Source: Puniceicoccaceae bacterium (lineage in GTDB: Bacteria > Verrucomicrobiota > Verrucomicrobiia > Opitutales > JAFGAQ01). From it: a DNA stretch of 64,000 bases. How positions within the stretch are numbered: position 1 is the first letter of the stretch; each line of letters opens with the position of its first letter. The translations under genes and the position numbers were made by a program. Under the pieces are notes generated by a model. That model made no database searches. It had not been told where the DNA came from and worked only from the letters and a program-made list of their open reading frames with translations. The stretch lies in contig JANQOQ010000004.1 in assembly GCA_028285755.1 (NCBI GenBank), forward strand, positions 198,720 through 262,719, given 5' to 3'. Below, one piece after another: positions 1-64,000 of this stretch.

Positions 1-101
1 CCATCGATTTCACTCAAATATGCCTTGTTCTCGGTAATGGTCGTATTGAGCGCTTCGACAATGCTGCCCAGATCGCTTACTAAAACGTGGTCTTTTGCCA
101 T
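1..101 (-). CDS. dhaL: DhaL-type kinase subunit, N-terminal fragment
   Basis: This is the first 33 codons of a protein running off the left edge of the window. The start ATG is at 101-99, and a good AAGGAG ribosome binding site overlaps the end of the upstream dhaK-like gene. The visible peptide contains ENKAYLSEIDG, which matches the start of DhaL/Dak2 ATP-binding subunits; in the family this is followed by the GDGDHG metal-nucleotide motif, here outside the window. The 7-bp gap to the DhaK-like gene indicates translational coupling. Together they would form a two-subunit kinase for a short ketose. The call rests on a short peptide plus context. Confidence 0.75.
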   Translation of the reverse strand, partial: MAKDHVLVSDLGSIVEALNTTITENKAYLSEID

Positions 102-104
102 AAT

Positions 105-110
105 CTCCTT
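105..110 (-). promoter_or_regulatory. Shine-Dalgarno site of dhaL
   Basis: AAGGAG read on the minus strand, 3 bp before the dhaL ATG and overlapping the dhaK stop codon. It is one of very few clear Shine-Dalgarno sites in the window and fixes the dhaL start. Confidence 0.7.
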
Positions 111-1113
111 ATTTGCCAAATTGAGTTAACCCCCAACAATCTGCCGGGTAGTCGATACATGTCTTCAGCTCATCATCCAGCTTCATGAGCGTGAGTGTGA
201 TGCCCGCCATTTCGAGGGATGTAAAATAATCGCCCACATAGGAACGGTAAAGATTCAATCCGTGCCCCTCCAGGAGCTTCGCAATATCCTTAAAGAAAAT
301 GAATTGCTCAAGCGGCGGAGTGGAGCCAAGCCCGGATATCAAAACTGCTACGTCATCACCCGCACTGAATGGCAGATCATTTACAACCAAATCAGTCATA
401 CGCTTCGCGATTTCTGCGGAGGTTTCCAAATCTGCCACCTCAATACCTGGTTCACCATGGTGCCCGATCCCGATCTCCATCTTGCCCGGCTCCACTGTGA
501 AATTCGGCTTACCGACTTCCGGGATGATACAAGGAGATAAACCCACGCCCATACTGCGCGTATTATCGATGGCTTTTTGAGAAGCAGCAATCACCTCTCC
601 CAGGCCCGCGCCCATATCCGCCTTGGCGCCGCCCACTTTCCACATAAAGATTTCACCGGCGACCCCACGGCGATCGTCCAAACGATCCTTGGGAGCACTC
701 GGCACATCATCATTGGCGACCACGGTTTGCACCTCAATACCATCCTCCTTAGCCATCTCGATAGCCATCTTCACATTCATGTTGTCTCCGGCGTAATTGC
801 CGTAGAGGCAGGCTACACCCGCCCCGGCATCCGCAGCCTTAAAGGCATCATAAAACATCATGGCAGGCGGAGATGAAAAGATCTCTCCACAGGCGACCGC
901 ATCTACCATATTCTTGCCTACATAACCGACAAACGCCGGTTTATGTCCGGAGCCACCACCGGTTACGATTCCAACTTTGCCCTCTTTGGGAGCAAACTTC
1001 GACTTAATGACACGTTCATTATCGGTGGATTCCAAAAGATGACTATTCGCTTTAACAAAGCCTTCAAGCGCTTCGTCTACAACGGTTTGGGGGTTATTAA
1101 TGATTTTTTGCAT
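109..1113 (-). CDS. dhaK: DhaK-like ketose kinase subunit (dihydroxyacetone/tetrulose kinase)
   Basis: A 334-aa protein of the Dak1/DhaK family, which binds a short ketose covalently through a histidine and presents it for phosphorylation. GGGSGHKPAF near residue 52 is the N-terminal family signature, and GHHGEPG holds the likely substrate-binding His219. No signal peptide, so cytoplasmic. It lies 20 bp after an RpiB-like isomerase and 7 bp before dhaL in one minus-strand operon. DhaK homologues paired with RpiB homologues are known as erythrulose kinases in tetritol catabolism, so a tetrulose is as likely a substrate as dihydroxyacetone. The phosphate donor (ATP or a PTS protein) cannot be told from this fragment. 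Confidence 0.88.
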   Translation of the reverse strand: MQKIINNPQTVVDEALEGFVKANSHLLESTDNERVIKSKFAPKEGKVGIVTGGGSGHKPAFVGYVGKNMVDAVACGEIFSSPPAMMFYDAFKAADAGAGVACLYGNYAGDNMNVKMAIEMAKEDGIEVQTVVANDDVPSAPKDRLDDRRGVAGEIFMWKVGGAKADMGAGLGEVIAASQKAIDNTRSMGVGLSPCIIPEVGKPNFTVEPGKMEIGIGHHGEPGIEVADLETSAEIAKRMTDLVVNDLPFSAGDDVAVLISGLGSTPPLEQFIFFKDIAKLLEGHGLNLYRSYVGDYFTSLEMAGITLTLMKLDDELKTCIDYPADCWGLTQFGK

Positions 1114-1133
1114 ATTCGAGTAGGGAAATAAAA

Positions 1134-1607
1134 TTAGGATTTTTGGTTTTCAAAAGCTTCTTTCTCAAGCTCCCGCATGAGTTCTACTTTAGGGGCGGAG
1201 CCACCCCCGGCAAATTCCGAGTCAAGCCACGCGTCCACGATCTTCTTCGCAAGCTCGCTACCGATTACGCGTGCCCCAAAGGTCAACACATTGGCATCGT
1301 TGGATTTCTTCAGACGCTCCGCCGAATAGGTATCATGACAGGTGCCGGCAAAAACCCCTTGCACTTTATTGGCCATCATTGCCATGCCAAGACCTGTTCC
1401 ACAGATGAGTATACCGCGCTCAGCCTCTCCTGCGGAGATTTTCTGAGCCAAATTATAGGCGACGCCCGGGTAGGTGGTTTCCTCATTTTCCATAAGGCGC
1501 AAATCCACGACATCCACACCTTTTGAACGCAGATGTTCGACCACTATATCCTTTAGATCATATGCGGCATCATCCGCATCAATCAGTAACTTCGAAGGAG
1601 TTGTCAT
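1134..1607 (-). CDS. RpiB/LacAB-family sugar-phosphate isomerase, active-site variant
   Basis: A 157-aa aldose-ketose isomerase of the RpiB/LacA/LacB family. The catalytic Cys lies in ILICGTGLGMAMMANK near residue 69, and NDANVLTFGARVIG is intact. Two positions differ from E. coli RpiB by hand alignment: the residue matching His99, proposed to open the sugar ring, is Ser (KKSNDAN), and the DH pair near residue 10 is DD. Loss of a ring-opening residue would suit a substrate that cannot cyclise, such as a tetrulose 4-phosphate. It heads the operon with dhaK and dhaL, which supports kinase-plus-isomerase processing of a C4 ketose. Classical ribose-5-phosphate isomerase activity is less likely but not excluded. 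Confidence 0.85.
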   Translation of the reverse strand: MTTPSKLLIDADDAAYDLKDIVVEHLRSKGVDVVDLRLMENEETTYPGVAYNLAQKISAGEAERGILICGTGLGMAMMANKVQGVFAGTCHDTYSAERLKKSNDANVLTFGARVIGSELAKKIVDAWLDSEFAGGGSAPKVELMRELEKEAFENQKS

Positions 1608-1665
1608 AGTATAAAACGATTAAAAGTCAGAGTTATAAAACACGCAATTCTTTTTTGAATTCAAT

Positions 1666-1684
1666 ATTGTATAATAAATACAAT
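1666..1684. promoter_or_regulatory. Perfect inverted repeat between rpiB-dhaKL and MFS gene
   Basis: ATTGTAT, 5 bp (AATAA), then ATACAAT, a perfect 7-bp inverted repeat in the AT-rich divergent promoter region. It is a candidate operator for both directions. A second imperfect dyad (TGTAATACAGTATACA) covers 1741-1756, directly before the MFS start. No regulator gene is adjacent. Confidence 0.5.
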
Positions 1685-1756
1685 TGACTCTCACAGGCTA
1701 GTTGATTTGCTATAAAGTAAGCAACTAAAATCTCTAATTTTGTAATACAGTATACA

Positions 1757-3052
1757 TTGAAAATCCCCTCTAGATTCCTGTTCGTCAGCGGAACATTCTC
1801 TCTCTCACTGCTACTCTATATTGATCGTACCTGCATCTCAGTCGCCAAAGGCCCGATCGCTGAAAGCCTCCAATTGAGCGACCAACAAATGGGTTGGGTG
1901 TTCTCCGCATTTGCACTTGGTTATGCCTTAGCACAGGCACCTTCCGGCTATTTGGCAGATCGTTTCGGCCCCCGCCTGATCTTAACGAGCATTGTAAGCA
2001 TCTGGTCTTTGTTTACTGCCTTGACCGGTGCCGCCTTCAACTACATTTCACTGCTGGTTTATCGTTTTCTATTTGGCGTGGGTGAAGCCGGAGCATTTCC
2101 CAGTATGGCACGCGCTACATTTTCCTGGATTCCACTCAAAGAACGGGGTCTGGTTACGGGGATTAACTTCTCAGGTTCGCGCCTGGGTGCAGCGTTTGCC
2201 CTACCCCTCATGGCCTGGCTGATTACGGCCACCGGCTGGCGAGCGACATTCTTTATATTGGGCGGCATCGGCGTGATCTGGGCGGTTGCCTGGTGGTTCT
2301 TATTTAAAGATGAACCCGAGAATCACCCGGGAGTGAGTGAAGAGGAAAAAGCCTACATCCTGGAAAACCGGCAGAAAGCGGTAAAAACGGAGAATAAACT
2401 CAAGGCCTCAATCGTGCTCAAAAGCCCCAATATGTGGTATACCATGGTGCAATACTTCTGCTCGAATTTCACTTTCTTTTTTTGCCTCAGCTGGCTCTTT
2501 CCCTATGTGAAGGAGACCTACAATATAGGAACCATGGAGGCCGGGTGGCTGGCTGCACTCCCATTGATCGGCGGTGCACTGGGCAATTGGTTTTCCGGCT
2601 ACCTGATCGATTTTATATACGGCAAGGGGCACTGGGTCCTATCGCGGCGTTTGACCGCGATCATCGGCTTTGCGCTGGCAGTTATTGGGCTGATCGGCAG
2701 CCTGCAAATGGAAACCGCCTACGGTGCGATTATCATGCTGACGATAGCTATCTTCGGAGCAGATATGACCCTCAGCCCCTCCTGGTCGTTCTGTGTGGAC
2801 ATTGGGAACAAGAACGCGGGTGTTGTCTCCGGCACTATGAATATGGCCGGGAATGTGGGAAGCTTCGTAACTACGCTGGCTTTCCCTTATCTGACAGCCT
2901 GGTTTGCGGGCAGCGCACTGGTCGGTGAAGACCAACTGTTTGCCACCAAGACGGAGCCGTTTTTCTACATCGCCGCACTTCTGAATGCACTCGCCATCAT
3001 CATGTGGCTGCTTATGACCCCCAAGAAACCTTTGCTTAAAGAATCTGTTTAA
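1757..3052 (+). CDS. MFS transporter, anion:cation symporter-like
   Basis: A 431-aa major facilitator protein with about 12 hydrophobic segments and a central charged loop near residues 195-225. The start region (YIDRTCISVA) and GYLADRFGPR, the loop 2-3 signature, resemble the ACS family that imports hexuronates, glucarate and other organic anions. The chosen start is TTG, because no ATG lies close upstream and the first transmembrane helix begins immediately; an alternative start cannot be ruled out. It is divergent from rpiB-dhaKL and 15 bp before the kelch gene, so the two plus-strand genes are probably co-transcribed. The substrate is unknown; a sugar acid or the tetrulose precursor is possible. 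Confidence 0.85.
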   Translation: MKIPSRFLFVSGTFSLSLLLYIDRTCISVAKGPIAESLQLSDQQMGWVFSAFALGYALAQAPSGYLADRFGPRLILTSIVSIWSLFTALTGAAFNYISLLVYRFLFGVGEAGAFPSMARATFSWIPLKERGLVTGINFSGSRLGAAFALPLMAWLITATGWRATFFILGGIGVIWAVAWWFLFKDEPENHPGVSEEEKAYILENRQKAVKTENKLKASIVLKSPNMWYTMVQYFCSNFTFFFCLSWLFPYVKETYNIGTMEAGWLAALPLIGGALGNWFSGYLIDFIYGKGHWVLSRRLTAIIGFALAVIGLIGSLQMETAYGAIIMLTIAIFGADMTLSPSWSFCVDIGNKNAGVVSGTMNMAGNVGSFVTTLAFPYLTAWFAGSALVGEDQLFATKTEPFFYIAALLNALAIIMWLLMTPKKPLLKESV

Positions 3053-3067
3053 CTATTTTAGCGCCCT

Positions 3068-5116
3068 ATGAAAAAGCCAACCTTACTTATAACTCTACTC
3101 ATTACCGCATACCTTCCATTGAATGCAAAATCCTGGGAATTTGTCTGGGGTGAAGGCAAACCCCTCCCACGCCATGAAGCCGGATTTGTGGAATTCGAAG
3201 GGGAGTTCTACCTCATGGGCGGACGTCGCATCCAGCCTGTGTCGATCTACAACCCGGATACCAATCAGTGGCGTCAGGCCTCCAAACCTCCGATCGAGTT
3301 CCACCACTTCCAACCGGTCGTCATTGGAGATTCCATCTACATCATAGCCGCAATGACCGGTGGATTTCCCAGAGAAGTCGGGATTGACCGGGTGCTGGTC
3401 TATAAACCGAAAAGCGATACCTGGGAGTTTACCCACCCGGTCCCTAAGGACCGTATTCGCGGGGCAGCCGGAGCCTTGGCAATCGATGGTAAAATCTATG
3501 TAGCCTGCGGGATCATCAATGGGCATATCGATGGGCATGTTAAGTGGTTTGACCGCTACGACCCCGAAACCGGCGAATGGGAAATCCTGCCGGATGCTCC
3601 CCGGGAACGAGACCACTTCCAGATCGCTTATCTGGATGGCAAAATTTACGCAGCGGGTGGGCGCCGAACCTCTCATGCTACGCGGCAGACTTTTGAGCTG
3701 ACTACCCCCGAGGTGGACGTATACGACACGGAAACCGGGGAATGGTCCACCCTACCGGAACCGCTACCCACACCCCGAGCGGGCAATTCCACATTTGCCT
3801 ATAAGCAGGACATTATCGTAGCCGGTGGGGAATCCCGCCAACGCCTTGCCCACAAGGAGGTTGAGGCATGGGACACCCTCAATGAGCGCTGGAAAAACTA
3901 TCCCTCCAACATCCATGGCCGCCACGGTACGGGGCTGCTTTTACATGAGAACTGCATTTATACCTGCTCCGGCTCCGGCCATCGCGGCGGACGTCCTGAG
4001 CTGGTTTCCCTTGAAAAGCTGGACATGACCACCGCCGTCGAAAGGGATGGTTTTGTACAGTTCGAAGCGGAAGACTTTCATACCCAAAGCGTAACCGATA
4101 TGCGCAAGTGGTATATCACCCGAGAAGGCAATGATTACTCTCACTTAATGCGTGATGATGATGAAAACCACGCAGCAAGTGCCAGTGGGGGTGCATACAT
4201 TGAAAACCTGCCGGATACTCGTAAAAACCACGATGAGGATCTTATTCAGGGTGAAAACTTTTTCCCGCAGCCCGGAGAGCAGGCAATCCTGGGTTATTTC
4301 GTCGAATTCACCACACCCGGTCGTTACTGGGTGTGGGCATCTGCATTTAGCACGGGGCCCGAGGATAATGGCCTGCACATCGGCATAAACGGAGAGTGGC
4401 CGGAATCCGGGCAACGCCTGCAGTGGTGTGTCGGCAAACATCAGTGGTCCTGGTCGTCTGCTCAACGTGTGGAGCATCGCCACTGTGGTTATCCGACCAC
4501 GATTTACATTGATGTCCCGACTGCGGGCGTTCACGAGATCCAGGTTTCCATGCGTGAAGATGGCACTGAAATTGATCAGTTTATTCTGGTTAACGACCGC
4601 GACTTCAGACCTGAGGGCTTTCCAGGCTTCGACTTCGATGCAGAGTTTGATGAGCACATCCAGAATAACGGCAACATCCAGCTGGGTTTTGAAAACTTCA
4701 CTGTGGATGGCAGCATCCCCTACTATCGGGATCGCTGGCGCAGTGCTTATGCCATCAATGCCGCCAATAAGGACTACCGTAACGATTTCGCTGCCGCGAC
4801 CACCCCATTCCCGGGCTCCGATGGTGCTTACAAACTCCGGTTAAAAACGCTAACGGAACTCGACGGCGAATCCGAGTATCGCATCTCAGTGAATGGGAAA
4901 GTGGTCGCTAGGTATACCAATCCTGAAACCGATCTCGACTACGATCCATCCGGTGTGACTACTGATACTCTACAGCTCAAAAAAGGAGACACGATTACGG
5001 TACAGTCGAAAGCACATACCAATGGTAAAATCCCGGAAAACGATGAAACCGCATGGGCCCGCGGACGTTGGCAGAACCTGACTGCCATCAAGGAAGGTAA
5101 CCAGGCCGGGCACTAA
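3068..5116 (+). CDS. Secreted kelch-repeat protein with C-terminal beta-sandwich modules
   Basis: A 682-aa secreted protein with a signal peptide ending near residue 21 (LNAKS). Residues 25-315 hold about six kelch-type repeats (FYLMGGRR, IYVACGI, IYAAGGR, IIVAGGE), forming a beta-propeller. Residues 325-515 look like a carbohydrate-binding-type sandwich (FVQFEAEDF, GRYWVWASAF, GVHEIQVSMREDG). Residues 530-675 look like a second sandwich (GFENFTVDG, YRISVNGKVVARY). Kelch propellers of this layout occur in sialate epimerases and galactose-oxidase-like proteins, but I see no diagnostic catalytic residues. It follows the MFS gene and ends 4 bp from the convergent GH43 gene. It probably binds or modifies a glycan outside the cytoplasm; a specific activity is not supported. 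Confidence 0.75.
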   Translation: MKKPTLLITLLITAYLPLNAKSWEFVWGEGKPLPRHEAGFVEFEGEFYLMGGRRIQPVSIYNPDTNQWRQASKPPIEFHHFQPVVIGDSIYIIAAMTGGFPREVGIDRVLVYKPKSDTWEFTHPVPKDRIRGAAGALAIDGKIYVACGIINGHIDGHVKWFDRYDPETGEWEILPDAPRERDHFQIAYLDGKIYAAGGRRTSHATRQTFELTTPEVDVYDTETGEWSTLPEPLPTPRAGNSTFAYKQDIIVAGGESRQRLAHKEVEAWDTLNERWKNYPSNIHGRHGTGLLLHENCIYTCSGSGHRGGRPELVSLEKLDMTTAVERDGFVQFEAEDFHTQSVTDMRKWYITREGNDYSHLMRDDDENHAASASGGAYIENLPDTRKNHDEDLIQGENFFPQPGEQAILGYFVEFTTPGRYWVWASAFSTGPEDNGLHIGINGEWPESGQRLQWCVGKHQWSWSSAQRVEHRHCGYPTTIYIDVPTAGVHEIQVSMREDGTEIDQFILVNDRDFRPEGFPGFDFDAEFDEHIQNNGNIQLGFENFTVDGSIPYYRDRWRSAYAINAANKDYRNDFAAATTPFPGSDGAYKLRLKTLTELDGESEYRISVNGKVVARYTNPETDLDYDPSGVTTDTLQLKKGDTITVQSKAHTNGKIPENDETAWARGRWQNLTAIKEGNQAGH

Positions 5117-5120
5117 GGAA

Positions 5121-6665
5121 TCAGTCAAAAGACTGATACCTGAAATTGCGAAAGACTGCGTGGCCTTTGCCAAAGGAGTAAAGGCCAAAAATCTCGTCGC
5201 TCTGATCCTTGCGGGCTGCCTTATTAAACTGCTTCCAGCTAATACCGTCTTCAGAATGATAATAGGAAATATCGTGGTGGTAGTTACGCAGCCTTACCCA
5301 GATTCTTTGTTTATCGGATTCCGCTGAGGTTTGCTGATATCGCCTGCCAAACGTGTAAGCCTCACCTTTACGTAAACCAACACCCACCGGGATATCGAAA
5401 ACGCGATTGCTTAGGAAAATTCCCGCAGATACATCCCCCTGAATCTCCACCTCGACGGTAAGCTCATAGGCGTGATTAGTAGGCATGGCGAATAATCGGG
5501 ATGCATCAGTCATGCCCTCACCGACCCCCTGCATCCTTAGCTTTCCCTCGCCCAGCTTATAGACATCCGTTGAAAATCCATCTTCGAGCCAGTGCCATTG
5601 CCTGGCGAGTGTTTGTGACTCGAAATCGTCCGACAAAGGCAGCCCATGGCCGACATTTTCACCGGGTGGCATCCGCAGGATTTCCTCCGCATGGGCATCA
5701 TCCTTAAGGATGGGCCAATCATCATGCGTCCATTCAATCGGGAGCAGTAAATTCACTTTCCGGAAATTCTCGTAGTCCCGCTCATAGGCGGTATACATCA
5801 TCCACCAATTACCCTCTATATCGTCTACGATATCGCCATGACCCTGCCGCCACCAGCGTTCATGAGCAGTGCGCGTGCGAACAAGCGGATTATAGGGTGA
5901 GTTCTCCCAGGGACCCGTTGGGCTGAGGGATCGTGCGATGACCGCCATGTGCGCGGTGGAGGGTCCCCCAGTCCCCCCTTGTGCTGAAATCATGTAATAA
6001 TACTCTCCGCGTCTAAAAAACTTGGGGCTTTCCAGGCACTCACACTCTACGACCCAGTCTTCAGGTATCGGCCACCCCTCGTAGGTAAAAATGGCTTCTG
6101 GGTCAGCCGTTTTACCGTCAGCGGCAAGTTTATGGTAATATCCCTTATCGACATACACATAACGATTCCCCTCATCGTCGGCAACATGCCCGGGATCAAT
6201 TCTACCAAAACCCAAATCAAAGGGACCTTCCCAGGGACCGGCGGGATCCTTTGCCTTCATCGACATATTCGTAAACCGCAAGCCATCACCGGTATCTTCC
6301 AGGATGACCGGCAGAAAGAGATAAAACATGTCTTCCGGTTCATAATAATCAAGATCAATTGCCCAGACTCGCCCAACCGGAACGGTGAGTGCATAGTCGA
6401 GAGGTTGCCAGTTAACGAGGTCGCGCGAATGCCAGATGAGCAGCTTATTCGTGCCCGCATTGGTATGCGTCATGTAGAAATCTTCACCCTTGCGGCAGAT
6501 GCTCACATCTCCCTGGGTTCCGACCAGTATTGGATTTTGATAAAAACCGTTGCCCAAGTCCGCGATCAGCTGCCCCTCAGACTGATATTGATCGGCTCGC
6601 TCGTTTGCTGGCAAAAACGCAGGCAGCAAAAGGGCAAACCAAGTAAGCAGCGATTTCATGATCAT
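5121..6665 (-). CDS. Secreted GH43-like glycosidase with C-terminal sandwich domain
   Basis: A 514-aa protein with a signal peptide (cleavage near PANERA). Residues 40-320 fit a five-bladed GH43/GH32-type propeller: NPILVGTQGDVSI carries the likely base Asp, AIDLDYYEPEDMFYLF the second Asp region, and VVECECLESPKFF a likely acid Glu. From about residue 345 (LSDDFES) there is a concanavalin-like domain typical of the C-terminus of GH43 beta-xylosidases and arabinofuranosidases. A second start, Met3, is equally plausible. It lies 17 bp downstream of the GH2 gene on the same strand, so the two form an operon. Expected role: exo-removal of arabinose, xylose or galactose units; specificity unknown. 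Confidence 0.82.
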   Translation of the reverse strand: MIMKSLLTWFALLLPAFLPANERADQYQSEGQLIADLGNGFYQNPILVGTQGDVSICRKGEDFYMTHTNAGTNKLLIWHSRDLVNWQPLDYALTVPVGRVWAIDLDYYEPEDMFYLFLPVILEDTGDGLRFTNMSMKAKDPAGPWEGPFDLGFGRIDPGHVADDEGNRYVYVDKGYYHKLAADGKTADPEAIFTYEGWPIPEDWVVECECLESPKFFRRGEYYYMISAQGGTGGPSTAHMAVIARSLSPTGPWENSPYNPLVRTRTAHERWWRQGHGDIVDDIEGNWWMMYTAYERDYENFRKVNLLLPIEWTHDDWPILKDDAHAEEILRMPPGENVGHGLPLSDDFESQTLARQWHWLEDGFSTDVYKLGEGKLRMQGVGEGMTDASRLFAMPTNHAYELTVEVEIQGDVSAGIFLSNRVFDIPVGVGLRKGEAYTFGRRYQQTSAESDKQRIWVRLRNYHHDISYYHSEDGISWKQFNKAARKDQSDEIFGLYSFGKGHAVFRNFRYQSFD

Positions 6666-6682
6666 CGATACAGACTAGTAAG

Positions 6683-8596
6683 CTACTGGATGCTTTCAGG
6701 ACCACCGTCCGCTTCTACCCGTTCGATTTCTGACTCGGGTTGAGCAATTTCATAGTCGCTTTTCCAAAGCGACTCATTCGCCTCGGTGATGCGATCACGA
6801 TGGAGTTTCTCTACCTTGCGGTCATAAGTATAGATGCCGTTCATTTCGCTCTCAAGGTCAGTCCACTGGGTATATACGGCCCCGGATAACGCATCCCTGC
6901 GCTTAAACTCGTGGAGCATTTCCACAAAACGTTCATACTCCTCGGTCGCGGCATCAATACCATCGTAGTTAAAGTGAACGTAGTCTCCCTCATCTTCATC
7001 CGGGTTCCATACGTGCCCCTCGATGATGTAGCCAATCGCTCCATACTCACCATTAACAACCGCACGATCCGTAGTCGGGTAAGGATTCGTGGGGGGTCTG
7101 TAATGGTGGTTATCTTTGATGTGGCCCACCTGATAGTCCAGATCCGGCTCACCGGCATCAATACCGCTATTACCCGTAACCAGACGTGAAGTATCGAGCT
7201 CCATAACCCACTCGGTGAGTCGCTTCACATCATAAGCGCCCCAGTGCTCATTGAAGACGACCCAATTGACAATGCTGGGGTGATTCCAGAAATCACGCAC
7301 CATTTGCGAGAGCTCTATCTCAAATTGCGCTTTTTCATCATCCGTGCGCGCATTAAAGGTGCTCGGCATATCCTGCCATACGAGCAGCCCGATCTTATCA
7401 CACCAGTAATACCAGCGTTGCGGCTCGATTTTGATGTGCTTGCGGGTCATGTTATAGCCCCAGGCCTTCGTTTGCTCCACATCCCATTTAAGCGCCTCAT
7501 CCGTGGGTGCGGTAAAGAGTCCATCCGGCCAGTATCCCTGATCCAGTGGCCCCATGTGAAAAATAAACTTATTATTCAGGAACATCTTCTTGATCGGGCC
7601 CATTACCCGTCCACGGCGTTCGTCAATGTAAGTGGTATCCTTAATATCGATTTTGCGCATACCAAAGTAGCTATCTACAGTATCGATAATTTTTCCGTCC
7701 GGGTTGATCAATCGCAGCTCGAGATCATACAAGTAAGGGTCTTCCGGCCACCACAGGCGTGCATTCTCCACTTTAACGACAAACTCCTTCGACAGCTCCC
7801 CCTGTCCTTTTGAGAGCACCTTGCCATCTGCCTTAACGATGGCCTCAACCGTCCAATCCGCCATGTAGACATCTGCATTTACATTGAGGCGTAGTAAACC
7901 GAGATCGATATCGGGAGTCGCCTTGAAATTCACGATGCGCTCTTCGGGCACGGGCTCGATCCAGACCGTCTGCCAGATACCTGAAACCGGCGAGTAGGTG
8001 TATCTGCCGGAATCTTCAAAACGCCGATCCGACTGCTTGCCAACAGCGATGGCCGTATCGGTCCCGGGATCAAATACGCGAATGACGATCGTATTCGGCT
8101 CATCAAAGCTGACCGCATGGGTTATTTCGAGCTCGAAGGGGTCAAAGCCACCCCGGTGCTCACCCACGTATTCTCCGTTCACATAGACAGTCGTCTCCCA
8201 GTCCACAGCTCCGAATTGCAACATCAGGCGTTGCCCTTCCCAACTGGCGGGCAATTCAAAGGAACGTCTATACCAGGCGGTCTTACTGTCAAAATGCTCA
8301 CGAATGCCCGATAGTGCAGATTGCCAGGGGAAAGGCACCAGGATTTCACGCTTCAGCGTTTGCTCATGAGGTGGCCTCTCACCTACCTCTGCAATTTGAA
8401 ACTCCCAAACCCCGTTGAGGTTCATCCATTCATCCCTCACCATGACCGGGCGTGGATATTCAGGTAAAGGGTTCTCCGGATCGACTTCGGAGGCCCAAGG
8501 CGTCTGGATCGTGACATCTGCCATTTCCCAGGCACTGAGAGGATTCAAAAGGATGCAAAGCAACAAAGCATGCGCGAGCACAGATAAGTATTTCAT
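6683..8596 (-). CDS. Secreted GH2-family glycosidase
   Basis: A 637-aa GH2 enzyme from the ATG at 8596; an upstream in-frame ATG at 8635 would give an untypical N-terminus, while the chosen start gives a signal peptide ending near LSAWE. The order is sugar-binding jelly roll (MNLNGVWEF, WYRRSFELP), Ig-like domain, then TIM barrel. WVVFNEHWG supplies the acid/base Glu450 and NGEYGAIGY the nucleophile Glu517. At 637 aa it is shorter than LacZ and close to beta-glucuronidase or exo-beta-galactosidase types. It is first in an operon with GH43. A TTTACTGTAAA palindrome lies 78 bp upstream of the start. Likely an exo-beta-galactosidase, beta-glucuronidase or alpha-L-arabinopyranosidase. Confidence 0.9.
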   Translation of the reverse strand: MKYLSVLAHALLLCILLNPLSAWEMADVTIQTPWASEVDPENPLPEYPRPVMVRDEWMNLNGVWEFQIAEVGERPPHEQTLKREILVPFPWQSALSGIREHFDSKTAWYRRSFELPASWEGQRLMLQFGAVDWETTVYVNGEYVGEHRGGFDPFELEITHAVSFDEPNTIVIRVFDPGTDTAIAVGKQSDRRFEDSGRYTYSPVSGIWQTVWIEPVPEERIVNFKATPDIDLGLLRLNVNADVYMADWTVEAIVKADGKVLSKGQGELSKEFVVKVENARLWWPEDPYLYDLELRLINPDGKIIDTVDSYFGMRKIDIKDTTYIDERRGRVMGPIKKMFLNNKFIFHMGPLDQGYWPDGLFTAPTDEALKWDVEQTKAWGYNMTRKHIKIEPQRWYYWCDKIGLLVWQDMPSTFNARTDDEKAQFEIELSQMVRDFWNHPSIVNWVVFNEHWGAYDVKRLTEWVMELDTSRLVTGNSGIDAGEPDLDYQVGHIKDNHHYRPPTNPYPTTDRAVVNGEYGAIGYIIEGHVWNPDEDEGDYVHFNYDGIDAATEEYERFVEMLHEFKRRDALSGAVYTQWTDLESEMNGIYTYDRKVEKLHRDRITEANESLWKSDYEIAQPESEIERVEADGGPESIQ

Positions 8597-8673
8597 AGGT
8601 ATCGTAACTAAATTCGCTGAAAGCAGAGTCTCCATACTTGGGTGCCCGGGGGAGCGTTTAAAGGGCAGAGCAC

Positions 8674-8684
8674 TTTACTGTAAA
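8674..8684. promoter_or_regulatory. Operator-like palindrome TTTACTGTAAA (site 1)
   Basis: A perfect 5+1+5 palindrome in the region between the GH2 operon (minus) and the TPR gene (plus). The same motif lies before araB/LacI, before two sulfatase promoters and, with one change, before two further transcription units. It is probably the binding site of the LacI-type regulator at 26337. A second, different dyad (GTTTAA-N7-TTAAAC, 8726-8744) lies nearer the TPR gene. Confidence 0.7.
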
Positions 8685-8777
8685 ACCTGTCTTTATAAGT
8701 TTTTGAAGGGTCTTGCCCATCTTCAGTTTAATAACTAGTTAAACAGCTTATCAAATATCGATAACCCCGAGCCAACT

Positions 8778-9569
8778 ATGAAGATACAAGCAATACTCCT
8801 CACCGTTCTTCTATCCTTACCTGCGATCTTCATACACGCAGGCCCTGACGTTGATATAGTCCACAGCAATTCAAGCGGCATCTTAAATCAACTCATGTTT
8901 TCGGCAGATCCGAATCTGCAATTATCTGAAATCCAGAGATTGAATCAACGGGCCAGAAAAGCGGTAGCCGAGAAAGACTGGAAGAAAGCTTCCGATTTAC
9001 TCAAGGAAGCCTATCAAAAAGACCCTAAGGATGCAGAGACATTTCTCGGATTCGCCCATTTTCACCGGGAGCGTGAGGAATATCCTTCTGCGGAAAATGC
9101 ATTGCGCCAGGGCTTACAAACAGCCCCTGATCATACGAAACTTAATTTTGAGCTCTCACGTATGCTCATCCTCAAGGGTGAATTGGAAAATGCCATCCAG
9201 CATGCGGAACTGGCTGCTAAGAATGAAGACTCACTCTGGGCACATGCATCCTGGTTGGCACAGCTTTGTGAATATAATGAGGACAAGGCCGGCCAGAAGG
9301 ATGCCCTGCAAATTGCCCATGAAAAGATCGCAGCAGACATCGAAATGATGGGTCTCGCAATCGTCCGCTACGAACAAACGGAGCAAGTGGTAGATACCTA
9401 TACAGATACCGAGATTGTTACGCGTTTTGGTGGAGAAACCGAAGAAATCGAAGTGGAGCGTTATATCCGGGAATTGCGAGAAGCACCTCAGGCCTGGAAG
9501 GACAAACTTGTAGAACTGCAAGCTCAAGAAAGTCAGATTGCTGAACAGCTCAAAAAGTTGCAATCCTAG
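8778..9569 (+). CDS. Secreted TPR-repeat protein
   Basis: A 263-aa protein with a signal peptide (cleavage near IHAGP). Residues 50-160 contain two to three tetratricopeptide-like helical pairs (AEKDWKKASDLLKEAYQ, REREEYPSAENALRQGL, LILKGELENAIQHAELA). Residues 235-263 are a Gln/Glu/Lys-rich helix likely to form a coiled coil. No catalytic motif is visible. It is divergent from the GH2 operon and shares its operator region. It probably acts as a periplasmic scaffold or protein-interaction partner; a specific role cannot be given. Confidence 0.75.
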   Translation: MKIQAILLTVLLSLPAIFIHAGPDVDIVHSNSSGILNQLMFSADPNLQLSEIQRLNQRARKAVAEKDWKKASDLLKEAYQKDPKDAETFLGFAHFHREREEYPSAENALRQGLQTAPDHTKLNFELSRMLILKGELENAIQHAELAAKNEDSLWAHASWLAQLCEYNEDKAGQKDALQIAHEKIAADIEMMGLAIVRYEQTEQVVDTYTDTEIVTRFGGETEEIEVERYIRELREAPQAWKDKLVELQAQESQIAEQLKKLQS

Positions 9570-9601
9570 GCTGAGGTATCCCTAATTTATTTTAGCACGA
9601 T

Positions 9602-9618
9602 CACTTAACCGATAAGTG
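9602..9618. promoter_or_regulatory. Inverted repeat upstream of GH43
   Basis: CACTTA, 5 bp, then TAAGTG, a perfect 6-bp inverted repeat 33 bp after the TPR gene and about 100 bp before the GH43 start. It could be an operator or weak hairpin. It does not match the TTTACWGTAAA motif, so this gene may be controlled differently. Confidence 0.3.
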
Positions 9619-9720
9619 TCTGTGAGTTGCGGGTAAGATTCGGTGCTTACTAGCTTAATGCAATTCAAGATAGTAGCTGCAATTCGTTTAGCTACATACC
9701 CATGTATTAACCTTAGCACC

Positions 9721-10611
9721 ATGAAATTACTTACCCTACTCTCCGCGCTGTTTATTTCGATCGGCGCAATTGCCCAGAATCCACTAATGGTGGGTGATCG
9801 TTCGTTTTACGGCGCAGATCCCTCTGCACTCTATACCTCCGATGGCAGGCTTTTTATGTTCCCCACCACGGATAACTTGGTCTGGGATAACCAGGTGGGC
9901 TGGAGCGTCTACTCTTCCGAAGACGGCGTACACTGGAAAGACCATGGTCTCATTTTCGATAATGAAATGTCCGGCTGGGGCGTAAACAATGCCTGGGCAC
10001 CGGATATTACCGAAAAGAACGGTAAGTTTTACTTTTACTACTATTTTCGCAACAGCGGACCTGACGGAGGTGTGGGTGTAGCAATCGCTGATAAGCCGGA
10101 GGGACCCTACAGGGAAGCTCTGGGCCACCGCCTGTTAAAGGGGCATGACCCGGCGATTTTCAACGATGATGATGGGCAATCTTACCTGTTTATCCAGGAT
10201 AAGGCTTATATCCTCGGCGATGATATGATCAGCATCAAGGAAGGTCCCATCAATCTCGGCCTTGAATATCGCCCTGAGAAATTTGAAGCCGCCTATGTCA
10301 TCAAGCACAAAGACACCTATTACTTCACGATCGCTCGTGCATGGAACAATCTGATCTACTATACTGCGAAAAATGTACTCGGGCCTTACACCTTTGTCGG
10401 TGAATTTATGGAACCTTATGGCGGTAATAATCATCACTCCATCGTGAATATTAAGGGTCAATGGGTCATTTTCCATCACGAGTGGGTCAAGGACAAACCC
10501 GGCCATGAAGGCCACCAACGCCGCATCCGTGCCGAGTATTTACACTTCAACGAAGATGGCACTATAAAGATGGTGAAACCCACTGACCAAGGGATCACTC
10601 TGGATCTCTAG
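9721..10611 (+). CDS. Secreted GH43-family glycosidase
   Basis: A 296-aa single-domain GH43 propeller, starting at the ATG that begins a clean signal peptide (cleavage after IGAIAQ). An upstream in-frame start at 9643 would add 26 residues before that peptide and is less likely. The three catalytic carboxylates are readable: Asp33 in YGADPSAL (base), Asp143 in GHDPAIF (pKa modulator) and Glu189 in KFEAAYV (acid). WAPD at 92-95 is typical of the family. The protein is near the minimal size for GH43 arabinofuranosidases, arabinanases and galactosidases. The gene stands alone, convergent with GH27, with a strong hairpin between them. Likely substrate: arabinose- or galactose-containing side chains. 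Confidence 0.88.
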   Translation: MKLLTLLSALFISIGAIAQNPLMVGDRSFYGADPSALYTSDGRLFMFPTTDNLVWDNQVGWSVYSSEDGVHWKDHGLIFDNEMSGWGVNNAWAPDITEKNGKFYFYYYFRNSGPDGGVGVAIADKPEGPYREALGHRLLKGHDPAIFNDDDGQSYLFIQDKAYILGDDMISIKEGPINLGLEYRPEKFEAAYVIKHKDTYYFTIARAWNNLIYYTAKNVLGPYTFVGEFMEPYGGNNHHSIVNIKGQWVIFHHEWVKDKPGHEGHQRRIRAEYLHFNEDGTIKMVKPTDQGITLDL

Positions 10612-10631
10612 AGAATTTACGGAATAAAACC

Positions 10632-10655
10632 CCTGCGGGTGTGATCACCCGCAGG
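10632..10655. terminator. Strong hairpin between convergent GH43 and GH27 genes
   Basis: CCTGCGGGTG, TGAT loop, CACCCGCAGG: a perfect 10-bp GC-rich stem centred in the 53-bp gap between two convergent stop codons. The position fits a bidirectional transcription stop. No T-run follows on either strand, so termination may need Rho or the stem may mainly protect 3' ends. Confidence 0.6.
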
Positions 10656-10664
10656 AGAAACCCA

Positions 10665-12068
10665 TCAGATCTCTGACATACGATAAATTTTAGAGCCGTG
10701 CGGTGGAAGCTCAACGGTAAACCGCTTCTCATAAGCGCCCAGGGTTTCCTTTGTCCACAAATCACGGATCAGGTATTTGCCCCGGTAGTGCTCAAGCTCG
10801 AATTCGAAGGTTACGGACTTCTTTTCCTCTGAGATGTTGAAGAGCGCAAAATACTTGTCGTTTGAATTCGGAATATCCGCGATCCAGATGACCTCGGTCT
10901 GATAAAAATCCCGATAGATCTGGCGACCGTTTTCGCTGTTCTGGTTTACTTCGAGCACTTCCTCATTCGTGAGCAGATCGAATGTGAAATCGGGCGATGA
11001 GAGCAAATCCGCACCGATCATCAGGGGTGAGCGTGCGATACACCACAGATTCATCAGCGTGTATTGCTCATCTTCAGTAAAATGCGTCATGCGCTCAGGG
11101 CCATGTGGGCGATCGTTCAGGCTTAATCGGCCAATGGGCAGCATATCGGCATCCGGCCAGTGCCCGGGGCCCGCAAAATTGGACCACGCGTTGATCAAAT
11201 CAAAATTGTGGCGCAAGTGCTCCCACTTGTCCCAAAAATCACCGGAGATCCGCCACAGGTTTGTGTGAGCCGAAACATGTTTGGCCGAGGAAAGAGGCGT
11301 TTCACCGGGCGAGAGGCTCAGTACCATGGGTCTGCCGCAGTTATCAATGGCATTACGGATGAGCTCAATCTCCCCCTTCCTGTAATCTCGCGCGGCAATG
11401 TCATCTACCTTCACATAATCGACTTCCCATTCAGCATACAGTTCGAACAATGAATCGTAATACTCCTGGGCTCCGGGCTTGGAAGCATCCACCCCAAACA
11501 TATGGTTGCTCCAATCGCAGGTGTCCCAGGGCTCACCGATATCACGGGCAGTGTATTCGGTGCCTTTGATGGGCAGGTCGTAATACCAGGCTACCCGGTG
11601 GATGCCGCGCATCAGGTGAATGCCAAACTTAAGGCCTTTACCATGCACGTAATCTGCAATCGGTTTAAAGCCTTTGCCCCCTGCCGATGAGGGGAAGCGC
11701 TCTACCGCCGGCAGTAGCCTGCCAAATTCATCGATAGTCGTATACTCCGGGTAAAGCGGCTCGCCATCTTCCTTGTAACGGATGTTACCATGCCCCCAGC
11801 GGCGATGGGTTTTCCAGTTTCCCGGCGCAGGATGCCACCAGATATAGTCGATGACTGCATATTCCCAGCCATAATCCTTAAGCCGCTCGGCCATGACGTC
11901 GACGTTTGCCTTGTAATCCGCCTCATTGATGCGCGAATCGTAGGCGTCGAAGCTGTTCCAGCCCATGGGTGGCTTTTGAGCCAGTTTGTATTTAGGATCG
12001 ATATGATCTGCGCACAAATTTAGCGCGCAAACTGCTAGCAGCAAGCAAGGAATCAGGGAGTATTTCAT
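10665..12068 (-). CDS. Secreted GH27 enzyme, candidate beta-L-arabinopyranosidase
   Basis: A 467-aa GH27 TIM-barrel enzyme with signal peptide (LLLAVCALNLCADH). KPPMGWNSFDAYD (32-44) is the family start signature, Asp222 in YVKVDD is the nucleophile and Asp277 in RISGD the acid/base. In alpha-galactosidases the strand-2 motif is DDCW, whose second Asp binds the sugar O4/O6; here it is Asp74-Tyr75 (VIDYIWW). Loss of that Asp is a feature of GH27 beta-L-arabinopyranosidases, whose substrate lacks C6. The start is ATG at 12068, because the longer frame begins at TTG inside a hairpin. It lies downstream of the mutarotase on the same strand. Alpha-galactosidase remains possible. Confidence 0.88.
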   Translation of the reverse strand: MKYSLIPCLLLAVCALNLCADHIDPKYKLAQKPPMGWNSFDAYDSRINEADYKANVDVMAERLKDYGWEYAVIDYIWWHPAPGNWKTHRRWGHGNIRYKEDGEPLYPEYTTIDEFGRLLPAVERFPSSAGGKGFKPIADYVHGKGLKFGIHLMRGIHRVAWYYDLPIKGTEYTARDIGEPWDTCDWSNHMFGVDASKPGAQEYYDSLFELYAEWEVDYVKVDDIAARDYRKGEIELIRNAIDNCGRPMVLSLSPGETPLSSAKHVSAHTNLWRISGDFWDKWEHLRHNFDLINAWSNFAGPGHWPDADMLPIGRLSLNDRPHGPERMTHFTEDEQYTLMNLWCIARSPLMIGADLLSSPDFTFDLLTNEEVLEVNQNSENGRQIYRDFYQTEVIWIADIPNSNDKYFALFNISEEKKSVTFEFELEHYRGKYLIRDLWTKETLGAYEKRFTVELPPHGSKIYRMSEI

Positions 12069-12070
12069 AA

Positions 12071-12103
12071 ACAAAATAAGGGGTGATTGTCCCCCTATTT
12101 TGT
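12071..12103 (-). other. Hairpin abutting the GH27 start codon
   Basis: Two 13-nt arms with one mismatch (ACAAAATAAGGGG at 12071-12083, CCCCCTATTTTGT at 12091-12103) and a 7-nt loop. The structure ends 2 nt before the GH27 ATG in the transcript. It sits in the 100-bp gap after the mutarotase gene. It may be an intercistronic terminator or attenuator, a stabiliser, or a block on ribosome access. Confidence 0.5.
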
Positions 12104-12168
12104 TCGAAGAAATATGGCTGCCAACGCCCCCCTACTTTTCAGTTGAGTGGCATGATGGCCCGAAGCAC

Positions 12169-13308
12169 TTATCGGGCAGTAAATTTGTAAATGGTGGTGG
12201 TTTCGTAAACTTCGCCTGGCTCCAGCACAATGGATGGGAAATTCGGCTGGTTGATGGAATCCGGGTAGTGCTGGGTTTCGAGGCAGAATCCGGTGCGCTT
12301 CTGATAAGCGATGCCCTTCTTGCCTACATTCGTGCCATCCAAAAAGTTGCCTACATAAAACTGCACGCCCGGTTCTTCCGTCAGAACCTCCATATAACGG
12401 CCTGACTCCGGCTCGTAAACTGTCGCTGCAAGAGTCATCCCCTGGCCACGTTTATTAAGCACCCAGTTGTGGTCATACCCACCGCCATATGCGATTTGCT
12501 CATCGTCAGCGTCTACACGATCCCCGATTGCAGTTGGTTGGGTAAAGTCAAAGGGAGTTCCGGCTACCGGTGTAATCTCTCCGGTTGGGATTAAGCCTGC
12601 GTCCACCGGAGTCATATTATCCGCGTTGAGCGTGACAATGTGATCCAGAATATCGCCATTCCCTTCTCCGCGAAGATTAAAGTAAGAGTGGTTGGTCAGG
12701 TTCACAGGGGTCGCCTTATCCGTAACGGCATGATACTCAATTTTCAACTCGTTAGCATTTGTAAGGGTATAGGTAACAGTCACTTCCAATGTTCCCGGAT
12801 AGCCCTCTTCTCCGTCCACACTAGTGTATTTGAGCTTAAGCTTCGATTCATTGTTCTCAATGTAGGCCTTTGCATCCCACAGCACTTTATCAAAACCGCG
12901 TGTGCCCCCATGCAGGTGGCAGGGAATTCCCCCGGGCGCATTATTGGTAACCAAGGAATAGTCTTCACCATTGAGTGAAAACTTGCCATCGGCGATACGA
13001 TTACCTACGCGGCCGATCAATGCTCCGAAATAGGGAGTCGCTTCCAAATACTCATCGATCGTGTTGTATCCCAATACGATGTCCTCGAAATGTCCGTTAC
13101 GATCCGGCGCAAACAGGCGGGTGACGATCCCCCCGTAGTTGGTGATCTCGGCAGTCATGCCGTTTTCATTTTTCAGCGTGTAGAGCGTGGCTTCTCTGCC
13201 ATCCTGATCGTTTCCAAAGGGCTTCATTTGTATCGTAGAAAAATTACCCGCCCACAATGCATGAGCAAGGAGAGCCTTTACAAGTAAAATGCGAATTAGG
13301 TGCGTCAT
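12169..13308 (-). CDS. galM: Exported aldose 1-epimerase (galactose/arabinose mutarotase)
   Basis: A 379-aa GalM-family protein that interconverts alpha and beta anomers of aldoses. All four residues of characterised GalM enzymes are visible: His in HLHGGTRGFD, His in TNHSYFNLRG, Asp in GGYDHNWVL and Glu in LETQHYPD. The start at 13308 gives a signal-peptide-like N-terminus (LLVKALLAHALWAGNF); an upstream Met would add 19 residues. L-arabinose matches D-galactose at C1-C5, and GalM enzymes commonly accept it, so this protein can feed anomers released by nearby GH27/GH43 enzymes. It is followed after 100 bp by GH27. Its promoter region is shared with the sulfatase at 13491 and contains a TTAACTGTAAA site. 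Confidence 0.9.
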   Translation of the reverse strand: MTHLIRILLVKALLAHALWAGNFSTIQMKPFGNDQDGREATLYTLKNENGMTAEITNYGGIVTRLFAPDRNGHFEDIVLGYNTIDEYLEATPYFGALIGRVGNRIADGKFSLNGEDYSLVTNNAPGGIPCHLHGGTRGFDKVLWDAKAYIENNESKLKLKYTSVDGEEGYPGTLEVTVTYTLTNANELKIEYHAVTDKATPVNLTNHSYFNLRGEGNGDILDHIVTLNADNMTPVDAGLIPTGEITPVAGTPFDFTQPTAIGDRVDADDEQIAYGGGYDHNWVLNKRGQGMTLAATVYEPESGRYMEVLTEEPGVQFYVGNFLDGTNVGKKGIAYQKRTGFCLETQHYPDSINQPNFPSIVLEPGEVYETTTIYKFTAR

Positions 13309-13432
13309 AGAATATAATAAGTTAAACAGGGGAAATGATTTAAGACTTATTACGTCTAAAATCATAAATCAATAATGCATTGAACTAGAATAAAATATGC
13401 AATCAAACAACTCGATAAGTCACCCGTATCCA

Positions 13433-13443
13433 TTAACTGTAAA
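13433..13443. promoter_or_regulatory. Operator-like site TTAACTGTAAA (site 2)
   Basis: One mismatch from the perfect palindrome TTTACTGTAAA. It sits between the divergent mutarotase-GH27 genes (minus) and a sulfatase (plus), 48 bp before the sulfatase ATG. The flanks (ATTAAC-T-GTAAAGC) match site 4 almost exactly. Confidence 0.6.
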
Positions 13444-13490
13444 GCTCAAATCTTCCTTACGTGCGCAAACACTCCACCCATATTAAGATT

Positions 13491-14894
13491 ATGCGTAAAA
13501 CCTGCTTTCTAGCTTTCGCCTGTCTGATCGTATGCGCATCGGGCTTTGCAAAGGACTCTCGTAAAAATGTGCTGCTGCTCATGGCCGATGATTTTAACCA
13601 CTGGCTCCCTAAGATCGGCTACTACCCGAGTGCGAAAACGCCGAATCTTGACCGACTCGCAGATCGCGGGGTGTTGTTTGCGGACGCTCAAAACTCCTCC
13701 CCGGTTTGTAACCCTTCGCGCAATGCCATTTTCTCGGGTTTACGCCCGGTCACCTCGGGAATCAGCGCTAATTCACATGGCTTCGTGCGAGAGCAGGAAG
13801 GTCTCGAGCATATCGTATCCCTCCATCAGCATTTCCTGAACAATGGCTACTACACCTACGGTGCAGGTAAACTCTGGCACCCGGGCCGTATGGGCGCACC
13901 GAATACTGATCCCGAGAACTGGACGGACATATACCGAGGCGGCACCGGCAGCCCCGGAGGTGACTATAACCGCTTTGAAAGCGGCTACCGGGGCTACAGC
14001 TGGAGCGGCGGAGAATTTAACCTCCAGGACGATGCGGCAGATACCATAATGGCTCATCATATCGCTGAGCTGATCGAAAATATGCAAGACGATCAGCCGT
14101 TTTTTATCGCGTGCGGTTTCTTTCGCCCTCACCTGCCCTGGCATGTGCATAAACGCTTCTGGGACCTATACGAAGAGGAGGATATCGTGATTCCTCAGGG
14201 ATATCGGGAGGATGATCTGGAAGATCTCGTCAAAAAACCGAACAATCGTGCCATCCATGAACAAATCACAGGTGAAGGGCTCTGGAAGCAGGGCATTCAT
14301 GCCTATCTAGCTAATTTAAGCTATGCTGACTACAATGTGAGCATCGTGCTCGATGCACTGGAAAACTCACCTTACGCTGAGAACACTATCGTGCTTTTCA
14401 TGGGGGACCACGGGTGGCACCTCGGTGAAAAGAATCGTTGGAGCAAACATGATGTATACGACCAGGCCAACCGCACTACCTTCATTATCTACGATCCATC
14501 CGCTAAGGGCAATGGGCAGATGTCCCGGAAGGTGGTTTCGCTTCAGGATATCTATCCGACGTTAATTCAATTGTGCGCGCTCCCTGACAACCCGCATGTT
14601 GAAGGCAATGACCTGAGCCCGCTCCTAAGCAACCCGAATGATCCCGATTGGGATAAGCCGGTGCTTATTTCTTATCAGGACATACACTACCTGAAAACCA
14701 ATGAATGGAAGTGGATACCCGACGGCGAGGCCAGTCAGCTGTATGATGTCGTGAATGACCCCTATGAGTGGAACAATCTATACGGTAAACCCGAGTATGC
14801 ACAGATCGCGGCCAAGCTGGACGCGATTGTCCAACGGGAGATCAGACGCGGGGAAGCCCTGCGTGTAAAGATAGCCTCAGAGCTTACCTTCTAG
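13491..14894 (+). CDS. Secreted S1-family sulfatase
   Basis: A 467-aa type I sulfatase that hydrolyses a sulfate ester using formylglycine made from Cys73 in VCNPSR. Metal-site Asp33-Asp34 lie in LLMADDF, and FMGDHGWHLGEK holds the C-terminal metal-binding Asp-His. The choline-sulfatase/iduronate-sulfatase-like features (WLPKIGYYPSAKTPN, FFRPHLPWH) set it apart from arylsulfatase-A types. The start is ATG at 13491, giving the signal peptide CLIVCASGFA; a GTG 30 bp upstream is less likely. The maturation enzyme is not in this window. It is divergent from the mutarotase and ends 5 bp from the convergent ara operon. Confidence 0.92.
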   Translation: MRKTCFLAFACLIVCASGFAKDSRKNVLLLMADDFNHWLPKIGYYPSAKTPNLDRLADRGVLFADAQNSSPVCNPSRNAIFSGLRPVTSGISANSHGFVREQEGLEHIVSLHQHFLNNGYYTYGAGKLWHPGRMGAPNTDPENWTDIYRGGTGSPGGDYNRFESGYRGYSWSGGEFNLQDDAADTIMAHHIAELIENMQDDQPFFIACGFFRPHLPWHVHKRFWDLYEEEDIVIPQGYREDDLEDLVKKPNNRAIHEQITGEGLWKQGIHAYLANLSYADYNVSIVLDALENSPYAENTIVLFMGDHGWHLGEKNRWSKHDVYDQANRTTFIIYDPSAKGNGQMSRKVVSLQDIYPTLIQLCALPDNPHVEGNDLSPLLSNPNDPDWDKPVLISYQDIHYLKTNEWKWIPDGEASQLYDVVNDPYEWNNLYGKPEYAQIAAKLDAIVQREIRRGEALRVKIASELTF

Positions 14895-14899
14895 ATTCC

Positions 14900-16318
14900 T
14901 TATTGCTCGAATTGAAATTTGAAACGATCCGAAGGAACTCTGGCATTCTCTAAAAGTGTTTTTGCTTTGGCCACCAGATCGGGGCGGTCGTAGGCCAGGT
15001 TACGTGTCTCACCGATGTCGTTTTCGAGATCGTAGATTTCAATCGCAGCTTCAAAGCCATAGCCATTTACGCCGTTGCGGACGGCTTTCCATTTACCCCA
15101 TCTAACGGCCTGGGCACCCTCCCGCTCCAAGAACTCCCAATAGAGATATTCGTGCCTGGGTTGCATTTTGCCCTTAAGCTCAGGAAGAAATGAGATTCCA
15201 TTCGTTTTTTCGGGTATCTCCACACCGGCAATTTCAGAAAAAGTCGGCAAATAATCCCAAAACGCGCTGATATGGTCACTGGTTCGCCCTGGTGCAATCG
15301 TGCCCGGCCAGTATGCCACGAAAGGCACGCGGATACCGCCTTCGTAGAGGTGGCGCTTCATACCCTGGAGTGGCCCATTCGTATCGAAAAACTCCTTCTG
15401 GTTGCCCCCCTCTTCATGCGGGCCGTTATCCGAGGTAAAAATAATCAGGGTATTATCATCGATCTCCAGTTCTTCAAGCAGAGCAATAATCTGGCCGATT
15501 CCGGCATCCATGCGCGTGACCATGGATGCATGGGCTTTCTGCACCAAAGGCCAATCCTTGTTTTCATAGGGGCCTAGATCCGGCACCTCCATGCCGTGCT
15601 CAGTGCCAGTGAACCAGAACTCATTATTCGCATGCGGGATGGTCACGGACAGGTATAGCATGAACGGGCCTTCGCTGTTCTCTTCGATCCATCGAAGAGA
15701 GTCCTCTACCAGTAAATCATGGGAGTATTCCTTGCGGTCCTCAGGGAGCGTATAGGTGCCTTTACCTTTCGAATATCCGCGATCGGCGATCTGAACCTTG
15801 TTTTTCAGCATCTCTTTTTTGCCGTTTCGCCAAAGATGTGAAGGATAGAAATTGTGCGCATCGATCTGGTGCATGTAGCCGTAGGAATAATCAAAGCCCT
15901 GCTTTTGAGGTTCCCCGCTGCTACCCACATTGCCGCTGTCCCATTTCCCAATAATGGCTGTGCGGTAGCCCGCCTTCTTCAGTTGTTTCGCAAAGGTGTG
16001 ATCTTCAGGTCTGAGCGGATAACTTCCGTTGCCTCTGATTCTAGCATGCCCTGTATGCAAACCGGTAAGCAGCGAACATCGTGATGGCGCACAAACCGTT
16101 GCCCCGGAATAGTGATCGGTAAAACGGATGCCCCCCTCAGCCATACGATCCAAATTGGGTGTCTGGATCATCGTTTGGCCAAAGCTACCAATTTCCCCGT
16201 AGCCCAGATCATCCGCGAGAACAAGGATGATATTCGGGGGTGTATCTTTCGCAAATGCAGAAGATAAAGCAAACAAGAGACTGATAATAGCTGATTTGAA
16301 AAGCAGGGTAAGTTTCAT
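14900..16318 (-). CDS. Secreted S1 sulfatase, arylsulfatase-A type
   Basis: A 472-aa sulfatase with signal peptide ending near SSAFAKD. Asp36-Asp37 (LADDLGYGEIG) bind calcium, and Cys76 in VCAPSR becomes formylglycine. TGLHTGHARIRGN, FTSDNGPHEEGG and MKRHLYEGGIRVPF are classical arylsulfatase/GalNAc-6-sulfatase motifs. This clearly differs from the iduronate-2-sulfatase-like paralogues elsewhere in the window, so a different sulfate position or linkage is likely. It is the last gene of the eight-gene araB-led operon, 12 bp after the preceding sulfatase. Exo-acting sulfatases of this type usually act on galactose- or hexosamine-containing glycans; here sulfated arabinose is an alternative. Confidence 0.93.
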   Translation of the reverse strand: MKLTLLFKSAIISLLFALSSAFAKDTPPNIILVLADDLGYGEIGSFGQTMIQTPNLDRMAEGGIRFTDHYSGATVCAPSRCSLLTGLHTGHARIRGNGSYPLRPEDHTFAKQLKKAGYRTAIIGKWDSGNVGSSGEPQKQGFDYSYGYMHQIDAHNFYPSHLWRNGKKEMLKNKVQIADRGYSKGKGTYTLPEDRKEYSHDLLVEDSLRWIEENSEGPFMLYLSVTIPHANNEFWFTGTEHGMEVPDLGPYENKDWPLVQKAHASMVTRMDAGIGQIIALLEELEIDDNTLIIFTSDNGPHEEGGNQKEFFDTNGPLQGMKRHLYEGGIRVPFVAYWPGTIAPGRTSDHISAFWDYLPTFSEIAGVEIPEKTNGISFLPELKGKMQPRHEYLYWEFLEREGAQAVRWGKWKAVRNGVNGYGFEAAIEIYDLENDIGETRNLAYDRPDLVAKAKTLLENARVPSDRFKFQFEQ

Positions 16319-16330
16319 AGTAAATGTAGG

Positions 16331-17947
16331 TTAAATTCCTTCCGGGAGTGCGGCTCGCCAGCCATTATACAGGAGCTCTCGCAGCATAGCTTCGGTTTTG
16401 GCATGTTCAGGTAAGCCCGCCAAATTGATGTGTTCATTGGGGTCTTCCTGTAAATCGTAGAGTTCCACGGCTCGTAGATTATCTTGGGTGAAATCGGGGG
16501 AGCGGTCACTACGCCACTCGCTGTAGCGATAACGCTCAGTGCGCACAGCCCTACCCAAACCTCCTATCGGGATCATCGAGTAAGCTGCTTTTTTCCATTT
16601 TTGACTGGGATTTTCCAGAAGTGGCAGGAGGCTCAGTCCTTCCAGATTATCCGGGGATTCTAAATCCCAAATATCGTAAAGTGTCGGTGCAAAATCCACG
16701 AGCTCCACGATACCTTCTGCTGCTGTTCCGTTGCCCTTAAGATCCGGCACGTAGATAATGAACGGCACGCGAGTCGATTGCTCGAATAGCGTAAATTTGC
16801 TCCACAAGCCATGCTCACCCAGATGGAACCCGTGATCCGATAAAAGAATAACAATGGTATTCCCAGCGAGTTTATTCTCTTCGAGTGCGGTCAACACCTC
16901 CCCGATTAGCGAATCGATATAAGAGGCAGTTGCATAATAGGCTGAGATTGCCTCACGCTGCCGTTGCTCCGTGGGGCCATATTCGGGGTAAAGGCCATTG
17001 AAAATATCGTAGTTGCTGCCATTGCGTTTCGCCACTGCAGGGATGTTGCGGTCTTTGCGGGCAGGTGCGTCTGTCAGCTCCATTTGCTCAGGCGGATACA
17101 GGTCTACAAATTCCTTAGGCGCTAGCAACGGCGTGTGCGGGGCGTAAAAACCCAGCGTCAGGCAAAATTGCTGCCCAGACTCGGCGAATCTTTCGATGAG
17201 ACTCACGGCGTGCTTCGAGATGCAACCGTCTTCCATTTCCTCAGCGCTCATCCCGCTGTCGCCGACTTGCTCCGCCATCAACTGCTGAAAAGGTTTGCGC
17301 AGTGGCCAGGTATTTTTCTCACCGGCGGCCAGGCGTATTTCGCGCTCCTCCCGCTTCTGGTGCAGGCGTGCGACCACCTTTTCATCCGGCAAAAACTTGT
17401 AAACCAGCTCGGCGTCTTCCATCACCTCTTCATGCGTCATGATCGATGCATGGACGCCCGCAAAATTCGCATCCGGGCGGTCATAGGCGTGGGTATAATA
17501 GATCTCATCAAACCCATCTATGAAACGGTAGGACTCCTCCCACTTATGCACAATTTTGCCACTCCCCACGATAATTGCGGATGGATTTTGCTGCAGAATA
17601 TCTGCATAAAAAGTTACCCCCTCCGGAATGGTAGCATCCATTTTGTCACCATTGCCGTAAACCCCAGTGCTATCCGGCCTCAATCCCGTGCCGAAGCTCG
17701 CACGCGAGGGATTGCATACGGGCCCCTGGCAATACGCACGGTTAAACTGAATGCCCCGGCTTGCAAGGCGATCCACATGAGGTGTCTGCACGACGGAATT
17801 ACCGTAGCATCCAACTGCTTCCGCAGACCAATCCTCGACACTCAGGACCAGGATATTCATACCCTTCGTGCGCTCCTGCAAACTCTCGGAATGGAGCAAA
17901 CTTGTTGAAACCAGGAGTAGACCTGCGATCAAATAGATATTTTTCAT
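16331..17947 (-). CDS. Secreted S1 sulfatase with Glu-Asp metal motif
   Basis: A 538-aa sulfatase with signal peptide (LIAGLLLVSTSLLHSES). Its ATG overlaps the stop of the GH27 gene as ATGA, which fixes the start and implies translational coupling; an earlier in-frame Met is rejected. Cys78 in VCNPSR is the formylglycine site. At the N-terminal metal site the usual Asp-Asp is Glu38-Asp39 (LSVEDWSAEAVG), a conservative but uncommon change. LLSDHGFHLGEHGLW retains the C-terminal metal Asp-His. It is longer than its paralogues through an insertion around residues 185-240. It sits in the araB-led operon, so it probably desulfates an arabinose-containing glycan. Confidence 0.92.
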   Translation of the reverse strand: MKNIYLIAGLLLVSTSLLHSESLQERTKGMNILVLSVEDWSAEAVGCYGNSVVQTPHVDRLASRGIQFNRAYCQGPVCNPSRASFGTGLRPDSTGVYGNGDKMDATIPEGVTFYADILQQNPSAIIVGSGKIVHKWEESYRFIDGFDEIYYTHAYDRPDANFAGVHASIMTHEEVMEDAELVYKFLPDEKVVARLHQKREEREIRLAAGEKNTWPLRKPFQQLMAEQVGDSGMSAEEMEDGCISKHAVSLIERFAESGQQFCLTLGFYAPHTPLLAPKEFVDLYPPEQMELTDAPARKDRNIPAVAKRNGSNYDIFNGLYPEYGPTEQRQREAISAYYATASYIDSLIGEVLTALEENKLAGNTIVILLSDHGFHLGEHGLWSKFTLFEQSTRVPFIIYVPDLKGNGTAAEGIVELVDFAPTLYDIWDLESPDNLEGLSLLPLLENPSQKWKKAAYSMIPIGGLGRAVRTERYRYSEWRSDRSPDFTQDNLRAVELYDLQEDPNEHINLAGLPEHAKTEAMLRELLYNGWRAALPEGI

Positions 17948-19245
17948 GCTATGCTTAGCTTGAAGAGACGAGCGCCATGTGCTGGCACATCGAAAGTGTA
18001 TTGTCCCTCGAAAGCCCCCACATCGGTTTGAGACCATAAGTCGCGGACAGCTGCAGATCCCACTAAACCAAAATCTTTATGGAATAATGTGTAGCTAGCA
18101 CTCAGATCGCCTAAATTAAATATTGCGACGTTCTTACCTCCATCAGAGGTATCAGAGCTCCAGGCCAACAAATCGCCTTTGCGTCCAAGTGGTTTTGGGC
18201 ATTGCCCTTGCTGATTCACCGCTAGTACCTCAGCATTCGAGATGAGCTTGAGAGTGTCTTCATCCGATCCAGGCAAGTGCCCGCCAAACATCAAAGGAGC
18301 CTTAAAAATGGACCACAACGTCATGAGTGTGGTTTGCTCGTTCGGAAGGAAATTAGTTTTTCGCTCTACACCGACTTCGCCGCGGATGCCGATTCTACCG
18401 AGAGGCAGCATATCCGGGTCGGGCCATGCGCCTTCGATGATGTAGGGAGCCCAAAGCTCGCACCGGGCAAACTGACGTTTCAAGGCTTCCCAATCGTCCC
18501 AAAAATCGGCCGATATGCGCCACATGTTGGCATGCTTGCGCAGGTGATTGGCATTACAGACCAATGCCGCACCCGGTGAGAGGCTTAAGACCATGGGTCT
18601 GCCGGTAGAGTCAATGGCTTTGCGAACTGCTTCGATTTCGTCGGTATGATACGGGTAAATTTGCCCGTCCCCGTCCCAGGAGTTGATATCATCGGCCTTC
18701 ACAAAATCGACCCCCCACTCTGCGTAGAGTGAAAATATGCTATTGTAATAGGACTGTCCGGCAGGCTCTGTCATCTTGATCCCAATATTATTAGCATACC
18801 AGAAGCAGCGATCGGCAGGTTGCGCGATCTGCTCACAGGTGGCATCCGTGCCCAGCACCGGGCATTGCTGATCGGCTGCCTGGAAGGGCATGCCCCGCAT
18901 GATATGGATACCAAACTTCAGGCCCAAACCGTGCACGTAATCCGCGAGCTTCTTAAAACCGCTCCCATCTGCTGAGCAGGGAAATTTCTTTGGGCACGGA
19001 ATTAGACGCCCATATTCATCAATGAGCTGCTCGAGGCCATATTTTTTGTAATTATGCACCGTAGCATCGGGTGCATACCAACCGAGATCGACCACGACAT
19101 ACTCCCAGCCATATTGCTTGAGGTTTGCCGCGATGTAGTCCGCATTATCCTTTATATCCTGTTCCGTAACGGAGACTCCGAAACAGTCCCAGCTATTCCA
19201 CCCCATGGGGGGTGTTTTTGCCCAATCTAAATGTGCTTCTCCCAT
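17944..19245 (-). CDS. Cytoplasmic GH27 enzyme, candidate beta-L-arabinopyranosidase
   Basis: A 433-aa GH27 enzyme beginning directly at the barrel (MGEAHLDWAKTPPMGWNSWD) with no signal peptide, so it should act in the cytoplasm. Asp185 in FVKADD is the nucleophile and Asp247 in RISAD the acid/base. The strand-2 alpha-galactosidase motif DDCW is replaced by Asp53-Leu54-Gly-Trp (VVVDLGWY), removing the Asp that recognises O4/O6. In the studied Geobacillus beta-L-arabinopyranosidase the same position is Ile. It lies between an SSS symporter and a sulfatase in the araBAD operon. The simplest reading is that it releases L-arabinose from imported oligosaccharides for AraA. Confidence 0.9.
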   Translation of the reverse strand: MGEAHLDWAKTPPMGWNSWDCFGVSVTEQDIKDNADYIAANLKQYGWEYVVVDLGWYAPDATVHNYKKYGLEQLIDEYGRLIPCPKKFPCSADGSGFKKLADYVHGLGLKFGIHIMRGMPFQAADQQCPVLGTDATCEQIAQPADRCFWYANNIGIKMTEPAGQSYYNSIFSLYAEWGVDFVKADDINSWDGDGQIYPYHTDEIEAVRKAIDSTGRPMVLSLSPGAALVCNANHLRKHANMWRISADFWDDWEALKRQFARCELWAPYIIEGAWPDPDMLPLGRIGIRGEVGVERKTNFLPNEQTTLMTLWSIFKAPLMFGGHLPGSDEDTLKLISNAEVLAVNQQGQCPKPLGRKGDLLAWSSDTSDGGKNVAIFNLGDLSASYTLFHKDFGLVGSAAVRDLWSQTDVGAFEGQYTFDVPAHGARLFKLSIA

Positions 19246-19260
19246 AAAATCCTAATATCG

Positions 19261-21078
19261 TCAGAGTATAATACTAAAGAGCGCGACAAAGAAGAACATA
19301 CCAACGACACAAGCCCCCCACCAGAGTAGTACGCTATTATACCATTTGTCACCCAAACCTTCGCCGAAGTTCATTTTGCTCCAGTTGAATGTAAGTCCGT
19401 CGCTCACCTGTTCCGGATTCGGATTTTTTGAAAGCAGGGTCGATACGATCAGCACCACCATGCAAACCAGCCAAACCGACATGCCCTGCATCACAAAGCT
19501 CATGAGCAAGTCAGGCAGCATACCCAGATGCTCGAGTATTTTGAGGATCGCTGCGAATACGAGGGCAACCACAGTCGCAAGCAAGGCATCAAAGCCACTT
19601 ACCTTTTTCCAGAGGGTACCCATCAGGAAGGTTGCCGAAAACGGGGGCGCAAAGAACACATAGAGCATCTGGATAAACCAGAAGAGATTCACACGCGTCA
19701 CCTTCGCCAGTAGGATCGACATGAGAATCGCCAATACCAGGATCACTACCCCGGCTACGCGACCTACCCACACTTCCTCACGCTCGGTGGTATTCTTATT
19801 AATAAAAGTCTTGTAGAAATCGAGGGTGAATACGGTAGAGGTCGAGTTAAGCACTGAACACACGGTTGACTGGATCGCACCAAAAAGTGCCGCCAATAAA
19901 ACCCCGGTCAGAAATACCGGGACCAGCTCCTGAATCATCACAATATAGGTCTTGTTCACCGCATCGCTCGAGTAGCTAAAGGCCGCTTTACTGATTTCGT
20001 CCTCGTCTCCGCTGGAGATGGCTTCGGGATTGATTTCTGCGATTTGCTCCGGGGTTGGGTGCAGCATATCAGGATTCATCGCAAAGAAGATCAAGCCGGG
20101 AATCACCACGATGAAGGGAAGCAGCAATTTCAAACCTGAGGCAAACACCATACCCATGCGCGCGTGATAAATATCCTTCGCCGCGAGCACTTTTTGGATC
20201 ATGTGCTGATTGATCGCCGTATACCACAGGCCAATATAGAAAAAGCTGAATACCCAGTGCACCCATGAGGTGAGATTGTGCTCCCAGGGCTGCAAAACGA
20301 GCAAGCGGTCATAAGGATCCCCCTCCTCCGCGCCATTAATTATATGCGGAACGGTGCGATCTACCCATTCCTTCGCCCAGCCAACCTCCGCGCGGTTGAC
20401 TTCGATCATGTTGGATACCCCTGCTAAAAGGCCTTCTCCGGCGCCGAGATGGACTAGCCCCAGGTAGGTGACACTCAATCCCCCGAATACCATAATGATG
20501 ATCGTCAACACATCCATGAGAGCAATGGACTTCAGTCCGCCCCAAATCGCCCAGAAACCGGACAGAATCGCGATCAGGATGATCGATAAAATGATGTCTA
20601 CTCCAAATAATTCCTGAAGCACCAGCGCACCCCCGTAAATTACCGGTCCGAGGAATGCCATGACATTCACAATCAATGTCACTGCAGCAAAGAGCGTGCG
20701 CATGGGCTTATTGAAGCGCTTCTCCAGAAACTCCGGCCCTGTATAGACCTTAGACGAGAGCAGGAACGGCACGTAAAGCCAGATCAGGAATGTAAAGGCA
20801 ACCACAGTACTCCACTCCCCGGTCGCCACACAGATTCCATAAATGACTGCTGCGCCGATTAAGCCGATAAAATGCTCAGTAGAGATATTCGCCGCGATGT
20901 AGGAGCTACCCACCACATACCAGGGTAAGCTGCGACCCGCCAGAAAGTAGTCTGCTGCGTCTTCCTTTTTCTTCTTACCGGCAATATAGCCAATGATGCT
21001 AAGCAGAATAAAATAGCCAAAGAAGGCTGCGATATCCTGCCAGGCAAGATCGAGGGTTCCAATTTGTGCGAGTATCAT
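19261..21078 (-). CDS. SSS-family sodium:solute symporter, probably for L-arabinose or its glycosides
   Basis: A 605-aa integral membrane protein of the SSS (SGLT-like) family with about 14-15 hydrophobic segments. YFLAGRSLPWYVVGSSYIAANISTE (read in two parts) is the TM1-2 signature, containing the AGRSLPW motif. GPEFLEKRFNKPMRTLF and the long NQHMIQKVLAAKD stretch are typical of galactose- and glucose-type members. It lies between the lipoprotein and GH27 genes in the ara operon (14-24 bp gaps). The context implies uptake of L-arabinose or short arabinosides liberated outside the cell. Sodium coupling is known for the family. Confidence 0.9.
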   Translation of the reverse strand: MILAQIGTLDLAWQDIAAFFGYFILLSIIGYIAGKKKKEDAADYFLAGRSLPWYVVGSSYIAANISTEHFIGLIGAAVIYGICVATGEWSTVVAFTFLIWLYVPFLLSSKVYTGPEFLEKRFNKPMRTLFAAVTLIVNVMAFLGPVIYGGALVLQELFGVDIILSIILIAILSGFWAIWGGLKSIALMDVLTIIIMVFGGLSVTYLGLVHLGAGEGLLAGVSNMIEVNRAEVGWAKEWVDRTVPHIINGAEEGDPYDRLLVLQPWEHNLTSWVHWVFSFFYIGLWYTAINQHMIQKVLAAKDIYHARMGMVFASGLKLLLPFIVVIPGLIFFAMNPDMLHPTPEQIAEINPEAISSGDEDEISKAAFSYSSDAVNKTYIVMIQELVPVFLTGVLLAALFGAIQSTVCSVLNSTSTVFTLDFYKTFINKNTTEREEVWVGRVAGVVILVLAILMSILLAKVTRVNLFWFIQMLYVFFAPPFSATFLMGTLWKKVSGFDALLATVVALVFAAILKILEHLGMLPDLLMSFVMQGMSVWLVCMVVLIVSTLLSKNPNPEQVSDGLTFNWSKMNFGEGLGDKWYNSVLLWWGACVVGMFFFVALFSIIL

Positions 21079-21101
21079 AGGGGTATAGAGGGTTAATGGA
21101 A

Positions 21102-22322
21102 TCAGGGCTTTGTGAAAATGTCCCCGTCAGCGTTTAGAAGCTCAAATGAAGTCCCGGCTTTGCCATGGGTGTGACTATAGACCTCATTTTCAAATTCCAG
21201 AATTACAGGCCCATTGCTGTAAGGATTGTAAATTACTATACCTCCATCGAATTCGCGTTGATGCGCCCCATCCTCACGGAGATAGCCTTTAGCTTTTGGC
21301 ATACCGAGGGGGATATCCCAGAAGTCATACCAGTCGTGCATGTGATCCGGAGTCGGAAGGGGGTTCATGTCCCCATAGAGCACATAGCCGTTTGAGTGCG
21401 TAAGGCCAAGCGTAGTCGTTGCACGCATGCGTCGAAGGTCCTTTCGGTCTCCCCAGACTTCAAAAGCGTTAATGCGAGGCTCCAGGAACTCTACCTCGAA
21501 AAATTTAAGGGCCTTTTCCATCTGATCCCAGGTGCTGATATTACGCTGGGTCGGGACTCCCGGGCCATCCGGATTGCACTCCATAAACGAACCGTTGATG
21601 TAGTCTTTGTAAAGTTCACCTTTTTCGAGATCGTCGTGGATATTGACGATGATCAGGCCCGTATCGCCAATCGCCTCGCGCACTTTTTTGACAATGGGCA
21701 GATAGCCGCTCCAATCGAGCATCACCCCATCGTATACCCCGGACTCGATAGCTAGGCGGGATTGCCGTGCGATATTCTCGTGAAAGGCCTTGCTGTCACG
21801 ATCGATCAGGTAATACGGCTCGGGGCCACCCTGCCAACCTTCCGCGCGTGTGCCGTCATCATTGCGCCTCCAAAACTCGCTATCCTCGGGAAGGAAACTG
21901 CCGGGCGCATCCCGCCAGCGTACTTCGAGCAAGAAGATCATGTTTGGGTTCATTGCGAGCATCTTCTTGCGGTTATTGAGTGCGATCCCGTGGCTTTCCG
22001 GGGTAAACTCAGTAGCCAGTCCCCCATGCTCATGATTCCAGACGGCCCCTAAGACCAAATCCGTACCAAACCCCAGCATACTTACGGGTTCCTCCCAAAG
22101 CAGATCATGTTTGGCAGCCGCAACGAGTCGCTGATCATTGGTATCCAATGGATATTCCGGCATATCTATGGGGTTCCACGCCTGAAAAACGGAAGGAAAG
22201 TCCCGATCATCCGCTTTTTGTTGCAAAGACTTTTCGGGAGCCGGTTGGCAGCCGCTATAAAGGCTGGCTATCAAAACCAGAAATGCGAAGACTAAATGAG
22301 TTCGATTCTTAGAATATTTCAT
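21102..22322 (-). CDS. Exported putative TIM-barrel glycosidase, possible lipoprotein, unassigned
   Basis: A 406-aa protein with an N-terminal export signal ending in LYSGCQ, a possible lipobox although Tyr at -3 is unusual. The body reads as a beta/alpha barrel: MIFLLEVRWRD, YDGVMLDWSGYLP, LIIVNIHDDLEKG and RMRATTTLGLTHSNGYVLY fit successive strands. Asp in MLDWSG and carboxylates in GSFMECNPDG are candidate catalytic residues, resembling putative glycoside hydrolase-like families without assigned activity. I do not recognise a characterised family. It lies between araD and the SSS symporter, so a role in freeing or binding arabinosides at the cell surface or periplasm is reasonable. Confidence 0.7.
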   Translation of the reverse strand: MKYSKNRTHLVFAFLVLIASLYSGCQPAPEKSLQQKADDRDFPSVFQAWNPIDMPEYPLDTNDQRLVAAAKHDLLWEEPVSMLGFGTDLVLGAVWNHEHGGLATEFTPESHGIALNNRKKMLAMNPNMIFLLEVRWRDAPGSFLPEDSEFWRRNDDGTRAEGWQGGPEPYYLIDRDSKAFHENIARQSRLAIESGVYDGVMLDWSGYLPIVKKVREAIGDTGLIIVNIHDDLEKGELYKDYINGSFMECNPDGPGVPTQRNISTWDQMEKALKFFEVEFLEPRINAFEVWGDRKDLRRMRATTTLGLTHSNGYVLYGDMNPLPTPDHMHDWYDFWDIPLGMPKAKGYLREDGAHQREFDGGIVIYNPYSNGPVILEFENEVYSHTHGKAGTSFELLNADGDIFTKP

Positions 22323-22339
22323 TTGCGGAAAAGAGGAAG

Positions 22340-23041
22340 TTATTGGGACTGCCCGTAGTAGGCATCTTCCCCATGCTTGCGGAAAAAGTGCTTTTTGAGG
22401 AGATAATCCGGTACGATATTCGGCTCCGGCATAATCGTAAGTGCCTTAATTGCCATATCCGCAACGATCTCGAGCGCCTGTGCGTTCTCTACGGCTTTCT
22501 TGCCATTGGTTCCCCATGTAAAGGGTCCATGATTTTGCACCAGCACTGCGGGGCATTCCATGGGCTCGCGCCCTTCAAAGGCTTCGATGATGACCTTGGC
22601 GGTCTCCCACTCGTATTCCCCCTCAACTTCGGCCTCCGTCATCACTCGGGTCACGGGCACGGGGCCATTGAAATAGTCGGAATGGGTAGTGCCCAAGCAG
22701 GGAATTTCTACACCCGCCTGTGCAAATGCGACCGCACAACGCGAATGCGTATGCACGACTGATCGCACCCCCTTTTCTCCAAATTCCTGATAAATGCGCC
22801 GGTGCGTCGGAGTGTCGGACGAGGGACGCAGTTCCCCTTCGATGATTTTGCCACTAATATGCAAAATAACCATGTCCTCGGGAGATAGCTGATCGTAAGG
22901 TACGCCTGAGGGCTTAATTGCAAAGACACCCGTTTGCGGATCAAAGACGCTCACATTTCCAAATGTGAGATCTACGAGCCCGGTTTTCGGGAGGCGCTTA
23001 TTCGCTTCGGTGCATTCTTCTCTAAGTGCTTGATAATGCAT
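22340..23041 (-). CDS. araD: L-ribulose-5-phosphate 4-epimerase
   Basis: A 233-aa class II aldolase/epimerase converting L-ribulose 5-phosphate to D-xylulose 5-phosphate, the last step of L-arabinose catabolism. TFGNVSVFD and KPSGVPYDQL bind the phosphate. SSDTPTHRRIY, HTHSRCAVAFAQ and the later NHGPFTWG supply the metal and catalytic region. The length is as for E. coli AraD (231 aa). It follows araA by 16 bp and precedes the lipoprotein gene by 17 bp. The ara context makes AraD far more likely than fuculose-phosphate aldolase. Confidence 0.96.
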   Translation of the reverse strand: MHYQALREECTEANKRLPKTGLVDLTFGNVSVFDPQTGVFAIKPSGVPYDQLSPEDMVILHISGKIIEGELRPSSDTPTHRRIYQEFGEKGVRSVVHTHSRCAVAFAQAGVEIPCLGTTHSDYFNGPVPVTRVMTEAEVEGEYEWETAKVIIEAFEGREPMECPAVLVQNHGPFTWGTNGKKAVENAQALEIVADMAIKALTIMPEPNIVPDYLLKKHFFRKHGEDAYYGQSQ

Positions 23042-23057
23042 AATCCAATATCAAAGG

Positions 23058-24548
23058 TTAGAATACGGACTCATTCCAGCGCAATTCCTGCTTGAGCGCA
23101 TGAAGCTCTGTTTGCTCATCAATCACAATGAGCTCCACCCCTGCCATCTCAGCAAAATCGGTTATTTGATCGATAGAAACCGAATAACTGAACGCAGTAT
23201 GGTGCGCCCCACCCGCCAATATCCAGGCAGCAGCGCCCTGCTTTAAATCGGGCTTAACATCCCACAACACCCGAGCCACGGGCAATTTCGGCAAGTCAAC
23301 CATGGGGGTGTGCGCCTCTACCTGATTCACCAGGAAGCGGAACCGATTGCCTAAATCCACCAGCGAGAAATTAATCGCGGGACCTGACTTTCCATCAAAA
23401 ACCAAACGCACCGGATCATCCTTACCACCGATACCCAGGGGGTGGATTTCACACTTGGGTTTTGCATTTGCGATGCTGGGGCAAATCTCAAGCATGTGTG
23501 AGCCGAGGCAAAGGGGCCCCGCAGGATCGAAATGATAGGTGTAATCCTCCATAAACGAAGTCCCTTTATCATTGCCTTTTGCCATGGTTTTGAGTGCGCG
23601 GACGATTGCCGCATGTTTCCAGTCTCCCTCTGCACCGAACCCGTAGCCATCAGCCATCAGGCGTTGGGTGGGAAGGCCCGGGAGCTGATTAAGCCCATGG
23701 AGGTCTTCAAAAGTGTCGGTGTAGGCGCTAAACCCACCCTGATCCAAAAATTTGCGAATACCGAGCTCTATTTGCGCCGCTTCGCGGAGACTGCCATGAC
23801 GATCGCCTCCGAGTTCGAGACCCGGCATAATGTCGTATGAATCTGCGTAGACTGCCACCAGGTCATCGATTTCACCTTGGGAAATCTCATTGATAACTCC
23901 TACGAGATCACCCACACCGTGCGTATTCACAGAGATGCCAAACACCATTTCGGCCTCTACCTTATCCCCGCAGGTTACGGCTACCTGTCTCATATTATCT
24001 CCAAAACGCACGATCTTGAGGCTTCTGAATTCATTCCACGCAACTGCGACTCGCGTCCAACTTGCAATCTCGCTGACCACTGTGGCGTCCTGCCAGTGCC
24101 CGACGACGACCTTACGATTAATGCGCATACGTGCGCAAATATGGCCAAACTCCCGCCCGCCATGCGCCGACTGGTTGAGGTTCATAAAATCCATGTCGAT
24201 GGAATCCCAGGGGATATCCTGATTAAACTGTGTATGCAGATGGCAAAACGGCTTGTGCAGGTGTGTCAGCCCCCGTATCCACATCTTCGCCGGGGAGAAA
24301 GTGTGCATCCAAAAGATAAGACCTACACAGTTGGCATCGTTATTCGCTCTCAGGCAAACCTCATCAATCGAGTCGGGTGTGGTCACGACTTCCTTAAAGA
24401 CGATATTTACCGGAATTCCTGCCTCAGCATTCAGTGAATCGGCAACGATTCTTGAATTTTCCGCGACTTTTTTGAGGGCTTCTTCTCCGTATAGGTGTTG
24501 GCTGCCCGTGACAAACCACACCTCAGAGAGTGGGTAGATTTTGTTCAT
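23058..24548 (-). CDS. araA: L-arabinose isomerase
   Basis: A 496-aa protein converting L-arabinose to L-ribulose, close to E. coli AraA in length (500 aa). [17 protein letters not shown] is the family N-terminus. [10 protein letters not shown] and GSHMLEICP carry the two metal-binding Glu residues, [19 protein letters not shown] the first His and GGAHHTAFS the second. It is cytoplasmic with Mn-type metal expected. It sits between araB (26-bp gap) and araD (16-bp gap). The motifs are complete, so the gene should be functional. Confidence 0.97.
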
Positions 24549-24574
24549 AATTATACAACTGGGGTGATGAGCAT

Positions 24575-26275
24575 TTAATCTATGGGGTTGTTCATTTTTG
24601 CGTTTCTCTGGCGATCCTTGATGGCAAGCAGCTCTTTCATCACTGTGCCTAATTCAGGGTTTTCAACGCCGCCAAAGGCATCATGTACTTTCCTGTATAG
24701 AGTAAAAATTTCGGTGTAGACCTTGTGGTTTTCGGGGTTCGGAGTGTATACAATGTCCTTAATACCGGTCATTGCCTCCTGCGCATCCTGCAATGTGTCA
24801 TGACCTCCATTAACACTGCCCGCTAACACAGATGCAGCAATCGCAGACCCCAAAGCACAGGTTTGAGAAGATCTGGATACACACATATCACTGCCGGTAA
24901 TGTCTGCGTATATCTGCATAAGCATGGCATTCTTTTCCGCAATACCTCCGCAGCATACGATCTGATTGACCTTAACACCATATTCGCGGATACGCTCGAT
25001 TATCATTCGTGCGCCGAATGCGGTCGCTTCAATTAAGGCACGATAGACCTCTGCGCTGGTAGTATGCAGAGTTTGCCCCAGAATCAATCCGGTCAGGCGC
25101 GGATCTACGAGGATGGTGCGGTTGCCGTTATTCCAATCCAGTGCGAGCAAACCTGTTTCTCCGGGGAGTTGATTTTCGATTTCACGTGTCAGCTGCTCAT
25201 GGGTATCGGCAGATTCTCCGAGGAATACCTCTACGAACCACTTAAAAATATCTCCTACGGCCGATTGCCCGGCCTCTATGCCATAATAGCCGGGGAGAAT
25301 CGCGCCTTTTACAATTCCGCAAATCCCCGGTATGTCTGCCACCTCTTTATCAGCACTAACTACTGTACAGTCACAGGTGGAGGTGCCGATCGCCTTAACA
25401 ATAACGCCTTCGCGCACCCCACTGCCGATCGCACCGTAGTGTACGTCAAATTCACCGATCGCAATGGGAATCCCCGCCGTTAACCCGAGCTCGCTTGCCC
25501 ATTTACTGGATAAATAACCTGCGGGCTCGGAAGCATCATAAGCGACCTCATAGAGCCGCTCCCTAAGGTCCGCGAGCTTGGGATCGAGCATTGCCAAAAA
25601 CTCTGTATCGGGGAGACCTCCCCAATCCTCCGCATAAAATGCCTTATGCCCGGCTGCGCAAACTCCCCGTTTGATTAACAACGGATCATTCACCCCGGCA
25701 AGTAAGGATGGAATCCAATCACTCAATTCGACCCAGCTGTAGGCCGCGTCAAAAACTTCAGGACTGACCTTCAGACAGTGCCAGAGCTTGCTCCAAAACC
25801 ACTCGGATGAATAGGTGTTGCCACATTTGGCAACATACTGGGGGCGATGCTCGCGTGCCAGCCGGGTAATGGTATCTGCCTCTTCATAACTGGTATGGTC
25901 TTTCCACAACCAGCACTGTGCGTTCAGGTTATCCTTGAATTCAGGCTTGCCGGCGATGGCTTCATTCTTTTGATCGACCGGAATCGGGCTGGAGCCTGTC
26001 GTATCTACCCCGATTCCAATAATATCTGCCGGGTTAAATGTCGGATCATTGGCCCTAGCCAGCTTGAGGGATTCCTGAACGGTCACCCGGATACCCTCTA
26101 TATAATCCAGGGGATTCTGGCGTGCCAGGTTATCATCTTGACTGTCAAGTAGAATACCCTGGTGACCACTGGGATAATCATAAACAAAAGTTGCTAACTC
26201 GTTACCATTGGCACAATTAGCTATTAACGCACGGACGGAGTTCGTCCCATAATCTAGCCCTAAGGTGTATTTCAC
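24575..26275 (-). CDS. araB: L-ribulokinase
   Basis: A 566-aa FGGY-family kinase phosphorylating L-ribulose to L-ribulose 5-phosphate. [13 protein letters not shown] is the phosphate-1 motif, [15 protein letters not shown] the AraB-type second block, and [19 protein letters not shown] the conserved C-terminal block. The length equals E. coli AraB (566 aa). It starts with GTG, with the family N-terminus immediately after it and no earlier start visible. It is the first gene of the eight-gene ara operon and is divergent from the LacI-type regulator. A perfect palindrome (site 3) lies 47 bp upstream. Confidence 0.97.
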
Positions 26276-26321
26276 TTTGATAGAACTAATTAAAAATAAT
26301 ATTGAACAAACCCCTGACAGA

Positions 26322-26334
26322 CTTTACAGTAAAG
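26322..26334. promoter_or_regulatory. Operator-like palindrome CTTTACAGTAAAG (site 3)
   Basis: A perfect 13-bp palindrome around a central A, in the 61-bp region between araB and the LacI-type gene. It ends 2 bp before the regulator ATG, so binding there should block the regulator's own translation start region and could repress the divergent ara promoter. Core TTTACAGTAAA at 26323-26333. Confidence 0.75.
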
Positions 26335-26336
26335 CC

Positions 26337-27401
26337 ATGGAAAAGTTACCCTCTATGAAAGATATCGCCCGGGAAGCGGGTGTATCCAAGACTGCAGTTT
26401 CGCTGGCACTGCGCAATGACCCCCAAATCTCTGAATCCCGCAAACAGCAAATCCTAAAGATCGCTAAATCGATGGGTTACGTGCGTAATCCGAAGATTGG
26501 GGAGCTGATGTCCCAAATGCGAGGTGCGGGTTCCGGCAACCTGCACGGAATCATTGGTATTATTAATTGTAACCAAGACAAACATGCATTCCGCGACCAT
26601 GCAACCATTCCCAGCTATGTGGAAGGCTGCAAACGCAGAGCCTATAATCTGGGGTATCACACAGACAGTTTTTGGCTGTATGAGCCCAATATTTCCGCCC
26701 AACGCTGGATTGGCATTTTAAAGTCACGCGGGATCACCGGCCTGGTGATGGTGGGCATGATGAAGCAAAACCGTGTGCCTGAGTTTTTCCTGCCGGTGAT
26801 CGAGCACTTCCCCACTACCGTAACGGGAGTCCGTACGAAGCAACCGGCTCTGTCATTTGCTTGTGTGGATCACCACATCCTGAGTCTACGCGCCTTTCAA
26901 AAGGCGACTGAGCTCGGCTATAAGCGACCGGGGCTCGTACTTGAGGAGACAATCGACCGACTCGTCGAGCATCGCTTCACTGCAGGATATCGAACCGGTC
27001 AACAGGAGATCGAGCCGGATAACCGTCTGGAGCCTTTTATGCAGGTGGATGCTGCCAAAGAGAATCTGGAGTTCTTTGTAGAGTGGTTTGAAAAGCAAAA
27101 ACCGGATGTCATCTTTACGCTCTATAATATTGTTGATAAGTGGGTGCGTCAAATGGGGCTGCGCGTTCCCGAGGATGTGGGCCTGATTCAACTAGAATGG
27201 CGCTCCTACCGTCCCCACTGGGCAGGTATGAATCAACACAATGATATTTGCGGTGAAGCGGCCGTGGATATGTTGATCAATATGATTTACAATGGGGATA
27301 AAGGATTCCCGGCCTTTCCCAAGGCGACATTGATCGGGGCCTCCTGGATCGATGGAGAGACCATCCGCTATCCCCGCAAGCAGAAAGCTGTTTTTGCTTA
27401 G
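26337..27401 (+). CDS. LacI-family transcription regulator, probable regulator of the ara/sulfatase regulon
   Basis: A 354-aa LacI/GalR-type repressor. Residues 7-28 form the helix-turn-helix (MKDIAREAGVSKTAVSLAL) and a hinge follows (NPKIGELMSQMR). The remainder is a periplasmic-binding-protein-like effector domain (LHGIIGIINCNQ, GLVMVGMM, DVIFTLYNIVD). The start is ATG at 26337; an in-frame GTG further upstream overlaps araB and is rejected. The gene is divergent from araB, with a perfect palindrome directly before its ATG. The same palindrome recurs across the locus. L-arabinose or an arabinoside is the likely effector, by context only. Confidence 0.92.
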   Translation: MEKLPSMKDIAREAGVSKTAVSLALRNDPQISESRKQQILKIAKSMGYVRNPKIGELMSQMRGAGSGNLHGIIGIINCNQDKHAFRDHATIPSYVEGCKRRAYNLGYHTDSFWLYEPNISAQRWIGILKSRGITGLVMVGMMKQNRVPEFFLPVIEHFPTTVTGVRTKQPALSFACVDHHILSLRAFQKATELGYKRPGLVLEETIDRLVEHRFTAGYRTGQQEIEPDNRLEPFMQVDAAKENLEFFVEWFEKQKPDVIFTLYNIVDKWVRQMGLRVPEDVGLIQLEWRSYRPHWAGMNQHNDICGEAAVDMLINMIYNGDKGFPAFPKATLIGASWIDGETIRYPRKQKAVFA

Positions 27402-27421
27402 TTAATCCTATTAACAGTAAA
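27401..27421. promoter_or_regulatory. Overlapping palindromes before the 27.5-kb operon (site 4)
   Basis: GTTAAT-CCT-ATTAAC (27401-27415) is a perfect inverted repeat. It overlaps TTAACAGTAAA (27411-27421), one mismatch from the TTTACAGTAAA operator. They lie right after the LacI stop codon and 67 bp before the sulfatase ATG. The overlap could allow two regulators or cooperative binding. Confidence 0.6.
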
Positions 27422-27488
27422 GCAGTTTCGAAGTCGCGCAAAAACCCAAAATAGGGCCCTAGCTTAAATAATAACTACTTATATTTTT

Positions 27489-28991
27489 ATGCGATTACTG
27501 CCATTACCAGCCCTGCTGATTGCCTTTGCAACCAGCCTCCTAACTGCAAAGGATAAGCCCAATGTCATGCTCATCCTCGTCGATGATTTGAAACCGGCCA
27601 TCGGGGCCTACGGGGATAAGATCGCGGTGACCCCTCATATGGATAAACTGGCCAATATGGGAATGCGCTTTGATCTGGCCTACTGTAACCAGGCCGTGTG
27701 CATGGCCTCCCGTTACAATCTGTTGCTCGGTTCCCGCTCCACCTCTACAGGTTTTTATAATTTTGGCACCCAGTTTCGCGAGATTTACCCGGATGCGGTG
27801 ACCCTGCCTCAACACTTCATGAATGCGGGGTATCATGCTGAGGCCATGGGCAAGGTATTCCACATCGGACACGGCAATGATAACGACGATGCCTCCTGGA
27901 GCATTCAGCACTATAAAGAGAAAGTGATCGAATACCTGTTGCCGGAAAGCACCAATCGCACGCTTACCCGCGAGGAGGCCTTTTTTACCAATGCGCGCCG
28001 CTACGTCAAGGGACTACTCGGTAATAACGAAATGGAGCGTGGAGCCGCCTGGGAATATCCGGATGTGCTCGACGATGCATACGCAGATGGGCGAATCGCC
28101 AGCCATGCGATTTACCGCCTGCGCAAGCTCAATGCTGAACAACCGGATCAACCGTTTTTCATGGCTGTAGGTTTTGCAAGGCCCCACCTTCCGTTTACTG
28201 CACCCAAGAAGTATTGGAACTACTATGATCCTGCGGATATGCCGATGCCCGAGTTTACTGAAGATCCAGAAGGCACGCCAGCATGGATCGTCAAGAAAAA
28301 GGGCGAAATCACGCAGTTTAAACCGGTCCCGCTCGAGGGGGAATTTAGCGAAGAGCTAACCCGTAAGCTGATTCATGGCTACTATGCGAGCACCAGCTAC
28401 GTAGATGCGCAAATCGGGCGCGTAATTGCTGAGCTTGAGAGGCTCGAGCTGCTGGATGACACCATCATCGTGCTTTGGGGAGACCACGGCTGGCATCTGG
28501 GCGATCATGGCTCGTGGACGAAACACTCGAACTTTGAGCAGGCAAACCGAATCCCGCTGCTTATTTATGCTCCCGGGGTTACCAAGCCCAATAGTTCTAC
28601 TCTGCAGCTCGCGGAATCTGTCGATGTGTATACCACACTTGCGGAGCTTGCTGGACTGCCGAAACCGACCGGCCCGCAACCTATCGATGGTGTCAGCCTG
28701 GTGCCTGTATTGAAAGACCCAAGCAAACGCGTAGATGATCATGCCTATCATGCCTACACCCGTATGCGCAATGCCAAGATCGGTAGTGCAATCCGCACGG
28801 AGCGCTATCGCATGGTCCGCTGGAGGAACATGGTAGATCCGGATGACCCGGATTTCATTGAGCTATACGATTATCTGGAAGACCCCCTGGAAACTAAAAA
28901 CTTTGCCAATGAGAAGCCGGAAGTGGTCAAGAAGCTGATAGCCATTTTAGAGAGTCACCCGCCTGCGAAACCTCAGATACGCCGTAATTAA
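27489..28991 (+). CDS. Secreted S1 sulfatase with CMASR active-site variant
   Basis: A 500-aa sulfatase with signal peptide ending LLTAKDK. Asp32-Asp33 (LILVDDLKPAIGAYG) bind metal. The modification site is Cys71 in VCMASR, with Ala where most sulfatases have Pro; the C-X-A-X-R form is within the known consensus. LWGDHGWHLGDHGSW and FFMAVGFARPHLPFTAPKKY match iduronate-2-sulfatase-like groups. It is the first gene of a tightly packed plus-strand operon running to 37390. No Shine-Dalgarno site precedes the ATG. Confidence 0.93.
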   Translation: MRLLPLPALLIAFATSLLTAKDKPNVMLILVDDLKPAIGAYGDKIAVTPHMDKLANMGMRFDLAYCNQAVCMASRYNLLLGSRSTSTGFYNFGTQFREIYPDAVTLPQHFMNAGYHAEAMGKVFHIGHGNDNDDASWSIQHYKEKVIEYLLPESTNRTLTREEAFFTNARRYVKGLLGNNEMERGAAWEYPDVLDDAYADGRIASHAIYRLRKLNAEQPDQPFFMAVGFARPHLPFTAPKKYWNYYDPADMPMPEFTEDPEGTPAWIVKKKGEITQFKPVPLEGEFSEELTRKLIHGYYASTSYVDAQIGRVIAELERLELLDDTIIVLWGDHGWHLGDHGSWTKHSNFEQANRIPLLIYAPGVTKPNSSTLQLAESVDVYTTLAELAGLPKPTGPQPIDGVSLVPVLKDPSKRVDDHAYHAYTRMRNAKIGSAIRTERYRMVRWRNMVDPDDPDFIELYDYLEDPLETKNFANEKPEVVKKLIAILESHPPAKPQIRRN

Positions 28992-29006
28992 CGAGTTCGT
29001 ATAACC

Positions 29007-29873
29007 ATGCAAAACGGGATAAAACGCTTCCTGGCTCTTGGTATCTCTTTACTGGGGATTGTTCTTCCATCGACTGCAGCACAGCGTGAATTCTTTGCCT
29101 TTGCATTTGGATTCCCGGAGTGGAACCCCGCTGAAAAGGTGGGGTTTCTCCATAAATCAGGTTACGATGGAATTGCTCCTAATGTATGGAATGATGAGCT
29201 ACTTGATGAATATAAGCACATGCTTGATCACCCCCTTATCGCGAGTGGAGAAATCAAGGTGTATGGGGTTTATCTGCCTTATCGATCCACCAATGAAAGT
29301 CACCGAGAGCTTCTCTCCCGTTTGTTAGTGGCAAGCAGTGGTTTAAAGGTGCCTCTGTGGATCACCCTGGATCAAAACTTCGCAAATGATCAGACGGCAG
29401 TTCCTTTTTTGAAAGATATCTGCAAAGAGGCCCACACTCTGGAAATCGACGTGATCCTCTACCCTCACGACAACACTTATCTGCTGGATGTCGATGATAC
29501 CTTGCGCGTGCTCAAAAAGGCAGACCAACCCAATCTATTTACCAGCCTTCACTTGCATCATGAGCTCAGGGCGGGTAACGCGGATGAGCTGAGCGCCATC
29601 GTCAAACGTGCGGCTCCTTACACCCGACTTGCAGTCGTATCCGGTAGCAACCTACCGGAGAACGTCAACCCGGGCTCACGGGATTGGAGCGATGTCGTGC
29701 AGCCGCTTTCCGGCAGCGCCTATGACGTTGGCATGTTTTATAAGCTCCTCACAAAAAATGGTTTCGAAGGGCCTATCGGACTCATGAATTTTAAAATCCC
29801 AGGTGATCCTAAAGTTCATCACCGTGAATCCTTAACCATCATGCAAGGATGGAGTTCTAACAAACCCCATTGA
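29007..29873 (+). CDS. Exported xylose-isomerase-like TIM-barrel protein
   Basis: A 288-aa protein with a signal peptide (GISLLGIVLPSTAAQ). The pattern (AEKVGFLHKSGYDGIAPNVW, VPFLKDICKEAHTLEIDVILYPHDNT, FTSLHLHHELRAGN, GPIGLMNFKI) matches the xylose-isomerase-like/AP-endonuclease-2 fold of sugar-phosphate isomerases and epimerases. His/Glu residues in HLHHE may bind metal. Exported members of this family are frequent in Verrucomicrobia and Planctomycetes and mostly uncharacterised. It is second in the operon, 15 bp after a sulfatase. A periplasmic sugar isomerase or epimerase role is only a guess. Confidence 0.75.
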   Translation: MQNGIKRFLALGISLLGIVLPSTAAQREFFAFAFGFPEWNPAEKVGFLHKSGYDGIAPNVWNDELLDEYKHMLDHPLIASGEIKVYGVYLPYRSTNESHRELLSRLLVASSGLKVPLWITLDQNFANDQTAVPFLKDICKEAHTLEIDVILYPHDNTYLLDVDDTLRVLKKADQPNLFTSLHLHHELRAGNADELSAIVKRAAPYTRLAVVSGSNLPENVNPGSRDWSDVVQPLSGSAYDVGMFYKLLTKNGFEGPIGLMNFKIPGDPKVHHRESLTIMQGWSSNKPH

Positions 29874-29889
29874 TTTACAAATACCTACT

Positions 29890-32490
29890 ATGCAATCCCC
29901 CCAAAGATTTCTAATCGTATTTCTTTTACTTGGTTTATTCCACAGCTTAGCTGCTGCCAAAAACATTTATTACTCAGTAACTGATTATGGCGCAAGCCCT
30001 ACCATGGACGGGGATGACACGCTTGCTATCCAGGCTGCGATTGACAGTGCTGCCGAGGCCGGTGGCGGGATCGTCTACTTACCACCGGGAGACTATGTTT
30101 CAGGCCCATTGCACCTTAAAAGCAATATCACGCTGCATATCGAAGCGGGTGCCACCCTTTGGGCGACTGATGAGTTTTTCGCCTATTTTGAAAACAGTAT
30201 CCTACCCTCGGTTGAAGCCCTGGCGAATCGCCAGAGCCTGCACACCGACTATGCCCTCATTAACGGCAAGAGCGTCGAGAACGTAACCATAAGCGGCTCC
30301 GGGCGCATCCACGGTCAGGGGAAAACCCACTGGTGGGAAAAGCGACGGGTACGGCCTTATACCATCAAAATAGAAGATTCCAGTAATGTGGTTTTTGAGG
30401 ATGTAACGACGATTGAGTCCATGTTTCATACCTTTAATTTTACCAACGTTGAAGGATTGGTCATCCGGGGCATCCGCCTGTTCAACGAATGGCGCAGCCC
30501 CAATACGGACGGCATCCACCTCTTTAACTCCCGCTATGTAAGCATTTCCGAAGTAAACATGTATACCGGGGATGACTGCGTATTGACCATGGGGGGCACC
30601 CATGATGTGACCATCACTAATTGCCGGTTCTCCACCCCCTATGGAGTGCTGTGGATCAGCAATGGCTCTAGGATTACGATGACGAATTGCACGGTCACCT
30701 GCCAGATGATCATTAAGGACATTCGCAAGGCAGATGATGTGATCGTCTCGAACATTGTTGCGGATGGTGAAGGCAGACTTTTCTCATCCATGGGTGGACC
30801 GGTAACCAACCTGCAAATGAGCAACATTATCGCAACCGGCTTTGCGCAGGGCGGATGGTTTCGCAATGCGAAGAATGTGGATCTGAGTAACATCCGCATC
30901 ACCCGGGCAACCGGCACCGGATACCCTGCACTCTATAACGGGCTTGATTTCGAAGGGGTTGAGGGCTTGCGTCTGCACAATGTCAGCATCCAACCCGTCG
31001 AAGAAGGACCGGGGTTACTCATTGTGAATGGCAAGGATGTGCAAGTTACGGATTTTGAAGCGCTCGGAATCAATGATGGCAGTCCGGTAATCCGGTTACA
31101 AGATGTGGACGGCATATACCTGAACGAATATGTTGCAAGATCCGAGGGAACCTTTCTGGAAATCAGTGGGGAGAATTCTGCTGATCTTCGCGTGGGCGAT
31201 CTTCATCTGGGATCACAAAGTATACAAGTGGGCCCTGAGGTGAAAGATGGCTTGATCGACGCCATCGCCGTTGAATTTGGATCGATCCAATATCCCAACG
31301 AGATCACTGCAGCTGAAGCATTTCAAATAACGGTAGATCTCAAATCGCTTGATTATAAGGCCGGGCTATTTCCGCTGAACGTATCTGTCAATGGTAAGCT
31401 GACAGCGAGGCAGTGGGTGTGGCTTGAAGCGGGCGAACAGGCGTCTGTTAGCCTTCAATGCGATGCCCAATATGCTGCGGGTGATAAGGTCGTTCAGGTC
31501 AACGGAGAAACTTCCAAGACCATCGCGTTTAATGCGCTACCTGCTAAGGCGGTCGTTTTAGCGCAAACGCTTAAGCAGGATATCGTAAAGTCGGGGGATG
31601 AAGTAAGCCTGACCGCTCAAATCCAAAACCAGGGGAGTGAAACGCTGAAGGAAACCCTGACGCTTGAAGCCAATGGTCAGGCAGTCACCCAGCAGGAAAT
31701 CAGCATTGGGCCCGGTGAAGTCCAGGAAATCTCCTTTAAATACAATGCAAAAACGCCCGGACTCACAACCCTTAGTGTGGACGGAAAGTCTAGCTCAACA
31801 TTAAAAGTGTATGCGGAGAGTCTCGATTCCACGTTTATTGATTTAAGCTTTGAAAGCATTGAATCCGGCAAAATTCCAGATCAATCGGGGCTAGCGAATC
31901 ATATGATGCTGGCGGCACTGGCTGACGGTAAGCTCCCTTGGGAGAGTGAAGGCAAATTTGGCGGTGCGGTGCAATTTGACGGTTTCACCGGATATGGGGA
32001 ATTTGCGAGCCAGTGGTTCCAAAGGCCGATGACGATCAGCATGTGGGTAAAAATGGGCGAACTCAATGAAGGCAGTACTGCCGGAAGGCAGATGTTGCTC
32101 TATGCAGGTGAACCCAAAGGCACGGATGGTTACGGACCTGAGGAGGAAACCCACCTCATGCACGGCACCGGGAATAACTTTGTGTGGTGGAGTAATGCGG
32201 AGAGTCCGCGCCTGAATCTGCGTGCACCTATACCCGATTTAGAGGAATTCCACCATCTGGTCGTGGTATACGATACCGAGATGAAAATTTATGTGAATGG
32301 GGAGCTGATCAGCACTTTGAAAACGGAGGATATGCCGGACTACGAAAACTATGCGGATCGCGTATTCTTCGGAAGGCCCACGACAGAGCGTATCCGTTTC
32401 TTCAGCGGAGCCATTGATGAGATGCAGGTCTACGCAGAAGCATTAAACGAAATTCATATAAAAACCCTTTATCAGCGGTCTTCGAATTAA
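29890..32490 (+). CDS. Secreted GH28-type enzyme with CARDB-like and LamG domains
   Basis: An 866-aa protein with signal peptide (HSLAAAKN). Residues 25-430 form a right-handed parallel beta-helix: NVTDYGA-like start, then Asp207 in PNTDGIH and Asp228-Asp229 in TGDDC, the three GH28 carboxylates with usual spacing. The canonical GHG motif is not evident (SNGSR instead) and IIKDIRK stands where RIK is expected, so specificity may differ from polygalacturonase. Residues about 555-645 resemble a CARDB-like sandwich. Residues 655-866 form a LamG concanavalin-like domain that may bind glycan. It is third in the operon, flanked by sulfatase-linked genes. Probably cleaves an internal or terminal linkage in the sulfated polymer. 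Confidence 0.85.
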   Translation: MQSPQRFLIVFLLLGLFHSLAAAKNIYYSVTDYGASPTMDGDDTLAIQAAIDSAAEAGGGIVYLPPGDYVSGPLHLKSNITLHIEAGATLWATDEFFAYFENSILPSVEALANRQSLHTDYALINGKSVENVTISGSGRIHGQGKTHWWEKRRVRPYTIKIEDSSNVVFEDVTTIESMFHTFNFTNVEGLVIRGIRLFNEWRSPNTDGIHLFNSRYVSISEVNMYTGDDCVLTMGGTHDVTITNCRFSTPYGVLWISNGSRITMTNCTVTCQMIIKDIRKADDVIVSNIVADGEGRLFSSMGGPVTNLQMSNIIATGFAQGGWFRNAKNVDLSNIRITRATGTGYPALYNGLDFEGVEGLRLHNVSIQPVEEGPGLLIVNGKDVQVTDFEALGINDGSPVIRLQDVDGIYLNEYVARSEGTFLEISGENSADLRVGDLHLGSQSIQVGPEVKDGLIDAIAVEFGSIQYPNEITAAEAFQITVDLKSLDYKAGLFPLNVSVNGKLTARQWVWLEAGEQASVSLQCDAQYAAGDKVVQVNGETSKTIAFNALPAKAVVLAQTLKQDIVKSGDEVSLTAQIQNQGSETLKETLTLEANGQAVTQQEISIGPGEVQEISFKYNAKTPGLTTLSVDGKSSSTLKVYAESLDSTFIDLSFESIESGKIPDQSGLANHMMLAALADGKLPWESEGKFGGAVQFDGFTGYGEFASQWFQRPMTISMWVKMGELNEGSTAGRQMLLYAGEPKGTDGYGPEEETHLMHGTGNNFVWWSNAESPRLNLRAPIPDLEEFHHLVVVYDTEMKIYVNGELISTLKTEDMPDYENYADRVFFGRPTTERIRFFSGAIDEMQVYAEALNEIHIKTLYQRSSN

Positions 32491-32503
32491 TATACAGGAA
32501 TCT

Positions 32504-33991
32504 ATGAAACGCTACACTATCCTGGCTCTTATTTCTATGCTGGTCGTACTGTTGCCGACGACTATTCTCAATGCTGACGATTCCCAGCCCTACAATGTGC
32601 TCTTCATCTCAATTGATGATCTGAACGACTGGATCGAACCCCTGGGGGGACATCCGGATGCACTGACACCGAATTTGCAACGACTTGCAGACCGCAGCGT
32701 ATCCTTTACCCGCGCGTATTGCCCTGCTCCTGCCTGTAATCCCTCGCGCACTGCAACCATGACGGGCATGGCACCGTATACCTCAGGAGTCTATAACAAC
32801 AACTCGGTCTGGCGCGAAAGCCCGTTACTCAAAGACTGGGATACGATCCCGCAGTTTATGATGAAGCAGGGCTATTATTCGATGGGTGCCGGGAAAATCT
32901 TTCACACCAATTTCCCTGATCCCGAGTCCTGGCAACTGTTTTATCCCTCGCTGTATGTGCAGCGACCTCTCCCACCTTCCCTGCCTACCGGAACATCTTT
33001 GAGTGGAGTCAATGCTCAACATTTCGACTGGGGAGCCGTTGATTTTGCGCTCGAGGATTATACGGACAGACTGGTGGTCGACTACGTTGCCAAGCAGCTC
33101 GGCAAGCGATTTGATAAACCGCTCTTTCTGGCCTGTGGGATCTATTATCCGCATTTACCCTGGTATCTGCCTCAGGAATACCTCGACCGCTTCCCGCTCG
33201 ATGAAATCCAGCTCCCGCTGGTCCTCGAAGGGGATCTGGACGATCTGCCTCCCTCCGGTCTTGATAACATCCGTATAGAAGATCACGAGCGTGTGATCCA
33301 AAACGATCAATGGAAAATTGCCGTTCAGGCATATCTGGGAGCGATTGCGTTTGCGGATGACTGTCTCGGCATCGTGTTGGATGCACTCGATAATGGCCCC
33401 AATGCCGACAATACGATCATCGTTTTGTGGTCGGACCATGGCTGGAACCTCGGTGAAAAGAACCACTGGCGTAAGTTTGCCCTGTGGGAGAATACTACGC
33501 GCGTGCCGCTCATGTTTTCCGGGCCGGGTATTCCTCAGGGGGTCACCAATGGCTCACCGGCGAATTTGCTCGATATCTACCCGACCATCGCGGATCTGCT
33601 CGGTTTTGAAATCCCCGCAGAGCTGGACGGTAAAAGCTTAAAGCCCGTTCTTGAAAACCCGGATTTAGTGCTCACCGAGCCTTCGATCACGGTCACCAAA
33701 CCGGGAACGTACGCCGTGCGCACGGCTGATTGGCGCTACATCCGTTATACCAACGGAGATGAGGAACTTTACCGGCACGACACCAGCCACCCGGACTATG
33801 ATCCGCATGACTGGCAAAATCTTGCGAGCAATCCGGAGTATCGTGAGATCATGGATAATCTGGCGACCTATATACCTACGGAGGAGGCAGAGGTAGTGCC
33901 CGGATTTGAGACTCGCATGACCTACTACGAGCGTGTTGAATGGCGGCGTAAACTGCTTGAAGCCGAAGGCTTTTACGATAAACCGAAATAA
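32504..33991 (+). CDS. Secreted S1 sulfatase, iduronate-2-sulfatase-like
   Basis: A 495-aa sulfatase with signal peptide ending near ILNADDS. Asp38-Asp39 (ISIDDLNDW) bind metal and Cys78 in ACNPSR is the formylglycine site. LGGHPDALTPN, SGVYNNNSVWRE and LWSDHGWNLGEKNHW are shared with the sulfatase at 37394-38803, so the two are close paralogues. An AGGA Shine-Dalgarno-like site precedes this start, unusual in the window. It is the fourth gene of the operon and ends 7 bp before the PhoD-like gene. Confidence 0.93.
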   Translation: MKRYTILALISMLVVLLPTTILNADDSQPYNVLFISIDDLNDWIEPLGGHPDALTPNLQRLADRSVSFTRAYCPAPACNPSRTATMTGMAPYTSGVYNNNSVWRESPLLKDWDTIPQFMMKQGYYSMGAGKIFHTNFPDPESWQLFYPSLYVQRPLPPSLPTGTSLSGVNAQHFDWGAVDFALEDYTDRLVVDYVAKQLGKRFDKPLFLACGIYYPHLPWYLPQEYLDRFPLDEIQLPLVLEGDLDDLPPSGLDNIRIEDHERVIQNDQWKIAVQAYLGAIAFADDCLGIVLDALDNGPNADNTIIVLWSDHGWNLGEKNHWRKFALWENTTRVPLMFSGPGIPQGVTNGSPANLLDIYPTIADLLGFEIPAELDGKSLKPVLENPDLVLTEPSITVTKPGTYAVRTADWRYIRYTNGDEELYRHDTSHPDYDPHDWQNLASNPEYREIMDNLATYIPTEEAEVVPGFETRMTYYERVEWRRKLLEAEGFYDKPK

Positions 33992-33998
33992 TCCCTTT

Positions 33999-35822
33999 AT
34001 GAAAATACCCCTACTCTGCATCGGTGTGTTCTTGCTGCAAAGCTTGAGCGCGCAAAACCTCATCACGCACGGACCGCTATTGGGTCACGTTACCGAAGAT
34101 TCCATCCGCGTCATGGCGCGCACGCAGGCACCCGGCGAAATTGTGGTCGAGTATGCAGAGTATGGCTCAAAGGACTTCTCGGATAAAGACTGGCCGCGCC
34201 AGCAAACCAAGCTTGAAGATGACAATACCACCTGGATCACGGTGAGCGGGCTCAAACCGAATACCCGTTATCGCTACCGGGTCTTAACTGAGGATGACTA
34301 CTCCACGGAGTGGTCCACTTTTAAAACATTGCCCAGCCCTGCGGATTACATGGATGCGGAATTGAATCCCCGTGGGCTCTTTAATTTTTCGTTCGAATTC
34401 GGAAGCTGCTCGAATCAGTTTCCGCGAAACAGTATAGGCCCCACCCTGCCCACCTATGATACGCTGCTGGCCAATGTCGCGGACAAGGTATCGTTTGCGA
34501 TCATGAACGGGGATTGGCTCTACGAGGAAAAACGAGACTACCCCGTCAAGATGTGGGCCAAGGATCTGGGAATCGAAGAATCGGACATTCCCGATAACGT
34601 GAGCAAGGCCCCAAGTATCGTAGGTGTCTGGGAAAACTATAAGCTGTATCTCGCCCGTGGGCAGAATCTCAGTAAGTGGCATAGCCGCGTGCCCTCATAT
34701 TTTACCTTTGATGATCATGAGTTGCTCAATGACATCTGGGGAGCAGGCACCGCCGGAAGAGTGGATCGCCGCGCAGTCTTCCGTGATATCGGAACCGAAG
34801 CATGGTATGACTACCTTGCGGGCGCAAATCCTGTCTCCTACGAGCAGGATACACACTTCGGTATTGGCCAAATGGAGGCAGGCTCTACAATCCTTACCGA
34901 TACGAATACTGACTTTGAGAGCATTGATTTTTCCCAGGCTTCTAATCTCCATGTGCACTGGGGCACGGACACTGCAGGGGTGGACCGCATCGCGCTCGAC
35001 GATCAACCGGGAGCGCCCAATGCAGCCGTTTACGATGTCGTGAAGGTGCTGGACAAGCACCGTGTGGAGCTCAGCCATCCTGCGAAAGAATCCGGGGAGG
35101 TCGCCTACTCCATCGGGCGCAGAAATTATGCGAAGTTTACGGTAGGAAACTGTGATTTTTATCTACTTGATACGCGATCACACCGCGAGTGGCACAATAC
35201 CCGGGAACCGGATAAACCGGGACTGAGCATCCTCGGGAAGAAACAGCGTGATTGGCTGATGGACTCCATGGCAGAGAGCGAAGCTGACTTTTTCTTTCTG
35301 CTGTCTTCGGTGCCATTTATGATTCCACACCGAGGCGCCGGCGGATATGAGGCACACTCCAACAAGGATGAATCCTGGACGGTCTTCCTGGATGAGCGGG
35401 AAATCCTTATAAAGCACTGGGAGACCCTCAATAAGCCGGTCATGGTGCTAACCGGAGATTTGCACAACAGCTTTGCCATTAAAATAACCGATATGATCTG
35501 GGAATTTTGCTCAGGCCCGCATAACTCGGTCAATCACCGCTTCAATGATGAGGGATTCCGTCCTGCAACGGGGTTATTCAAGTTTGATAACCGCGAGATG
35601 GATATCCGCTGGTCTACTGTGATGCGTGATGATGTGCCCCGACCGGAACGCATGCACCCGAATTACTGTGTGGTGCAGATCAATAATGTATATAACAACC
35701 CCATGAAAGTGGGCGACGAACGCTGGATCGCTTATGAGCACCCGCAAGTCGTTTTCCAATACTATGATGGGCGTGACGGCAGCTTTAAATACGCCGAAGC
35801 CATCTCTACCCCCCGCGAATAA
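33999..35822 (+). CDS. Secreted PhoD-like metallophosphatase
   Basis: A 607-aa protein with signal peptide (GVFLLQSLSAQN), starting at the ATG 7 bp after the previous stop; the longer frame overlaps that sulfatase and is rejected. Residues 22-110 are the Fn3-like PhoD N-terminal domain (LLGHVTEDSIRVMART). The catalytic domain follows with FGSCSNQF, NGDWLYEE, FDDHELLNDIWG and LTGDLHNSF, the metal-binding motifs of the PhoD family. The long segment 290-370 is an insertion. PhoD enzymes are phosphodiesterases/phosphatases; their presence among sulfatases suggests removal of a phosphate or another ester from the glycan, unproven here. Confidence 0.85.
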   Translation: MKIPLLCIGVFLLQSLSAQNLITHGPLLGHVTEDSIRVMARTQAPGEIVVEYAEYGSKDFSDKDWPRQQTKLEDDNTTWITVSGLKPNTRYRYRVLTEDDYSTEWSTFKTLPSPADYMDAELNPRGLFNFSFEFGSCSNQFPRNSIGPTLPTYDTLLANVADKVSFAIMNGDWLYEEKRDYPVKMWAKDLGIEESDIPDNVSKAPSIVGVWENYKLYLARGQNLSKWHSRVPSYFTFDDHELLNDIWGAGTAGRVDRRAVFRDIGTEAWYDYLAGANPVSYEQDTHFGIGQMEAGSTILTDTNTDFESIDFSQASNLHVHWGTDTAGVDRIALDDQPGAPNAAVYDVVKVLDKHRVELSHPAKESGEVAYSIGRRNYAKFTVGNCDFYLLDTRSHREWHNTREPDKPGLSILGKKQRDWLMDSMAESEADFFFLLSSVPFMIPHRGAGGYEAHSNKDESWTVFLDEREILIKHWETLNKPVMVLTGDLHNSFAIKITDMIWEFCSGPHNSVNHRFNDEGFRPATGLFKFDNREMDIRWSTVMRDDVPRPERMHPNYCVVQINNVYNNPMKVGDERWIAYEHPQVVFQYYDGRDGSFKYAEAISTPRE

Positions 35823-35827
35823 AACCT

Positions 35828-37390
35828 ATGAAACTCCGCCTACCCCTAATCCTTATCAGCCTTTTTCTTTGCATCTCGAGCGTACAGGCCAGTGATAATT
35901 CCCGGCTGATCATTTTGGCCGATATGGGAAATGAGCCCGATGAGATGCAACAGATGATCCACATGATCCTCTGCAGTAACGAATTTGACCTGGAAGGACT
36001 CATCGCCGTTACCGGTAAGTTCCTACGCCCCGGACACCGAATCGAGTATAAAAACTACGTTCACCCGGAATTGTTTCTTGAAATCATTGATGCCTATGAG
36101 ACTGTGCTGCCCAACCTGAGGAAGCATGCGGATGGATATCCGGAGCCTGAGTATTTGCGAAGCATCGTCAAAGCGGGTCAGACGGACTACGGTATCCGGG
36201 ATGTGGGTGAAGGCAAAACCAGTGAAGGGGCACAACTGATTATCGATACCATTGCCAAGGACGATCCCCGGCCCATCTGGGTCGTTGTTAATGCGGGCTC
36301 CAATACGCTGGCTCAGGCGCTTTACGTCATCAAGACTACGCAGCCGCGCACGGTGCTGGATGCTGCGATCCAAAAATTACGGGTTTTTGAAAACGGCTCC
36401 CAGGATAACGCGGGTGCCTGGATTGCCAGTGAATTTCCAGCTATCCATTGGATACGCTCAAACTTCCAGACGTATGCTTACGGTGGCCCCGGAGCACGCG
36501 GGGGTGATGCGATGCGCGGACTCGGACCCCACCAGTGGAAACCCTACGAATATAGCCCGCAAGGCCAGGGTGACTGGCTGGGCGAGCATGTGCAAAATAA
36601 CCATGGGCCTTTGGGACATCTTTATCCCGATCGCCGTTTTCGGGAGGATGGCCCGCTCGCCTTTATGGAAGGTGGCGGCACGATTCCGTGGCTGGGGCTC
36701 GTCAATAAGGGGATGTTTTCCATCAATCACCCGCATTGGGGAGGTTGGAGCGGCCGATTCACGCGGGAAAAGGTTCCCTGCTTTTGGTCACGCCATGGGG
36801 ATATCCGCCCGGATGAAGAGCTATTTGCCCCCTTCTACACCTATCGGGAAGCCAGCGATTACTGGGTAAATCCGGATGACGGCGAAGTATTTCAGGGCGA
36901 CTATGTGCCGATCTGGCGATTTCGACCAGCAATGTACGCGAACCTACAGGCGCGGATGGACTGGTGTGTAAAAGATTATGATGATACGAACCACCACCCG
37001 GTCGCTGCAGTCGATGGCGACAGCAGCAATGAAATCGTCAAGGCGCATACTCACCCGGGGAGCACACTCACTTTTGATGCCAGTGCATCGAGCGATCCTG
37101 ACGGGGATGGCCTGAAATATCATTGGTGGATCTACCAGGAAGCCGGGAGTTACGCAGGCAAGATACACCTCGAGGGTGCTGATACGGAGACTGTTTCACT
37201 GACAGTGCCGACCGGAGCACGCAATCAGGAAATCCACCTCATACTGGAAATCCAGGATGACCACCCCAAAGTGGCCCTCACGGATTATCGGCGCATAGTC
37301 ATCCAATCAAGCGACTTTGAGCTCTGGCACGGCTCCCCCCAGGGACGCCAGGAAGACCGCTTTGACTTATTACCGCTGGATCGGGAATAG
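35828..37390 (+). CDS. Secreted DUF1593 nucleoside-hydrolase-like protein
   Basis: A 520-aa protein with signal peptide (FLCISSVQASD). Residues 25-300 match the DUF1593 family, with the inosine-uridine nucleoside hydrolase-like start RLIILADMGNEPDEMQQMIH and VVNAGSNTLAQAL. Residues about 400-510 form a PKD-like beta-sandwich (TFDASASSDPDGDGLKYHWWIYQ). Exported DUF1593 proteins occur in polysaccharide utilisation loci and are thought to cleave a glycosidic bond of the nucleoside-hydrolase kind, but their substrates are poorly known. It is the last gene of the six-gene operon, ending 3 bp before the convergent sulfatase stop. Confidence 0.85.
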   Translation: MKLRLPLILISLFLCISSVQASDNSRLIILADMGNEPDEMQQMIHMILCSNEFDLEGLIAVTGKFLRPGHRIEYKNYVHPELFLEIIDAYETVLPNLRKHADGYPEPEYLRSIVKAGQTDYGIRDVGEGKTSEGAQLIIDTIAKDDPRPIWVVVNAGSNTLAQALYVIKTTQPRTVLDAAIQKLRVFENGSQDNAGAWIASEFPAIHWIRSNFQTYAYGGPGARGGDAMRGLGPHQWKPYEYSPQGQGDWLGEHVQNNHGPLGHLYPDRRFREDGPLAFMEGGGTIPWLGLVNKGMFSINHPHWGGWSGRFTREKVPCFWSRHGDIRPDEELFAPFYTYREASDYWVNPDDGEVFQGDYVPIWRFRPAMYANLQARMDWCVKDYDDTNHHPVAAVDGDSSNEIVKAHTHPGSTLTFDASASSDPDGDGLKYHWWIYQEAGSYAGKIHLEGADTETVSLTVPTGARNQEIHLILEIQDDHPKVALTDYRRIVIQSSDFELWHGSPQGRQEDRFDLLPLDRE

Positions 37391-37393
37391 GCT

Positions 37394-38803
37394 TTACATA
37401 TTTTCGGGCGGCTCGGGATCCCAGTGTGCTTCATTGTGCTCGGGAATCCATTGCGAGAGCCGTTCGATGACCTGCCGGTAGGCCGGATCGTTCGCACGAT
37501 TCACCCATTCGTTGGGGTCTATCTGGTGATCGTAGAGCTCTTCGCCCCCGTCCCGGTAAATGATGTAGCGGTAACGCTCGTCCACGATGGCGTGGTTATC
37601 CTTCCAGTGGGTGGTGAGGGATGGGCTCCACTCCTTGAGCTGAGGGTTTTCGATCAGCGGTTTAAGACTGCGGCCTTCAATTTTTGTATTTTCGGGCAAA
37701 CCGCTGAGCTCGACCAGTGTTGGGTAAATATCCAAGAGATTCGCTGCCTGATTCGTAACGCCGGCAAGCTTACCGGGCACATAAATCATGAGCGGGGTGC
37801 GGTTGGTATCTTCCCACATGGCATACTTCGCCCAGTGGTCCTTTTCACCCAGATTCCAGCCATGATCCCCCCAGAGCACGACAATCGTATTATCCTTGTA
37901 TTTGCTGTTATCCAAAGCGCTCAATAAATGACCAATACAGGCATCCGCAAAGGTGCTGCAGGCCAGATATGCGCGCACCGCCTCTTTCCACTTGCCGGAA
38001 GCTTTGATTACAGGGAAATCCTGCCGCGCGAGACGTCGCCCGATGGGCGGCACATCTGTTAGGTCATTTTCGATATAGGGCGGCAGCTGTATGTTCTCCA
38101 ATGGGTGCATGTCAAAAAACTCTTTCGGGGCATACCAGATCAAATGAGGACGGAAAATGCCCACACCCAAAAAGAACGGTTTATCATGGTCCTCCTGCAG
38201 AATTTTTGCAGCACGGTCTGCGGTTTGCCAATCTGCGGTTTCCTCGATGGGTTCATCGATGGGACCCCAGTCCAGTGAATTGTTAAAATACCACGAGGTT
38301 TCATCAAAAGCACCCCGTAGGCCGTGTTGGTACCGCCGCTCATCGGGCGGATTCGGGGTGCCGACCTGATCCTGATAAATGACATCCCAGGAGACTGGGT
38401 CCGACTTTTTGCCCTTGGCGTGGTGGAAAAGCTTACCGCCGCCATAGGTGTTGTAGCCATGCTTGCTGAAGTATTGAGGTAGCGTCACCCAGTTTTCATA
38501 ACCCGGTTTTTCACGAAACCAACCACGATTGCAGTAAATGCCGGAAGTAGATGGCCTCAGCCCCATAAAGAGTGCGGTTCGCGAAGGGTTGCAGAGCGGT
38601 GCTGCTGGGTACGCACGTTTAAAGACGGTGCTGCGGTTTGCCAGTTTATCGATATTCGGAGTGATGGCATTCGGATGCCCCCCAAGTGCACCGACCCAGC
38701 TATTCAAGTCGTCCACAGCGATCATGAGGACATTGGGTCGCTGTTCCTTGCCCAGCACAGAGAGAGTTACCAAACAGAAAATGAGGGATAAGTAGATTTT
38801 CAT
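37394..38803 (-). CDS. Secreted S1 sulfatase, iduronate-2-sulfatase-like
   Basis: A 469-aa sulfatase with signal peptide (CLVTLSVLGKEQ). Asp31-Asp32 (IAVDDLNSW) bind metal and Cys71 in LCNPSR is the active-site precursor. LGGHPNAITPN, STSGIYCNRGWFREK and LWGDHGWNLGEKDHW link it to the sulfatase at 32504. The gene is monocistronic on the minus strand, convergent with the DUF1593 gene and divergent from the next sulfatase. The shared 124-bp promoter region contains a perfect CTTTACTGTAAAG palindrome, 46 bp from this start. Confidence 0.93.
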   Translation of the reverse strand: MKIYLSLIFCLVTLSVLGKEQRPNVLMIAVDDLNSWVGALGGHPNAITPNIDKLANRSTVFKRAYPAAPLCNPSRTALFMGLRPSTSGIYCNRGWFREKPGYENWVTLPQYFSKHGYNTYGGGKLFHHAKGKKSDPVSWDVIYQDQVGTPNPPDERRYQHGLRGAFDETSWYFNNSLDWGPIDEPIEETADWQTADRAAKILQEDHDKPFFLGVGIFRPHLIWYAPKEFFDMHPLENIQLPPYIENDLTDVPPIGRRLARQDFPVIKASGKWKEAVRAYLACSTFADACIGHLLSALDNSKYKDNTIVVLWGDHGWNLGEKDHWAKYAMWEDTNRTPLMIYVPGKLAGVTNQAANLLDIYPTLVELSGLPENTKIEGRSLKPLIENPQLKEWSPSLTTHWKDNHAIVDERYRYIIYRDGGEELYDHQIDPNEWVNRANDPAYRQVIERLSQWIPEHNEAHWDPEPPENM

Positions 38804-38848
38804 AAACTCAAGGTAGAGGCTTTTCCGAAGCAGACTATTGTCCGTCGA

Positions 38849-38861
38849 CTTTACTGTAAAG
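38849..38861. promoter_or_regulatory. Operator-like palindrome CTTTACTGTAAAG (site 5)
   Basis: A perfect 13-bp palindrome around a central T, in the divergent promoter region of two sulfatase genes. It is identical to site 3 at araB/LacI except for the central base, 12.5 kb away. This is the strongest evidence that the ara operon and distant sulfatases share a regulator. Confidence 0.75.
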
Positions 38862-38927
38862 ATGTGCTTCCTTTAAACTGATAAAATCCCTGATTAGGTT
38901 AATCTCATAAATCAACCCCTCTCGTAT

Positions 38928-40388
38928 ATGCCATTGAAAGTGACCCGAAGTTTCTTTGCACCCATCTTTTTGCTTTTTTGCGTACTGACACGCCTCGTTG
39001 CGGATCAAGCGCCCAATATCCTGTTGGTCCTTACGGACGATCACAGTGTGCCCCATGTGGGTTGCTACGACAACCCGGACGTGCATACGCCCCATTTGGA
39101 TAAGCTTGCGAGCCAGGGTATGCGATTTGATAAGATGTTTGTTACGGCTCCGCAATGTGTACCTGCGCGAGCGACGATTATGACGGGTATATCCTCAGTA
39201 TTGTCCCGTATGACCCGATTTTCAGCACCCCTGGACAGAGATATCATTACTTTTCCCGAGATTTTGAGGGAACATGGCTATTTTACCGGCGTTGTAGGGC
39301 GTATCTACCACCTGGACGGGCACAATAAAATCGGCTCAGAGGCTACCCAGGACGTTTTTGCCAAGCATCAGCTTGAGACATTCCCTGACCGTATGGATGT
39401 CGTGATGATCGCCGATGGGGGCGTCGGCCATATCGACCAGTTTGAAGCCTTTTTATCTAAGCATGATACCCATGAGAACAAAACCAAACCCTGGTTTTGC
39501 CAACTCAGCTTCGATGACCCGCACAGACCATTGGATAACAATCCACTCCCGGACCTCCACGACCCAGAGACCCTCACCCTCCCTCCTCACATGCCCGATA
39601 CCCCTCTCTTTCGAGAGGATTTTGCAAACTACTATGATGAAGTCAGCCGCTTTGACACTGACTTTGGCAAAGTCATGGAAATCCTTGAGAAGAGAGGGGG
39701 CATGGAAAATACAGTAGTCATCTTTATGGGTGACAACGGTGCTGCCCTTATTCGCGGTAAAGGCACCTTGTATGAATGGGGCATCCATGTACCCTTTATC
39801 ATTCGCTGGGATGGTGTGATCGAGCCCGGCACGGTATCCACCGATTTAGTAACTTCCGAAGACCTCGCACCGACATTCCTGGAGATGGCAGGCTTAGAAA
39901 TCCCCGAAGTGATGAAGGGACCCAGCTTTTTGCCCATCCTTATGGGTGCTAAAATGAAGCACCCGCGTGAGCATTTTATCGCAGCACGGGGCACCCATGG
40001 GTATAACCTGCCCCTGCACACCGCTGACTTTGATCTCAGCCGTTGTGTCAGAGATAATCGTTATAAGCTGATATATAATCCGCTCTGGCAGATCCCCTAT
40101 ACGCCGGTGGATATCTTTGGACTTGAGGTTTGGCAGGACCTCGTAAATCGCCATGCCATGGGTGAGCTTCAGGAGCCCTGGGCAACGATCTATTTCGAGG
40201 CAGAGCGCGCTATCTTTGAGCTGTATGACCTGCAGGAAGATCCGGATGAATTCGTAAATCTCGCGGGTAATCCTGAGTATGCCGAAATCGAGCAGGGGCT
40301 GAAAGTGAAAATGCACGAATGGATGATCCTCAACCATGACTTTGTACCACTCCCGATTTCCGACTTTAATCCCTTTTTAAAGCGCTAA
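38928..40388 (+). CDS. Secreted S1 sulfatase with CVPAR motif
   Basis: A 486-aa sulfatase with a hydrophobic export signal (FFAPIFLLFCVLTRLVADQ). Asp37-Asp38 (VLTDDHSVPHVGCY) bind metal. The modification site is Cys77 in QCVPAR, where Ala replaces the common Ser; the C-X-P-X-R core is kept. FMGDNGAALIRGKGTLYEWG shows Asn rather than His after Asp in the C-terminal metal motif, as in arylsulfatase-type members. It differs from all other sulfatases in the window and may target a different ester position. It is first in a pair with the sulfatase at 40455, 66 bp downstream. Confidence 0.92.
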   Translation: MPLKVTRSFFAPIFLLFCVLTRLVADQAPNILLVLTDDHSVPHVGCYDNPDVHTPHLDKLASQGMRFDKMFVTAPQCVPARATIMTGISSVLSRMTRFSAPLDRDIITFPEILREHGYFTGVVGRIYHLDGHNKIGSEATQDVFAKHQLETFPDRMDVVMIADGGVGHIDQFEAFLSKHDTHENKTKPWFCQLSFDDPHRPLDNNPLPDLHDPETLTLPPHMPDTPLFREDFANYYDEVSRFDTDFGKVMEILEKRGGMENTVVIFMGDNGAALIRGKGTLYEWGIHVPFIIRWDGVIEPGTVSTDLVTSEDLAPTFLEMAGLEIPEVMKGPSFLPILMGAKMKHPREHFIAARGTHGYNLPLHTADFDLSRCVRDNRYKLIYNPLWQIPYTPVDIFGLEVWQDLVNRHAMGELQEPWATIYFEAERAIFELYDLQEDPDEFVNLAGNPEYAEIEQGLKVKMHEWMILNHDFVPLPISDFNPFLKR

Positions 40389-40426
40389 GTATTTTCTGTT
40401 TCCCTACTATCAGATACGAACCATGG

Positions 40427-40444
40427 GCCGCCCGCGAGGGCGGC
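40427..40444 (+). other. GC hairpin between two sulfatase genes
   Basis: GCCGCCC, GCGA loop, GGGCGGC: a perfect 7-bp stem closed by a GNRA-type tetraloop, in the 66-bp gap between two plus-strand sulfatases. No T-run follows. It may reduce read-through or stabilise the upstream transcript. Confidence 0.5.
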
Positions 40445-40454
40445 TAATTACTCT

Positions 40455-41867
40455 ATGAAACACATCACACGTACGCTACTCACGCTTGCCCTCTTACTGT
40501 GTTGGATAATCTCCAGCTTTGCCGAACGCCCCAATGTCATCCTGATCATAGCAGATGATATGAACCACTACGGGTTTTATAAAACCTATCCCGGCACCAA
40601 GACGCCGTATCTGGATTCCTTCAAGGAGACGGCAATCACCTTTCAAAACGCGTATTGCGCCTCCCCTGTTTGCGGACCCTCGCGCGCTGCCATGTTTTCG
40701 GGGCTTTACCCGCACAATACCGGAGCCTATCTAAACGGAGCCAACCCCTGGAGAAATGCCCCGCTCAATGAAACGGAGACCCTGGTTGAGGTTTTTAAGC
40801 GCAGTGGTTACACCACATGGGGCGCGGGCAAAATCTTTCATGCGCAGTTGGATGAAGGACGGGAAAAGGCAAAATTTGACAATGATGTCTACCATGGCGG
40901 ATTTGGCCCGTATCTGGATGAGGAATATCAAATTGGAGATGGAAATTCTAAAAAATTCTGGGGTTCGCAACCCTGGGAAGGCCCTGATAGCGACTTTCCG
41001 GATGTCGTGAATGCGGAGTCCGCGGCAGAGTTTCTCAAACAGGATCATGAGAAGCCCTTCTTTATGATCTATGGGCTCTGGCGTCCCCATAACCCCTATA
41101 CGGCACCCAAGCGTTTCTTTGAGATGTATGACGAGGAGTTTAAGGATATGCAATTTCCCCCTCCCGGATATGATGAAGACGATCTCAATGACATACCGCC
41201 AAAGGGGCTCCACTTTTCCCGTATCTGGGGCCATCGCTGGGAGAGCTCAGGCAAAAGTAACCCGGAGAACTGGAAGCGTATCGTGTGGGGTTACCTCGCG
41301 TGCACCACCTTTGCCGACTGGAGTGCAGGGCAAGTGATTGAAGCCCTCGACAAAAGCCGATATGCGGACAATACGATCGTTATCTTCACCTCGGATAATG
41401 GCTATCACCTGGGTGAGAAAGACCACTTTGAAAAGGCAACGGTCTGGGAAATGGCTGCGCTTACACCCACTGCCATTCGTATGCCTGGTTTCAAAAACGC
41501 GGGGGTAGTTACGAAGAATCCGATCAATACGATCGACCTTTTTCCCACCCTGACTGAACTTTGTGGACTTGAAGCTACCGAGCATACGCTGGATGGCACC
41601 AGCATCGTTCCGCTACTCAATGATCCCCACATAAAATGGAAGCAACCCGCGATCACCACTTATGGGCCGGAGGTATTTTCTGCAAAGAATACGCACTACC
41701 GCTACATCCAATATCCGGATGGTGAGGAAGAACTTTATGATCACGATAAGGATTTCCACGAGATCCATAATCTCGCGGGAGATCCCAAGTATAAGAAGAT
41801 CATAGAAGAGCTGCGCGCCTACAGGCCCAAGCATTGGGTGACCAGCCTGGGAGGGCGCAACGGCTGA
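40455..41867 (+). CDS. Secreted S1 sulfatase
   Basis: A 470-aa sulfatase with signal peptide (LLLCWIISSFAERP). Asp34-Asp35 (IIADDMNHYGFY) bind metal, and Cys73 in VCGPSR is the formylglycine precursor. HNTGAYLNGANPWRN, WGAGKIFHAQ and LWRPHNPYTAPKRFFEMY are nearly shared with the sulfatase at 45577, marking a paralogue pair. FTSDNGYHLGEKDHF holds the C-terminal metal site. Its TGA stop abuts the TGA of the convergent gene, with the two forming TGATCA. Confidence 0.93.
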   Translation: MKHITRTLLTLALLLCWIISSFAERPNVILIIADDMNHYGFYKTYPGTKTPYLDSFKETAITFQNAYCASPVCGPSRAAMFSGLYPHNTGAYLNGANPWRNAPLNETETLVEVFKRSGYTTWGAGKIFHAQLDEGREKAKFDNDVYHGGFGPYLDEEYQIGDGNSKKFWGSQPWEGPDSDFPDVVNAESAAEFLKQDHEKPFFMIYGLWRPHNPYTAPKRFFEMYDEEFKDMQFPPPGYDEDDLNDIPPKGLHFSRIWGHRWESSGKSNPENWKRIVWGYLACTTFADWSAGQVIEALDKSRYADNTIVIFTSDNGYHLGEKDHFEKATVWEMAALTPTAIRMPGFKNAGVVTKNPINTIDLFPTLTELCGLEATEHTLDGTSIVPLLNDPHIKWKQPAITTYGPEVFSAKNTHYRYIQYPDGEEELYDHDKDFHEIHNLAGDPKYKKIIEELRAYRPKHWVTSLGGRNG

Positions 41868-43934
41868 TCAGAGATCGACGCCCATTTCCTTGAATTGGGC
41901 TGCTGCATTGATAAAATGGGCGGTTATCCAAAATACCGTCCAGTCCTCCACATAGTCTCCCCGGTAACTGATGGGGGCGCCTTCGATGAGCTCCTTGCCC
42001 TGGCTGTAAAAGGTTTGCTGCACCTGTTCGCCCTGGCTGCCATTGTAGTCGATCAACTGACCGCAACTACGGAACATCAGCTTGGCGGTTTCTTTAAGCA
42101 CCTCGTCATCCGTGTATTTGCCCAAGCGATAGACGTCCGGTGCGATGAGCACTCCGTAAACATCCAGGTGGTGGTTTTGCACGGAAACCGATGTCCAGCC
42201 GCGTGTCTTAAAGTCGTGATCGCGCAAGCGCCCTGCGGGTAAATCGATATCCCATACCTGGAGATAAGTCAGGCAGACGGCTCCTGCATGCTTTGCCCAT
42301 TCCAGATATTTGGAATTCTGGGTAATTTCATAGAGTGCGATAAAGCCCTGGAAAGCGGCAAACGCTCCTTCCTTATCCTCACAGCTCGCATCCAGCGTGC
42401 CACCCCAATAGGGTTCATCCATGGATAAGTGGCGTTTGGCATAATAATCTGCCGCATATTCAGCGACTTCCAGATAGTGCTCGTTACCAAAAATAGCGCT
42501 GGCCTTTGCCAAAGGGGCGATGAAGAAGCCCTCGTTGGTGGATTGCGGGTTCCAATCATCGCTCAGAATACGCTCTGCGTAAAAATCACATGCTTTTTTG
42601 AGAAATGCTTTCCATTGCGAAGTATCGTAGCCGCCTTTTTCACCCACCCGGATGGCGTTGGCCATATTCCACATACCCTGGCCTTGTGAAAGGAATTCGG
42701 GGGATAAACGCCATATGCGCAGTCCCCATTTTTCCTGTTCTATATCATACCAAGTGTAAAAGCCGTCTTTGTAGAAAACCGAAGTAGAAAGAAAATCGAG
42801 TGATTTCTGGACCCGCTCCCGATCTGATGGCTTGCCAAATTCATCAGCCAACAGCTGCATGGCATATCCGGGTGCTGCCGCCTGTCCACACCAGCCCCAG
42901 ACGATAAATGTTTCATCAACTTCGAACTGATCATAACCTGCGTAATTTTCACCTTCCCGCCAACGCTTTTGGGCATAGCGGTATTTCTCAGTCATGATGT
43001 AATCGTAAGTCGGAAAGCTCTCCAACAGTTTGTGTGCCTGCGTCAAACGGATGGAGTCAAAGGTGGGTTTCATAAAGCCGGAGCCTCTTTGACTCACCGG
43101 ATATACCTGGAGGACAAAGGATTTCTCGATGACTGCCCCGGGTTTAAGATTGAGATAGGCATCCGGGTATTTCATGAGCATGGGTGCATTTGCCCGTTTG
43201 CCCTGATGTGCCTTGACGACGCTCAGCTCACCATTCATTGCTGTCGGTCCTGAAAAGAGTCTGAATTCTGTGTGATCCTCAGCAGCCTTCACCCCGAGGC
43301 TCCACCATTGATCCTGCTGATTGCCGTAATTAACGGGTGAAGGTAAGCTGTGCATGGCAGCGCCTAAATATTGCTCGCCGTTTTTCCATTCCAGACTGGC
43401 CCAGGGCATCGGATAGCGATGCTCTTCCATCATGAGTATTTCGCCCGGCTTGCCGTGATAAACAGGGGTGAGCCCGCTGTTTTCTCCGTTCGGGTTGCCG
43501 TGATACATCAGGCTGGGCATGACGAGCCCATTGCCGGTACCCGGCGTTTTGAAGCGAATGGATAGAGTGACTTTTTCAAGCGTTTCTTCCCCATGCCACT
43601 CAACCCGGCGCATGCCGTGCAGTCCATGCTCACCCATGCGATAGGTATCCCGGAAATGTAAGGTGCCACCCTCCAACGTTAGCTCACCGATGACGACTGT
43701 ATGGCCATTGACTTCCGTGATTTCTTTTGCCTGGACATGCTTCCAGCCGGACGGCCACTCATTCTCCCAATCCAGCGCGACCGACCAGAGGCCCTCTTCG
43801 GGCGATTCCAGCAGAACGGCATCGTTGCTTTTCAGTTTGAGTGAACCCCTGGAGTCCATAGAGAACTCCATTGCGAAACTGAACGAATGGAGCGTGAAAG
43901 TGAGCAGAGCTAAAAGAATGGGGATAATCTTCAT
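41868..43934 (-). CDS. Secreted two-domain protein, candidate unclassified alpha/alpha-barrel glycosidase or lyase
   Basis: A 688-aa protein with signal peptide (LLALLTFTLHSFSFAM), starting at ATG 43934; the longer frame adds 17 non-signal residues. Residues 25-295 are beta-strand-rich (GLWSVALDWENEWPSG, TLHFRDTYRMGEHG), resembling a super-sandwich. Residues 310-685 are helical and aromatic-rich with repeats typical of an (alpha/alpha) toroid (VWGWCGQAAAPGYAMQLLADEF, QGQGMWNMANAIRVGEKGGY, EGAFAAFQGFIALYEI, HHLDVYGVLIAPDVYRLGKY). I do not recognise the family. This architecture occurs in polysaccharide lyases and in several glycosidase families. Its promoter region is shared with the GH49-like gene. 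Confidence 0.7.
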   Translation of the reverse strand: MKIIPILLALLTFTLHSFSFAMEFSMDSRGSLKLKSNDAVLLESPEEGLWSVALDWENEWPSGWKHVQAKEITEVNGHTVVIGELTLEGGTLHFRDTYRMGEHGLHGMRRVEWHGEETLEKVTLSIRFKTPGTGNGLVMPSLMYHGNPNGENSGLTPVYHGKPGEILMMEEHRYPMPWASLEWKNGEQYLGAAMHSLPSPVNYGNQQDQWWSLGVKAAEDHTEFRLFSGPTAMNGELSVVKAHQGKRANAPMLMKYPDAYLNLKPGAVIEKSFVLQVYPVSQRGSGFMKPTFDSIRLTQAHKLLESFPTYDYIMTEKYRYAQKRWREGENYAGYDQFEVDETFIVWGWCGQAAAPGYAMQLLADEFGKPSDRERVQKSLDFLSTSVFYKDGFYTWYDIEQEKWGLRIWRLSPEFLSQGQGMWNMANAIRVGEKGGYDTSQWKAFLKKACDFYAERILSDDWNPQSTNEGFFIAPLAKASAIFGNEHYLEVAEYAADYYAKRHLSMDEPYWGGTLDASCEDKEGAFAAFQGFIALYEITQNSKYLEWAKHAGAVCLTYLQVWDIDLPAGRLRDHDFKTRGWTSVSVQNHHLDVYGVLIAPDVYRLGKYTDDEVLKETAKLMFRSCGQLIDYNGSQGEQVQQTFYSQGKELIEGAPISYRGDYVEDWTVFWITAHFINAAAQFKEMGVDL

Positions 43935-43994
43935 GATAGGGCCATGGTTGCACAAAACTCGCGGGGCTGACAATCCCTTGAGCACAGCGGAAGC

Positions 43995-44005
43995 TTAACA
44001 GTCAA
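43995..44005. promoter_or_regulatory. Weak operator-like site TTAACAGTCAA (site 6)
   Basis: Two mismatches from TTTACAGTAAA, located between the divergent alpha/alpha-barrel and GH49-like genes. The left half is identical to site 4. Its position, 61 bp from one start and 61 bp from the other, supports it, but the sequence match alone is weak. Confidence 0.4.
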
Positions 44006-44065
44006 ACTTTAGCTCGTTTAGGCAAGGAATAGGGTCGTCTATGTTTTGCAGACACAGATTCGATC

Positions 44066-45565
44066 GTGAAAGCTCCCAATATCTTTATTCTCTTAAGCAT
44101 CCCGCTCTTGTTTCTGCCTGCTCAAGTTTCGGCAGGTATCCAAACCTACGCATATTCCGATGAATATGCGGAGCGTTGCCCCTATTATGCCGTCAGCATC
44201 CAGCAGAACCAGGAAGCTTACCCAAGCTATGTGCATATCAGCCACGCGCGCACTGAAGGGCCGGGCAGCCAATTCCTGCAAGGCAGAACGGCCTCCTGGA
44301 CACAATTTTCAATCACGGGGACCGCATTTGTGGATGTTCGTGTGAGTGATGACTTTCAGGCATTTATTGAGGATGCACGTGTCTACCCGAAATCAAAGTA
44401 TGTGGAAGTGGAAATGCTGGATGAGGATATCCTGAGGCTCTATATTCCCGGCCCAGGCCAGTATGTCCTGGAGCTGGGGGATGAAGGCTATCGGCACCCC
44501 CTGGTGATTTTAGCGAGTCCCTGGGAGAGTAATCCACCCTCGGGCACAGACTCCGGTGTATTGACCATTCATGAGGCCAATAAGGATAACTGGCAAAGTG
44601 ACGCGGATGCAGTGCACACGCTGCACTTCACTCCGGGGGGTTATGATTTCCCCGAATATACACTGCCTGAACATATCCGGCGCGTATACATTGAGGGCGG
44701 GGCCATTATTTACGGGGCTTTTCAATTGGACCATGATCATGTGCTGATTGATGGGCGGGGCATCATTTCCGGGAAAAAAATGGCTCACCGGGAAGCGCAT
44801 TTGATCGAATCACCCGGCACAGTGGCAAACGTGGTCGTCGAAGGCATTACACTCACAGACTACCCGTATTTTGCGATTCGACTGTTGGGGACAGACAGCG
44901 TGATCCGCTGGGCCAATATGGTCGGTGCCTGGATTTACAATGCGGACGGTGTCGTCGTTTGGGACCGTGGCACGGTGCGGGATAGTTTTATCATGGCCAA
45001 TGACGACTCCATCAAGCTCTATGATAACCATGTATCGGTGAGCGATTGTGTGATCTGGAATATGACCAATGGCGCCGTAATGCAGCTCGGCTGGAGCTCG
45101 CTCGAAGCCCATTATGTGAGCGTCAATGATATTGATGTCGTGCGCGCGGAATGGCGACCGGAGAGCACCTCTGCCAATAACGGTGTGATCAATCTAAGGC
45201 TCGCCAACAGCGGCGATAATCAGCAGAGCCACTACCGCTTCAATAATATTCGCACCGATACGCCGGTATTGCGGGTTATTGATCTGCGAATGTCCGGCAT
45301 GGGACCGAATCGTGCGCCGAATTACCATCAGGTGGAGGATGTGGTTTTCAGAAATTTTGATGTGCAGATGCCCTTATTAAACCTGGAAAGCTCCAAGAAC
45401 TACATAATGGGCTATGATGAAGATCACGGGTTTAAGGATCTTCAGTTTATTGATTTTAAGTTGAATGATGTCACCATCACTCAGGATAACTGGAACGATG
45501 CCGGTATCTTTGAGATCGATGACCTCAGCTTGCCCGAAGTCACTTTCACTATCACCGAATCTTAA
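44066..45565 (+). CDS. Secreted GH49-like beta-helix glycosidase
   Basis: A 499-aa protein with signal peptide (LLFLPAQVSAG), starting at GTG, from which the signal sequence reads cleanly. Residues 24-150 form an N-terminal sandwich like that of GH49. A right-handed beta-helix follows. Three carboxylates, Asp294 (YNADG), Asp313 and Asp314 (MANDDSIKLY), have spacing 19 and 20, exactly that of Asp376/Asp395/Asp396 in Penicillium dextranase as I recall it. IWNMTNGAVMQLGWSS continues the GH49 signature. Dextran is an unlikely substrate among sulfatases; GH49-like enzymes may cleave other alpha-linked or arabinan/galactan backbones. It is followed after 11 bp by a sulfatase. Confidence 0.82.
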   Translation: MKAPNIFILLSIPLLFLPAQVSAGIQTYAYSDEYAERCPYYAVSIQQNQEAYPSYVHISHARTEGPGSQFLQGRTASWTQFSITGTAFVDVRVSDDFQAFIEDARVYPKSKYVEVEMLDEDILRLYIPGPGQYVLELGDEGYRHPLVILASPWESNPPSGTDSGVLTIHEANKDNWQSDADAVHTLHFTPGGYDFPEYTLPEHIRRVYIEGGAIIYGAFQLDHDHVLIDGRGIISGKKMAHREAHLIESPGTVANVVVEGITLTDYPYFAIRLLGTDSVIRWANMVGAWIYNADGVVVWDRGTVRDSFIMANDDSIKLYDNHVSVSDCVIWNMTNGAVMQLGWSSLEAHYVSVNDIDVVRAEWRPESTSANNGVINLRLANSGDNQQSHYRFNNIRTDTPVLRVIDLRMSGMGPNRAPNYHQVEDVVFRNFDVQMPLLNLESSKNYIMGYDEDHGFKDLQFIDFKLNDVTITQDNWNDAGIFEIDDLSLPEVTFTITES

Positions 45566-45576
45566 TCCAAACCACC

Positions 45577-47037
45577 ATGGCTAAGTCTCTGTTGCCTCTG
45601 CTTCTATTAATTACCTGTACGATTCGTCTGTTCGCCACTGACTCTGCACAACGACCGAATGTACTGATGATCTGTGTAGATGACCTGCACCCCTATGTGA
45701 TGAAGGGGTATTTCCCCCATATCCAGACACCCGGGTTTGATAAGTTAAAAAGCGAGGGCGTCTATTTTTCGAATGCTGCGGTAAACACGCCGGTGTGCAA
45801 TCCCTCGCGCTCGTCCTTTTTCAGTGGTTTGCATCCCCATACTACGGGAGCTTATTTTAACGGTAGTGACGGTTGGAACCGCTCTGAGATACTCCAGAAA
45901 ATTCGTAATATCCCGGAGCATTTCCGCGATCAGGGATATGTCACCTGGGGTGCCGGTAAGATTCTGCACAATCCGCTCTCGGAGGAAAGAGAAGCCGATA
46001 TGTGGGATAATTTTCCAGTGTATAAGGGAGGGTTTGGCCCGTTTGGCAGGACCCCCGATGTGCAATATGGCAATCACTTTCGCTCAATTGTCCCGTGGAC
46101 TGGTCCGGATTCAGACTTTCCTGATAATAAAAATGCAGAAGGAGCCATTACCTTCCTGCAAGAGGAGCACGATAAACCGTTTTTTCTGTATTACGGACTT
46201 TGGAGACCGCATTCGCCCTATACTGCACCGAAACGCTTTTTTGATCTATACAATGAGGAAGATTTTGATTTTCCCGAGGGACGTGTGGAGGACGACCTGG
46301 ATGATTTACCTCAATTGGCGAAATATCTCACCGGAACAATTGACCGTTACTGGCGGGACGGAGTCCCTCATGAGGTCGTGCTGAAGCGTTTCCTCTATGC
46401 GTATGCAGCCAATACGAGCTTTACGGATTATAATGTAGGTCGTGTGATCGAAGCACTCGATAAAAGCCCCTATGCGGATAATACGATCGTAATCTTCTTC
46501 TCGGATAATGGATTCCACACCACGGAAAAAGAACGCTGGGGCAAAGCGACGCTCTGGGAGCTTTCAGCCAATATCTCGATGATTGTGAGAACTCCGGGTA
46601 TGCAAGCCCGTGAATCTCAGGCGACGATTAGCCTGGTCGATCTTTACCCTACGCTGGTGGATTACTGCGGGATCGAGTATCCCGAACATGCGTTGGATGG
46701 CTTGAGCTTTTCGTCACTCCTCTCAGATGCGACCATTCAGTGGCAACGGCCTTCTTTCACGAGCTATGGCATAAACTACTCATCAGTCCGTAGTGAAGAT
46801 TATCGCTACATCCAATATCCGGATGGGACTGAGGAGCTATACCGCTACCCGCAAGATCCTCATGATACGCACAATTTGGCAAACGACCCTCTCTATCAAT
46901 CGATCAAGGATGCCCTGAAGATACATATTCCTGAAAACTGGGCCGACAGCCTGGGCGGACGACTGGAAATACCGGTCGACTTTGACAAAGTGATGCGACC
47001 TAGAAGTAAGTGGGATCACCTCCCCCACAATTCCTAA
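45577..47037 (+). CDS. Secreted S1 sulfatase
   Basis: A 486-aa sulfatase with signal peptide (LLLITCTIRLFATDS). Asp35-Asp36 (ICVDDLHPYV) bind metal, and Cys74 in VCNPSR is the formylglycine precursor. HTTGAYFNGSDGWNR, GGFGPFGRTPDVQYGNHF and LWRPHSPYTAPKRFFDLY show close relationship to the sulfatase at 40455. FFSDNGFHTTEKERW is the C-terminal metal motif. It is second in a plus-strand unit with the GH49-like gene and precedes the DUF5060 gene by 98 bp. Confidence 0.93.
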   Translation: MAKSLLPLLLLITCTIRLFATDSAQRPNVLMICVDDLHPYVMKGYFPHIQTPGFDKLKSEGVYFSNAAVNTPVCNPSRSSFFSGLHPHTTGAYFNGSDGWNRSEILQKIRNIPEHFRDQGYVTWGAGKILHNPLSEEREADMWDNFPVYKGGFGPFGRTPDVQYGNHFRSIVPWTGPDSDFPDNKNAEGAITFLQEEHDKPFFLYYGLWRPHSPYTAPKRFFDLYNEEDFDFPEGRVEDDLDDLPQLAKYLTGTIDRYWRDGVPHEVVLKRFLYAYAANTSFTDYNVGRVIEALDKSPYADNTIVIFFSDNGFHTTEKERWGKATLWELSANISMIVRTPGMQARESQATISLVDLYPTLVDYCGIEYPEHALDGLSFSSLLSDATIQWQRPSFTSYGINYSSVRSEDYRYIQYPDGTEELYRYPQDPHDTHNLANDPLYQSIKDALKIHIPENWADSLGGRLEIPVDFDKVMRPRSKWDHLPHNS

Positions 47038-47135
47038 TAATCTGCGGGATTGTATTTTTTATTCCGGTTTAGCTTGATTTCCTGAAAAGCCGGTAGTTAT
47101 TTTGTATTCAAAATTGCGCAAAATATCTAACTTTT

Positions 47136-48968
47136 ATGAAAAATCTAAAAATCCCCCTGTTCGTATCTCTAATCCTTTTACCCGTAATTCTGGCCTTTTC
47201 TGAGCCTGAAATAACCGGAGAGCTCAAAAAATGGCATAAAATTACACTTACCTTTGATGGTCCTGAAGTTTCGGAAACGGATGAAGTGAACCCGTTTCTC
47301 AATTACCGATTGGATGTAGTCTTTAAGCATAAGGAGGGCGAAAAGACCTACAAAATCCCCGGGTACTTCGCAGCAGACGGGAATGCAGCTGAGACTTCTG
47401 CGGATTCCGGAAACAAGTGGCGTGTGCATTTTGCACCGGATGAAATCGGCACCTGGACTTGGGAAGCCACCTTTCTCAAAGGGAATTACATGGCCGTACG
47501 ACCCGAGCCCAGACGCTTTGAGAATGCAGGCTACATGCACGGAGCAAAAGGCACTCTGGAGGTTAGTGAGACTGATAAGACCGGCCGTGATATGCGGGCC
47601 AAGGGCCGTCTGCAATACATCGGCGAACACTACCTGCGATTTGCAGGCAACCGTGAGTATTTCATGAAGAACGGTGCGGATGCCCCCGAAAACCTCCTGG
47701 CCTACGTTGACTTTGATGGTGATTTTGACACCGACGGCTACAAAGATCACTTTGTAAAGACCTGGGAACCCCATGTGAAGGACTGGAATGCGGGTGACCC
47801 TACCTGGCAGGGCGGTAAAGGGAAAGGACTTATCGGGGCCATCAACTACCTGAAATCCGAGGGGCTGAATTCATTCTCATTTCTCACCCTTAATATCAAG
47901 GGCGATGACGACAATGTATTTCCCTACATCGACTATTATACCTACGACCGCTTTGATGTATCGAAGCTTGCTCAATGGGAAATCATCTTTGAGCACGGAA
48001 CCAAGAATGGATTCTTCCTGCACTTCAAAACCCTTGAGGCCGAGAATCAGGGATTGCTCGATAATGGAGGCGTCGGCGCGCAGTATAAATTATATTTTCG
48101 TGAGCTGGTCGCCCGTTTTGGCCACCACCCTGCTCTCAACTGGAATATCGCCGAGGAAAGCGGTGACTGGACCGGGCCGAACCAAACCCGCACACTGCCC
48201 CAGGATTCGATGACCCGTATTGCCATGGCGCACGCGATTGATGCAATTGATCCTTATGATCATCACATCGTGATCCATAATGGCATTCAATACTATGATC
48301 TCTTGGGGGATCGGAGTAAATTGACCGGTATTTCGCTGCAAACCCATCGGCGCGATTTCGGCATGGTTTACTCCCATACGCGCAAGTGGAGAGAATACTC
48401 TGCAGCAAGCGGTCGCAAATGGGCAGTTGCTGTGGATGAGCCCGGGGATGCCCAATACTCACTGGTACCCGACTCGGTAGACCCCGATAAATTTGACGCA
48501 CGGACGAATGCGCTGTGGGGGGCTTACCTGGCAGGAGCCTGGGGGATCGAGTGGTATTTTGGTTATGCCAATGACGAGTCGGACTTAACGTGCCAGGACT
48601 TCCGCTCTCGCGATCTGTTCTGGGATCAGTGCCGCCATGCTCTGACATTCTTTCATGATAATGAAATTGATTTCTGGAATTACGAGCCAGCGGATTCAAT
48701 GTTTGGCAGACCGAAGGCCTATAATATGCGCAAGGGCTACGATAGCATCATTGGGATGATTACTGATACCAGCGGAGACCTTACTATTAGATTCGGGCGC
48801 AATGAAGGCAGTTACAAAATAGAATGGTATGATCCTCGTAACGGGGGAGATTTGCAAAAAGGCAGTGTTGCTACTATCGAAGTGAATAAACCCCAGCAAC
48901 CATTCTCTATAGGCAACCCACCCTCCGATAAAGGCAAGGACTGGGTAGTCCTGGTAACTCGCCAATAA
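47136..48968 (+). CDS. Secreted DUF5060 protein with TIM-barrel glycosidase-like domain
   Basis: A 610-aa protein with signal peptide (LLPVILAFSEPE). Residues 25-150 are a DUF5060-type sandwich (WHKITLTFDGPEVSE, WRVHFAPDEIGTWTWEATF). Residues 170-510 read as a TIM barrel (YFMKNGADAPENLLAYVDFDG, FGHHPALNWNIAEESG, DHHIVIHNG, VAVDEPGDAQYS). Glu in NIAEE is a good acid/base candidate by analogy with clan GH-A, and Glu in VDEPG may be the nucleophile. The C-terminal 80 residues form a small sandwich (GDLTIRFGRNEGSYKIEWYDPRNGG). DUF5060 proteins are often putative endo-glycanases in polysaccharide loci; I cannot assign a family. It is convergent with ppc. Confidence 0.8.
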   Translation: MKNLKIPLFVSLILLPVILAFSEPEITGELKKWHKITLTFDGPEVSETDEVNPFLNYRLDVVFKHKEGEKTYKIPGYFAADGNAAETSADSGNKWRVHFAPDEIGTWTWEATFLKGNYMAVRPEPRRFENAGYMHGAKGTLEVSETDKTGRDMRAKGRLQYIGEHYLRFAGNREYFMKNGADAPENLLAYVDFDGDFDTDGYKDHFVKTWEPHVKDWNAGDPTWQGGKGKGLIGAINYLKSEGLNSFSFLTLNIKGDDDNVFPYIDYYTYDRFDVSKLAQWEIIFEHGTKNGFFLHFKTLEAENQGLLDNGGVGAQYKLYFRELVARFGHHPALNWNIAEESGDWTGPNQTRTLPQDSMTRIAMAHAIDAIDPYDHHIVIHNGIQYYDLLGDRSKLTGISLQTHRRDFGMVYSHTRKWREYSAASGRKWAVAVDEPGDAQYSLVPDSVDPDKFDARTNALWGAYLAGAWGIEWYFGYANDESDLTCQDFRSRDLFWDQCRHALTFFHDNEIDFWNYEPADSMFGRPKAYNMRKGYDSIIGMITDTSGDLTIRFGRNEGSYKIEWYDPRNGGDLQKGSVATIEVNKPQQPFSIGNPPSDKGKDWVVLVTRQ

Positions 48969-48989
48969 ATTTTACGCGAAATTCAGCCG

Positions 48990-49014
48990 CTCAAGGCTAC
49001 CCGGTAGTCTTGAG
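48990..49014. terminator. Hairpin between DUF5060 gene and ppc
   Basis: CTCAAGGCTA, CCCGG loop, TAGTCTTGAG: a 10-bp stem with one G-T pair, overlapping the last ppc codons in the convergent gap. Possible bidirectional terminator, though no T-run follows. Confidence 0.45.
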
Positions 49015-51687
49015 CCCGCTGGCTACTGCGTTGATGTTCTTGAGCAGTTGCATGAGCAATTTGTCGCTCGCTTCCTGACTGCGATCTTCGCCGTTGCGCC
49101 ATTGCCGAAGCAGTTCAATTTGCTGTTCGTGAAGGAGCTGCAGACGCTCATCCCGGGCCTTGAGCGTGAAATACAATCGGGGCCTGCCCTCTTCGATGGT
49201 TCGGCTGAGCATCTCTGCGAGCATCGTCTTAACCAGCTCATATTCCTCGACAATCACTGACATAAACCGTTCCCGAAGCTCTGTCTCCTTCACGAGATTT
49301 GCATATGCGTTCATGAGCTCATAGGAGCAACTTGCCACGGTGGACTCCGCATTGAACAAGACGTATCGCAGGAAAGGCCAGCTACGGCATTGGCTCTTCA
49401 AATATTCAAAGCCCTCGGGCAAAGTGTCCTTCAGAGCAGCCAGACCACTGCCCAACCCAAACCAACCCGGCAAGTAAAAACGGGACTGATTCCAGCTGAA
49501 TACCCAGGGGATTGCGCGGAGGTCCTTGATCGTCGATGCTCCGGTACGGCGCGACGGACGTGAGCCGATCTTACTGAGCTCAATGATATCAATTGGCGTG
49601 GCCTGACGATAAAACTGGATGAAGTTTTCGGCTTCAATCAGGGAACGATACTTTTCAGTGCTTTTTTCTGCAACAAGGTCCATTGCGCTTTGGGCACGCT
49701 CGATAATCTCATCGTGCGTGGGGAGCATTTGCGAACAGGACACGCCCGCCATCCACTGCTCAAAGCTCGCCTTTGCTTTGTCGACAGAGTTGTATTTTTG
49801 GGCAATCACCTCGCCTTGCTCGGTAATACGGAACCCATGGGTGAGCCCTTGCTGCGGCAAGGCTTCGATAAAGCGGTGAGTGGGCCCGGAACCGCGACCT
49901 ACAGTGCCTCCCCGACCATGGAAAAAGCGAACGGAGACACCCATCTCTTCGGAAAGATCGAGAATTTCCTTTTGTGCATTGTAGACCGACCATTGGCTGG
50001 TCCAAATGCCACAGTCCTTGTTGCTGTCGCTGTAACCGACCATGACGGTTTGCGGCAACGGATTGCCGTGCCCGTCGCCAAGCACTTCCAGGGTATTGCG
50101 CACCAAAGGCACTTTCCAAAACTCAGACAATATGCCTACCCCTTCCTGGAGGTCGGCCATCGTCTCAAACAACGGAACAACGGGCAGCTGACAGGCCATA
50201 CCCTTATCGGTCTTCTTAATCAGTCCCACTTCCTTACAGAACAAATATACCATCAACAGATCGGATGCGTGTTGGGTCATACTGACAATGAGATTTCCCA
50301 GACCTGCAGAGCCGAATCGATCAATATGCTTGCGGATCGATTTGAAGGTGTTGACGACCTCCTGAGTCTGATCGCTCAGGGGTTGCCCCGGTACAATAAA
50401 AGGCCGGCGAAACTGAAATTCATGCGTAATAAACTCAACCTTCTGCGCTTCCGACCAACCCAGGAATTCCTCGGCGGATACAATATCTGAATGCTCAATA
50501 ATCTCAGCAAGCGCACTGCGGTAGGTTTCACTGTTCTGGCGGATATCAAGACGTGCGGTATGAAAACCGTAAAAGGATAACTGGGAGAGGATCGGGCTCA
50601 CGTAACGATTAATGAGCCGTGCGGCATTGATTTCCTGAAATGCTTTTTCCAGAGCCTCGATATCATTGCGGAAATCATCCGAAGATGCATAGTGGGGAGT
50701 ATCCCTGAGCTCAATTGTGTTGTTGAGCGTTAAAATGACCCGCTCAAAAAACAATAACCAGGGCTCGTGAGACTGACTGTCCAGCCCGTGTGCATAGAGC
50801 CACTCCATAAGTGCCGAGGGCGGCTTTTGGCTGTAGTTGGTAAAGCGGACCTCACTGCGAACGGCTTCCAGCTTGGCTACGAGCTGTTGTATCGCATTGG
50901 TGCGCAGCTCCATGAGGGATTCGCGAGTGACATCTGCAGTTACGAACGGGTGGCCATCCCGGTCTCCGCCTACCCAGGATGCAATGCTGAGCCTGGGGCT
51001 TGCCGGGATTTCAGTATCCGGAAACACACGTGACCATGCCTCCCGAAACGATGCCTCCACCTGCTTGAGGGCCTCCGGGAACACTTCGGAAAAGTAGTAC
51101 TCCAGGTTGCGTCGTTCCTGGCGGACGGTCGGCTTTTGCATATTGAGCTCACCGCTACGCCAGAGCAGCTCCAGGATTTCAGCCAGTTCAGCACGTACTT
51201 CCTCGCCATTATAAAGCCTGACAATTAAAGAATAGAGCTCACGATGCAGATGCAGGATGATCCACCGTTTGGCTTCAGTGGGGTGCTTGGTGTAGACGAT
51301 CTCAATATCGGCAAGGCCAACACGGGCTGCAATTGCTTCCGGGGTTACGCCTGCTTCCTTGAGGCGGTGCAGATAATTAAGCCAAAACCCTGACTCCCCT
51401 TTCGCAGTCTGATCCTGATTGTATTTTTGCTGGACAGTAATCGAAATCGCATCCTCCACGAGATTCTGAATCTGAAAGCAGATGGAGTGCACCTGTGCGG
51501 ATTGACCTGCCTCCATATTATGCTGTTTTTGCCGGTCCAGATGCGTCACCAGGTCCGCGCATTCCTGCTCGCCCAGATCTCTGAGAATTTCCTCAAAAAT
51601 GGATAATAACTCATCCCGAATCGTCTGCGTCTTTGGTAGATAGGTAGTGACCCGTTTTTCAAAAGTGATGGTGGAATCGTTCGTCAT
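48997..51687 (-). CDS. ppc: Phosphoenolpyruvate carboxylase
   Basis: An 896-aa cytoplasmic enzyme forming oxaloacetate from PEP and bicarbonate, slightly longer than E. coli Ppc (883 aa). YTKHPTEAKRW has the catalytic His, with Lys replacing the usual Ala of TAHPTE. VGYSDSNKDCGIWTSQW and FFHGRGGTVGRGSGPTHRFIEALP are the second and third conserved active-site blocks. The C-terminus LKTTG differs from the usual NTG but remains plausible. It is a monocistronic housekeeping gene, separated from the upstream symporter by two strong palindromes. Its presence at the edge marks the end of the sulfatase locus. Confidence 0.96.
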   Translation of the reverse strand: MTNDSTITFEKRVTTYLPKTQTIRDELLSIFEEILRDLGEQECADLVTHLDRQKQHNMEAGQSAQVHSICFQIQNLVEDAISITVQQKYNQDQTAKGESGFWLNYLHRLKEAGVTPEAIAARVGLADIEIVYTKHPTEAKRWIILHLHRELYSLIVRLYNGEEVRAELAEILELLWRSGELNMQKPTVRQERRNLEYYFSEVFPEALKQVEASFREAWSRVFPDTEIPASPRLSIASWVGGDRDGHPFVTADVTRESLMELRTNAIQQLVAKLEAVRSEVRFTNYSQKPPSALMEWLYAHGLDSQSHEPWLLFFERVILTLNNTIELRDTPHYASSDDFRNDIEALEKAFQEINAARLINRYVSPILSQLSFYGFHTARLDIRQNSETYRSALAEIIEHSDIVSAEEFLGWSEAQKVEFITHEFQFRRPFIVPGQPLSDQTQEVVNTFKSIRKHIDRFGSAGLGNLIVSMTQHASDLLMVYLFCKEVGLIKKTDKGMACQLPVVPLFETMADLQEGVGILSEFWKVPLVRNTLEVLGDGHGNPLPQTVMVGYSDSNKDCGIWTSQWSVYNAQKEILDLSEEMGVSVRFFHGRGGTVGRGSGPTHRFIEALPQQGLTHGFRITEQGEVIAQKYNSVDKAKASFEQWMAGVSCSQMLPTHDEIIERAQSAMDLVAEKSTEKYRSLIEAENFIQFYRQATPIDIIELSKIGSRPSRRTGASTIKDLRAIPWVFSWNQSRFYLPGWFGLGSGLAALKDTLPEGFEYLKSQCRSWPFLRYVLFNAESTVASCSYELMNAYANLVKETELRERFMSVIVEEYELVKTMLAEMLSRTIEEGRPRLYFTLKARDERLQLLHEQQIELLRQWRNGEDRSQEASDKLLMQLLKNINAVASGLKTTG

Positions 51688-51779
51688 GCCCAGAGAAAAT
51701 TTCGATTGTTAAATGGCTTACCCCAAACGGGTGTACATCAATGATTATGTCAATCCGTAAGGTACAATTTTGGCTACAA

Positions 51780-51814
51780 ATAAGCACCTGACTGTCAACA
51801 GTATAGGTGCTTAT
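51780..51814. terminator. Long hairpin between SSS symporter and ppc
   Basis: ATAAGCACCT and AGGTGCTTAT form a perfect 10-bp outer stem, and ACTGT-CA-ACAGT adds an inner 5-bp stem. It lies 93 bp upstream of the ppc ATG and 53 bp downstream of the symporter stop. It could act as a terminator for the symporter or as a leader element of ppc. Confidence 0.5.
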
Positions 51815-51831
51815 AGACGGGTATCGGGCTA

Positions 51832-51855
51832 TTAGGGAGTGTTAACACTCCCTAA
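51832..51855. terminator. Perfect 24-bp palindrome after the SSS symporter gene
   Basis: TTAGGGAGTGTT and its exact complement with no spacer, 11 bp beyond the symporter stop codon. In RNA it gives a 10-bp stem with a TTAA loop. Position fits a terminator; a protein-binding dyad is an alternative since no T-run follows. Confidence 0.6.
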
Positions 51856-51866
51856 CGAATTTAACG

Positions 51867-53555
51867 CTAATTGAGCCAGAAGCTGAAATAGAGATACATA
51901 CCCAACACACAAGTGAGGATGAGTGCGGTGAGTATCTTATTGCCGGTATCCCAGCTTGCCTTGAGTTCCCCGGATTCATCGTCCTTGATGGAATCATAGG
52001 TGAGTCCCTTGATTTTCTCAGGATCCTGTGCCTTTGTGAGCAAGGAGACCCCAATAATGATAATCACACTCAATGCCAGCAAAACACCCGTCGCGTAGAG
52101 GAAGTTAAAATCGCCGATGGCTGCCAGGAAAGCGGGGTTGCTCATCTTCCCGGGTGCTGCCCCAAAGAAGGTCTGGATGGCAAGCTTGGACATACCGAGT
52201 ATAAAGCCTCCGGCAAGGCCCCAAACCGCGCCATGGGCATTGATGCGTTTCCAAAAGAGGCCGAGCATGAATACGGCCACGATCGATGGTGCCAGATAGC
52301 CCTGAACGGATTGTAAATATTGATAGAGCCCTCCGCTGGATACCAACTTCATTACCGGGATCCACAGCATACCAAGGCCAACAACTACAGTCGTGGCAAT
52401 GCGGCCTACCCACACGTAGTGTGCCTCGCTTTTTCCGGGTTTTAGCTTTTCATAAACATCCACGGTAAAGAGGGATGCACTCGAGTTAAATAGAGATGCC
52501 AACGAGCTCATGAGTGCTGCCAGAAGGCAGGCCACGATCAAGCCGCGCAGGCCCATAGGCAGGAGATTCGCAACGAGTGTGGGGAAAACCATGTCCCCAT
52601 TAATACCCATGTTGCCGTCGCCCAATTCCTTAAGGGGGATGGCGATAATGCCCTCCTGATGCAGCGCCCATCCAATCATGCCGGGAATCAGAAAGATCAG
52701 AACGGGGGTGATTTTAAGCAAACCGCCGAAGAGTGCACCCTTACGCGCATTGGTGAGGTCTTTCGCGGTGAGTGTTCGCTGGACGATGTATTGATCAGTA
52801 CACCAATACCAGATGCCAACGATTGGGGAAGCGATCATAATGCCCAACCAGGGAAAGTCCGGATCGGACATGGGTCGCCAGAGTGCGAATTGGTCCGCAT
52901 TTTCCTTAGCCATACCAATAAGGGTATCCCAACCGCCCAGCTCGTTGAGCCCGAAGAAAGTGATGAAACAAGAACCCACGATGAGAATGATCGCCTGGGG
53001 TGCCGAGGTGTAGAGCACGGCACGCATCCCACCAAAAACGGTGTAGATACCAGTGAGAATAACGGTCATGAATGCCCCCACCCAGAAGGCGGCATCCGGC
53101 GAGCCAAAGGTATCCGGCAGTAATGCTTCGAATACAACCGCACCCGCATAGACCGTCACACTAACCTTGGTAAAGATATAAGCGATCAGTGAAACCAGCG
53201 AAAGAATCCAACGTGCCTTCGCATTAAAGCGTTTTTCCAGGAACTCCGGAATCGTGTAGACCCCTGATTTGTAATAGAAAGGCACAAATATATAGGCTAG
53301 CAGCACCATTACCCAGGCGTGGAGCTCCCAGTGGGCCATCGCCATACCGGTGGAGGCACCCTGCCCTGCCAGACCCACGATATGCTCGGAGCCAATATTT
53401 GAAGTGAAGATGGACGCACCGATTGCGAAGAAGCCAGCATTGCGACCAGCCAGGAAGTAATCCGTCGTCGTATCTTGTTTACGGCCTACCCACCACGCGA
53501 TAAATCCGATGATGGCAAAATAGAGGCCAATGATTATCCAATCCAACCATTGCAT
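51867..53555 (-). CDS. SSS-family sodium:sugar symporter
   Basis: A 562-aa membrane protein with about 14 hydrophobic segments. DYFLAGRNAGFFAIGASIF and SNIGSEHIVGLAGQGASTG are the SGLT-type N-terminal signatures. PEFLEKRFNAKARWILS, YWCTDQYIVQRTLTAKDL and the vSGLT-like length support a sugar transporter of the SSS family. The gene stands alone, divergent from cytochrome b562. The upstream region contains TGTAT-GGTA-ATACA and GTTTAGTAAAC dyads but no TTTACWGTAAA site, so it probably lies outside the ara/sulfatase regulon. The substrate is not known; a hexose or galactoside is plausible. Confidence 0.9.
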   Translation of the reverse strand: MQWLDWIIIGLYFAIIGFIAWWVGRKQDTTTDYFLAGRNAGFFAIGASIFTSNIGSEHIVGLAGQGASTGMAMAHWELHAWVMVLLAYIFVPFYYKSGVYTIPEFLEKRFNAKARWILSLVSLIAYIFTKVSVTVYAGAVVFEALLPDTFGSPDAAFWVGAFMTVILTGIYTVFGGMRAVLYTSAPQAIILIVGSCFITFFGLNELGGWDTLIGMAKENADQFALWRPMSDPDFPWLGIMIASPIVGIWYWCTDQYIVQRTLTAKDLTNARKGALFGGLLKITPVLIFLIPGMIGWALHQEGIIAIPLKELGDGNMGINGDMVFPTLVANLLPMGLRGLIVACLLAALMSSLASLFNSSASLFTVDVYEKLKPGKSEAHYVWVGRIATTVVVGLGMLWIPVMKLVSSGGLYQYLQSVQGYLAPSIVAVFMLGLFWKRINAHGAVWGLAGGFILGMSKLAIQTFFGAAPGKMSNPAFLAAIGDFNFLYATGVLLALSVIIIIGVSLLTKAQDPEKIKGLTYDSIKDDESGELKASWDTGNKILTALILTCVLGMYLYFSFWLN

Positions 53556-53650
53556 AACAGTAACATAATTTTGGGTTCAGGGGTATTTCCCGGTTAGTAA
53601 AAGCACCACTCTGATACAAACTGGGAGTTCTGAGCAAACCCTAAATCTAT

Positions 53651-53664
53651 TGTATGGTAATACA
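53651..53664. promoter_or_regulatory. Inverted repeat TGTAT-GGTA-ATACA
   Basis: A perfect 5-bp inverted repeat with a 4-bp spacer in the symporter/cytochrome divergent region. The extended left half ATTGTAT equals that of the repeat at 1666, which has a 5-bp spacer. Possibly a related operator. Confidence 0.4.
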
Positions 53665-53675
53665 CTCACTGTATC

Positions 53676-53686
53676 GTTTAGTAAAC
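53676..53686. promoter_or_regulatory. Palindrome GTTTAGTAAAC
   Basis: A perfect 5+1+5 palindrome, 120 bp upstream of the symporter start and 51 bp before cytochrome b562. It resembles but does not equal the TTTACWGTAAA operator, as half-site bases are shifted. Likely site for a different regulator. Confidence 0.45.
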
Positions 53687-53736
53687 CGCTTTGATTTATA
53701 CTCGTAATTTGAATTCAAAATCGTTTACCTAACTAT

Positions 53737-54174
53737 ATGAAATCCCCGTTTACCCTAGTTCTCGTTATTACCCTACTATTTACTGGCTTACCGTTTGCGT
53801 TTGCAGACGGTCATGAAAAAACTGAGCTCGGTTACGAAATGACCGATATGAACCGCTCATGGCGACTCATCAAACGCCAGGTAAGAACCCCGGATAAGAA
53901 CGCATCCACCATCGAATTGGTTGAAAAAGCGATAGCGAACGCCCAGGAATCCAAGCCGATGAAACCGGATCTGCTAACAGATGTGCCTGAGGCAGAAAAG
54001 GAAGCATTTCTGGAAGGCTATCAGAAAGAGATGGATGCATTGGTAAAGCATTTGGGGAAACTTAAGGCATTATTGGAAGCGGATGATAATGCAGCCGCAT
54101 CCCAGCTCATCCGACAGATCGATGGGCACCGCAGAGACAGCCATAAGGCCTACAAACGGCCTGATGAGGAGTGA
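53737..54174 (+). CDS. Periplasmic cytochrome b562-family protein
   Basis: A 145-aa protein with signal peptide ending FAFADGH. The mature part is helical and aligns with E. coli cytochrome b562: EMTDMNRSWRLIK corresponds to NMETLNDNLKVI, giving Met35 as the first haem ligand. RDSHKAYK near the end gives His136 as the second. The central VEKAIANAQESKPMKPDLL and EGYQKEMDALVKHL match helices 2 and 3. It lacks a CXXCH motif, so haem would bind non-covalently. It lies before the DUF1592 haem protein with a 116-bp gap, so an electron-transfer link is possible but unproven. Confidence 0.8.
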   Translation: MKSPFTLVLVITLLFTGLPFAFADGHEKTELGYEMTDMNRSWRLIKRQVRTPDKNASTIELVEKAIANAQESKPMKPDLLTDVPEAEKEAFLEGYQKEMDALVKHLGKLKALLEADDNAAASQLIRQIDGHRRDSHKAYKRPDEE

Positions 54175-54290
54175 TCTGCAAAACTGAATTTCGTTGATTA
54201 AAGCATTAGAGCGATTTATCTGTTAAATAACAAATTCGATTAGTCACTGTTGATCGTTCATGTATCCTAATATATAGCGGTCTGTTACCC

Positions 54291-56903
54291 ATGAATAACC
54301 CCTTTGCATCGTCAAGACTGTTACAGCAGTTATTTTTTGGATTCATAATTGGATACCAAGCAAACGGTGTGGTGATTGATGGGCCCGCACGTGCCATGGT
54401 GGAGAACAGCTGTGTGAGCTGCCATAATCCGGATAAGCAAAAAGGAGACCTGGACCTGCAGAGTATTCTCGATGTGGATATGACTGAGCATCCGGTCGTG
54501 TGGGAAGATGTTTTGTGGATGATTGAGGAACGGGAGATGCCACCGATTGATGCCGAAGCGGTAGAACGACCCAGTGAGGCGGAGTATCTCTCAGCAATTG
54601 TATGGCTTCAGGCGAATCTGGCAGATGCGCCCCTCACGCCCATCGAGCCGTTGGGGATTCACAGTCTGGATCAGTATTGTGTATCCTGCCATAGTGGGGA
54701 TGAGCCGCAGTCGGGTCTGGATATAGCCTACCTGCTGAACGATGACATCCACAATCACACCGCATCGTGGGAGAAAATCGTGCGCAAACTGAAGTCTCGC
54801 CAGATGCCACCGCTGGATCGCAGGCGGCCTGACTCGGCGGGCTATGATCTCATAACCGCTGAGCTCGAAATTCAGTTGGATACGGTAGCAGCAGCAAATC
54901 CAAACCCGGGCACAACAAGCACCTTCCGCAGGCTTACCCGCTATGAGTATGCGAATGCCGTGAGGGATTTACTAAAAGTTGAAATCGATACCCGAGAGCT
55001 ACTACCGCGCGATGAAGTCAGCCACGGCTTTGATAATATCACGGTCACGGATCTCTCGCCCACTTTGCTGGATCAGTATATTTCGGCAGCACGCAAGATC
55101 GCAAAGCTCGCCATGGGTGAAGCGGTGAACCAACCCATGGGGCGCACGGTGCGTATACCGGCGGATATTACGCAGGAAAAGCATATCGCTGGCCTGCCGC
55201 TTGGTTCGCGGGGAGGTACCCTCATCGATCATTACTTCCCACGGGATGGGGAGTATGAGATCGTCGTAAGGCTTGCACGGGACCGGAATGAAGAAGTTGA
55301 GGGGCTTTATCGGGATCATCAGGTGGACATTCTGCTCGACCGCAAACGGGTAACCCGATTTACAGTCAGTCGACCCTCAGACCACAGTGAACATGCAAGT
55401 GCTGATGAACACCTGAATGTGCGCATCCCAGTGAAGGCGGGACAGCGCAAGGTAGGCGTAACTTTCCAAGCGGAGTCGCTATCTGTATTACAAACGAAGC
55501 GAGAACCTACGGAATCGCGTTTTAACTTTCATCGCCACCGGCGCAGCAATCCCGCGATTTTTCAGGTGACCATCAATGGCCCGTTCGAAGATGCAGGTCC
55601 GGGGAATACGGCGAGCCGCAAGCAGATCTTAAGGGGAGTCAATTATAGACTGGAAACTCACCGGGACCAGGCTGAACTGGTGCTAAAACGATTAGCCCGC
55701 ATAGCTTATCACCAACCTTTGAAGGCTGGAGATTTGGAAAACTTGATGGCGCTCTATGATCAAGGCTATACTGCAGGTGGCTTTGAAAACGGGATCGAGG
55801 CGGGTATCAGTGGTATCCTGGTGAATCCGCGATTTTTGTTTAAGATGGAAATACCGCCCGCGAATATAGCCCCTGGTGATGTCTATGAGATCAGCGATCA
55901 TGAGCTCGCGACGCGCATGTCCTTTTTCCTCTGGAGCAGTCTGCCAGATGATCACCTGCTGGAACTGGCTGAAAACGGGAAGCTACGGGACCCTGATGTC
56001 TTGAGTGATGAAGTTATGCGCATGCTTAATGATCCGAAGGCGCGCTCATTAACCGAGAATTTTGCAGGGCAGTGGCTGTATCTGCGCAATCTCGAGACGG
56101 TATCGCCCAATCAACGCATTTACCCGGATTTTGACGATAATCTGCGTCAGGCCATGCGGCGGGAGACGGAACTACTGTTCGAGTCGATCGTTCAGGAAGA
56201 CCGCAATGTGATGGAGTTTATATCTGCGGATTATACCTATCTGAATGAGCGCCTTGCGAAGCACTATGAAATCCCGAATATTTATGGCACCCGCTTTCGC
56301 AAAATCGATGTCCCGGAAGACAAACCCCGCGGGGGTCTATTGAGACATGCAAGCATTCTCGCTGTTACCTCCTATGCAAATCGCACTTCTCCGGTGATTC
56401 GCGGTAACTGGATACTCGAGAACCTAATCGGAGCTCCCCCGCCACCCCCACCGCCGGATGTGCCGGACTTGGAGGATAAGGTAGTCGATGCGACTCTACC
56501 GATCCGTGAGCGGCTCACCGAGCACCGAGCTGACCCCTCCTGTGCGGCTTGCCATGATATAATGGACCCGCTTGGATTTGCACTTGAGAACTACGATGCA
56601 ACGGGTGCATGGCGCACGCGCATGGATGGGAATACAATCGATACCTCGGGTTATTTAGCGGATGGCAGCACCTTTATCGGTATTGAGGGGCTGGAGGCGA
56701 TCCTGCTGGAAAAGCCTGATTTATTTGTAAGCACCCTGATAGAAAAGCTCATGATTTATGGGCTTGGCCGCGGCATCGAAGCCTATGACCATCCTGCAAT
56801 ACGCCAGATCGTACGTGATGCTGAGCAGCAGGACTATTCATTTTCATCCCTGGTAACAGGAATCATCGCAAGCAACCCGTTTCAAATGAGGAAGGCCCCA
56901 TGA
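54291..56903 (+). CDS. Planctomycetes-type cytochrome c protein with DUF1587/1592/1588/1585 domains
   Basis: An 870-aa exported protein. Haem-binding CXXCH motifs are at residues 41-45 (CVSCH), 130-134 (CVSCH) and 751-755 (CAACH). The central portion holds the DUF1587 region (TFRRLTRYEYANAVRDLL), a sandwich insert (DHYFPRDGEYEIVVRLARD), then DUF1595/1592/1588 (LATRMSFFLWSSLPDD, YLNERLAKHYEIP) with GAPPPPPPPDVPDL, and DUF1585 at the end (LIEKLMIYGLGRGIE). This multi-domain family is abundant in Planctomycetes and Verrucomicrobia and has no established reaction. It overlaps the DUF1552 start by ATGA, its standard genomic partner. A role in oxidative glycan or sugar processing is often suspected. 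Confidence 0.9.
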   Translation: MNNPFASSRLLQQLFFGFIIGYQANGVVIDGPARAMVENSCVSCHNPDKQKGDLDLQSILDVDMTEHPVVWEDVLWMIEEREMPPIDAEAVERPSEAEYLSAIVWLQANLADAPLTPIEPLGIHSLDQYCVSCHSGDEPQSGLDIAYLLNDDIHNHTASWEKIVRKLKSRQMPPLDRRRPDSAGYDLITAELEIQLDTVAAANPNPGTTSTFRRLTRYEYANAVRDLLKVEIDTRELLPRDEVSHGFDNITVTDLSPTLLDQYISAARKIAKLAMGEAVNQPMGRTVRIPADITQEKHIAGLPLGSRGGTLIDHYFPRDGEYEIVVRLARDRNEEVEGLYRDHQVDILLDRKRVTRFTVSRPSDHSEHASADEHLNVRIPVKAGQRKVGVTFQAESLSVLQTKREPTESRFNFHRHRRSNPAIFQVTINGPFEDAGPGNTASRKQILRGVNYRLETHRDQAELVLKRLARIAYHQPLKAGDLENLMALYDQGYTAGGFENGIEAGISGILVNPRFLFKMEIPPANIAPGDVYEISDHELATRMSFFLWSSLPDDHLLELAENGKLRDPDVLSDEVMRMLNDPKARSLTENFAGQWLYLRNLETVSPNQRIYPDFDDNLRQAMRRETELLFESIVQEDRNVMEFISADYTYLNERLAKHYEIPNIYGTRFRKIDVPEDKPRGGLLRHASILAVTSYANRTSPVIRGNWILENLIGAPPPPPPPDVPDLEDKVVDATLPIRERLTEHRADPSCAACHDIMDPLGFALENYDATGAWRTRMDGNTIDTSGYLADGSTFIGIEGLEAILLEKPDLFVSTLIEKLMIYGLGRGIEAYDHPAIRQIVRDAEQQDYSFSSLVTGIIASNPFQMRKAP

Positions 56904-58243
56904 TTATTACTAAAAAAGCACTATCCCGACGCACATTTATCAAAGGAGTAGGCGCTACCCTGGCGCTGCCGCTGCTGGACTCCATGCTCCCGGCGGCTAC
57001 GCCAATTTCCCGCGTGACCGGTATCCCCGCCAAGCGCATCGGTTACATTTTTATGCCCATGGGTTGCGATATCACCCGCTGGACTCCCCAATCCCAAAGC
57101 AACTTGGACGAGCTCTCTCCCATACTCAGCTCCATGGAGAAGCACCGGGAGGACATCAGCATCCTGACCAATATGGAGCTGAAGAATGCTTACCCGGGGA
57201 CGCATGCGACCTCAAATGCGGCCTTCCTTTCCGCAGCTCAGGCAAAGCGTACGGAGAGTAATGATTACTACCTGGGCACAACGGCGGACCAGATTGCGGC
57301 GAAAGCCATTGGACAGGATACGCGCTTGCCCTCGCTAGAGCTTGCTATGGATATTCAGGAGAATGTGGGTCAGTGCGACAATGGTTATGCCTGCGTGTAT
57401 CAGAATAATCTTTCATGGTCCTCACCCACGACGCCCCTGCCCTCTGAGGCACATCCGCGCATCGTGTTTGAACGTCTGTTTGGTGAAGGGGGTTCGCTGG
57501 CGGAACGGCAGGCGGCGATTCGTGAACGTGCGAGCCTTTTGGACTCGGTAATGGATGAAATCGCGCGGCTCAAGAAAGAGCTCGGACCCAGTGATCAGGC
57601 GAAAATCAACGAATACCTGGAGAGCATACGTGAGGTGGAGCGCCGTATCCAATTGGCTGAGACTGAAGCCAAGGATAACCCGGAGCCGGATATGGACCGG
57701 CCCATGGGGGTGCCTGCCTCGTATACCGATCATGCGAAGTTGATGTTTGACTTGCAGGCTTTGGCTTTCCAGGCGGATATTACGCGGGTGATCACCTTCC
57801 AGCTCGCCCGGGAAACGAGTAATCGCGTTTACCCGGAGACCGGGGTCAATGATCCCCACCACCCACTATCCCACCACGGAAACGATCCTGAGAAGATCGC
57901 CAAGATGGCGAAGATCAATGAGTATCATGTGTCGCTGTTTGCGGATTTCATGGACAAGCTCAAGAAAATCCCTGAGGGCAACGGCAACCTTCTGGATAAT
58001 TCGCTCTTTCTCTACGGCAGCGGTATGGGCAATCCGAATGTGCATGACCATACGAACCTGCCCATCATTGTGGCCGGGGGAGCTGCCCGGGGTATGAAGG
58101 GTAATCGCCACATTACCTATGATAAGCCTACGCCGCTTGCGAATCTGCATTTGACGCTGCTGGACAAGGTGGGCGTGCATATTGATTCATTTGCCGACAG
58201 TGAGGGCTATGTGGATGAGTTGATCCATCCGCTTTCGGTGTAA
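56900..58243 (+). CDS. Tat-exported DUF1552 protein
   Basis: A 447-aa protein with a twin-arginine signal (SRRTFIKG, residues 9-16, then VGATLALPLLDSMLPAA), so it is folded before export. The body matches the DUF1552 family: RIGYIFMPMGCDITRW, SAAQAKRTES, LDSVMDEIARLKKELG and NSLFLYGSGMGNPNVHDH. The fold is alkaline-phosphatase-superfamily-like (DUF1501/DUF1552) by family knowledge. Its ATG overlaps the DUF1592 stop and its stop overlaps the ankyrin start (TAATG), giving strict translational coupling. Function unknown; probably forms a complex with the haem protein. Confidence 0.9.
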   Translation: MIITKKALSRRTFIKGVGATLALPLLDSMLPAATPISRVTGIPAKRIGYIFMPMGCDITRWTPQSQSNLDELSPILSSMEKHREDISILTNMELKNAYPGTHATSNAAFLSAAQAKRTESNDYYLGTTADQIAAKAIGQDTRLPSLELAMDIQENVGQCDNGYACVYQNNLSWSSPTTPLPSEAHPRIVFERLFGEGGSLAERQAAIRERASLLDSVMDEIARLKKELGPSDQAKINEYLESIREVERRIQLAETEAKDNPEPDMDRPMGVPASYTDHAKLMFDLQALAFQADITRVITFQLARETSNRVYPETGVNDPHHPLSHHGNDPEKIAKMAKINEYHVSLFADFMDKLKKIPEGNGNLLDNSLFLYGSGMGNPNVHDHTNLPIIVAGGAARGMKGNRHITYDKPTPLANLHLTLLDKVGVHIDSFADSEGYVDELIHPLSV

Positions 58244-59709
58244 TGAGGGGATTTGGTTATTTTTTAGCGCTTTTGCTAAGTATCCATTGGGGATATGCAA
58301 ATGTAGCGGATTTGGTTGAAGCGGGCGCTTCTGAAGAGGCCCTTAGCGAAATCAAGGCTGGCGTGGATGTAAATGCAGCCCAAGCGGATGGCACGACTGC
58401 GCTGCACTGGGCGAGTTACCACGAGAATAGTGAAGTGGTGGATGCCTTGCTCAATGCCGGAGCTCATGCGGACAGCGTTAATGATTATGAGATATGCCCC
58501 TTGTACCTAGCCTGTGAGCTGGGTAATGCTGCTATTGCGAAACGACTGATCGATGCGGGTGCTGACGTAAATGCGACGATCCCCGGTGGGCAAACGATGC
58601 TGATGACTGCAGTCAGGACGGGAGTGTCCAAAGTCGTTGAGCATTTGCTCAATGCCGGAGCGGATATAGCTGCCACAGAACGCAGCGGACAGGACGCGCT
58701 CATGTGGGCGGCGGCTGAGGGGCATTCGAAGGTTGTCGAGATACTCATCGATGCAGGGGCTGATTCTGCGATTACCCTGAGTTCGGGATTTAACTCACTA
58801 TTTTTTGCGGCGCGTAACGGCCATCTGGAAACGGTTCGTGCTCTTCTGGATGCCGGGATGGATGTTAACCAAACCATCCAGCCCAGCGAAAACAATCGCC
58901 ATAAGCGGGCCCGAACGGGTAGCAGTGCACTTATTCTGGCAATCGAGAACGGCCATTTTGAATTGGCTCTGGAGTTGGTTAAGCTCGGGGCAGACCCGAA
59001 CGACCAGCGATCTACTTTTGCGCCGCTGCATACCCTGAGTTGGGTACGCAAACCCAACAGTGGAGATGGCGCCGATGGAGATCCACCCCCCCAGATTTAT
59101 GGGGAAATCGGTACGCTGGACTTTGTAAAGGCCCTGGTAGAACTGGGGGCGGATGTAAACTTGAGATTAAACGGTGGAAGGCCTAATGGGCGTGGGCGTG
59201 TGAGTAAGCAGGGTGCGACCCCTTTTTTTATGGCTGCGGATACTGCCGATATTGATTATATGCGCTTATTGTTGGAGCTTGGCGCAGATCCGCATATCCC
59301 GAATGAGCACGAGGTGACACCTCTCATGGTGGCTGCCGGCCTGGGCACTTTTGCACCAACGGAGGAAGCCGGCACTGAGGAAGAGGCGTTGGAAGCAGTC
59401 GAGCTTTGCTTAGAACTCGGCATGGATATCAATCATATCGATGTGAATGGTGAAACGGCGATGCACGGTGCAAGCTATGCTAGCTGGCCTGAAATGGTGC
59501 AGTATTTATATGATCACGGAGCGGATATTGAGATATGGAATCGCATCAATAAGCATGAATGGTCACCGCTGTTAATTGCTCAGGGCTACCGACCGGGTAA
59601 TTTTAAACCCTCCTATGAAACCGTTGCTGTTTTTGAAGCAATACTGGCGACTGAGGGGGTGACGCTCCGTTTTGACCCTCCTAATGCTCAATTGGGTTAT
59701 GAGGATTAG
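58243..59709 (+). CDS. Exported ankyrin-repeat protein
   Basis: A 488-aa protein with signal peptide (LLLSIHWGYANVAD). About ten ankyrin repeats cover residues 25-450, each with the TALHWASYHENSEVVDALLNAG-like pattern (for example GHSKVVEILIDAGAD, GHLETVRALLDAGMD and YMRLLLELGADPHIP). No catalytic domain is visible. It overlaps the DUF1552 gene by one base and the esterase by 11 bp. Ankyrin proteins frequently accompany DUF1592/DUF1552 pairs, suggesting a periplasmic scaffold for that system. Confidence 0.88.
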   Translation: MRGFGYFLALLLSIHWGYANVADLVEAGASEEALSEIKAGVDVNAAQADGTTALHWASYHENSEVVDALLNAGAHADSVNDYEICPLYLACELGNAAIAKRLIDAGADVNATIPGGQTMLMTAVRTGVSKVVEHLLNAGADIAATERSGQDALMWAAAEGHSKVVEILIDAGADSAITLSSGFNSLFFAARNGHLETVRALLDAGMDVNQTIQPSENNRHKRARTGSSALILAIENGHFELALELVKLGADPNDQRSTFAPLHTLSWVRKPNSGDGADGDPPPQIYGEIGTLDFVKALVELGADVNLRLNGGRPNGRGRVSKQGATPFFMAADTADIDYMRLLLELGADPHIPNEHEVTPLMVAAGLGTFAPTEEAGTEEEALEAVELCLELGMDINHIDVNGETAMHGASYASWPEMVQYLYDHGADIEIWNRINKHEWSPLLIAQGYRPGNFKPSYETVAVFEAILATEGVTLRFDPPNAQLGYED

Positions 59710-60577
59710 AACGTTCCCGATTTGTGTGCTGCTCGCCTGGCTTGTTATCATTTGCGATGCAAAGGTTTTAAAAGATATCGAGTATGCGGTGACGGATGCG
59801 CAAGTGCTCATGCTGGACCTGTATTTGCCGGATATGGAAGACGATGCTCCGCTCATTGTTTGGGTGCATGGAGGTGCCTGGCGCGCGGGCAGTAAGGACT
59901 CGGTACCGATTAAAGCCATGATGCAAATGGGTTGGGCGATTGCGAGTGTCGAGTATCGACTGAGTCCCATAAGCAAATTTCCGGCTGCCATCCATGATAT
60001 CAAAGCGGCGATCCGCTACCTCCGGGCACACTCGAATGCATACCCAATACAGGCGGACAAGATCGCGATCGCGGGATCATCTGCGGGCGGGCACCTGGCG
60101 GCGCTTGTGGGTGTATCAAATCAGCATCCGGTTCTTGAAGGCAATGTGGGAAAATACTCAGATGTGTCGTCCGATGTGCAGGCGATCGTAAGCTTTTTCG
60201 GGGCTTCCAATCTGACGAGTATATTGGGGCAATCGACCCCCCACGGGTTGAGCGTACGCGTGCCTGCACTGGAGTTATTCCTCGGAGACCATCCCGAGCA
60301 GTTGCCCGAAATCGCAAAACTGGCCAGTCCCGTTTTTCATGTGGACAGCGAAGATCCTCCCCTGCTCCTACTACATGGGGACCAGGACCCGCAGATGCCG
60401 ATCAATCAGTCCCATGAGCTGATGGGTGCCTACCTCGAGGAAGGATTAGCGGTAGAAATGGATGTCGTCTACGGAGCAGCACATGGGGGTAAAGCATTTT
60501 ACGAGAAAGACCGCTTAATGCGCGTGGACTCCTTTCTTAGAGAAGCCCTGGGTATCGAAAATCAAGCGGGCAACTGA
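59699..60577 (+). CDS. Exported alpha/beta-hydrolase (carboxylesterase-like)
   Basis: A 292-aa protein starting at the ATG inside the end of the ankyrin gene, giving signal peptide FPICVLLAWLVIICDAK; an earlier start would add nine residues before it. VWVHGGAWRAGSKDS is the oxyanion HGG motif, IAGSSAGGHLAAL the nucleophile Ser (GSSAGG), HGDQDPQMP the acid Asp and YGAAHGGKAF the His. This is the hormone-sensitive lipase/BD-FAE-like type, often acetyl- or feruloyl-esterases in polysaccharide loci. It is the last gene of the DUF1592 operon and overlaps the convergent AraC gene by 16 bp at the 3' end. Confidence 0.88.
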   Translation: MRIRTFPICVLLAWLVIICDAKVLKDIEYAVTDAQVLMLDLYLPDMEDDAPLIVWVHGGAWRAGSKDSVPIKAMMQMGWAIASVEYRLSPISKFPAAIHDIKAAIRYLRAHSNAYPIQADKIAIAGSSAGGHLAALVGVSNQHPVLEGNVGKYSDVSSDVQAIVSFFGASNLTSILGQSTPHGLSVRVPALELFLGDHPEQLPEIAKLASPVFHVDSEDPPLLLLHGDQDPQMPINQSHELMGAYLEEGLAVEMDVVYGAAHGGKAFYEKDRLMRVDSFLREALGIENQAGN

Positions 60578-61446
60578 TTCTGACGGCGGAAGGAATCGGG
60601 GGATATACCCTGCTTGGCCTTGAAGAATCGCGAGAAGTAAAAAACGGAGCTAAAGCCGAGCTGATCGGCAATTTCACTGATATTGTAACGGCTGTGAAGC
60701 AGCAGTTCCGAGGCCCGGTTAAGTTTCGCCTGCAGGTGATATTGACGCGGGGAGAGACCTGTATTTTGCTTAAAGAGCACACGAAAGTTTGAGTAACTCA
60801 GGCCCAGGCGTCCTGCGAGTTCTGTAAGATCTACGTGCTCCGGGTGTCGGCGGGTAAGCTCGATCTTTGCGAGCTCAATCTCGCGTGAATGCATGCGTGA
60901 GGAATCCTCGGAATTCAGTGCATCGCGATATACAACCGCAAGTGCCAATTGTGCAAGTGAAGCGAGAATCCTGCGATAGCCGGGGCTCTCATCCCTGAGC
61001 CAGTATTGAATGGATTGGAATGTGTTTAAAAGTTCCAAATTGTGCAAAACCCGTATCACGGGGCGTGTTTTCAGAAAGCTGCTCTGCACCATATATTGGG
61101 TATTCGTACCCCGAAAGCCGATCCAATATTCCGACCAGCCTACCTCCGGGTCCGGCCGGTACCGGTGCCATTCGCCGGGAAAGAGTAAGAGCGCATCGCC
61201 CGCACTGACCTCAAGGAGATCTGTATGACTCGATTGAAAGTGCCCCCGCCCTTCTGTAATGTATACTAATTGGTATTCATTGAGTGTGCGCCCGGTTTCC
61301 CAGTCAAAGTAATAACTCTCGGGATGATCCTGCACAGGATAGATTTCGCCGGGTGCGGTCTGCGCAGTTCCCGCGTCAAGCACGTAGAGGCCCCATCGCT
61401 GCACATCCTTATCCTGAGGGAAATATTTTATGACTGAATCCTGCAT
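60562..61446 (-). CDS. AraC-family regulator, likely for rhamnose genes
   Basis: A 294-aa transcription factor with an N-terminal cupin-like ligand domain (ESYYFDWETGRTLNEYQLVYI, GDALLLFPGEWHRYRP, YWIGFRG) and a C-terminal AraC DNA-binding domain with two helix-turn-helix units (LAGRLGLSYSNFRVLFKQ and EIADQLGFSSVFYFSRFFK). The layout matches RhaS/RhaR-type activators. It is divergent from the transporter that precedes rhaA, with 71-101 bp between starts. By context it should respond to L-rhamnose and activate the transporter-rhaA unit. No known binding site is recognisable in the gap. Confidence 0.9.
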   Translation of the reverse strand: MQDSVIKYFPQDKDVQRWGLYVLDAGTAQTAPGEIYPVQDHPESYYFDWETGRTLNEYQLVYITEGRGHFQSSHTDLLEVSAGDALLLFPGEWHRYRPDPEVGWSEYWIGFRGTNTQYMVQSSFLKTRPVIRVLHNLELLNTFQSIQYWLRDESPGYRRILASLAQLALAVVYRDALNSEDSSRMHSREIELAKIELTRRHPEHVDLTELAGRLGLSYSNFRVLFKQNTGLSPRQYHLQAKLNRASELLLHSRYNISEIADQLGFSSVFYFSRFFKAKQGISPDSFRRQNQLPA

Positions 61447-61547
61447 CCTGTTTTATCAAAAAGTGCAAAGATTAGATCAAATCCTGTATGGTTTCCACCC
61501 AAAATTTTTGGTAATGTATGCGGAAATACCCAAATTACCCTAATATT

Positions 61548-63083
61548 ATGAGTGATACCCCTGAAAACAATACCACGACTTCAGAATTTGAAGATACCCC
61601 AGTACCCAAATCCCATTTAAAGGACTCCAAGAGCTTCTGGGGTATGTATGCCGGTGAGCATACGGCGGGCACGGAATTTATGATCGGGCCGCTGTTTGTG
61701 GCCTGGGGAGTCGGTGCCTTCGACCTGATTGTCGGCCTGCTGATCGGCAATATTCTCGCGGTGTTGAGCTGGCGCTATATATGTGCGCCGATCGCGACTG
61801 ATCTGCGTATGACTTTATATAAGACGCTTGAGAATATTTGCGGCAACGGCTTGGTAAAAATCTACAATCTCGCCAACGGTATCTTCTTTTGCTTTTTAGC
61901 GGGTGCGATGATCACGGTATCAGCGACTGCGGTGGGAGTGCCCTTTGAGCAGGTGGTGATGCCGAGCCTGGGAGATCTTTACCCGACCGGGCCTGCGTGG
62001 ATATTGATCGTGCTGGTGGTTGGCCTGGTCGTCGCGTTTGTCGCAGCGTTTGGGTATAATGCGGTCGCACGACTCTCTACGATTGCCGCACCCTGGATGA
62101 TCCTGATCTTCATCGCGTGTGGTCTGGTAACCCTGCCGAAGCTCAACTCCATGGAGCTAAATGCGATCTGGACGGGTGTACCGGTCGGCGATCTACCGAA
62201 ACTCGGCTTATGGCATGTAATCTTTTTCGCATGGTTGGCCAATGCAGCGATGCATATCGGGATGTCGGACCTCTCGATTTTGCGCTATGCAAAGAAATCC
62301 TCGTATGGGTGGGCTTCCTCCGCAGGGATGTTTCTGGGGCATTACATCGCATGGATCTCAGCATCATTGCTCTTTGCGCTTGCAATCCAGCGCTACGGAG
62401 ACAGTGCATCCAGTGCGCCTGGGCCGATGGTCTATGATGCGATAGGAGTGGCCGGGTTAATATGCGTAGTTATTGCCGGGTGGACGACTGCGAACCCAAC
62501 GATTTACCGGGCAGGCCTGGCGTTTCAGGCGATCATGCCGAAGTTACCGCGATTTGGCGTAACCCTGGCAGCCGGGCTGCTAGCCACTGCTGCTGGGCTT
62601 TTTCCCGCCTTTGCAATGAAGTTGCTGGGGTTTGTCGGTATTTATGGGACTATCCTGGCACCTGTGGGAGCCATCATATTTGTAGAATATTACCTGATCC
62701 GGAAGCTCAAGCTACAACCAGAATACGCAAGGGAAAATGGACAATCCTTTAATATGGCTGCACTCTATGCCTATGCGATCCCCGTGGTCGCTGCCATCAT
62801 CTACTGGCTGGATAATCCGGCTGCCTTTAAATCGTTTGCAACGGTGCCGGTGTGGATCGCGTGCGGACTGCTCTACATTGGGTTTAGCTTCTTCTTCCAG
62901 AAAGGGCGATCATTAGCTGGCTTGTTGTCAATAATTGGCCTGATCGGTAGCATCATTCCACCCGTGTTATACAGCTTTGGAGCCATGGGTGATTTAACCA
63001 TGAAGCTCACAATGCTAGTCGCTGTGTTGATCTGGTTCATGGCGTTTCCTTTGTATTTAAATCAATCTAAATCAAACATCTGA
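61548..63083 (+). CDS. NCS1/purine-cytosine-permease-like transporter, probably for L-rhamnose
   Basis: A 511-aa membrane protein with about 12 hydrophobic segments and an acidic N-terminal tail. SFWGMYAGEHTAGTEFMIGPLFVAWG is read in parts: the GEHTAGTEFMIGPL block precedes TM1, followed by LIVGLLIGNILAVLSWRY. The pattern resembles the NCS1 (nucleobase:cation symporter-1) family. The start is uncertain: ATG 61548 is chosen because the MSDTPENN tail reads naturally; ATG 61518 is also possible. It lies 3 bp before rhaA and divergent from AraC, so it most likely imports L-rhamnose, an unusual substrate for this family. Confidence 0.8.
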   Translation: MSDTPENNTTTSEFEDTPVPKSHLKDSKSFWGMYAGEHTAGTEFMIGPLFVAWGVGAFDLIVGLLIGNILAVLSWRYICAPIATDLRMTLYKTLENICGNGLVKIYNLANGIFFCFLAGAMITVSATAVGVPFEQVVMPSLGDLYPTGPAWILIVLVVGLVVAFVAAFGYNAVARLSTIAAPWMILIFIACGLVTLPKLNSMELNAIWTGVPVGDLPKLGLWHVIFFAWLANAAMHIGMSDLSILRYAKKSSYGWASSAGMFLGHYIAWISASLLFALAIQRYGDSASSAPGPMVYDAIGVAGLICVVIAGWTTANPTIYRAGLAFQAIMPKLPRFGVTLAAGLLATAAGLFPAFAMKLLGFVGIYGTILAPVGAIIFVEYYLIRKLKLQPEYARENGQSFNMAALYAYAIPVVAAIIYWLDNPAAFKSFATVPVWIACGLLYIGFSFFFQKGRSLAGLLSIIGLIGSIIPPVLYSFGAMGDLTMKLTMLVAVLIWFMAFPLYLNQSKSNI

Positions 63084-63086
63084 TTC

Positions 63087-64000
63087 ATGGATATTTTCCA
63101 ATCACCGAGTGACTCAAGCATTGAGCAGAACTATCAATCCGCCAAGGAGAAGTATGCCGCATTTGGTATTGATACGGATGCAGCGATCAAAACAGCACTG
63201 AATAAGCCGATCAGCATGCACTGCTGGCAGGTGGATGATGTGGCAGGGTTTGAAAATCTTGAGGGGACGACCTCCGGCGGGATCATGTCCACGGGTTCCT
63301 ACCCCGGCAGGGCCCGCAATATCGATGAGGCACGCCAGGACCTGGAGGAAGTGCTACGTTTGTTGCCCGGTGAGCAACGGCTCAATCTCCATGCATCGTA
63401 TGGGGATTTCAGCGGGGGCGCTATGGAGCGGGATTTGCTGGACCACACCCCATTTGTGAGCTGGGCTGAGTGGGCAAAAGCCCAGGGCATCCAGCTGGAT
63501 TTCAACCCCACGTATTTTGGGCATCCGCTTGCCAATGACGGGTATACCCTCTCCCATGCAGACCCGGGGGTACGACAGTTCTGGATCGACCATGGAATCG
63601 CTTCCCGCAATGTGGCCACCTATCTTGCAGAGGTGCAGGGAAGTATTTGTGTAAACAATCACTGGGTGCCGGACGGGGCCAAGGATCATCCGGCAGATCG
63701 CCTGGGGCCGCGTGAGCGACTCGCGGCAGCGTTGGATGAGGTGTTGGATGAAGCGCATGGTATCTCTGAGCAGTGCGTCGATGCGGTCGAGGGTAAGCTT
63801 TTTGGCATCGGGGCCGAGGACTATACCGTGGGAACCAATGATTTTTATGCGAATTATGCGCTCAGCCGGGAAAAGACCTTGTGCATTGATCTGGGGCACT
63901 ATCACCTGAGCGAATCCGTTGCGGATAAGGTGTCTGCCCACCTACCCTTTCATAAGCAGTTGCTGGTTCATACGAGCCGCCCAATCCGCTGGGACTCTGA
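63087..64000 (+). CDS. rhaA: L-rhamnose isomerase, 3'-truncated by the window end
   Basis: The first 304 codons of an isomerase converting L-rhamnose to L-rhamnulose; E. coli RhaA has 419 residues, so about a quarter is missing. The start ATG lies 3 bp after the transporter stop. PISMHCWQVDDVAGFE is the conserved N-terminus. LDFNPTYFGHPLANDGYTLSH, NNHWVPDGAKDHPADRLGPRERL, DAVEGKLFGIGAEDYTVG and CIDLGHYHLSESV carry the metal and substrate residues. The last visible residues are HTSRPIRWDS, also matching RhaA. It was not recovered as a closed frame because it has no stop in the window. rhaB/rhaD should follow downstream. Confidence 0.95.
   Translation, partial: MDIFQSPSDSSIEQNYQSAKEKYAAFGIDTDAAIKTALNKPISMHCWQVDDVAGFENLEGTTSGGIMSTGSYPGRARNIDEARQDLEEVLRLLPGEQRLNLHASYGDFSGGAMERDLLDHTPFVSWAEWAKAQGIQLDFNPTYFGHPLANDGYTLSHADPGVRQFWIDHGIASRNVATYLAEVQGSICVNNHWVPDGAKDHPADRLGPRERLAAALDEVLDEAHGISEQCVDAVEGKLFGIGAEDYTVGTNDFYANYALSREKTLCIDLGHYHLSESVADKVSAHLPFHKQLLVHTSRPIRWDS

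Follow-up and report, generated by a model that had tools for sequence, protein, structure and literature searches.

The window, by which we mean the whole 64-kb stretch of DNA analysed here, carries two genes for GH27 proteins, set among genes for nine sulfatases and other glycosidases and an araBAD gene set (Table 1). Pfam Melibiase_2 and Melibiase_C scored above cut-off in both GH27 proteins, fold matching revealed a TIM barrel and a C-terminal beta-sandwich in each, and the Pfam model detected no other GH27 protein in the genome; NCBIfam had no name for either. We refer to them as the Tyr and Leu enzymes, after the residue at a key position of the active-site motif. The initial annotation had given the coordinates and strands of both reading frames correctly. 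As judged by eye from the N-termini, Tyr enzymes begin with a signal peptide, which the Leu enzyme and its orthologs lack. This split between an exported and a cytoplasmic enzyme, like the conserved sulfatase context described below, was absent from that annotation.

The genes araB-araA-araD-GHL15-SSS-GH27(Leu)-sulfatase C-sulfatase B follow one another in this order, with gaps of 26, 16, 17, 23, 15, −4 and 12 nt. We infer that they form one tight operon, in which the Leu GH27 gene is co-transcribed. The Tyr GH27 gene lies 94 nt after the aldose epimerase gene, and a galactokinase gene is found elsewhere in the genome.

Table 1. Genes around the GH27 pair (window positions; percentages are amino acid identities to homologs in other genomes, L numbers denoting their loci)
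Feature	Position	Strand	Remarks
GH43	5121..6665	−	
GH2-type protein	6683..8635	−	70% homolog near DFCW GH27 in L118
GH43	9643..10611	+	
GH27, Tyr type (DYIW)	10665..12074	−	469 aa from TTG, 467 from ATG; hydrophobic signal-like N-terminus, predicted exported
Aldose 1-epimerase (GalM family)	12169..13365	−	72% ortholog beside Tyr-type GH27 in L115
Sulfatase A	13461..14894	+	54% homolog beside DYIW GH27 in L215
Sulfatase B	14900..16318	−	last in araB operon; homologs in L115 (75%), L101 and L213 (45–47%)
Sulfatase C	16331..17947	−	likely ATG at 17947, 4-nt overlap with GH27 stop
GH27, Leu type (DLGW)	17944..19245	−	433 aa; without signal peptide, predicted cytoplasmic
SSS-family sodium/solute symporter	19261..21078	−	57% orthologs beside GH27(Leu) in L191, L217
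GHL15-type putative glycosidase (GHL21102)	21102..22322	−	lipoprotein-like N-terminus
araD, L-ribulose-5-phosphate 4-epimerase	22340..23041	−	
araA, L-arabinose isomerase	23058..24548	−	sole copy found in genome
araB, ribulokinase	24575..26275	−	first in operon
LacI-family regulator	26265..27401	+	divergent from araB
Sulfatase D	27489..28991	+	
Sulfatase E	32504..33991	+	
Sulfatase F	37394..38803	−	45–46% homologs beside Tyr-type GH27 in L190, L213
Sulfatase G	38928..40388	+	
Sulfatase H	40455..41867	+	
Sulfatase I	45577..47037	+	

The second Asp of the DDxW motif of alpha-galactosidases had been reported missing from both enzymes, with nucleophile and acid/base Asp retained, and alignment to Abp, the Geobacillus enzyme, bears this out. 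The motif reads DYIW in the Tyr enzyme (residues 74–77 counted from the ATG at codon 3, or 76–79 from the listed TTG) and DLGW in the Leu enzyme (residues 53–56), and Ile67 of Abp aligns with the Tyr and the Leu that replace the Asp. The nucleophile column, D197 in Abp, holds D224 of the Tyr enzyme (TTG numbering) and D185 of the Leu enzyme; Abp D255, taken as the acid/base residue, aligns with D279 and D247, respectively. The PDB entries 4nxk, the Abp-D197A mutant, and 4nx0 differ at exactly the nucleophile column.

Abp is the closest solved relative of both proteins, at ∼49% identity. A phmmer search of the PDB returned Abp first for both (428 bits for the Tyr enzyme, 460 bits for the Leu enzyme) and BH1870 (3cc1) second, while rice alpha-galactosidase scored 116 and 126 bits. 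A fold search with AlphaFold models (mean pLDDT 86.7 for the Tyr enzyme and 87.8 for the Leu enzyme) likewise found Abp best, with Z scores of 57.5 and 55.2 and an rmsd of 1.4 Å, as compared with a Z score of 42 for rice alpha-galactosidase. Alignment showed that the insertions of Abp relative to the rice enzyme are present in both; these presumably correspond to loops L6–L8 of Group VI (McKee and Brumer). The Ile that is the hallmark of Group VI is missing from the key position of either enzyme.

Among ∼150 Abp-like GH27 proteins of public genomes, taken from the best matches listed, the key position was Ile in 117 and Tyr, Phe, Leu, His, Met, Ala or Gln in the rest; none had Asp, Glu or Cys. 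These frequencies describe the best matches of an 80-locus scan and of sampled genome sets rather than the whole family. Remoter GH27 proteins in the same genome sets read DDxW. As Asp was never found at this position in the Abp-like proteins and is found there in the remoter ones, its loss from the window enzymes is not a matter of chance. In a quick tree, in which branch support was given by SH-aLRT only, neither window enzyme fell inside the Ile clade that holds Abp and BH1870. With a support of 100, the Tyr enzyme clustered with its DYIW/DYVW counterparts from G004, Draconibacterium sediminis, G518 and G619 and with a sister group reading DFCW; the Leu enzyme grouped with two DLAW enzymes, from Draconibacterium and G518, with a support of 98. 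DHQW proteins, in which His occupies the key position, were seen among the Abp-like GH27 of three genomes of one Verrucomicrobiota genus (L199, L207 and L208 of G121, G166 and G346), which also encode DIQW paralogs.

beta-L-Arabinopyranose (beta-L-Arap) shares its configuration at C1 to C4 with alpha-D-galactose. In GH27 the key position is the main, though not the sole, determinant of specificity between the two: Asp is found in galactosidases, Ile or Glu in arabinopyranosidases and Cys in dual enzymes, and mutations there alter the preference while slowing the reaction (PMC4598101). A precedent for Tyr is Arabidopsis APSE, an enzyme specific for beta-L-Arap (PMC5853685). Our literature search found no GH27 enzyme with Leu at the key position and a tested activity, and no assayed member of the Tyr or Leu sublineage. 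The assignment of both proteins as beta-L-arabinopyranosidases, proposed in the initial annotation from this residue, stands as a probable one: proximity to Abp in sequence and fold, the residue at the key position and the araBAD operon favour it, while the placement outside the Ile clade, the fact that the residue alone is not decisive and the presence of candidate replacement Asp residues keep it from being settled. We think that each enzyme is likely to have this activity.

The rest of the active-site surroundings have changed little in the two lineages. At alignment columns more than 85% conserved in the Ile group, the only uniform change in the Leu lineage is that from Ile to Leu itself; the Tyr lineage shows three, Ile to Tyr, Trp to Phe42 and Val to Ile49, as if the added bulk were offset elsewhere by a smaller side chain. 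The search by alignment for an Asp that could replace the missing one yielded D46 and D184 in the Tyr enzyme and D145 in the Leu enzyme. Conserved within their lineages, D184 and D145 each precede a conserved Cys by two residues, at a column that is mostly Ser in the Ile group; D46 is conserved in the Tyr lineage and is Gly in the Ile group. From their places in other loops, these residues might contact the sugar instead. Another candidate, D60 of the Leu enzyme, was dropped, as it is Gly in orthologs. Tyr-type enzymes also share an insertion of ∼15 residues right after the motif with a (K/R)RxGHPx(I/L) pattern, a possible sulfate-binding loop; in the model of the Tyr enzyme, pLDDT falls below 50 over residues 80–110, which include it.

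The lipoprotein encoded upstream of the symporter scored 17.2 bits with Pfam GHL15 and its G619 counterpart 19.2 bits, both below the cut-off of 27, while two Bacteroidota orthologs reached 32.4 and 31.4 bits. GHL15 orthologs (53–57% identity) adjoin an SSS symporter in three other loci (L191, L217 and L259). A PDB profile search linked the protein weakly to GH114-type entries (E 6e-6), with the invariant Asp and Glu of GHL15 aligned to their active-site residues. GH114 and GH191 are endo-alpha-1,4-galactosaminidases, whose known substrate is a polymer of galactosamine (PMC12054363). They appear as distant kin that share catalytic-type residues with the lipoprotein, although the E-value is modest and the polymer they cut is a different one. 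Such kinship would be compatible with cleavage by the GHL15 protein within a 4-linked beta-L-arabinopyranan.

GHL15, symporter and GH27(Leu) form a conserved module common to Verrucomicrobiota and Bacteroidota. The three genes also stand side by side in this order in Draconibacterium sediminis (L189–L191) and G518 (L213, L217), with identities of 54–57%, 57% and 51–52%, respectively, and near them lie a DYIW/DYVW GH27 (59%) and homologs of sulfatases B and F (45–46%); the Draconibacterium locus also has SusC/SusD pairs and a hybrid two-component regulator. In G619 (L259 670–2700, − strand) GHL15-SSS is followed by a melibiase (PF02065)-like protein that is not GH27. A family relative, G004, has the order sulfatase B (75%)-GalM (72%)-GH27(Tyr) (77%)-Sde182-sulfatases. 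GHL15 was not found in six relatives including G004, whose assembly is in 470 pieces; an empty result there shows little. Among 344 Bacteroidota genomes, GHL15 occurred in three (G422, G518 and G619), exactly those carrying DYIW/DYVW GH27, a coincidence expected by chance in about 1 in 6.7 million draws by our own arithmetic, the genomes not being independent. Of the seven DYIW/DYVW/DLAW genes found beyond the window, six had a sulfatase within ∼10 kb, as did 2 of the 117 genes of Ile type; the genes counted are related to each other, and contigs are often short.

On balance we favour the explanation that both window enzymes are retaining exo-beta-L-arabinopyranosidases of the Abp-like clade that serve one sulfated-glycan pathway in two compartments. 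Tyr or Leu would occupy the room that alpha-galactosidases, with their second Asp, keep for the C6 hydroxyl, so that a C6 hydroxymethyl would clash and arabinopyranose would fit. Outside the cytoplasm, sulfatases and glycosidases, including the GHL15 lipoprotein and the Tyr-type GH27, would trim a sulfated glycan containing beta-L-Arap; the symporter would bring in small products, which the cytoplasmic Leu-type GH27 would split, and AraA, AraB and AraD would consume the L-arabinose released. Motifs, homology, predicted fold, gene layout and synteny across the two phyla are direct results; activity, compartment, transported sugar and glycan are what we infer. The glycan would be rich in beta-L-Arap, and a sulfated pyranosic beta-L-arabinan of green algae is its most likely identity. 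In several green-algal orders, sulfated polymers are built on backbones of 3- or 4-linked beta-L-Arap, and Codium, Cladophora, Caulerpa and their relatives among the green algae are known sources of sulfated pyranosic beta-L-arabinans (PMC7550628). Pectin or seagrass pectin, considered on account of GH28-like proteins, was rejected as a poorer fit to the araBAD-GH27 operon and the sulfatases.

The main competing view of the substrate retains the beta-L-arabinopyranosidase activities and has them act on a sulfated arabinogalactan protein or galactan that bears beta-L-Arap as nothing more than a terminal cap, a system described in Bacteroides plebeius. Loci of that species that combine GH2, GH27 and GH43 enzymes with sulfatases deal with sulfated arabinogalactan from Codium fragile and from wine (PMC8406133), and the window encodes two GH43 proteins and one of GH2 type. 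Nevertheless, nine sulfatases and two different GH27 enzymes exceed the needs of terminal caps, no GH145 or GH105 signature was found in the window proteins scanned, and the araBAD operon indicates arabinose as a major product. We consider this substrate unlikely. The operon would also serve arabinofuranose from the GH43 enzymes, a point against the explanation preferred here.

Somewhat less probable still is that one or both enzymes have alpha-D-galactosides as their main substrates, or accept both sugars, contacts to C4 and C6 being restored by an Asp of another loop. The acidic residues conserved by lineage would suit this, as would the dual Cys variants elsewhere in GH27 (PMC4598101). The galactokinase gene and the melibiase-like protein in the same slot of G619 also speak for it and, together with a G004 that has a Tyr enzyme and sulfatases and no detected GHL15, weigh against the pathway preferred here. 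Against it, Abp, CpArap27 and APSE, all of them assayed, combine a bulky key residue with preference for Arap (PMC4598101, PMC5853685), and the Leu GH27 shares an operon with araBAD. We see little likelihood that the true target is another galacto- or arabino-configured residue lacking a free C6 hydroxymethyl, such as a still-sulfated arabinopyranose that the Tyr enzyme would recognize through its basic loop. The post-motif insertion of the Tyr lineage and the nearby sulfatases are in keeping with this idea; however, the insertion has low model confidence and the loop cannot be placed in the model, and the Leu enzyme has no such loop.

The arabinopyranosidase reading preferred here can be set against characterized enzymes. 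Abp of Geobacillus stearothermophilus T6 (4nx0, 4nxk, 4nzf) shares fold, catalytic Asp pair and insertions with both window proteins, but it has Ile67 and belongs to the Ile clade, whereas the window enzymes have Tyr and Leu and the Tyr enzyme is predicted to be exported and has the extra basic loop. CpArap27 of Chitinophaga pinensis and GH27 Group VI resemble the pair in their Abp-like clade and non-Asp key position, yet the group is described by its Ile (PMC4598101). Arabidopsis APSE and rice OsAPSE have Tyr there, as does the Tyr enzyme, but are plant enzymes, likened to it by this residue (PMC5853685). The nearest described system is that of B. plebeius on sulfated arabinogalactan: PUL5, PUL7 and PUL13 have predicted GH27-type enzymes for arabinogalactan, PUL13 with sulfatases, and the target is a green-algal sulfated glycan. 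The part of that account available describes neither a GHL15-symporter-GH27(Leu) module nor an araBAD operon in these loci, which are likened here by description (PMC8406133).

The gene cluster suggests a so far undescribed route for using sulfated arabinose polymers, for example those of green seaweeds. A full-text search that combined sulfated arabinan, sulfatase and glycoside hydrolase found no paper, most subscription journals lying outside its coverage. We offer as a speculation that this is the first recognized pathway for sulfated pyranosic beta-L-arabinans, shared by Verrucomicrobiota and Bacteroidota, in which GHL15 would be an endo-acting or oligosaccharide-releasing beta-L-arabinopyranase, distantly akin to the alpha-1,4-galactosaminidases, whose substrate has an identical configuration from C1 to C4; the symporter would import its products for the cytoplasmic Leu GH27, and the exported Tyr GH27, with its basic loop, would work on the sulfated polymer. 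If true, it would provide a handful of candidate genes for the breakdown of these anticoagulant arabinans, add Leu, through two GH27 lineages, to the residues known for the specificity switch (Ile, Glu and Tyr), and offer a first clue to what GHL15 proteins do. For further work, it is the module conserved across the two phyla that merits attention.

Three further proteins of the window deserve mention. Sulfatase D has CMASR where most window sulfatases have CxPSR, a difference that may bear on formylglycine maturation. Positions 41868–43985 (− strand) encode a 705-aa protein with no Pfam match, which has a 50% homolog (L248 7467–9611) on the contig of the G518 GH27 genes. The 499-aa product of 44066–45565 (+ strand) has no confident Pfam match, the weak one being to beta-helix, and has weak homologs in L190, L213, L249 and L251, near the same loci.
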